Assembly (NCBI GenBank): GCA_027492035.1
Contig: JAOZFT010000009.1
Span: 1-28,330, forward strand
Length of the DNA: 28,330 nucleotides
Origin: Thermoproteota archaeon
Lineage (GTDB): Archaea > Korarchaeota > JAOZGF01 > JAOZFZ01
Direction: 5' to 3'
In this document: piece by piece, positions 1-28,330 of the stretch
Layout of the letters: every line of letters starts with the position of its first letter
Position numbering within the stretch: the stretch's first letter is position 1
The notes under the pieces: model-generated
Database searches by the model: none
Told to the model about the DNA's origin: nothing
What the model saw: the letters and a program-made list of their open reading frames with translations, nothing else
Program-made: the position numbers and the translations under genes

Positions 1-909
1 TCCCTTCCACACCTGCTCATAGACCTCAGAGAATTCTGTTCCGGGGATCAGATCTATGAATCAGTGGAGCTAAGTTTGAGGAGAACTCTTTCAAAACTCA
101 AGGGGTTGAAGAGATACCTGGAAACAGTTTCAGGTATCACGATTGCAGGTTTCTCGGTTAGCTTCCACGAGAGAAGAATGGGCACCATATCATCTATTTT
201 AAAGGCATTAAACGAGTGGGCGGGAGACCAAGACACATACTTCGCTATAGCAATAGATGAAGCCCAGGGGCTTAAAGTAGTTCCAGGGTTTCCAAGGTTA
301 ATTGCTCATGTTTACGATTACCTGGAGAGGATTAAACTGATCATGGCAGGTTCCCAGGTTGGTTTACTGGACAGGTTCCTAGGCAAAGGAAACCCTGAAT
401 CCCCCCTTTTTGCAAGGCCCTTTTTAGAGGTGAAACTGGATAGACTTAGCAAGGAGAAGTCCCTGGATTTCCTGAGGAGAGGTTTCTCTGAGCTAGGAAT
501 AAGTTGTAGAGAGGAAAACTTGGAAGAAACATTTTCAAGGCTTAACGGAGTAATTGGTTGGCTTGCAAACTACGGTTACTACGCCACAGTTAAAGGGCAT
601 CAAAAAGCCTTAGAGCTCACAGTGAATGAGGGATCCACACTTGTCGCCAGTGAAATTGAAAACTTCCTTTCAAACAGAAGACCGGCTAGGAGAAGATACA
701 TTTCAATTTTAAAGCTTCTATCAACCAGACCAATGAGGTGGTCAGAGTTGAAGAGAGGTCTCTACGCCGAAGTAGGTAAAGTAAACGATAAAAACTTCAC
801 TCACTACACCAAAGAACTTATTTCATATGGATTCCTGGTGAAAGGAAAGGAGGGGATTTACAAGTTAGCTGACCCTCTCATCTCAGAAGCCATTAAAATA
901 ATAAGATAA
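1..909 (+). CDS. Archaeal AAA-type ATPase (ATPase_2 family), 5' end outside window
   Basis: The frame is open from the first base, so the true start lies upstream; 302 residues are visible. A GTG at 64 is only an internal codon, because coding-like sequence (HLLIDLREF) precedes it. The visible part lacks the P-loop but has a hydrophobic strand ending in IAIDEAQG (Walker B, about residues 83-89), then a sensor-like strand LIMAGSQVG, a helical lid, and a C-terminal winged-helix region (about 236-300, ILKLLSTRPMRWSELKRGL). This order matches the archaeal ATP-binding proteins of the ATPase_2/DUF234 type, which are common in thermophilic archaea and mostly of unknown cellular role. No partner gene is visible downstream. 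Family is confident; substrate or function is not known. Confidence 0.85.
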   Translation, partial: SLPHLLIDLREFCSGDQIYESVELSLRRTLSKLKGLKRYLETVSGITIAGFSVSFHERRMGTISSILKALNEWAGDQDTYFAIAIDEAQGLKVVPGFPRLIAHVYDYLERIKLIMAGSQVGLLDRFLGKGNPESPLFARPFLEVKLDRLSKEKSLDFLRRGFSELGISCREENLEETFSRLNGVIGWLANYGYYATVKGHQKALELTVNEGSTLVASEIENFLSNRRPARRRYISILKLLSTRPMRWSELKRGLYAEVGKVNDKNFTHYTKELISYGFLVKGKEGIYKLADPLISEAIKIIR

Positions 910-1224
910 ATACTAATTTTACCTGTATCTAATGCCCAGCAAAAATTCATCTGTTAAAATTATGTTGAAAAAAGTGGATTAATTCAAGAAACAACCTCAC
1001 TAAGTTTTTCTTCTCATTAATGGAATAGGTAAATCACCTAGTTCCCTGAATTTTAGAGTTCTTAAACTTTCTCAATGTTTTCCTTGTCAACACATCCCTT
1101 CAAAATTTTTGTTTTCATTATAAAAACGCAATGAATCTTTTTTACTTTCGAGAAAAATGATGTTTATGTTAAATGAAGAATTTATAGGATTCTATTTTTA
1201 GGTTTGATACTCATGAAAGAGGTT
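910..1224. other. Intergenic gap, AT-rich
   Basis: About 315 bases between the ATPase and the remains of a PIN toxin. Stops are frequent in all frames and I see no RNA-like GC island, repeat or convincing promoter. Probably decayed or spacer sequence. Confidence 0.5.
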
Positions 1225-1595
1225 TTATGTTTCTCTAGTAATGAATTGTAAATTGTGGGTTACTGCAGTTGCTGCTGTTGTTGCATTTGCTAAACTCATG
1301 GTTTGCCTTGATCTCGTTAGCTGATCATTTATTTCAGCTGATTTTTTTAGCGATTTCATAAGTATATGGGACTATTTTAAATCTCATAAGCTCTGACTCT
1401 GCTCTTCTAAGCATTTCCGGTAGCCTTGATAAGTTTTCCCGGTGAGAGAAATAAACCCCCAAAAGGTATCCATGTGCGGAAATGACAAATACTGCGCGGT
1501 AAGCCATTTCTTCATCAACCTTCTTTGCGAACCTTACAGCACCTTTGTCTCCTCTTACCAAATCAATAATGAAATTGGTGTCAAAACAGATACAT
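1225..1595 (-). pseudogene. Broken PIN-domain (VapC-like) toxin gene
   Basis: Three reading frames joined give one PIN-domain protein of about 120 residues. The N-terminus reads ICFDTNFIIDLVRG, with the first catalytic Asp, but the only nearby ATG (1595-1593) is separated from it by one extra T. The middle (1334-1591) is open and ends in a TGA. Beyond a run of seven A (on the minus strand) the next frame continues with AEINDQLTRS...ATAVTHNLQFITRET, a typical PIN C-terminus, ending at 1225. Two further acidic positions are changed: the expected SAHELLLG Glu is Gly (SAHGYLLG), and the expected ADA Asp is Asn (LANA). VapC toxins are Mg-dependent RNases; this copy should be inactive. No intact antitoxin gene is visible upstream. 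Confidence 0.8.
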
Positions 1596-1655
1596 CTTTA
1601 TCACTGTAAGGAAGCCGTTAAACATCTCCTTTCTTTCCGCATCTAATCTTAAGAA

Positions 1656-1894
1656 GTGAAGTCCTCTATAGCCCACCTTTGTCTTAAACGGCTGAAACAG
1701 CTTTTAAACTGCACTTTTAACAGTTACCTTGCTCCCAAGTTTCGTCTCCATTTTTTATTAAGGAAGGAAAGCGGGGAAGTTTTGGAAGAATTTGTTGATA
1801 AACCTAAAGGAGACCCTGAAAACCCTTTAACAACCAATGAATTAAAGGAAAAATAGACTCTGAAAAAGAAGTAAACGTTTCTGAATACATTTAA
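1656..1894 (+). pseudogene. Remnant of MmgE/PrpD-family protein (C-terminal fragment)
   Basis: The segment 1760-1853 encodes SGEVLEEFVDKPKGDPENPL followed by TTNELKEK, which resembles the C-terminal signature of MmgE/PrpD (2-methylcitrate dehydratase-like) proteins, where a YPKGDPxNPL(T/S)xEEL motif ends the second domain. A TAG stop follows; one base shift continues with IDSEKEVNVSEYI to a stop at 1894, as a decayed tail. Family members are about 450 residues, so only the last sixth survives. Upstream residues (from a GTG at 1656) do not look family-like. It is a fossil of a lost gene; the family call rests on one motif region. Confidence 0.5.
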
Positions 1895-2011
1895 CTCCAT
1901 AAAACTTTTTAAAAGGGTTGAAGTAAGAAAATTTCGGGAAAAACACTTAAAAAGAAAGCACAAGCCTTTTTAGGCGAAAAAAGGAAAGAAAATAATTTTG
2001 GGTGTTTAGAA

Positions 2012-3127
2012 ATGTCTCCTTCCGAAAAGCTAAAGTTAAGTTTATTGGTTGCTTTCACAGTTTTTATGCTGGTTTCGGGGTGTTTAGGCCAAACCGCTAA
2101 GCCTAAACCTTCACCCACAAAACATACTTCACCACCCACTATTCACCCAACTAAGAAACCAGCTGCTTCACCTTCTGCAACTGCTTCCCCAACCATTAAA
2201 CCACCTACATCCACTCCTCAACCCTCAAAACCTTCACAAAAGTTTAAAGGAGACATTTATGTAGCAATAGTGATGCACAGTGAAGACCCTCACCATCCAG
2301 CATATCCAGACTTTAGGACAAACAAGTCAGCCTATATACAGTACAGGCAAGGACTGCTTAAATTCGCTGAAATACTGTATAATCATGGCTTAAAATTCGA
2401 TTTCCAAACTGACTGGAACTTCCTGGAAGGAATTAGAAAATGGGAAAACCAGAAACTTACAAGTTCAACCCAGGGAATGAACATAATAAAGTACCTGCAT
2501 GATGTGTTAGGGGATGAAATAGATCCCCACAGCCATGAACATGATGGATACAATTACGCAGATGTGGCTTACCTTATTCAGTTACTCGACACACAGCCTT
2601 CCACAGTTGTCGGGGGCCACATTTACAACCCGAAAAGTCCAAATTATCAAAACTGGCCTAGGTTTGAAGAAACACTTAAGGGGTTAAAGTATCCTGAGGC
2701 TGAATGGAAAGCTGAAATACTTTGGGGAGAAAGCACCGTAAACCATGTTGATGACCCTGTTGTTTCAGGAGTTTGGAAACCTAAAGACCCTTATCATTTC
2801 TTTGAGCATAGTGAAAAAGGGAAACTTATAACTATAGGAGGTTACGAGAGGAACATAGAGGGTGTAAATGAACTTGTTTCAAAATATGAAAAAGGAGAGT
2901 TGGAAAACGGTAAAATTTACACAGTTAATGTTTTTGTTGAACAGAGTCAAGCAGTGAGTGAGGACTTTAGGTCATTTTTTGAGAAAACAATTTTGAATAG
3001 CCTTGAAAAGTTGGAAAGTGAAGACTTGATTTACGTAACAACTCTAGAAGATATAGCAAAGATTTGGAAAGAAAAATATCATGAAATCCCAAATATTTAC
3101 ATAAAGTATATACCGAAACTTTCTTGA
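2012..3127 (+). CDS. Secreted lipoprotein with deacetylase-like metal-site pattern
   Basis: 371 residues. The N-terminus has a basic start, a hydrophobic helix (residues 9-22) and a lipobox LVSGC with Cys24, so it is probably exported and lipid-anchored outside the cell. Residues 25-78 are a Pro/Thr/Ser-rich linker typical of archaeal surface lipoproteins. The globular part begins DIYVAIVMHSEDP (residues 81-93) and has a His cluster DPHSHEHD (171-178), an arrangement reminiscent of the NodB/polysaccharide-deacetylase and related beta/alpha-barrel metal enzymes. That function is inferred from pattern only. ATG start; no clear Shine-Dalgarno site, but a TATA-like ACTTTTTAAAAG lies about 100 bases upstream. 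The carotenoid hydratase gene starts 18 bases after the stop, so the two are probably co-transcribed. Confidence 0.75.
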   Translation: MSPSEKLKLSLLVAFTVFMLVSGCLGQTAKPKPSPTKHTSPPTIHPTKKPAASPSATASPTIKPPTSTPQPSKPSQKFKGDIYVAIVMHSEDPHHPAYPDFRTNKSAYIQYRQGLLKFAEILYNHGLKFDFQTDWNFLEGIRKWENQKLTSSTQGMNIIKYLHDVLGDEIDPHSHEHDGYNYADVAYLIQLLDTQPSTVVGGHIYNPKSPNYQNWPRFEETLKGLKYPEAEWKAEILWGESTVNHVDDPVVSGVWKPKDPYHFFEHSEKGKLITIGGYERNIEGVNELVSKYEKGELENGKIYTVNVFVEQSQAVSEDFRSFFEKTILNSLEKLESEDLIYVTTLEDIAKIWKEKYHEIPNIYIKYIPKLS

Positions 3128-3145
3128 AAGAGGGGGGAGGGCTTT

Positions 3146-3943
3146 TTGCAGCGTATTTTTCAAAGTAAGAGAACGAATTACCAAAAAATTTTTTACAATG
3201 GATCACTTTCAGCTTTGGTCTTCAGCTACTTTTTGTTAGGAACAGAAATTTGGGCTTACATTAACTCTTGGGCAAATGTAATTTTTGGTTTAAGGATTTC
3301 AGCAGTTGCGGCAGTGGTAGCTACAGCTCTTCTTCACTCCTTCTACTTAGTAAATGTAAAGAAAGGACTAATGATTCTTTGTTCCTCATTAACAATTGGT
3401 TTTTTCATGGAGATTGTAGGCGTTACAACAGGTTTCCCTTTTGGAGGTTACATATACAACAAATCCCTTTTCCTACTTTTTAACAAAGTTTTTATAGGTG
3501 TACCGCCCATGTGGTTCACATTAGGCTACATAGCTTTAAACATAACTAATGAGTTGCTTGGTGGAGAAAAGAAGCCATTAATTTATTTCTTAGTCATAGA
3601 TAGTTTCTGTTTGACTTCATGGGATTTAACAATGGATCCAGTAATGTCGACAGGGCTTCACACATGGACCTGGGTAAAGGGAGAATTTTTCGGTGTGCCT
3701 TTAACTAATTTTGTGGGATGGACCTTTACAGGGTTAATAATATCCTTTATGAACCGAGTAGTTATTCTTCATGGAAAAAGGGAAACCAAGAAAGAAAAAA
3801 TAGATGTTATGCTTTATCTTTACCTTTATTTACTGGTTTATTTTGTTTATCTCTCAATTTACTGTCACCATCCTGAATTTGCAGTTCCAGGAATATTCGC
3901 TATGGTTCCTTACTTACTATTGCCTAAAAAGAAAAAAACTTAA
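3146..3943 (+). CDS. Carotenoid biosynthesis membrane protein (DUF422, CruF-like hydratase)
   Basis: 265 residues with about seven to eight hydrophobic helices. TTG start preceded by a GGGGGGAGGG purine block. Motifs of the DUF422 family are visible: a membrane helix with FFMEIVGVTTGFPFGGYIY, the segment GVPPMWFTLGYIALNI, the acidic stretch WDLTMDPVMSTGLHTWTW, and GVPLTNFVGWTFTGL. Haloarchaeal members (CruF) hydrate the end groups of the C50 carotenoid bisanhydrobacterioruberin; other members are only annotated as carotenoid biosynthesis proteins. No phytoene synthase, desaturase or lycopene elongase is in the window, so the substrate here is unknown. Likely second gene of a two-gene unit with the upstream lipoprotein. 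Confidence 0.85.
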   Translation: MQRIFQSKRTNYQKIFYNGSLSALVFSYFLLGTEIWAYINSWANVIFGLRISAVAAVVATALLHSFYLVNVKKGLMILCSSLTIGFFMEIVGVTTGFPFGGYIYNKSLFLLFNKVFIGVPPMWFTLGYIALNITNELLGGEKKPLIYFLVIDSFCLTSWDLTMDPVMSTGLHTWTWVKGEFFGVPLTNFVGWTFTGLIISFMNRVVILHGKRETKKEKIDVMLYLYLYLLVYFVYLSIYCHHPEFAVPGIFAMVPYLLLPKKKKT

Positions 3944-4168
3944 ACAAAAACTAAGGTTTTCATGTTTAATCTTTAAACACTTGAAGAAAAAGACGTAGAG
4001 AAAGGTTTAAAGGAGAAAAAGCCTGGAAAAAATCAAAGGAAACAAACGAAAAACAAGAAGGATGTAAAATTAAAGAAAACAAAAGGAACACTTTTAAAAA
4101 CCTATTTCTCCCAAGTAATGCTTAGCAAATAGTTCAAAGTAATCCCCCAACGCTTTTTGAGCAATATC

Positions 4169-4543
4169 TTACGTGCTTTTGTCTCCATACTTAAAAATTA
4201 ATTTTTGGGAGTAAGGAGCAACACCTGCAAGAATTTCCTTCCCTATATATCTGTCGAATTCAAACCATTTACCTGAGATATTACTTATTAATCTGGCGCA
4301 AGTTATGAACGGCACCCATGTGTCAATTTCGTAAAGTCGCTGGTAATCTTCTCCCCAATTCTTCATTTTCTCAATTACTTTATTTAATGAGGAAGTTAAA
4401 AGGTTGCTGTCTTCCATAAACCAGAAATTAAAATAGTTCCTAGCTAAAAGAATGGTTAAGTAAGGGTACTCGCTAGGCTTCAAATCTATAACATACACAC
4501 CTATGTTTCCAGCAGATTCAACGGGTTTCTTTGTAAGTTTCAA
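4169..4543 (-). CDS. Uncharacterised protein, probably truncated by an in-frame TAA
   Basis: 124 residues, not recognised. TTG start at 4543 with AGGAGTG upstream. The protein is soluble-looking, with aromatic-rich helices (NYFNFWFMED, MKNWGEDYQRLYEID, GKWFEFDRYIG). After the TAA stop at 4171-4169 the same frame stays open for 24 more codons and reads DIAQKALGDYFELFAKHYLG, then EIGF and a second TAA at 4096-4094. That extension is protein-like and amphipathic, so the ancestral protein was probably about 149 residues. The stop is TAA, so it is neither a selenocysteine nor a pyrrolysine codon. It may be a recent nonsense mutation in a dispensable gene. Confidence 0.6.
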   Translation of the reverse strand: MKLTKKPVESAGNIGVYVIDLKPSEYPYLTILLARNYFNFWFMEDSNLLTSSLNKVIEKMKNWGEDYQRLYEIDTWVPFITCARLISNISGKWFEFDRYIGKEILAGVAPYSQKLIFKYGDKST

Positions 4544-4828
4544 ATATTCACTCCTATCTCTCCTTTTTCAAAAGAAACAAATAATCCACTAATCATTGTT
4601 GCTACTTTCCTTTTTAGTTTTTAGGAGATATCGAAAAATGGTTTATAAATTTTGTTCCTTAAACTTTTTAGCTTTGTTAATGGGTACAGAAACAACCCTG
4701 TTTTCACAGCGTCAATATTAAGGAAAAAAAGTTTTACAAAAAAGAAATAAATTAAAAAAAGAGAAATAAAAAGTATTTTCAAGAAACTTTGTTTTTTAGG
4801 ATTTATAGGTTAGGAAGAATGGAGGGGG

Positions 4829-5167
4829 GTGGCAGTGTTTAACGTTTTAGGGACAATAATCGGGTGGATAATTTCAGCCATAGCTGTTTGGGTTTCTCAA
4901 AAAATTGTTTTGGAGGAAAGGAAAGAGAAAGGGTTTGTTTCATGCCTGGGATTAACTCTTTCAGGGACAATACTCGGATGGATTCTGGGTTTTATACCTT
5001 TAATAGGTTGGCTTCTTTCAATCATAACTTGGCTGCTCCTCATTAAAGTTTGGTTTGACATTAGTTGGTTAAGGGCCTTAGTTATAGCGATACTTGCCTG
5101 GATAATCCTGATAATAATGAATGTAATAGTTAAAGTACTGAATTTACAGTTTGGACTTCATTTCTGA
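4829..5167 (+). CDS. Small integral membrane protein, unknown function
   Basis: 112 residues, GTG start placed just behind the GGAGGGGGG ribosome site; a second GTG six bases on is also possible. Four hydrophobic segments are visible: VLGTIIGWIISAIAVWV (about 5-21), LTLSGTILGWILGFIPLIGW (about 42-61), LLSIITWLLLIKVWF (about 62-76), and LRALVIAILAWIILIIMNVI (about 81-100). Glycines are regularly spaced and charges are few, as in small archaeal membrane proteins of unknown role. It is isolated from its neighbours by more than 240 bases on each side. No enzyme or transporter motif was found. Confidence 0.7.
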   Translation: MAVFNVLGTIIGWIISAIAVWVSQKIVLEERKEKGFVSCLGLTLSGTILGWILGFIPLIGWLLSIITWLLLIKVWFDISWLRALVIAILAWIILIIMNVIVKVLNLQFGLHF

Positions 5168-5416
5168 AAAACGCAATGTTCCTTTTTCCTCCCCAGTTGA
5201 ACAGCAAAACGTAACAGATATTTTTAAAAAGGGCTTAGTAAAAATCAATTTTACACAGAAGCATAAAGGGAACACTTGCTTTATAATTCAGGATTCTCCC
5301 AAGTCAACTTAAATCACAACGCTTCAATACTTGCTAGAGAAAATTCATTAAGAAACACTATTTCTCTCTCAAAAATTTTATAAATATGTAATTTACTATT
5401 TAAAATTTTGAAAAGG

Positions 5417-6025
5417 TCAATCCGAAGAAGTCAACTTAGGTTTTACGAATCCGTGGTTAATTAAGGTTATACGTTTCTCAACTTCCACTACTCCTCCTTC
5501 ATGCTTAAAAATTGTTTTAAATGTTGACTTCCATTTTCCGCCAGGGTTCAGAGAAATACTTGCTTCATTTACCCTAACAACCACGGTTCCATCCCCAGAT
5601 AAATCCTTTATCTCCAAATTTGCAGTTTTGTCTTTGAAAGGTAGACTATAAACCCCAAATAGATCACTGGCAGTTCCTCCACCAATTCCACCACTTAAAC
5701 TAGTGCCTGAACCATAAATCAGTTTTAAGGAAGAATTCAATTGAATGAATTCAGAATTAACAAAGCCTTCCAATACATGTGAATCTTCATTTAACCAGTA
5801 CTTTGGAAAATCAATGAACAAGTTAAAGGGTTTCCCTTCTAAAATTTTTCCGTGTTCATTTACCCAGAACTCTAAGAAAATGTATTCACCGGATTCAGCT
5901 CTCCTTCCAACCTCAGAAGGGGAAAGAAAAAACAAGGAAAACAAAAGCAACAAAGAAGTAATTAATGAAACTAGAACGAAAATTTTCCATCTGACCCTTA
6001 AATTCGGATCGATGCACTGTAACAT
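5417..6025 (-). CDS. Membrane-anchored extracytoplasmic protein, unknown function
   Basis: 202 residues, ATG start at 6025. A single hydrophobic helix (FVLVSLITSLLLLFSLFFL, about residues 16-34) follows a basic N-terminus; the rest is beta-rich and predicted outside the cell: YIFLEFWVNEHGKILEGKPF, a Gly-rich loop SGTSLSGGIGGGTASD, then strands with GDGTVVVRVNEASISLNPGG, and VEVEKRITLINHG. No Cys, zinc site or catalytic motif is evident. It resembles generic archaeal pilin-like or surface beta-sandwich proteins in layout only. It ends 60 bases after the start region of the TM2/zinc-ribbon gene's far end, on the same strand (6086-6445), so co-transcription downstream of that gene is possible. 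Confidence 0.65.
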   Translation of the reverse strand: MLQCIDPNLRVRWKIFVLVSLITSLLLLFSLFFLSPSEVGRRAESGEYIFLEFWVNEHGKILEGKPFNLFIDFPKYWLNEDSHVLEGFVNSEFIQLNSSLKLIYGSGTSLSGGIGGGTASDLFGVYSLPFKDKTANLEIKDLSGDGTVVVRVNEASISLNPGGKWKSTFKTIFKHEGGVVEVEKRITLINHGFVKPKLTSSD

Positions 6026-6085
6026 CCCATCACATCAATGGAGAATGAAAAATACAGTTAACCTACTGTATCAATTTAAGAAATA

Positions 6086-6445
6086 TTAAGAGTACTTTTT
6101 TAAAGCAGTTTTTCGGGCATCAAAAGCACTGAAAATCCCGATTATCAACCCCGCTGTCAAAAGGTAACTTGGTGATGTGTAAACAATCATTGCCCATAAT
6201 ATTAAAGCTCCAATCACCCATAACCCGCCTCTTTTCCACTTTCCAAGATAGAAGTGGCCAAGTCCAGCTACCAAGAAACCTAGAACAGTGGCTAACATAA
6301 CACTTTTCTTTTTCAAAGGCATCGTGTCCTGTTGGGAGACTGGAACAGCAACAGATTCTGCAGAAGTTACTACTTGTGCACCGCAACTTGGGCAAAAAGA
6401 TGCACCTGGAGGTATTTCTTTTCCGCATACATTACAGAAAGACAA
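6086..6445 (-). CDS. Zinc-ribbon protein with TM2-like membrane domain
   Basis: 119 residues, TTG start with GGTGTG six bases upstream. Residues 4-22 form a rubredoxin-like zinc ribbon (CNVCGKEIPPGASFCPSCG, two CxxC knuckles). A short linker leads to a TM2-like hairpin: KKKSVMLATVLGFLVAGLGH with FYLGKWKRGG between the two helices, and a third hydrophobic segment LLTAGLIIGIFSAFDA. The G-x-H-FYLGK turn is typical of TM2-domain proteins. Zinc-ribbon/TM2 fusions are widespread in archaea, with unknown function. It is divergent from the 631-residue surface protein gene, and neighbouring genes also carry zinc ribbons of the same type. Confidence 0.8.
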   Translation of the reverse strand: MSFCNVCGKEIPPGASFCPSCGAQVVTSAESVAVPVSQQDTMPLKKKSVMLATVLGFLVAGLGHFYLGKWKRGGLWVIGALILWAMIVYTSPSYLLTAGLIIGIFSAFDARKTALKKYS

Positions 6446-6689
6446 CTTTCACACCGGTAATTTTAACAGAATGAAAATTATTTAAATTTAACCTGGAATT
6501 ATGATGGAAATAGTAAAATTTAAATAAAAATTTTGCATCGATTTGTTCAAAACCAGTCTAGTTTGGTTGAATTACTTCTGATTCTTCCACTCTAGATGGA
6601 TCGCTTCTTTACGCTTAAGCAGAAGATAAAGAAGCTAAATTGAAGAGAAAATAAACCCAAAATCGCAAAAAAATGAGTTGAAACCTTAA

Positions 6690-8585
6690 ATGTATAATAA
6701 GAAACCTCTACTTCTTTTAATTATACCTTTAATTTTAGCTTCAACATTAACTGTGGTTGAAGTAAAATCTGAAGATGACGACCTTTGCAGTAAATATTGT
6801 GAAATACTTCACAACTATTTATTTTGGAAGGATAAATGGGAAAAGTGCAAGGCATCTGGTGGATGTGAAGAAGGCAATGACATATATATGCAGTATATAG
6901 CTGCTTTTCACAAATATACTAACTTTATTTCAAGCCATGATATCTCAGCATGTTCATGTGGAAAGTTAATCAGTGAGTCAACCAATAAACCAACCAATAA
7001 ACCAATCACTGATTCAGATAGTGACGGAGTTCCTGACGAGAGAGATGAGTGTCCAAATACACCTCCTGATGTTACCGTGGATGAAAAAGGATGCCCAGTG
7101 ACGACTTCCCAAGTAACCGATGAAGTATTCATTCAAAGCATTGATCCCCCTATAGGAACAGTGTTTTCTCCTGGGCAACAAGTAACTTTCAAGGCTTCAA
7201 TAAATTATGTATTAACTTCTAAACCTACAGGTGAAGTATATCTTTATGGTCAACCTTCAGAAACTTGGAGTCAAGCAGGATCTCTTACTGTTAGTCAGGG
7301 AAAAGGAAATATTCAGCTGCAATTTACATATACAGTTCCTGAAGATAAAGAAAGGTTCCTTGTTGTAGCTGCTTTGTACCCGGAAGAAGTTACTGATACA
7401 AAAACCTACGATTTTAAGGAGTTTTTCATAGTTCCAGAAAAGAAACTTTCTGTTTCGGTCTCTACAGATAGGGAAGTATACAACGTAAATGATACTGTGT
7501 GGGTTAGTGGTTCTGTAACTTCCACTGACCAAGATGTAACAGGTGCCACGGTTTCAATAGAGGTTACTAGTCCATCTGGTAAATACATTGCTGAAGTTGT
7601 CGAAGTTGATAGTCAAGGCAATTATCAGTGGCCATGTGACCTTAAGCTTGCCTTTAAAGGTGATGCACCTCCAGGGGAATGGAAAGTTAAGGTCAAAGCT
7701 TGGAAAACAGGTTGTAAAGAAGCATATGCAACTAAAACTTTTTCTGTTTCTGAATCTGTAACTAATGGTACATCCGCCTTGACAACTTTGATTATAGGGG
7801 CTGGAGGCCTTTCATTGGTGGGGTTACTTCTTAAGTCTTTATTTTCGAGAAAAAAGAAGATTCTGAAGCCTTCCACTGTTTCTACTACACCTTCTACGTC
7901 ACCTTCAATACTAAAATCTGTTCCTTCATTATTAGATGCTGCTGCATCGTTTCTTAGTTCTGGTGATACCTATCTAGAAGCTGTAGAGAAAGGAGTTAAT
8001 GCTTTAATGCCCTCAGGCCGAGGTGTGTTTATTACTACTGTTACACAACAAAGAGTATTTAGCACCTTAAGTAGAGCTAAGAAATGGGTGAAGAAATTCA
8101 AAAGTTCAAAATGGGGAGGAAGACTTAAGCGTTTAGGTAAATGGGGCACAGGTGTTGATTTATTTTCTAGAACATGGAGCGTGGTAAAAACTGGTATGGA
8201 GGAAGGAGTTGCTGAAGCTGGTGGCAAAGCAAGTGAAAAAGCAATTTCGTTCATTGTAACCACCGCATTTACACCTTTAGCTATTGTTGATATTATAACT
8301 GGTGGTAAAGTCTCCTCACTTGTTGAGAAAGGCGTAAGAAAAGTCAGAAAAACAACTGCAAACTTTATAGGTAAAGAAATTGATGCTCATTTTGAGAAGA
8401 TCCATGAGAAAAACATGAAAGAACAGAGAATGTTCCGTCACGAACTTGAAAGACTAAAAAGAAGAACCGACTTAACAAGCCAGGATAAGAAAAAGATCCT
8501 GAAGAATCTACGTAAAAAATTTAGAATGGAAGAACAGGAAAAAAGTTTCCTGGAGTTTATGCGTGATAAGCTTTTGTTCTTATGA
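6690..8585 (+). CDS. Large membrane-anchored surface protein with TSP3 repeat and cytoplasmic helical tail
   Basis: 631 residues. A signal peptide occupies residues 1-27. A Cys-rich helical region follows (C33, C37, C53, C59, C88, C90), then a thrombospondin-type-3-like calcium motif (DSDSDGVPDERDECP, 108-122, and GCP at 134-136). Two beta-sandwich segments come next, about 145-250 and 252-353; the second (DREVYNVNDTVWVSGSV) resembles macroglobulin MG2/Ig-like domains. A TM helix at about 363-382 ends in a basic SRKKK. The final 245 residues should face the cytoplasm: a Ser/Thr/Pro linker, a hydrophobic patch (FIVTTAFTPLAIVDIITGG, 521-539), and a strongly charged helical C-terminus (562-631). 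Stop to next ATG is 6 bases, so the zinc-ribbon protein is almost certainly co-transcribed. Function unknown; the shape suggests a sensor or adhesion receptor. Confidence 0.75.
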   Translation: MYNKKPLLLLIIPLILASTLTVVEVKSEDDDLCSKYCEILHNYLFWKDKWEKCKASGGCEEGNDIYMQYIAAFHKYTNFISSHDISACSCGKLISESTNKPTNKPITDSDSDGVPDERDECPNTPPDVTVDEKGCPVTTSQVTDEVFIQSIDPPIGTVFSPGQQVTFKASINYVLTSKPTGEVYLYGQPSETWSQAGSLTVSQGKGNIQLQFTYTVPEDKERFLVVAALYPEEVTDTKTYDFKEFFIVPEKKLSVSVSTDREVYNVNDTVWVSGSVTSTDQDVTGATVSIEVTSPSGKYIAEVVEVDSQGNYQWPCDLKLAFKGDAPPGEWKVKVKAWKTGCKEAYATKTFSVSESVTNGTSALTTLIIGAGGLSLVGLLLKSLFSRKKKILKPSTVSTTPSTSPSILKSVPSLLDAAASFLSSGDTYLEAVEKGVNALMPSGRGVFITTVTQQRVFSTLSRAKKWVKKFKSSKWGGRLKRLGKWGTGVDLFSRTWSVVKTGMEEGVAEAGGKASEKAISFIVTTAFTPLAIVDIITGGKVSSLVEKGVRKVRKTTANFIGKEIDAHFEKIHEKNMKEQRMFRHELERLKRRTDLTSQDKKKILKNLRKKFRMEEQEKSFLEFMRDKLLFL

Positions 8586-8591
8586 AGGTGA

Positions 8592-9686
8592 ATGTTTTTG
8601 GAATATGTAATCTTAGATAAACATGAGACTTTAAAGTTAATCAGGGCAATGGGATTGAAGCTTGGTGAAGGCTCTCCTTTGAACCAGTTTACATTTAAAG
8701 AGCCTTTAGATTTTTCAAGTTTGAAGGTAAAACATGTTTCTGAGGATGCAGCTAAACTGTTAGGGATCATTGCAGACCCTGAACAAGTTCTCCTGCTTCT
8801 TATTAAAGCTGCAGATTTTGAATATAACCTTTTATACTACGGGAAGGAGGGTGTTTTACTTCAGTATGGGATTGAAAACGAAGAGCCCGCCATTTATGAC
8901 GTATTAGATGGCTTGTCTCTTGTAGATTTCTTACACTCTTTATTTAAGCATAGCGCAGGGAACAGAGCCTCTTACATGGTTTTATCTATTCCAGAGTATC
9001 TTGTACTCTGCGCTGCCATTAAACTTCAAGAGTACTCAGACTTCATAGGAGGAATTAGCCAAGAGGATGACTTTCTGCATTTCACTACGACAGACTTAAA
9101 AGAAGAGATACAAATCAGTTTAAATAAAACACTAAAAGGGCCAATTAAATGGACACAAAAAGATGAAGCCCAGATTAATGCCACCATATCTAATCTTGTA
9201 AAAAAAGGGTTCCTCCAGTACATGAAAGGGGGACTTTTAAAGATCACTGAACATTGGAAGAAACTAGTTTCAGTTACAAGTACAGACAGTATGTCGCTTA
9301 CTATGTGGATCAGAAACTTTAAACGTAAAGAAGATAAATCAGTTAGGGTAATGGGCAACGTTGACGGAACAGTTTCCTTTGAAATATATTCAAATGGCGT
9401 TATTCTACGTGAAATACCTTCATCTCAACTGAAAAATTACCTTCTCTTAACTATATTTGGAGCAGCTGAATCTGTCCCTGCATCGGTGCAAGTGTGTCCA
9501 AGATGCGGATTTACGAATGACTCAACTTCTAGATTTTGCATCAAATGTGGGCAAAGCTTAACAAAAACTTTAAAACCCGCTCAGTCACAGGATGCAAAGC
9601 CTCAAGCGCTTTACTGTATAAAATGCGGAGCTAAAATCCTTCCAGGAGCTAAGTTCTGTACAAAATGCGGAGCTAAGATCACTTAA
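8592..9686 (+). CDS. Winged-helix-like cytoplasmic protein with two C-terminal zinc ribbons
   Basis: 364 residues, ATG start with GAAGGTGA just upstream, inside the end of the previous gene. No signal or TM. The N-terminal 150 residues are a mixed alpha/beta domain (GKEGVLLQYG, YMVLSIPEYLVLCAAIKLQ) not recognised. Residues about 165-225 look like a winged helix (ATISNLVKKGFLQYMKGGLL, with a wing and helix after it). Residues 250-290 form beta strands (MGNVDGTVSFEIYSNGVILR). Two zinc ribbons end the protein: CPRCGFTNDSTSRFCIKCG (302-320) and CIKCGAKILPGAKFCTKCG (342-360). Position and tight spacing imply work together with the 631-residue surface protein, perhaps as its cytoplasmic partner; that role is inference. 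Confidence 0.7.
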   Translation: MFLEYVILDKHETLKLIRAMGLKLGEGSPLNQFTFKEPLDFSSLKVKHVSEDAAKLLGIIADPEQVLLLLIKAADFEYNLLYYGKEGVLLQYGIENEEPAIYDVLDGLSLVDFLHSLFKHSAGNRASYMVLSIPEYLVLCAAIKLQEYSDFIGGISQEDDFLHFTTTDLKEEIQISLNKTLKGPIKWTQKDEAQINATISNLVKKGFLQYMKGGLLKITEHWKKLVSVTSTDSMSLTMWIRNFKRKEDKSVRVMGNVDGTVSFEIYSNGVILREIPSSQLKNYLLLTIFGAAESVPASVQVCPRCGFTNDSTSRFCIKCGQSLTKTLKPAQSQDAKPQALYCIKCGAKILPGAKFCTKCGAKIT

Positions 9687-9699
9687 CCCTTAAACGTGC

Positions 9700-9823
9700 C
9701 TATAAAAACGGAGGCCGCTTACCCATGGATACTGTGTGCAATGTAGCAGGAGAACTCCTCCAGGTTTCCGTCTTGTGTATATGCCGTGGTTCAGAAGTAA
9801 CCGCGTATTTTAAGGTAGCGTGA
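9700..9823 (+). other. GC-richer structured stretch; possible small RNA or 32-residue leaderless ORF
   Basis: A TATA-like CTATAAAAA at 9700-9708 is followed by an unusually GC-rich patch in an AT-rich background. An ORF from ATG 9725 to TGA 9823 encodes 32 residues with three Cys (MDTVCNVAGE, VLCICRG); the TATA spacing would place transcription start near the ATG. The same DNA folds well: GGAGG (9710-9714) can pair with CCTCC (9757-9761), and ACGGA (9708-9712) with TCCGT (9767-9771). I cannot tell RNA from peptide by eye. Confidence 0.3.
9785..9805 (+). other. Stable hairpin, 7-bp stem
   Basis: CGTGGTT (9785-9791) pairs with AACCGCG (9799-9805), six Watson-Crick pairs and one G-U, around a 7-base loop CAGAAGT. 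It lies upstream of the PH-like zinc-ribbon gene. No T-run follows directly, so it does not look like a simple terminator. Confidence 0.4.
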
Positions 9824-9877
9824 GAATTCAAGTTAGATGGTTAGATAGAATGTAAATGCTTTAAGAGGTGTGTTTGT

Positions 9878-10306
9878 ATGTCGGGTCTTATGCCAGGAGA
9901 AACAGTTCTGAAGGATTCTGGAAGGTTACCGGTAGCATATGCAAAAAACTCTTTCAGAACAATAAACGGGAGGCTTATATTAACTAATACACGTCTGATC
10001 TTCATTGGTGGCAGGTTTCAAAGCATAATTGAGTCTTTCCTACAGTCTCATAGGGAAAAACTGGAAATTCCATTAGCTTCAATTACAAGGGTTGAGAAAG
10101 GGTTTATGGCCCACATAAAGGTGTATGCTGACAAAGAATATTCGTTTAAGGGAATGAGGGACCCAAACGGGTGGATAGCAGCTATTGAACAGGCGAAAGC
10201 AACGCAACAACTCCCTCACCCTGCACCTAACTTCTGTCCTTACTGTGGCAATCCTATAAGAGTCGGTGACGTTTTCTGCCCAAACTGTGGGAGAAAAATC
10301 CTCTAA
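9878..10306 (+). CDS. PH/GRAM-like domain protein with C-terminal zinc ribbon
   Basis: 142 residues, ATG start with GAGGTG eight bases upstream. Residues 1-105 look like a bacterial PH/GRAM-type domain: the opening LMPGETVLKDSG, the strand pair INGRLILTNTRLIFIGG (29-45), then IPLASITRVEKGF (64-76) and a final helix DPNGWIAAIEQA (95-106). The strand-turn LTNTRLIF is the hallmark of this fold. A zinc ribbon CPYCGNPIRVGDVFCPNCG (120-138) ends the protein. Such domains bind lipids or proteins; the target here is unknown. It is the third plus-strand gene of the zinc-ribbon group and shares ribbon style with the genes at 6086 and 8592. Confidence 0.75.
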   Translation: MSGLMPGETVLKDSGRLPVAYAKNSFRTINGRLILTNTRLIFIGGRFQSIIESFLQSHREKLEIPLASITRVEKGFMAHIKVYADKEYSFKGMRDPNGWIAAIEQAKATQQLPHPAPNFCPYCGNPIRVGDVFCPNCGRKIL

Positions 10307-10474
10307 GGGAGAGAAAGGAAGTAGCAGCCTACATGAAACTTAGAAATTGAGAAAAACAGCTTTAGTTAAACAATTTTTTTCCTTAATTGGCTTAAGATGC
10401 TTCAATGCTTGATTAAATTAGGTTTAGTCTTCCATTCTAGTTTTACTGGCTTTGTTGATTCAAAGAATAAGAAT

Positions 10475-11056
10475 TTAGAGTTTAGAAACAGGATTCCTCT
10501 CAATTACCTTAGCTTTTTCAATTATTTCATCTATCTTCGCTATAAGAGATTTTACTTCACATTTAGGCAACCCTGTAACTCCATCAGAGAATGGAAGGTA
10601 CACAATTAAATGTTTATCTATGTATGTCCTCCTGTTTAACTTGAAAGGAACGTTAACATGGGCTTTATGCTTAACTTTTATGCTTGTGAAATTTTTTATT
10701 CCTGCTAGAACACCAATCACCGAGTTAAGAATTTCTTCACTGAGAATGAAACCAGATAAACCTTTTAAAGCATCGTAGTCCTTGTTAACGCTTATTTCCA
10801 CCTCATAACCTTTATAAAAACCTATTACACGGCCGTATCCAAGGCCTCCACTCTGAAATTTACATTTGATCCTTTTAGCAACCTCTCTAAGGTAGGCGTC
10901 ACCTTTCCTTTTCACCCTCAAATACCAAGCCATCACCAGCCCCACAAACACAGTGAATGCAAGTCCAAGTGACAAATTCAGAAGCCAAAGCAATAAAATA
11001 GTAACAGCCACTAAAGAGAAACCAACATAACTTGCAATGATTTCTGAATACTTCAT
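10475..11056 (-). CDS. Membrane protein with two N-terminal TM helices, unknown function
   Basis: 193 residues, ATG start at 11056 with AGGAGATTT eight bases upstream. Residues 7-45 form two close hydrophobic helices (ASYVGFSLVAVTILLLWLLN and LGLAFTVFVGLVMAWYL) with a short turn, then a basic RVKRKG. The remaining 145 residues are predicted cytoplasmic and mixed alpha/beta: YLREVAKRIKCKF, a Gly-rich YGRVIGFYKGYEVEISV, GFILSEEILNSVIGVLAGI, and a helical tail VKSLIAKIDEIIEKAKVIE. The pattern resembles DUF3137-like or general membrane-anchored proteins but I do not recognise a family. A TATA-like box lies 52-59 bases upstream. It stands alone between intergenic stretches. Confidence 0.7.
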   Translation of the reverse strand: MKYSEIIASYVGFSLVAVTILLLWLLNLSLGLAFTVFVGLVMAWYLRVKRKGDAYLREVAKRIKCKFQSGGLGYGRVIGFYKGYEVEISVNKDYDALKGLSGFILSEEILNSVIGVLAGIKNFTSIKVKHKAHVNVPFKLNRRTYIDKHLIVYLPFSDGVTGLPKCEVKSLIAKIDEIIEKAKVIERNPVSKL

Positions 11057-11105
11057 TTTTTAAATCTCCTAGTAAATTGCTAAATTAATGTGCTTGTAAA
11101 ATTTG

Positions 11106-11117
11106 GAGATATAAATG
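11106..11117 (-). promoter_or_regulatory. Putative TATA box for the 193-residue membrane protein
   Basis: On the minus strand this reads CATTTATATCTC. The centre is about 55 bases before the ATG at 11056, which would put transcription start near 11083 and leave a short leader carrying the ribosome site. Called by eye from the archaeal box A pattern. Confidence 0.35.
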
Positions 11118-11517
11118 TATTGTTTTAACCTTTGCTTTAAGCCTCCAAGTGATTTTTGTTTCCTCCATTTTGAAGAAGTTCTTTTTAGTGTTTATTGGTT
11201 TAGGGTTGAATATCAAAGCTACAACCCTCCTCTAACATTATTAAATCTATTAGATTCCGGGTGTAACGTTAACGGCTAAAAACATAACTTCTTTTACTAT
11301 TAACCCTCAACATTGCAAAGATGTCAGTGAAAACCTTTGCTAAGCAGCTGAAAGAATTAATTAGGACATAAATATGAAAGCTGAGTTTATAAAGGGCTAC
11401 ATAGTGTAGTAGGCTGTGACGAGTAAAAGGGGATCTTGGGGTGTCGGTTAAAAGCTTAGTAAAGATGCCATGTGATCACAATCAAGCCGCCTTTTATAGG
11501 AAAAAACCGATGAACAT
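11118..11517. other. Intergenic desert
   Basis: About 400 bases with no ORF of credible length and no recognisable RNA. Short frames on both strands (for example a minus-strand 28-codon frame starting near 11175) have no ribosome site or family signature. It borders a zone of decayed genes and is probably decayed sequence itself. Confidence 0.45.
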
Positions 11518-11520
11518 AAA

Positions 11521-11529
11521 ATATATAAA
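11521..11529 (+). promoter_or_regulatory. Putative TATA box
   Basis: ATATATAAA, preceded by A-rich sequence, is the best archaeal box A match nearby. It lies 39-47 bases before an ATG at 11568 that also has GGAGTGGTG in front, and about 130 bases before the decayed aspartic protease gene. It may be the surviving promoter of that broken unit. Confidence 0.4.
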
Positions 11530-11567
11530 GTTTCTCTCTTCTAATTTAAGTAGTGGAGTGGTGTGTA

Positions 11568-11651
11568 ATGCGGAAATTTGGTAGATTCATCTCTATGAAG
11601 CTTTGGCGTAACGCTTCCTTAAAAAGAGATTTGGGAAATTCCGTAAAATAA
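11568..11651 (+). CDS. Possible 27-residue basic peptide ORF
   Basis: ATG at 11568 follows GGAGTGGTG at a suitable distance and a TATA-like box, and the frame runs 27 codons (MRKFGRFISMKLWRN, then a basic tail). It precedes the decayed aspartic-protease copy in the same way that a 42-residue ORF precedes the intact copy at 19.2 kb, but the two small peptides do not resemble each other. It could equally be the remnant of a longer gene. Low confidence. Confidence 0.2.
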   Translation: MRKFGRFISMKLWRNASLKRDLGNSVK

Positions 11652-11655
11652 ACCA

Positions 11656-12079
11656 GTGAAAAAAAAGGTATAAGGATACTTACCGAAGTGAAACATGAAA
11701 GGGAAGCGAAATCAACCCCAGCTTTAATTAATAGCGCTACGAAGCCTATAAACCTGAAATCCACGTTCCTTTAGCATTAGCTAAAAAGTTAAAGTTTAAG
11801 CTTGAGGAACTGAAAAGGTGAAAAATACAAAGTTGTAAGCACCGAGGTAACAGCTTATACCTTAGGAAAAATCTATGTAAGGGTTGTTACAGAAGACAAA
11901 GTTACAGAGTGGGTGGAAGCCGAGGCTGTGACGACTCCAGGTGAATACGAAGTAATCGTTAGTGATGCATTAACAGAAAAACTTCAAATAGAGATCATAA
12001 ACCTAAAATTGGTCTTTGGAAGTTTCATGGGGAAGAAAAAATCAGGAAAAGCTTAGAGCCGCGATACTGGATTGAATGA
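11656..12079 (+). pseudogene. Decayed clan AA aspartic-protease-like gene (AF_0612 type)
   Basis: Joining frames recovers a protein clearly related to the intact gene at 19228-19644. Frame one gives KHEREAKSTPALINS (compare RKEVKSIALVNS); one base is then missing and the next frame gives YEAYKPEIHVPLALAKKL (compare FEVNKPKLLIPIKLAEKL). A TGA follows; the next frame reads KYKVVSTEVTAY, IYVRVVTEDKVTEWVEAEAV, YEVIVSDALTEKLQIEII (compare VRVVTSDKEGKETSATAL and KEVLISDLLTDKLGIILL). A last shift gives GLWKFHGEEKIRKSLEPRYW (compare GIWRFIDDPP). At least three indels plus an internal stop make it non-functional. The catalytic position again reads Asn-Ser, not Asp-Thr/Ser. Confidence 0.8.
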
Positions 12080-12220
12080 AAAACTTTGCAAACCCTATAC
12101 CCAGGAAACTTTGTTGCTTAAGCTGGAGAAGATGAATGGGGTTGAGTTTAAATACTCTTCCACAGTTTTTGATTCCGTCAACAGCTGAGGGGCTTAAAGA
12201 GCCAGACAAATCCTTCGAAG

Positions 12221-12559
12221 GTGTTGATAAACTTCAAGTCCCTTTATGGTAAAGGTGCATCTTCATTTCAAAGATATGGACAAGGAAGAGACAGAGCCTA
12301 TATTGTTAAAATCATTAAACCATTTTACCGAAACCCGGTTACAGAAGTTATTGAAGATGAAAGGATTTACAGAATAAGTGAAAAAGCATCTAGAAAAACA
12401 TTAGAAATTTTCGGTGTAAGTATTGCATTAGTAGGGGTACCTTTGATAGCATTGAATAAGTATGTAGAAGCTGGGTGTGCTTTAACTTTCTCAGCATGTG
12501 CCTTAACACTGCTATACTTGACTTTCTACAGTTACTACAGCAGGAAAAGTTTGGAGTAA
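12221..12559 (+). CDS. DUF2178-like membrane protein, N-terminus possibly degraded
   Basis: 112 residues from a GTG at 12221. The central stretch [19 protein letters not shown] (about 47-65) is the signature of DUF2178-type archaeal membrane proteins, followed by two hydrophobic helices ([17 protein letters not shown], and [20 protein letters not shown]). Family members usually carry additional TM helices before the DER motif; here the first 45 residues are polar and unfamiliar ([20 protein letters not shown]) and the start has only a weak ribosome site, so the 5' end may be rearranged. The gene is followed after 14 bases by a small HTH regulator, a pairing seen often in archaea. Confidence 0.6.
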
Positions 12560-12573
12560 GCAAGGGTGTTGAA

Positions 12574-12777
12574 ATGAAAACAAGAATAAAAGAGTTCAGA
12601 GCAAAATATAACCTAACACAAGAAGAACTTGCAAAGAAGGTCGGAGTAAGAAGGGAAACCATTGTTTTTCTGGAGAAGGGAAAGTACAATCCATCCCTTA
12701 AACTAGCATATAAAGTAGCTAAAGAGTTAAAAACAACAATTGAGGAGTTGTTTATATTAGTTGTTTATATTCAATGA
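12574..12777 (+). CDS. Small XRE/HTH_3 transcriptional regulator
   Basis: 67 residues, ATG start at 12574 with AAGGGTG upstream; longer reading from 12475 would overlap the preceding gene and is not supported. Nearly the whole protein is a Cro/C1-type helix-turn-helix: [20 protein letters not shown], then [20 protein letters not shown] and [20 protein letters not shown]. The motif [18 protein letters not shown] contains the recognition helix, and the [10 protein letters not shown] turn is typical of the short YozG-like regulators. Such proteins commonly sit next to a DUF2178-type membrane protein, as here, and may control that operon. The last residues (ILVVYIQ) are unusual and could reflect a worn 3' end. 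Confidence 0.85.
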
Positions 12778-12827
12778 AGACAATTAATTAAGTGGCTGGT
12801 AGGGTATGGATTAAAAGCCTTATGAAG

Positions 12828-12850
12828 CTGCGGCAACTTCGTTGCTGCAG
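12828..12850. other. Near-perfect 10-bp hairpin
   Basis: CTGCGGCAAC (12828-12837) pairs with GTTGCTGCAG (12841-12850) across a 3-base loop, with one G-U pair. It stands out by GC content in an AT-rich gap between the HTH gene and a broken VapC. No T-run follows. It may be a mobile-element or RNA remnant. Confidence 0.4.
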
Positions 12851-12905
12851 AGTTTCCGGGTCAGAGCTGAAATAAATTAGAGGGAATAGAACAATTTGAG
12901 GAATT

Positions 12906-12938
12906 AGAGGGAGTTGATAATGGAATTCAACTCCTTTT
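12906..12938 (+). terminator. Hairpin with short T-run, terminator-like
   Basis: GGAGTTGA (12910-12917) pairs perfectly with TCAACTCC (12927-12934) around a 9-base loop, and weaker pairs extend the stem into the following TTTT. It is 130-160 bases after the HTH gene and could end that transcript. Archaeal termination usually depends on T-runs rather than hairpins, so the role is uncertain. Confidence 0.35.
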
Positions 12939-13070
12939 CAAATGTTTCAACACAATTTCTCATAGTTTAGTTGATTGATTGTTGACTTTTCTTAAAAATA
13001 GATTTATTATTCCTTTTAGTTCTTTTAATAGTAATTGAGGTGGAAATGGTTAAGGTTGAAAAGAAGATTC

Positions 13071-13486
13071 TCATTCTGTTTCTTTTAGCCTCTTAAAGTG
13101 TTCATCTCCAGTTAATACTTTGACTTCATATCTTCTGGCCGCTGCAAGGGTTAGGGTGTCAAAAAGACTTGGCTCACTTTTCCCCTCTTCAACTGCTTTA
13201 TCTCTTAATTCAGGGTAGGCTTCACCTGATTTTAAAGCTAAATCTACATCTATGTTGACGGTGAGGGAAACTATTTCTATTTGTTTAAGTCCCTCCATAA
13301 CCAATTCTTCTCTTAACTCCCTCTCTAACGTATTTCCTTGCAACCTCTACAAGAAGGGTGCCAGGTGTGTAAATATTTCTTGCTTTTTTCGGTAATCTCC
13401 TTAACCTTTTCGCCTTTACTGCTGCCAATGAATAATTCTACCCAGGAGTAAGTGTCAACAACTACTTCCACACAAACACCTTTCAT
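13071..13486 (-). pseudogene. PIN-domain (VapC) toxin split by two frameshifts
   Basis: The ATG at 13486 begins MKGVCVEVVVDTYSWVELF, with the first catalytic Asp in VVDTYSW. That frame runs into a stop, while the neighbouring frame carries the expected continuation IYTPGTLLVEVARKYVREG. The third frame then covers most of the protein from 13343 to 13071, including SLFDTLTLAAARRYEVKVLT and GDEHFKRLKETE, with the later catalytic acids intact (FDTLTLA and TGDEHF). All conserved acidic residues survive, so the inactivation is recent, or the indels are sequence errors. VapC enzymes cleave RNA and are held in check by a small antitoxin; small ORFs lie immediately upstream on the same strand. Confidence 0.8.
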
Positions 13487-13492
13487 CAGGTT

Positions 13493-13561
13493 TTATTCTC
13501 TATCCTTTTCGCGATCTTCCTCTTTGAAGGAAGTTACCAACTCTTTGTCTATCCCAAACAT
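13493..13561 (-). CDS. Possible 22-residue ORF, antitoxin tail
   Basis: ATG at 13561 opens MFGIDKELVTSFKEEDREKD and two more residues, ending 6 bases before the VapC start. The acidic, Lys/Glu-rich peptide resembles the C-terminal tail of VapB-type antitoxins that wrap the toxin. A TGA stands just upstream in the same frame, so it may be the severed end of a longer antitoxin. Low confidence as an independent gene. Confidence 0.25.
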   Translation of the reverse strand: MFGIDKELVTSFKEEDREKDRE

Positions 13562-13571
13562 TTTTCAAGAA

Positions 13572-13709
13572 TTAACATTCTCCTTTCCGAATAACTTTTC
13601 TCACTGCTTCCTCTAATAAGTCATCAGGGTATCCAAACTCCACAAACTGAAAAACAATATCAAATAACAAAACAAAGAAAATTAAGGCCTCTTTTCCATG
13701 TTTTTTCAC
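13572..13709 (-). CDS. Small 45-residue ORF upstream of VapC remnant
   Basis: GTG start at 13709 with a strong AGGAGG five bases upstream. Residues: VKKHGKEALIFFVLLFDIVF, then QFVEFGYPDDLLEEAVRKVI, then RKGEC. It has a hydrophobic helix and a charged amphipathic helix, and lies 10 bases before the next small ORF and 85 bases before the VapC start. By position it may be, or derive from, the antitoxin gene. Upstream codons in frame stay open for about 20 residues, so the start is chosen from the ribosome site. Family not recognised. Confidence 0.4.
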   Translation of the reverse strand: MKKHGKEALIFFVLLFDIVFQFVEFGYPDDLLEEAVRKVIRKGEC

Positions 13710-13823
13710 GTAAGCCTCCTGCTTTTCCTTTAGGTTACTTTTGTATTGCCTCTGCTTTATGAAGAGGCTTTATTTTTATTAGCGATTCTTTTAGCTAGTT
13801 TTAGATATAAGGAGGGAGTGTAA

Positions 13824-14094
13824 ATGCGTTCTCTCAAGGAGAAAAGTAAGTTTTCAATCTTCAAGCCTCAAAACCCGTGGACATCATGGTGATAACTGAG
13901 GGACTTAGCAGGGTAGAGGACAAAAAATTCATTGTTTCTCTCTGTATTGTTCAGAAGCAAATTTGAACTAAATAAATAGGGAGGGGAAGTAGAGGCTGGA
14001 AAGTGCAACGCGGAGATGGAGATAGTTAAAACCTACTTTGTTAGATGCAGTGATGTAAGGGATTTCACAGTTTGTACCCTATTTTTCGCAGGAA
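13824..14094 (+). pseudogene. Frameshifted unknown gene overlapping the adenosine-kinase 3' end
   Basis: ATG at 13824 follows AAGGAGGGA. The first frame gives MRSLKEKSKFSIFKPQNP and stops; the next gives KPVDIMVITEGLSRVEDKKF; a third gives FRSKFELNK, a stop, then GGEVEAGKCNAEMEIVKTYF and [18 protein letters not shown], running into the convergent gene. The segments are protein-like and probably one former gene of about 90-100 residues, cut at its 3' end. The VDIMVITE strand is reminiscent of a small nucleotidyltransferase but the family is not established. Confidence 0.4.
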
Positions 14095-14547
14095 ATCTTT
14101 TCTCCATTTTATTCCTTTTTCATCTTCTATTCCTTTCGGTTTGAAACCGTCAACAACCCCTATTATACTTCTTCCTTGTTCAGTTTCAACTATTAAGACA
14201 TCAACCGGGTTTGCTGTGGCGCAGTAAATGGTTACAACTTCAGGTACTTGCTTTAAAGCCCTTAAAACGTTTATTGGGTAGGCGTCTTTCATAAAAATTA
14301 TGAAACTGTGGCCTGCACCTATTTCTAATGCTTTCTCGGCAGCCAGTTTTTTAAGTTCTTCATCGTTCCCGTCGTGCCTTATTAAGCATTCGCCAGAGGA
14401 CTCCACGAAACCTATTCCAAATTTAATGTTTGGGACAGAGTTAATTAAAGCTTCATAAATGTCTTCAACGGTTTTTATGAAATGAGACTGACCAATTATT
14501 ACGTTTGTGTTTTCAGGCACTTTCACCTTTACAGATTTTATCTCCAC
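14065..14547 (-). CDS. Adenosine-specific kinase (DUF355 family)
   Basis: About 160 residues. The chosen start is GTG at 14547 ([20 protein letters not shown]), because GGAGG lies ten bases before it; a TTG at 14568 would include the ribosome site in the coding region. Family signatures are dense: [59 protein letters not shown], the conserved [20 protein letters not shown], and a C-terminal [11 protein letters not shown]. Pyrobaculum PAE2307, the characterised member, phosphorylates adenosine using ATP. Length is normal. It is a housekeeping or salvage enzyme common in thermophilic archaea and some thermophilic bacteria. Its 3' end overlaps a broken plus-strand gene. Confidence 0.9.
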
Positions 14548-14755
14548 TTCTCCATTACCTCCTCTCAAAAATAAAAGGGTAAGAAAGGTAAAGAAGAATT
14601 AAGGAGGAGCTATTTAAAAATAATTCCGTCTATGGTTAAAAAGGGTGGAAAAATGAATAGGAGCATATTTAAATAAGAGGCTTAAGTGAGGACTGGGAGA
14701 AATAGGGTGAATTTTCCAAATAAATTCAAAAATAAAGGTTGAGAAGGGGTTTTCT

Positions 14756-15937
14756 TTGGGTAGAAAAATTGCTGGGTTAAGCCTAAATGTTTTCCTTTTG
14801 GGAGTTGTGAGTTTAATAACAGATATCTCAAGTGAAATGATAAGCCCTGTTTTTCCAATGTTTATTGCTTTTTTGGGAGGGACAGGTTTAATAGTGGGTT
14901 TAATAGGTGGTGCAGGAGACTTCACAGCCAGTTTATTGAACATTTTCTCTGGTTACTGGTCAGACAAAATAGGGAGAAGGAAAGGTTTTGTTTTTTCAGG
15001 GTATTTCCTTTCAAGTTTAACAAAAACTTTGTTTGCATTATCCACTTCCTGGATTCATCTGCTGTTACTTAAGCCCTTGGAAAGGGTGGGTAAAGGGTTA
15101 AGAACTTCACCTAGAGACGCGTTAATATCTGAATCTGCAGAAAAAAAAGTAAGAGGGAAAGCGTTCGGTTTACACAGGGCAATGGACACTACAGGAGCAA
15201 TATTGGGTTCGCTTCTATCATTCCTCTTAATTTATTTCCTAACATGGGAAATGAGGCAAGTAATTCTTTTGGGAGGATTAATAGGTTTTATAGCTTTAGT
15301 TCCCCTGGTTTTTGTGCATGAAAGGAAGGGCTTGAAAAGGAAAATAAAGGAGTTAAGTTTAAGGATAAGCCTTAGAAAACTGCCTAAAAACCTACAAATT
15401 TACATTTTAGTAGCTTCACTTTTTTCACTCAGCAACTTCACCTACATGTTCTTCATTTTAAGAGCACAAGACTTCTTCACAGGAAAACTAGCCCTGTCAA
15501 TACCTATACTCTTCTATGTCTGGTTCAACATAATTTACGCCTTCCTCTCCATCCCAACAGGGGTGCTATCAGACAGAATAGGTCGAGCTGTAGTGTTATT
15601 CACAGGTTACTTGCTTTATGGCTTAAGTTGCCTAGCATTAACCACAAAAATATCCACTCTCCAATTGTTTATCGCTTTCACACTATATGGTTTATCTTAC
15701 GCCTTTTTTGACGGTACACAGAGAGCATTTGTTTCAGATCTTAGTGAAGCGGAAGTTAGAGGAACAGCTTTAGGCACATTCCACACTTCAGCAAGTGTAA
15801 TGGCTTTAGTTTCAAGCATCTTGGCAGGAGCAATTTACAGTTACATTTCTCCAGCTGCTACTTTCCTGTTTGCCGCACTTGTAGCATTAACAGCAGCTAT
15901 GCTTTTAATCTTATTTGTTAAAACAGGCAAAATCTAG
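14756..15937 (+). CDS. Major facilitator superfamily transporter
   Basis: 393 residues with about twelve hydrophobic helices, TTG start behind GAGAAGGGG. The conserved MFS loop 2-3 motif is present (NIFSGYWSDKIGRRKG, about 61-76) and its second-half copy appears as SIPTGVLSDRIGRAV (about 262-276). Other features are the opening VSLITDISSEMISPVFPMF, the loop RVGKGLRTSPRDALISES, and GKAFGLHRAMDTTGAILGSL, which are typical of the subgroup often annotated as MFS_1 permeases in archaea and bacteria with undefined substrate. It converges with the DUF35 gene; a T-run lies between them. Substrate cannot be read from sequence. Confidence 0.9.
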   Translation: MGRKIAGLSLNVFLLGVVSLITDISSEMISPVFPMFIAFLGGTGLIVGLIGGAGDFTASLLNIFSGYWSDKIGRRKGFVFSGYFLSSLTKTLFALSTSWIHLLLLKPLERVGKGLRTSPRDALISESAEKKVRGKAFGLHRAMDTTGAILGSLLSFLLIYFLTWEMRQVILLGGLIGFIALVPLVFVHERKGLKRKIKELSLRISLRKLPKNLQIYILVASLFSLSNFTYMFFILRAQDFFTGKLALSIPILFYVWFNIIYAFLSIPTGVLSDRIGRAVVLFTGYLLYGLSCLALTTKISTLQLFIAFTLYGLSYAFFDGTQRAFVSDLSEAEVRGTALGTFHTSASVMALVSSILAGAIYSYISPAATFLFAALVALTAAMLLILFVKTGKI

Positions 15938-15967
15938 CCTATCCTCAGAGAAAGTAAATACCACTTA

Positions 15968-15980
15968 TTAATATTTTTTT
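15968..15980 (+). terminator. T-run terminator between convergent genes
   Basis: A run of seven T (15974-15980) lies 37 bases after the MFS stop and just before the convergent DUF35 stop. Archaeal RNA polymerase terminates at such T-rich tracts. Confidence 0.4.
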
Positions 15981-15986
15981 GGGGGG

Positions 15987-16376
15987 TTACTGATTTATTG
16001 GTTTAAAAGCTAACACAGGCTTTCCTTCCCTAGTTAAGGGAGTGAGTGTGACTTTGCTTCCTATTTTAATTTTTTCAGGTTCATTAGGGTTGAAGCCTTC
16101 AATCCTGGCTGTTACCTTTCCTCCGTTATCCAGTTTAATTATTCCCACAATGTACGGGGCTTCCTTTCCAAGTCCTACAGGAGGAACATGGACAACCGTG
16201 AAGGTTTCAAGCACCCCTGTCTTGCTTGATTCAACCCATTCAAGGTCGTTAGTTCCACAGTTTCTACAAATCATTCTTGGCGGTAACATGTAGAAGCCAC
16301 ACTTTCTACATTTAACACCTACAAGGTTGCCTTCCTTCAATTTTTCATAAAATTCAGAAATAAGGAACTCACTCAT
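15987..16376 (-). CDS. DUF35 zinc-ribbon/OB-fold acyl-CoA-associated protein
   Basis: 129 residues. An N-terminal helix (FLISEFYEKLKEGNLVG) is followed by a rubredoxin-like zinc ribbon CRKCGFYMLPPRMICRNCG (about 23-41) and an OB-fold with GVLETFTVVHVPP, APYIVGIIKLDNGGKVTARI, and KIGSKVTLTP. It starts 6 bases after the thiolase stop, so they are one operon. In methanogenic archaea a DUF35 protein bridges acetoacetyl-CoA thiolase and HMG-CoA synthase in a channelling complex; DUF35 proteins also accompany other SCP-x-like thiolases. Here only the thiolase is adjacent. Start is ATG at 16376 with GGAGATGAG upstream. Confidence 0.9.
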   Translation of the reverse strand: MSEFLISEFYEKLKEGNLVGVKCRKCGFYMLPPRMICRNCGTNDLEWVESSKTGVLETFTVVHVPPVGLGKEAPYIVGIIKLDNGGKVTARIEGFNPNEPEKIKIGSKVTLTPLTREGKPVLAFKPINQ

Positions 16377-16382
16377 CTCTCC

Positions 16383-17612
16383 TCATCTCCTTAAAATTAT
16401 TACTCCACAGCTTGCCCCTGAACCTCCAAGGTTTTGAATTAACCCTGTTTCAGCGTTTTCAACCTGTCTCTTCCCCGATTCACCCCTTAATTGTTTCCAT
16501 ATTTCATAAACCATGGCTATCCCGGTTGCTCCTACAGGATGCCCCTTACATTTTAAACCACCAGAGGGGTTGATCGGTTTGTCCCCTTTGATTGAAGTGA
16601 TTCCCTTCTGTGCAGCTTTCACACCCTCCCCTTTCTTAAAGAAACCAAGGTCTTCTGTAGCTATGGCTTCAGCTATTGAAAAACAGTCATGTACCTCGGC
16701 TACGTCTACATCCTTAGGTTTCACATTAGCTTGCCTGTAGGCTTGTTTACTAGCCTCCATAGTTGATTTAAAGGAAGTGTAGGTTTGACGGTCATGTAAA
16801 GAAAGACTATCTGTTGCAAAACCCACTCCTGAAACATAAACAGGGGTGTCAGTGTACTTCTTAGCTAACTCTCCCCTAACCAGTATAGCTGCTGAAGCCC
16901 CGTCTGAAATCGGGGAACAGTCAAAAAGCCTCAAAGGCCAGGCGATAACTCTGTTATATTCTGACTTAAGGAAATCAAGTTCATCCTTAAACTTCACCCC
17001 AAGTTTCTTACCTACTTTAACAGCTCTATCCATTATTGTTTCCTGAAACTGTGCTTTAGGGTTTAATGCTCCGTTTCTGTGGTTTTTTATAGGTATAGCC
17101 TGAAGCTGCTCCCAAGTGACATTATACCTTTTAAAGTAAGCGTTAGCCATTGTAGCAAATTGACCAGGGAAAGTTACGCCTGCAGGTAATTCATACTCGT
17201 TGTCAGCAGCCACTGACAAAGCATCAGTTACTTCCTCAGTGGTTAAGTTGCTCATTTTTTCAATTCCTCCAACAATTACAACGTCACGTAAGCCGGAAGC
17301 TACAGCCATATACCCTGTTATAAAAGCCGCTGAAGCACTTGCACAAGCCGATTCAGTCCTCCAACCCATTTTAGGGGTTAGATTAACCCAATCAGCTGCT
17401 AATGGACCTACATGTGCCTGATGTTCAAAGAAGGTAGGTGCAAAGTAACCTGTAAACACGGCACCTATTTCACTTGGATCAATTCCTTTATCAACTGAGG
17501 AGTAGGCTTCTAAAACAGCTTCAACAAAGAGCTCCCTTCCGTTCTTGTTTTTGTGAAGGGAGTGATGGAAACGTGTCATACCGGCCCCTACAACAGCCAC
17601 TTTACCAAGCAT
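16383..17612 (-). CDS. Thiolase family protein (SCP-x type), acetoacetyl-CoA thiolase candidate
   Basis: 409 residues, ATG start at 17612. The nucleophilic Cys90 sits in TESACASASAAF; the other active-site motifs are EVHDCFSIAE (His308), GHPVGATG (His358), and GGSGASCGV (Cys402). This arrangement with an HDCF motif marks the SCP-x/archaeal thiolase branch. In archaea the enzyme condenses two acetyl-CoA into acetoacetyl-CoA at the entrance of the mevalonate pathway for isoprenoid lipids. The DUF35 gene follows after 6 bases. HMG-CoA synthase, often the third partner, is absent from the window, so a fatty-acid or other thiolytic role remains possible. Length is slightly above the archaeal thiolase norm of about 390. 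Confidence 0.9.
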   Translation of the reverse strand: MLGKVAVVGAGMTRFHHSLHKNKNGRELFVEAVLEAYSSVDKGIDPSEIGAVFTGYFAPTFFEHQAHVGPLAADWVNLTPKMGWRTESACASASAAFITGYMAVASGLRDVVIVGGIEKMSNLTTEEVTDALSVAADNEYELPAGVTFPGQFATMANAYFKRYNVTWEQLQAIPIKNHRNGALNPKAQFQETIMDRAVKVGKKLGVKFKDELDFLKSEYNRVIAWPLRLFDCSPISDGASAAILVRGELAKKYTDTPVYVSGVGFATDSLSLHDRQTYTSFKSTMEASKQAYRQANVKPKDVDVAEVHDCFSIAEAIATEDLGFFKKGEGVKAAQKGITSIKGDKPINPSGGLKCKGHPVGATGIAMVYEIWKQLRGESGKRQVENAETGLIQNLGGSGASCGVIILRR

Positions 17613-17875
17613 CTCAATTTACCTCTCTCCAAAAAAGAAAAACTCATTCACTAAACATCCACCCCTCAAAAAACAAAGAAATAAAGGATTCCCCTTAACT
17701 TGAGTAGATACAGAAGAATCATATTTAAACTTTAAATTTTTCAAAAATAAAACCGGTTTCTCCACCCAAAAGAGTTCAAAAAACTGGAACAAACGTTCAA
17801 ATACATAGAAATAAAAACAATATCTGAAATATTCCCTTCAAATCCTCCCAGAAAAGGTTTATGGAGGAAAAGGGA

Positions 17876-18643
17876 ATGAACAAAAAATTTTTAGTATTAA
17901 CGTTTTCACTAATATTTTTAACATTCTCAGCCACAGCAGTATTGAAAACACTAAATCAACTATGCAAAGTAAACTTTGGAAAGGGGTTAAACCCCCTGTT
18001 TGCAGAAAACCTGAACAAAACAGTTAACATATTGATTGTTAGGGGAACAGGTGTAGTTGAAACGTTTCCTGGCCAAGCAAAGATAAGTTTGCAAGTGGAA
18101 ACAGAAGCCTCAACAGCTAAAGAAGCTGTAACAACAAATGCGGAAAAAATGACGAATGCAATAAACAAACTTAAGTTTATAGGAATACCGAAAGAAAAGA
18201 TAGAAACAACTTACTTCAGTATTTATCCAGTATACTCCGAAAGTCCACCATACACAGTTATAGGGTACAAAGTAAACAACCGGGTTATGGTTACAACAAA
18301 CAAAACATATGAGATAGGAAAAATAATTGATGCAGCTGTAGAAGCAGGAGCAAACAAAGTAGATGGGGTATACTTCACTTTATCAGACCAAAAAATGAAA
18401 GAAACAGAAAAAATAGCTATTAAGAAAGCTGTGGAAAATGCAGAAACAAAAGCTGAAGCAATAGCAGAATCTGCACAAATAAAATTGACAAAAATAATCA
18501 ACATAGCAGAAACAGGAATTTACAAACCCGCACCGGTAAACTTATACGAAATAGCTAAAGCTGAAACAGGAGCATCTACACCTATTTCACCAGGTCAAAT
18601 AAAAGTAACAGCAACCATACAAATAACTTACATGTTCACCTGA
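17876..18643 (+). CDS. SIMPL-domain (DUF541) exported protein
   Basis: 255 residues from ATG 17876; GGAGG at 17863-17867 is its ribosome site, so the ATG at 17861 is rejected. A signal peptide or anchor helix covers residues 3-22 (KFLVLTFSLIFLTFSATAV). The mature part is a SIMPL domain: IVRGTGVVETFPGQAKISLQ, VETEASTAKEAVTTNAEKM, GIPKEKIETTYFSIYPVY, GYKVNNRVMVTT, GANKVDGVYFTLSD, and a helix rich in Ala/Glu (AIKKAVENAETKAEAIAESA) before a final beta strand. DUF541 proteins are secreted or periplasmic and their biochemistry is mostly unclear; in bacteria some bind partner proteins or assemble into rings. Stands alone; a T-rich tract follows. Confidence 0.85.
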   Translation: MNKKFLVLTFSLIFLTFSATAVLKTLNQLCKVNFGKGLNPLFAENLNKTVNILIVRGTGVVETFPGQAKISLQVETEASTAKEAVTTNAEKMTNAINKLKFIGIPKEKIETTYFSIYPVYSESPPYTVIGYKVNNRVMVTTNKTYEIGKIIDAAVEAGANKVDGVYFTLSDQKMKETEKIAIKKAVENAETKAEAIAESAQIKLTKIINIAETGIYKPAPVNLYEIAKAETGASTPISPGQIKVTATIQITYMFT

Positions 18644-18668
18644 ACCTCTACCACAATCCATAGGTCCC

Positions 18669-18680
18669 TTTTTTCTTTTT
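18669..18680 (+). terminator. T-rich tract after the SIMPL gene
   Basis: TTTTTTCTTTTT lies 25 bases after the stop codon, following a CCC. It fits an archaeal T-tract terminator. No hairpin is needed and none is strong. Confidence 0.4.
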
Positions 18681-18739
18681 AGGCAACGTTTTTAAGTTCC
18701 CCACATTAAAGTTATTGTACCATTTAATTTAAGGAGAAA

Positions 18740-19134
18740 TTAAGGAAACTTTTAAACAATTTGTCATAGAAAAGTAGAAAATGGATAGCGAAGTATTCCA
18801 AGCTTGTTAAAGAATTTGTTGATAACCTAAAAATTGAATTAAGTGGAAAATTCCATGTTGACGAAACTACAATAAAGTGCGGTGGAGAATATAACTGGTT
18901 TTGGGAAATAATAGACACTGATTTTTTTGGTCACTACTCGTTTATCTGGAGAAAGAAAAATAAAAGAAGTTAATTTAGTTATTTAAACAAGCAAAAGAAA
19001 GATCTGCTGAAAGATCAAAAAGAATAGTTGTAGATAGATTAAGGGTTTATGAAAAAGGTTTTAAGAAAATTTTCTACAGCAGGTATAGAGAGCATAGGAA
19101 TATAAATAAACATAAGGGTAAAATTGATAGATAA
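18740..19134 (+). pseudogene. Fragment of a DDE transposase (IS6/IS240-like)
   Basis: From 18782 the frame reads WIAKYSKLVKEFVDNLKIEL, then SGKFHVDETTIKCGGEYNWF and WEIIDTDFFGHYSF, matching the start of the DDE domain with the first catalytic Asp in HVDET and the xWxxxDxD core. One frameshift later the expected continuation RLSGERKIKEVNLVI appears, and another frame gives ERSAERSKRIVVDRLRVYEK and GFKKIFYSRYREHRN, with the second Asp region. The domain then stops at 19134 before the third acidic residue. Both ends of the element are missing and no inverted repeats were found. Remains of an old insertion beside a decayed area. Confidence 0.75.
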
Positions 19135-19148
19135 AAGGTGTTAAACTA

Positions 19149-19277
19149 ATGGAAAAAACTGAAAGAATAGGTAAACTTAAGGAAGGAAGAGTTATAGGGA
19201 TAATAATACCAGTTGAGGAGGAAAAAATTGGCGATCAGAGTAAAACTAAGGATAAAGGGGCCAAGAAAGGAAGTTAA
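19149..19277 (+). CDS. Small 42-residue ORF overlapping the aspartic-protease gene
   Basis: ATG at 19149 with AAGGTG eight bases upstream, encoding MEKTERIGKLKEGRVIGIII, PVEEEKIGDQSK and a Lys-rich tail. Its last 50 bases overlap the start of the next gene in another frame, so translation of the two may be coupled. A TATA-like TATAAATAA (19101-19109) lies upstream. The first half reads like a small beta-strand protein (RVIGIIIP); no family recognised. The overlap is longer than usual, so the real end may have drifted. Confidence 0.4.
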   Translation: MEKTERIGKLKEGRVIGIIIPVEEEKIGDQSKTKDKGAKKGS

Positions 19278-19644
19278 ATCCATTGCACTCGTAAATTCGG
19301 GTTTTGAAGTGAACAAACCAAAACTGTTAATCCCCATAAAACTAGCAGAAAAACTAGATCTCTACCCTCCAAAAAAAGAATCAAAACTGAGAGAACTGGA
19401 AGTTGCCGGAGGAGAAATAATACAACTAATAGAAATAGAAAACATTGTTAAAGTTAGGGTGGTAACGAGTGATAAGGAAGGAAAAGAAACATCAGCTACT
19501 GCTCTAATATCACCCAAGGAGAAAGAAGTATTAATAAGCGATTTATTAACAGATAAACTTGGAATAATACTGTTAAAACCAGGATCCGGCATATGGAGAT
19601 TCATTGACGACCCTCCAAACATGGAAAGAAAAAGTGAAAAATGA
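19228..19644 (+). CDS. Clan AA aspartic-protease-like protein (AF_0612 type) with Asn at the catalytic position
   Basis: 138 residues from TTG at 19228, chosen because GAGGAGG lies six bases upstream; a TTG at 19213 would swallow that site. The sequence follows the retropepsin-like half-domain: IRVKLRIKGPRKEVKSIALV, then NSGFE where the family has DTGFE, KPKLLIPIKLAEKLDLYP, the flap-side strand LEVAGGEIIQL, VRVVTSDKEGKETSATALIS, EVLISDLLTDKLGIILLKPG, and SGIWRF. The catalytic Asp of D-T/S-G is Asn, which should abolish ordinary proteolysis. A decayed copy at 11.7-12.1 kb has Asn-Ser too. It may act as a non-catalytic binding protein. It sits in a two-gene unit with the small ORF. Confidence 0.75.
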   Translation: MAIRVKLRIKGPRKEVKSIALVNSGFEVNKPKLLIPIKLAEKLDLYPPKKESKLRELEVAGGEIIQLIEIENIVKVRVVTSDKEGKETSATALISPKEKEVLISDLLTDKLGIILLKPGSGIWRFIDDPPNMERKSEK

Positions 19645-19845
19645 AAACAAAAATGGAGAACGTTTATCCAAAACATAAACTCCCACTACATTCCAAAAAG
19701 TTAACAATCAACAAAATACCAACAAATTTCCAAATAAACAGTTAAAAAGGCTCTAGGACTTTACCTTACCCTTCAAATCACCAAGTTTACTGCACTTATC
19801 ATTTAAATCCATAAAAGAAATGTACGTTGCTGGGTTAAAATTTAG

Positions 19846-20034
19846 CGGGTCACTTTCACATGGGATAGATGTGATGCAAAAGAACTGTTAACAAAGGAAC
19901 TAGATGAAAGCTTAAAAATCTTCTAAAGGAAACTAAAAACTTTAGATCCAAACAACATAATGAACCCGAGTGTCCTCTCCCAAACCCTTTTTTACCAGGA
20001 ACCGTTAAAACCTGTTTTTAAACATTTTCAATAA
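19846..20034 (+). pseudogene. C-terminal remnant of a GlcD-like FAD-linked oxidase
   Basis: One frame reads TWDRCDAKELLTKELDESLK, IF, a TAA stop, then RKLKTLDPNNIMNPSVLSQT and LFYQEPLKP, ending at 20034. The LDPNxIMNPxxL motif is the C-terminal signature of FAD-binding glycolate/lactate oxidases (GlcD family), whose length is about 450 residues. Only the last 50-60 residues remain and they carry an internal stop, so this is a fossil. No FAD-binding half was found upstream. Confidence 0.55.
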
Positions 20035-20094
20035 GGAGTCATGCTTTCACATGGAAAACTCGCGGTATTCGCATTTAAACTGGAATTTTTAATG

Positions 20095-20330
20095 TTAAAC
20101 TTTTATAAATTTCTCCATGAAAACTGCACCGAAACCAGATAAATTCTCACCAATTAATTTAACCCTGTCTCTAACTTCTTTAATGTTCTTCGCCATTTTA
20201 GGTGTAATGTGTAATATTCATGTTCCTTCTAATCTCTCCAATACCAGTTTTAACCCTCATCTGGGATTTTGTGGCCACCGTGCACATGACATTTTCTCGA
20301 TACTCATGGAAGCCATAAATAAGGCTGGAA
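20095..20330 (-). pseudogene. Possible decayed coding sequence of unknown family
   Basis: One minus-strand frame is protein-like except for two internal stops: PALFMASMSIEKMSCARWPQ, a stop, GLKLVLERLEGT, a stop, then ILHITPKMAKNIKEVRDRVK and LIGENLSGFGAVFMEKFIKV, ending at 20095. The charged amphipathic pattern favours this strand over the opposite open frame. Family not recognised; it lies just downstream of the JAMM gene in the same direction. Confidence 0.3.
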
Positions 20331-20363
20331 CCCTTGTCTCCAACAGAATTAGAGGAGAATGTG

Positions 20364-20771
20364 TTAAGACTTTACAATTATTGGTTCCTCCTCAAAACTT
20401 TCCCCGTCCCAGACATAAGCTTTAACTCCATCTTTATCAAGAGAAACAATTACATAAATGTAGCCTTTATAACAAGCTTTTTCCTTATCCATAGGGGAGG
20501 GAGTTGCTTCACGGCAGATGTGGCTGTGGTAGAAACCTAGAACCTTTAATCCTCCTTCTTCTGATTCTTTAAAGGCTCTTAAAAGGGTTTCAGGGTCTAT
20601 TTCGTATTTAATAGGGGATCTTAAGATGTTTGTTGCTTCGTAAATCCTTAAAGCCATCCTTTTATCCCCTGAACATTTTCCAACAATTACGCCGCAGGCT
20701 TCTAAGGGCTTCTTAACCTTGCAATCATTAATCATTGATTTAAAGACTTCCTTCTCAAATATCAAAACCAA
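20364..20771 (-). CDS. JAB1/MPN (JAMM) metalloprotease domain protein
   Basis: 135 residues, TTG start at 20771 with AGGGGT upstream. The JAMM motif is complete: Glu24 in PLEACGVIVG, His82 and His84 in GFYHSH, and Ser92 and Asp95 in TPSPMD (HxHx7SxxD). Archaeal proteins of this size and layout include desampylases, which remove ubiquitin-like SAMP modifiers, and the Mov34/MPN enzymes that process sulfur-carrier proteins. Either role is possible; no SAMP, E1 or ThiS gene is in the window. It follows the carbonic anhydrase gene by 112 bases on the same strand, which does not prove an operon. Length is standard for the isolated domain. Confidence 0.85.
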   Translation of the reverse strand: MVLIFEKEVFKSMINDCKVKKPLEACGVIVGKCSGDKRMALRIYEATNILRSPIKYEIDPETLLRAFKESEEGGLKVLGFYHSHICREATPSPMDKEKACYKGYIYVIVSLDKDGVKAYVWDGESFEEEPIIVKS

Positions 20772-20883
20772 TTTCTTTACCCCTAGGAAAGGATTGTTTA
20801 ACGTACAGATATCGCTAAGTTGAGACAGTTATTGAGTCCTCGATGTGCATGTTTGGATGCAAGGTTAACTAAGTTGGCAGCTT

Positions 20884-21414
20884 TTAAAGAATTTTAGAGG
20901 AGGCTGCTTTTTTGTATATTTTGTTTGCTACGGAAGAGTAATAGTTTGCGCTTCCCTTTATTAGTTTTTTTAGTTTTTCGTCCACTGTTTTAATTATTTT
21001 TGCTGGTACACCTGCTACAACTACTCCTCCGGGTATTTTTGTTTTTGCTTTAACTACTGAACCTGCAGCTACTATGCTCCAGCTTCCTATTTCTACTTCT
21101 TCTAAAATTGTGGAGTTCATCCCTATCAAAACATTGTTTCCAGTTTTGTAACCGTGGAATATGACTCCATGTCCTAAGGTGACAGAGTCACCGATGACCA
21201 TTTCTTGGAGTGGGTCGACATGGAGTACACAATTGTCTTGTATGTTTACTTTTTTGCCGATTTTTATTTTGTTGTTATCCCCCCTTAAGACAGCATTAAA
21301 CCATACACTGCTTTCTTCACCTATTTCAACGTCTCCAATTATTACTGCTGTTTCAGCGATGAAGCAAGAGGGATGAATTCGAGGCTTTTTCCCGTTTATT
21401 GTTAAGATAACCAT
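20884..21414 (-). CDS. Gamma-class carbonic anhydrase-like hexapeptide protein
   Basis: 176 residues from ATG 21414, chosen because AGGAGTGA lies close upstream; a TTG 21 bases earlier would overlap that site. It is a left-handed beta-helix of hexapeptide repeats (IGDVEIGEESSVWFNAVLRG, IKIGKKVNIQDNCVLHV), with the three metal-binding His positions of gamma carbonic anhydrases (CVLHVD, VTLGHG and VIFHGY) and the conserved RGD and VAAGSVV segments. The C-terminal helix ends in YYSSVANKIYKKA. Such proteins hydrate CO2 or are inactive YrdA-like relatives; the key Glu residues cannot be judged here. The gene follows UPF0251 by 17 bases and is probably co-transcribed with it. Confidence 0.9.
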   Translation of the reverse strand: MVILTINGKKPRIHPSCFIAETAVIIGDVEIGEESSVWFNAVLRGDNNKIKIGKKVNIQDNCVLHVDPLQEMVIGDSVTLGHGVIFHGYKTGNNVLIGMNSTILEEVEIGSWSIVAAGSVVKAKTKIPGGVVVAGVPAKIIKTVDEKLKKLIKGSANYYSSVANKIYKKAASSKIL

Positions 21415-21431
21415 TTCGGTCACTCCTGAAT

Positions 21432-21773
21432 TCAATGTTTTACTTCCCTTACTTCTTTCACTTCTCCTTTAGCTGTTAAAATCAACGGCCTAGATTCCGT
21501 TAACGACTGTATTATTTTTCTCCTGGCTGAGCTGGCAAGTCTCCAAATGGTGCCTCTTGAGGTGCCCATTTTTTCAGCTGCTTGCTCCTGTGTTAAACCT
21601 TCTAGATCCATTAAGCGTAGGACTTCGTATTCTGGATAAGTTAGCTCTATTGGGTCAGGGTTTAGGCAGGGGTTTGGGATGAATTCTTTGAGGTATGGGA
21701 GCGAATGTAAGATTAAACAGCTGTAAGGCCTGCCTCTACGTCTTCCTCTCCACATCCAAACCCATCTAGGCAT
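21432..21773 (-). CDS. UPF0251 (DUF134) DNA-binding protein
   Basis: 113 residues, ATG start at 21773 with GAGG upstream. The N-terminal PRWVWMWRGRRRGRP is the family signature, followed by a Cys-containing loop (PNPCLNPDPIELTYPEYEVL) and a helix-turn-helix GLTQEQAAEKMGTSRGTIWR (59-78) with SSARRKI. UPF0251 proteins resemble sigma-70 region 4 and are assumed regulators; targets are unknown. Two Cys (C19, C36) may bind metal. It is the first gene of the unit with the carbonic anhydrase, 100 bases after the aspartate kinase stop, so it could control nearby genes. Confidence 0.9.
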   Translation of the reverse strand: MPRWVWMWRGRRRGRPYSCLILHSLPYLKEFIPNPCLNPDPIELTYPEYEVLRLMDLEGLTQEQAAEKMGTSRGTIWRLASSARRKIIQSLTESRPLILTAKGEVKEVREVKH

Positions 21774-21873
21774 GTTAAAGTTCCTCTTTATTTTCTCAAG
21801 GGTTGAAAGAATTTTTCCTTTTTTCTAAAAAAGCTTTTTTGATTTAAATTTTTTCTGAAAAATTTCCTCTTTT

Positions 21874-23283
21874 TCATTGGATTTTGCCCAGGGAGAATTC
21901 TTCATGTAGGGCTTTAACTGCTTTTTCTCCCATTTTTTCCTCTATTACAAAGGATATGTTTAGTTCTGATGACCCTTGAGCAATCATTATTACGTTTATT
22001 CCTTTTTGGGCCACTGCTTTAAAAACTCTTGCTGCTACTCCAGGTGTTCCTTTCATCCCTTCCCCTACTACAGCTACTACACAAATGTTTTTGTCCCCTG
22101 CAACGTCTTGGATTAACCCTTCACCTAAAAAGTTTAGTTGTAGAGTAGATAATGCCTTCTCGAAATCTTTTTCAGGTATAACCATTGATATGTTGAGTTC
22201 TGAAACGCTTTGACTTATCATTAAAATGTTTATTTTGTTTCTTCCAAGTGAGTTAAATATTTTTGCTGCTGTACCTGGTTTCCCTATCATTCCTGGTCCT
22301 TTAACGTTTATTAAACCAACGTTTCTGATCAGGGTGACTGCTTTAACTATTTCCCCCCTCCTGATTTTTCTTTTTTTCAAAATGAGTGTTCCTGGTTCTT
22401 CTGGCTTGAAAGCGTTTTTTATTCTTACTGGTATGTTTGCTTTTAGTGCTGGTTCCAAAGCTTTTGGGTGCATTTTTTTAGCTCCTAAAACAGCCATTTC
22501 AGTTGCCTCAAGGAATGAAATTTCACGTATTGTTTTTGCTGAAGGAACAATTGCAGGGTCTGCTGTCATTAAACCATTTACGTCTGTCCAGAGCCAGATT
22601 TCATCAGCTTCCAGTGAGCAACCCAGTAGAGTGGCTGTGAAATCTGACCCTCCCCTGCCTAAAGTTGTTATTTCACCTTCTTGGGTTGCAGCAATGAAAC
22701 CTGCAACTACAGGGATTTCCCCTTTTTCCAGCAATGGTTGAAGGTTCCTTTTTACGTTGTATTTTGTCAGGTTGATGAGGGGGTTTGCTTCACCGAAGTT
22801 TGAATCTGTGATTATGCCTGCTTCCCAACCTGTGAAAAGTTTCGTTTTTAAGCCCTTTTCTTTTAGGAAACCGTGAAGTAGTAGAGTTGACATTCTTTCT
22901 CCGAAGGACATTAAGTAGTCTTTGGATCTTGGGGTTAGTTCACCTAGGAAATAAATGCCTGAAGCTACTTTTTGAAGGTCGTTAATCAGTGTTTTCAGTT
23001 TGTTGTTGATTTCTTCCCTTATTTCTTTTTTAGTTAAACCTCTTTCAGTTATTTCTGTGTGTTGTGTTTCCAATTCCTGGATTAATTTGTTTTTTAGGTT
23101 ACTGTTCCTTTTTAAGGCATGGTTTGATAATGTTATTAATTTGTCTGTTACTCCTTTTAGGGCTGAAGCAACAACTACTACTTTTTTTCCTTCAGAGAAG
23201 GTTTTTTCTATTATGAAGCTTGCTCTTTTGAAGTCTTCAGTGCCTCTAAGAACTGAACCACCGAATTTCATAACAACTAACAT
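21874..23283 (-). CDS. Aspartate kinase with two ACT domains
   Basis: 469 residues. ATP/aspartate-binding residues are visible: MKFGGS near the N-terminus, GELTPRSKDYLMSFGERMST, VAGFIAATQEGEITTLGRGG followed by SDFTATLLG, and WTDVNGLMTADPAIVP, then KKMHPKALEPA. Two ACT domains follow at about 315-380 (GKPGTAAKIFNSLGRNKINI, SVSELNISMVI) and 400-463 (GTPGVAARVFKAVAQKGINV, SSELNISFVI), which mediate feedback by amino-acid end products. The reaction is L-aspartate plus ATP to aspartyl phosphate, first step to lysine, threonine and methionine. ATG start with GGTGAAG upstream; it starts 7 bases after the homoserine dehydrogenase gene, which precedes it in the operon. Confidence 0.95.
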   Translation of the reverse strand: MLVVMKFGGSVLRGTEDFKRASFIIEKTFSEGKKVVVVASALKGVTDKLITLSNHALKRNSNLKNKLIQELETQHTEITERGLTKKEIREEINNKLKTLINDLQKVASGIYFLGELTPRSKDYLMSFGERMSTLLLHGFLKEKGLKTKLFTGWEAGIITDSNFGEANPLINLTKYNVKRNLQPLLEKGEIPVVAGFIAATQEGEITTLGRGGSDFTATLLGCSLEADEIWLWTDVNGLMTADPAIVPSAKTIREISFLEATEMAVLGAKKMHPKALEPALKANIPVRIKNAFKPEEPGTLILKKRKIRRGEIVKAVTLIRNVGLINVKGPGMIGKPGTAAKIFNSLGRNKINILMISQSVSELNISMVIPEKDFEKALSTLQLNFLGEGLIQDVAGDKNICVVAVVGEGMKGTPGVAARVFKAVAQKGINVIMIAQGSSELNISFVIEEKMGEKAVKALHEEFSLGKIQ

Positions 23284-23290
23284 CTCTACT

Positions 23291-24316
23291 TCACCTTACC
23301 ATCCTCATCATTAACTCCCTCTTTATTGAGATCAAATCCCTTATTACGGAGTTGGCTGTGGCTAACCCACCCGACCCTGGACCTATAATTGTTTTGTTTC
23401 CTGAAATTTCTGATTTGAACATTACAGCGTTTAAGACTCCTTTAACGTTTAAGGGGTTATTTAAAGATATTTTTGATGGTTTAACTTCTATTTTTTCCTC
23501 TATTGACCCTATTAATTTGATTGTGTAACCTTTTTTCAGGTTTTCGGTTAATTCTTCCTTTTCAATGCCTCTTATGCCTTTGATTTTAACGTTTTTTAGA
23601 GTGACTTCTTTGTCCATTACCCAGTTAGCTAAAATAACAAGTTTAAAAGCTGTGTCTAAGCCGTCTATATCAAGTGAAGGATTCTCTTCACAGTACCCCA
23701 ATTTTTTAGCTTTTAATAAAGCATTGTGGAAGGATTCACCTTTCTCCATTTCGGTTAAAATAAAATTGGTTGTGCCATTAAGTACACCCTTAATTGAAAT
23801 TATTTTTTCACCCTGCAGACATTCTTTTCCGAAGTTTAGGATGGGTGTTCCTCCACCTACTGTGCCACTGAACCTTAAAAGGACAGAGTTGTGTTCTGCT
23901 AAATCCATTAAGGCTGGTAAAGCTAAAACTAGAGGTACTTTGTTTGTTGTAACCACGTTTTTGCCTGTTTTTAAAGCTGTTGTAATGTTTGAGAACCCTG
24001 GCTCACCTGTTGAAAGGTCGTTGGCTGAGGTTACTTCAACAACTACTTCAGCCTCTGTTTCTTCAATGACTTCTTGGCATAAAACCTCCTTTACTCCTTT
24101 TTCCGGGTATGAAGCCACTGTTCCTTTAATTTTTTTTGTTTTTATTAATTTTTCAGGGTTTAAACCTTCCTTTTCTATAGCTGCTCCTCCTCTGTCAATT
24201 ACAGCAACTACTTTGATCGGTAAACCATATTTTTCACGCAGCCAGTTCATTCTGTTTTTTAGAAGTGAAACTAAGCTTTGTCCAACTGCTCCAAACCCGG
24301 CAATTATTAGACGCAA
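23291..24316 (-). CDS. hom: Homoserine dehydrogenase
   Basis: 341 residues from TTG 24316, chosen because AGGTG lies seven bases before it; a GTG nine bases earlier (24325) would overlap that site. The NAD(P)-binding start reads MRLIIAGFGAVGQSL. Conserved features follow: EVVVEVTSANDLSTGEPG, NVVTTNKVPL with the catalytic Lys region, FSGTVGGGTPILNFG, SIKGVLNGTTNFILTEME, and GYCEENPSLDIDGLDTAFK. It reduces aspartate semialdehyde to homoserine for threonine and methionine. The protein lacks the C-terminal ACT domain of bacterial enzymes, as is usual in archaea. It is transcribed together with aspartate kinase and away from the divergent permease gene. Confidence 0.95.
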   Translation of the reverse strand: MRLIIAGFGAVGQSLVSLLKNRMNWLREKYGLPIKVVAVIDRGGAAIEKEGLNPEKLIKTKKIKGTVASYPEKGVKEVLCQEVIEETEAEVVVEVTSANDLSTGEPGFSNITTALKTGKNVVTTNKVPLVLALPALMDLAEHNSVLLRFSGTVGGGTPILNFGKECLQGEKIISIKGVLNGTTNFILTEMEKGESFHNALLKAKKLGYCEENPSLDIDGLDTAFKLVILANWVMDKEVTLKNVKIKGIRGIEKEELTENLKKGYTIKLIGSIEEKIEVKPSKISLNNPLNVKGVLNAVMFKSEISGNKTIIGPGSGGLATANSVIRDLISIKRELMMRMVR

Positions 24317-24362
24317 ATTTTTCACACCTAGTGGAGAAGGGTTAAGGAGAAGTTTTATTGCG

Positions 24363-24370
24363 TTTTAAAA
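24363..24370 (-). promoter_or_regulatory. Putative TATA box for the hom-aspartate kinase operon
   Basis: TTTTAAAA within a T/A-rich stretch, about 50 bases before the hom start. It gives a plausible transcription start near 24340. Symmetric, so it could serve the divergent side as well; judged by eye. Confidence 0.3.
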
Positions 24371-24542
24371 AGTATTTATTTTTAAAGGTATTTAATGTGT
24401 CATGGAAAAGCATTTTTCAAAGCATGTTTTTTGTATAAGTTTTCATAGAAGGTTTTTCACAAAGGTTTTGCAGAGTTTTTGTAGAAGGGCTTTCGCCTTG
24501 TTTTGAAAGTGAAGGTAAGGGTGGTAGGGAGAGGGGTTTTTC

Positions 24543-26438
24543 TTGGGCAGTGAAAACAGGGGTTCAAAGAGCAAAATAACTCACTTAAGAAGAGAAATAA
24601 GTTTGTTAGGCTCTTTTTCGATGGGTTTCGCGGATGTAGGCGCTGACGTGTTCGTTGCAATAGGACTAGTGGCTGCTTACGCTGCAGGTTTCTCACCCTT
24701 AGCTTTCCTGATTGCTTCAATATGTTACGTTACCACAGGCCTTGTTTATTCTGAATTAACTGTTATTTATCCCTATGCCGGCGGGGCTCAGATTTATGGG
24801 ATGAGGGCTAAAGGGGATGCTTTAGGTTTCTTGGCTGGGTGGGCGATAATGTTAGATTACGTTCTTGACATAGGTCTCTTCTCTATTGCTTCAGCTGGTT
24901 ATTTAAGTTTTCTTTTCCCTATTTTGCAGAGAAACATTATTTTTTTCCCCCATACATGTCTCGAAATTGCTTTTTCAGGCATAGGGTTAACTGCCTTCCT
25001 AATAACTTTAACTCTGATAGGGATTAATGTTTTAGGTATAAAAGAGTCTTCTTTTCTGAATCAAGTGTTAGTTGTTTTAACTTTAATTGTTGAAGCACTT
25101 GTTTTGATTTCAGGTTTCCTTTTTGTTTTTAAAACAAGTAGTTTCCTGAAAAACTTCGTTGTTTTCGGTTCACCTGTCAAGCACAGAGAAGTTTTTTATG
25201 TTGGGTTTGGAAACGTGAAAAATGAAAACATAATTTACAGCGTCACTTTAGCCATGAGCAGCTTTATAGGGATAGAATCTATTGCCCAAGCTGCTGAAGA
25301 AACAAAGAAACCTGCCAAATTTCTGCCTGAAGCTTTTAAGTTGTCAATAATAGCTGTTATTTTATTCACTTTAAGTTTTTCAGTTCTAGGTTTAGGGACT
25401 CTCGGCTGGAAAGGTTTAAGTGAGGCTGTTTACAACCCAGTAGCCAAAATTTCTTCAATGGTACCTGGTGTAGGGACATATCTCTCCAAATTCGTTGCTT
25501 TGGTTGCTTTCGCCATCTGTGTAGTTTCAACCAATACAGGAGTTATAGGTGTTTCCAGAGTTATTTATTCAATGAGTAGATATAATCTTTTCCCTCTCTG
25601 GTTTAGTAAACTCCATGAAGTTAGGGCTACACCTGTCAGAAGCATAGTGATTTTTGGTTTGTTAGGGGGGTTACTTGCTTTACTTGGGAGAATAGGGTTT
25701 GTAGCTAGCTTATACAATTACGGAGCTGTTTTATCTTATGTTTTAGTGAATTTCTCCCACATTGTTTTGAGAGGAGTTGATAAAGATGCTTACAGGCCAT
25801 GGAAAACTCCTTTAAACTTTAAATTCAGGGGGAAAGAAGTGTCTCTTGTTTCGGCCCTTGGTTTAGTTTCAACTTCAGCAATGTTCAGTTTAATTCTTTT
25901 GTTCCATCCAACTGGGAGAGTGCTTGGAACTGTTTGGATGGCAACAGGATTCTTAGTTTACGTTGTTTTACGTAAAAGAATTAAATTACCTGTGTTTGGA
26001 AGAGTTTCAGCTGAAAAAATAAAACCTGCCTTGCCTGTGATTAAGACAGGGATATACGTCCCTTTTTACATGCCAAGTGAAAAAGTTGTTGTAACTGTGG
26101 AGCAAAACTTGAGGAAACTTAACGAAATATATTTGTTAACTGTGCTTACCCCAGAGGAATTAAAGGTTAGAAGGTACAGCGAAATAGAGAAGTTAAGTGA
26201 GGAGACAGGGAAGAGTTTAAGAGAAGCCTGTAAAAAGTTGAGACGTAGGGGGTATAGATGTGAAGCTCAAGTGGTGATAGGGGAAAGGAACAGAGAAGTA
26301 ATTAATTTCTCTGAAAAGACAGGATTAGATGAAATGGTTTTTGTAGGGATTAGGAAACGTAGAGGAATAATTAAACCCGAAAAATACGATGAAATAAGAA
26401 GGAAGGTTAGGGTTCGTTTCTTCAAGGAAATAATTTAG
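24543..26438 (+). CDS. APC-family amino acid permease with C-terminal Usp-like domain
   Basis: 631 residues, TTG start after GGGAGAGGGG. Residues 1-470 form about twelve membrane helices of the amino acid-polyamine-organocation type: SFSMGFADVGADVFVAIGLV, YPYAGGAQIYGMRAKGDALG, FIGIESIAQAAEETKKPAKF, and NTGVIGVSRVIYSMSRYNLF are hallmark segments. Residues about 500-631 are soluble and resemble a universal-stress-protein fold (IKTGIYVPFYMPSEKVVVTV, LREACKKLRRRGYRCEAQVV, GLDEMVFVGIRKRRG) without a clear glycine ATP loop. Archaeal Usp-tailed permeases of this kind are thought to be gated by nucleotides or partners. The next genes encode a RAM domain and a Usp protein, suggesting a regulated uptake unit. 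Confidence 0.9.
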   Translation: MGSENRGSKSKITHLRREISLLGSFSMGFADVGADVFVAIGLVAAYAAGFSPLAFLIASICYVTTGLVYSELTVIYPYAGGAQIYGMRAKGDALGFLAGWAIMLDYVLDIGLFSIASAGYLSFLFPILQRNIIFFPHTCLEIAFSGIGLTAFLITLTLIGINVLGIKESSFLNQVLVVLTLIVEALVLISGFLFVFKTSSFLKNFVVFGSPVKHREVFYVGFGNVKNENIIYSVTLAMSSFIGIESIAQAAEETKKPAKFLPEAFKLSIIAVILFTLSFSVLGLGTLGWKGLSEAVYNPVAKISSMVPGVGTYLSKFVALVAFAICVVSTNTGVIGVSRVIYSMSRYNLFPLWFSKLHEVRATPVRSIVIFGLLGGLLALLGRIGFVASLYNYGAVLSYVLVNFSHIVLRGVDKDAYRPWKTPLNFKFRGKEVSLVSALGLVSTSAMFSLILLFHPTGRVLGTVWMATGFLVYVVLRKRIKLPVFGRVSAEKIKPALPVIKTGIYVPFYMPSEKVVVTVEQNLRKLNEIYLLTVLTPEELKVRRYSEIEKLSEETGKSLREACKKLRRRGYRCEAQVVIGERNREVINFSEKTGLDEMVFVGIRKRRGIIKPEKYDEIRRKVRVRFFKEII

Positions 26439-26488
26439 AAAGAACTATAGAAAAAATTTTGGAAATGTTTTGAAAACGGAGGTGTAAA

Positions 26489-26734
26489 ATGTTGAAGGTT
26501 ATTTTGGAAATAGTAATTGAACCAAGGTACTTGGATAAAGTTTGTGAAGAATTGCTTAAAATTAAGGAGTTGAAACTTCTTTATGAAATAACTGGAGAAT
26601 TTGATTTACATGCAGAGGTTGAAGTTGAGTCTATAGATAAATTCAGAAAAATACTTAATGACAAAATATTTAGGATACCTGGAATAAAAACAACTGTTAG
26701 TTCTGTTGTTTTAGAGGTAAAGAAGAAGGAATGA
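26489..26734 (+). CDS. Stand-alone Lrp/AsnC-type RAM (ligand-binding) domain protein
   Basis: 81 residues, ATG start with GGAGGTG upstream. The beta-alpha-beta-beta-alpha-beta layout is that of the regulation-of-amino-acid-metabolism domain: MLKVILEIVIEPRYLDKVCE, then ITGEFDLHAEVEVESIDKFR, KILNDKIFRIPGIKTTVSSV, and VLEVKKK. There is no helix-turn-helix, so it cannot bind DNA alone in the Lrp manner. Stand-alone RAM proteins form rings with amino-acid pockets and may sense or help transport amino acids. The stop overlaps the next ATG (ATGA), a classic translational coupling, and the permease lies 50 bases upstream. Confidence 0.9.
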   Translation: MLKVILEIVIEPRYLDKVCEELLKIKELKLLYEITGEFDLHAEVEVESIDKFRKILNDKIFRIPGIKTTVSSVVLEVKKKE

Positions 26735-27159
26735 ACGAAATAGAAAGGAAGGTTTTGGTTCCTATAGGGTTAGAAACAAAGGCTGAAGATGTTTTAAAAC
26801 TTATCCTTTTCTTGAAAAACGCAGAAAAATATTTGTATGTACTGTTTACAGCTGTCAAACTGCCACCTACCACATCACTTGAAAGCGAAGAGCAACTGAT
26901 TAAACTGGATGTAACAAAAAAATTAAAGAGGAGAATAAATGAAGTTGGAAAGGAAATGGGGAAGTATGGCTTAAAAACAGAGGCTAGAATAGTTGCTTGT
27001 AGGGAAGTGTATGAAGCAATAGTTGAAGAGTCGAACCAGGGTTACGAATTAATTATTTTAGTTAAGAGAAAGAGGGTGAAACCCTTCTTTGAGAAAAGTA
27101 TATCTAGGAAAGTGATAGAGAAAACAAATATTCCCGTGCTTCTTTTAAGGTCTGAATAG
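26731..27159 (+). CDS. Universal stress protein (UspA)-like protein
   Basis: 142 residues, ATG overlapping the RAM stop by four bases. The opening KVLVPIGLETKAEDVLKLIL and the ending YELIILVKRKR...ISRKVIEKTNIPVLLLRSE follow the Usp fold (strand 1 and the VIEKTNIPVLL helix-strand end). The usual ATP-binding G-x2-G-x9-G-S/T loop is absent; a Lys/Arg-rich KRKRVKPFFEKS stands in its place, so ATP binding is doubtful. It is likely a small regulatory partner of the permease or a degenerate Usp. It is separated by 14 bases from a small membrane protein gene. Confidence 0.8.
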   Translation: MNEIERKVLVPIGLETKAEDVLKLILFLKNAEKYLYVLFTAVKLPPTTSLESEEQLIKLDVTKKLKRRINEVGKEMGKYGLKTEARIVACREVYEAIVEESNQGYELIILVKRKRVKPFFEKSISRKVIEKTNIPVLLLRSE

Positions 27160-27173
27160 GGGGGTTAAGGAAA

Positions 27174-27350
27174 ATGAAAACAGCAGAGTTATTGGAAACT
27201 TTCATAGTTTTGTTGCTAGCAGCAGTTATTGCCTTTGTATTGATGCAAGTAATATTTTTCCTTTTCAAAATAATTTTCTTCATTGTTTTATTAACGGTTA
27301 TTTTCTACTTGTTAAAAAGCAAAATAAGAAAAGTAAGTTACTGCAGATGA
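27174..27350 (+). CDS. Small 58-residue membrane protein
   Basis: ATG at 27174 with AAGGAAA upstream. MKTAELLETF precedes a hydrophobic helix IVLLLAAVIAFVLMQVIFF, a Lys break, a second IIFFIVLLTVIFYLL, and a basic tail KSKIRKVSYCR. It forms the last gene of the permease-RAM-Usp cluster, so it may be an accessory subunit of the transporter. No family recognised. Confidence 0.6.
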   Translation: MKTAELLETFIVLLLAAVIAFVLMQVIFFLFKIIFFIVLLTVIFYLLKSKIRKVSYCR

Positions 27351-27390
27351 GATGTCTTACTTCCAATAAAGAAGTAGAGTGTCTTCATCT
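27345..27390 (+). terminator. Imperfect hairpin at the end of the permease operon
   Basis: AGATGA (27345-27350) can pair with TCATCT (27385-27390), and TACTTC (27358-27363) pairs perfectly with GAAGTA (27371-27376) around a 7-base loop, giving a long interrupted stem that begins in the stop codon. No T-run follows closely, so its role as terminator or processing site is uncertain. Confidence 0.35.
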
Positions 27391-27709
27391 AATACAGGGT
27401 CATGGGACGAGAATTGAAAACTACATAAAAAAAAGATATAGGAGAAAAAGATATAGGAGACATTGACACTGCTTCAGATACATAGGTTTAACTAAGAATT
27501 GAAAATATAAACGTAAGAAAATAAACGGTTTATATTAAAGTAATTAATTGAGAAATTATAAAATTTAATAAACATTTTATAAGAAAAATAAAGAAAATTT
27601 AAAACATAAAACTTAAAAAAAAAGAAAATGTATGAACTAACTGTCGCTTTTCTTTTTTCATTTCAGGTTTCTTCTTCATTCGATTTTATTTTAATTCTTG
27701 GGGGATGTA
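27391..27709. other. AT-rich upstream region of the RHH gene
   Basis: About 320 bases rich in A, holding the tandem repeat and several TATA-like patches such as TTTATATTAAAG near 27531 and ATTTTATAAG near 27573. No ORF or RNA gene is seen. Could hold the promoter and operator of the RHH gene. Confidence 0.4.
27430..27459 (+). repeat. Perfect 15-bp tandem duplication
   Basis: The unit AAAAAGATATAGGAG occurs twice head to tail. It lies in the AT-rich spacer before the double RHH gene. It might be a doubled operator or a replication slippage scar. Confidence 0.6.
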
Positions 27710-28120
27710 ATGAATATACTGGATGATGATGAAGTCCGCAATTCGTTAGGTGGCTCCAAAAAGACTAAAATAATTTGTGTCAGGCTCCCAAGGTACATGG
27801 TTGAAGTTATCGATTACATAAAGAAGAAGAGGGGGTTTATGAGTAGAAGTGAATTCGTGAGAACAGCCTTAACTTACTACATGCATGATGGCCCTACCAT
27901 GAATGATGAGAAAGTTTGGATATCGCTTTTGAAAGGGGATACTAGAATGGTTTCTGTTAGGTTGCCTGTTAAAAAAGTTATTGAGCTGAAGGTTTTCATG
28001 AAAAAGAACCGTAACAAAGTTAGAAACCGTTCAACCCTTATTAAACATGCATTAGCTTGTTATATTTCTATTTATTACCCAGAAGTTTTGACAGAGATAA
28101 CGCAGCAGTTAGAAACTTAG
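27710..28120 (+). CDS. Tandem ribbon-helix-helix DNA-binding protein
   Basis: 136 residues from ATG 27710; GGGG lies upstream and an in-frame TTG 12 bases earlier is less likely. Two ribbon-helix-helix modules are visible: first TKIICVRLPRYMVEVIDYIK plus SRSEFVRTALTYYM (about residues 19-58), then TRMVSVRLPVKKVIELKVFM plus NRSTLIKHALACYI (about 77-120). RHH folds bind DNA as dimers, with the ribbon strand reading the major groove; two modules in one chain could form a single-chain dimer. The second lacks the usual acid in SRSE and has NRST. The role is probably transcriptional control, of itself or neighbours; targets not known. Confidence 0.8.
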   Translation: MNILDDDEVRNSLGGSKKTKIICVRLPRYMVEVIDYIKKKRGFMSRSEFVRTALTYYMHDGPTMNDEKVWISLLKGDTRMVSVRLPVKKVIELKVFMKKNRNKVRNRSTLIKHALACYISIYYPEVLTEITQQLET

Positions 28121-28152
28121 AAACTTGCTTAAGGGATAATTAGGAAGTTTCT
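28119..28152. terminator. Hairpin between convergent genes
   Basis: AGAAACTT occurs twice in tandem (28111-28118 and 28119-28126), and its perfect complement AAGTTTCT lies at 28145-28152. The 8-bp stem with an 18-base loop sits between the RHH stop and the convergent gene end, a position suited to a two-way terminator. Confidence 0.35.
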
Positions 28153-28178
28153 CGGTGCTTTTCTGTTTTGTGCTGAAT

Positions 28179-28330
28179 TTAGGGTATTTCTTTTGCCCTT
28201 TCTAGTTTTTTAATTGTTATTATGGGGAAGTACTTAGCCTCTGCATCCTTTAAATCGTTTGTGAAAGAAATTTCCTCTTTTCCATCTTCAACCTTGTACT
28301 TAGCAAATTTTTTCTTAACGGTTTCCTCCA
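28179..28330 (-). CDS. Unrecognised protein, C-terminal part only
   Basis: The minus-strand frame is open from the window edge to TAA at 28181-28179 and shows 50 residues: EETVKKKFAKYKVEDGKEEI, then SFTNDLKDAEAKYFPIITIK and KLERAKEIP. The charged, regular pattern and lack of stops make it a credible gene, though the start and most of the protein lie outside. No family recognised. It converges with the RHH gene. Confidence 0.55.
   Translation of the reverse strand, partial: EETVKKKFAKYKVEDGKEEISFTNDLKDAEAKYFPIITIKKLERAKEIP

Follow-up and report, generated by a model that had tools for sequence, protein, structure and literature searches.

Three described protein classes resemble parts of the archaeal locus reported here. 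(i) EspG proteins are chaperones that target substrates, and they bind the hydrophobic tip of PPE proteins, keeping these soluble (PMC5311947; PMC11217815). The partners of the EspG/EsaE family (PF14011), whose context is type VII secretion, are PE/PPE or LXG substrates. (ii) A number of prokaryotic surface proteins contain MG2 and TSP3 domains. (iii) Archaeal surface proteins of the type ectodomain-transmembrane region (TM)-zinc ribbon combine a signal peptide, exchangeable extracellular domains, and one TM.

The locus is found in a 28,330-nucleotide stretch of DNA, referred to here as the window, whose source organism, probably a member of the Korarchaeota, is placed outside the family that includes most of the sampled species. 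In these uncultured archaea, the reading and decoration of the cell surface are little understood. The proteins of 631, 364, and 142 amino acids are referred to as P1, P2, and P3, respectively; G000 is the window's own genome, G001 a sister genus of the same family, and G007, G010, G014, G019, and G027 are more distant relatives. Since P1 and P2 are co-inherited across distant relatives, they very probably work as one previously undescribed unit, as judged from sequence. Like EspG/EsaE, P2 is an acidic, predicted soluble protein that is encoded beside its presumed binding partner. P2 differs in that it is archaeal and usually carries zinc ribbons, and in that its neighbor is a predicted Sec-exported membrane protein with a likely cytosolic tail.

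Architecture of the locus and its counterpart in a sister genus

The features of the locus, in window coordinates, are as follows.

5417-6025, minus strand: 202-aa membrane-anchored protein, conserved locus flank (80 to 83% identity in G001; 37%, E 5e-28, to the same-side gene in G027)
6086-6445, minus strand: zinc ribbon and TM2/DUF6677-like membrane protein, 119 aa, TTG start (Pfam; 70% identical to the G001 copy)
6690-8585, plus strand: P1, 631-aa surface protein (homologues in G007, G010, G014, G019, and G027)
7008-7064, plus strand: TSP3-like motif of P1 (Pfam)
7458-7748, plus strand: MG2 domain of P1 (Pfam)
about 7776-7838, plus strand: TM of P1 (hydropathy)
7839-8582, plus strand: basic tail of P1, with a hydrophobic stretch at 8241-8297
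7749-9527, plus strand: segment swapped out in G001, comprising the TM, the tail, and the P2 N-domain (blastn, edges by eye)
8592-9686, plus strand: P2, 364-aa predicted soluble partner (Pfam; profile-profile match to relatives)
8592-9461, plus strand: EspG-like N-domain of P2 (profile-profile, through relatives)
9486-9560, plus strand: ribbon 1 of P2 (Pfam)
9612-9680, plus strand: ribbon 2 of P2 (Pfam)
about 9729-9810, plus strand: decayed, frame-shifted zinc-ribbon remnant, common to the window and G001 (nucleotide alignment, six-frame reading)
9878-10306, plus strand: P3, GRAM/PH-like domain and zinc ribbon, 142 aa (Pfam; 51% identity in G027, 87% in G001)
10475-11056, minus strand: 193-aa membrane protein, conserved flank (85% identity in G001; 38%, E 4e-44, in G027 at the same position)

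A first-pass annotation had proposed that the 119-aa protein, P1, P2, and P3 form a functionally linked zinc-ribbon cluster, and the open reading frames of all four were located where it had placed them. Its further observations that P2 starts 6 bases past the P1 stop codon and that all ribbons have the form CxxC...FCxxCG also proved correct; the remnant at about 9729-9810 is additional to the ribbons that it named. The same annotation had ascribed to P1 a signal peptide, a TSP3-like motif, MG2/Ig-like domains, and one TM. The signal peptide was recovered by hydropathy, and MG2 (PF01835; residues 257 to 353) scored 34.3 bits against a cut-off of 32.8; an Ig-like region is also present. The single TSP_3 (PF02412) motif scored 15.3 bits, below the cut-off of 25. 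P1 thus resembles MG2/TSP3-containing surface proteins in its MG2 domain and its single TSP3-like calcium motif, but no other macroglobulin domains were found in it. The N-terminal part is Cys rich, hydropathy places the TM at residues 363 to 381 (about 363 to 383 in the feature list), and the basic tail that follows comprises about 247 residues. Since residues 518 to 536, within this tail, are nearly as hydrophobic as a TM (1.98), the predicted topology of one TM with a cytosolic tail is likely but not certain.

The ribbon of P3 was confirmed, and its remaining part is GRAM-like (PF02893) with a score of 20.6 bits, below the cut-off of 23.6 (E 4e-4, profile positions 23 to 104 of 112). This part occurs in 4 of 101 genomes (G000, G001, G019, and G027), each time beside the locus. 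The TM2 match of the 119-aa protein is weak (17.4 versus 27.9 bits), and the related DUF6677 model is just at its cut-off. This gene is present as annotated, but its proposed linkage was not borne out: it is common to the sister genus only, where the copy carries one extra ribbon, and has no counterpart beside the G027 pair. PADLOC defence models gave no match for the four window proteins. The locus genes, including P1 and P2, are under purifying selection (dN/dS of 0.19 to 0.33 in relatives), and P1 and P2 are therefore real and used.

The sister genus carries the same locus, split over two contigs. Its copies of the 202-aa, TM2/ribbon, GRAM/ribbon, and 193-aa genes are 70 to 87% identical to those of the window, and residues 1 to 236 of P1 are 70 to 76% identical. 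The second contig starts at P1 residue 316 and continues beyond the end of MG2, after which an LCAT-like lipase (E 3.5e-21) is followed by an Ig-like part and a TM; two ribbons complete the chain, whose last 30 or so residues are almost identical to the P2 C terminus. In a blastn comparison, the 82% identity stops at 7748, which is the exact end of MG2, and restarts at 9528, within ribbon 1, so that 1.8 kb encoding the P1 TM, the tail, and the P2 N-domain have been replaced in G001. Profile searches accordingly found neither the tail nor the P2 N-domain in this genome, and the P1-P2 module is thus dispensable. Ectodomain, lipase, and ribbons apparently form one gene in G001, as inferred from orientation and synteny, with an unassembled gap of about 80 residues lying inside. 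Like other archaeal surface proteins of the ectodomain-TM-zinc ribbon type, this chain has a signal peptide, exchangeable extracellular domains, and one TM. Its ribbons are the same by descent as those of the window and lie on the cytoplasmic side; in the window, in contrast, they are located on the separate partner P2, with a basic tail taking their place on the receptor. Since the G001 ribbons are joined directly to a membrane-anchored chain, they suggest that the ribbons are normally located at the inner face beneath the ectodomain. Such an abrupt swap of a lipase-TM segment in the middle of a locus between sister genera illustrates domain exchange at the cell surface. A reading of the swapped segment as a polymorphic toxin was demoted, because the pair is conserved in other genomes. 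A decayed ORF with a TM and a broken zinc ribbon, the relic of an earlier 3' end, is located between the lipase and GRAM genes of G001 (L032:1370-1714, minus strand).

Distribution and conservation of the P1-P2 pair

First single-sequence searches had left the P1 tail and the P2 N-domain as orphans, with weak matches (primase, presenilin-like) that were noise. This view was dropped when real homologues were found through ribbon matches: those in other genomes of the phylum are the C termini of P2-like proteins, each encoded directly 3' of a P1-like gene. Profiles of P2 and of the P1 tail, whose seed alignments did not include G007 and G010, match the identical 6 of 131 archaeal genomes (G000, G007, G010, G014, G019, and G027). 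Weak matches of the tail profile in three further genomes (E 0.005 to 0.008) were taken as chance. In 6/6 genomes the P1 gene lies immediately before the P2 gene, with gaps of +6, +4, and +4 and overlaps of 4, 8, and 8 bases, and homologues of either were always linked in the genomes having either profile. The functional link between P1 and P2 claimed by the first-pass annotation is therefore well supported by co-occurrence and adjacency, with the proviso that the number of independent lineages behind the six pairs is only about four. The flanking genes of G027 are clear orthologues as well (202-aa protein, 37%, E 5e-28; GRAM/ribbon protein, 51%, E 1e-48; 193-aa protein, 38%, E 4e-44). The outer neighbors of the pair vary, with PEP carboxykinase in G007/G019 and other genes in G010/G014 and G027, and the pair thus travels by itself.

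Among 394 genomes there were no further clear P2-like proteins except for a solo paralogue in the window's own genome (L079:8022-9044, minus strand, contig 8 of G000), which is without ribbons and adjoins a 1033-aa DEAD-type helicase. Searches of viral contigs with P1, P2, and the tail returned no match, and those of plasmids with the relatives' P2 and tail no credible match. Sequence and profile searches of the PDB yielded nothing beyond ribbon matches or noise. A scan of genome contigs gave ribbon matches only.

The P1-like relatives have a signal peptide, a Cys-rich N terminus, a TM, and a long basic tail, and what is conserved among them is the Cys-rich N terminus, the TM, and, marginally, the tail. 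Tails are 35 to 62% conserved across distinct relatives and are under purifying selection; the most conserved region (YDG...GEQ...TKNP..G..D) includes a hydrophobic stretch. Conservation does not extend to the TSP3/Ig/MG2 ectodomain, and the MG2 and TSP3 domains are absent from the relatives of P1. Zinc ribbons do not provide a common thread either, since the P2 of G007 is without any and that of G010 has its ribbon behind a stop codon. The TSP3/MG2 receptor head, the zinc-ribbon theme, and the TM2 gene are thus lineage-specific decoration. In G010 (L078:10040-10200), one in-frame stop codon separates the ribbon from the remainder of P2; this may reflect decay, readthrough, or a sequence error.

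The window proteins are, by sequence, very diverged from these relatives; an HMM of the relatives without the window row misses them (E 0.42 for P2, E 2.4 for the tail). In profile-profile comparisons with the relatives, the window P2 N-domain scored 28.7 (at most 22.7 in 100 column shuffles, 18.0 reversed), and P1 residues 1 to 130 scored 31.7 (at most 19.3 in 60 shuffles, 15.1 reversed). The tail score of 23.3 is marginal, as it was reached by 2 of 60 shuffles, although the match falls on a conserved tail motif. The rest of the homology case for the window proteins is carried by synteny.

Resemblance of P2 to EspG proteins

The C-terminal part of P2 contains two copies of Zn_Ribbon_1 (Pfam, E 4.7e-15). 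Its N-domain had been annotated as winged-helix-like, which was not confirmed; matches of its relatives indicate that the region is EspG-like. This hypothesis was drawn from the pattern seen in the relatives, ahead of the tests with EspG proteins. The Pfam family EspG matches 4/5 P2 relatives in the same region (profile positions 38 to 135; E 1.2e-5 to 0.01); the best match, of 25.5 bits, is below the cut-off of 27, and the window P2 is not detected. The top two matches of the EspG profile among 131 genomes are P2 proteins, and the third (G027:C80) is an unrelated metabolic protein. We also compared the P2 family (five relatives) by hhalign with a set of seven real EspG proteins from plasmids of mostly environmental mycobacteria. 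The score was 37.8, over 38 columns only; 100 column shuffles did not exceed 19.9, the reversed profile gave 14.1, and unrelated families of the locus gave 12 to 14. The window P2 itself gave no EspG match by profile comparison. An AlphaFold single-sequence model of P2 had a pLDDT of 41.7, and another single-sequence model reached 46.2. Taken together, the matches of its relatives indicate that P2 is better described as EspG-like than as winged-helix.

No WXG100 proteins above the cut-off were found in 7 genomes, and the FtsK/SpoIIIE (EccC/EssC) matches in the same genomes are short stretches of P-loop similarity, covering about 30 to 55 profile positions with at most 27 bits; the P2 genomes thus differ from the type VII context of EspG in that no WXG100 proteins and no clear EccC machinery were found. 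For these reasons, P2 is EspG-like but not part of type VII secretion as known. A search of the available literature for EspG in archaea, or for GRAM combined with zinc ribbons in archaea, found nothing relevant.

Proposed mechanism and alternative readings

The charges of the two proteins are complementary. Each of the six pairs combines a strongly basic P1 tail (+25 to +36, pI about 10) with an acidic P2 N-domain (-6 to -29, pI 4.4 to 5.6), whereas the unpartnered P2 paralogue is basic (+18). With a probability of roughly 50%, we propose that the two-gene module encodes a receptor at the cell surface and an EspG-type partner dedicated to binding the tail of this receptor; the physical binding, the topology, the target sensed or anchored, and the output are what we infer. 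P1 would be Sec exported, with a disulfide-rich N terminus and exchangeable ectodomains joined through one TM to a basic tail in the cytoplasm. P2, a cytosolic protein of EspG-like fold dedicated to P1, would be made beside it from coupled or overlapping genes. An acidic face of P2 may bind the basic tail, and P2 would probably shield the hydrophobic stretch of the tail, by analogy to EspG on PPE proteins. In most lineages the zinc ribbon or ribbons of P2 may provide a docking site on the cytoplasmic side of the membrane, and P3, where present, might add a membrane-lipid-binding component via its GRAM-like domain.

The likeness to EspG also permits a reading as an export module, in which P2 would be a true secretion chaperone that delivers P1, or the P1 tail, to a type VII-like exporter, with the ectodomain acting as a surface effector. 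We consider this unlikely: EspG chaperones do target substrates (PMC5311947; PMC11217815), the P2 relatives resemble EspG, and the G001 ectodomain includes an LCAT-like lipase, but the search for WXG100 proteins was negative, the FtsK/SpoIIIE matches are confined to short P-loop stretches, and P1 itself carries a signal peptide and a TM. Equally improbable is that P2 is a winged-helix transcription factor, held by the tail and freed upon an ectodomain signal. Weak matches to the SelB winged-helix (2 members, best E 0.018) and to MksE, as well as the frequency of ribbons among archaeal regulators, are in line with this function; the acidity of the N-domain, however, is unlike most DNA-binding domains, and the EspG match is stronger.

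We give less credit still to the idea that the genes form a toxin/immunity-like pair, with a membrane-active variable tail, P2 as its neutraliser, and exchange of cassettes between relatives. The abrupt swap of 7749-9527 in G001 together with the ribbon fossil, the hydrophobic stretch in the tail, and weak Imm74 matches in two members would fit, but the tail, located past the TM of an exported protein, is expected in the cytosol, it is conserved in the distinct relatives and subject to purifying selection, and the PADLOC search was negative. That unrelated genes were simply left together by slow rearrangement is very improbable. Archaeal gene order can persist and the independent lineages are few, but the pair persists while its outer neighbors differ among G007/G019, G010/G014, and G027, and the patchy joint presence in 6/131 genomes contradicts this explanation by pointing to joint gain and loss.

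A co-inherited receptor with its dedicated partner is a concrete, testable module. More tentatively, and with odds that we place below even, P2 may represent an archaeal EspG-type chaperone fold outside type VII secretion, with a role as the cytosolic partner dedicated to a transmembrane receptor at the cell surface. If the likeness to EspG is real, a fold of mycobacterial and staphylococcal type VII secretion would occur in archaea in which no such system was found, which bears on the question of the origin of EspG; bacterial type VII secretion would then have recruited EspG from a class of tail-binding partners that is both older and broader.

Several other features of the window were recorded. 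Positions 11056-14065 and 18643-20884 are long stretches with few convincing ORFs and may contain pseudogenes or be non-coding. The AT skew is strong around 17 to 20 kb, and the GC skew is strong (0.28 to 0.35) over 25001-28000, the region of an amino acid permease and a universal stress protein. At 64-909 on the plus strand, the window encodes an ATPase_2-like protein with a match to the MCM C-terminal winged helix (E 6.7e-10).
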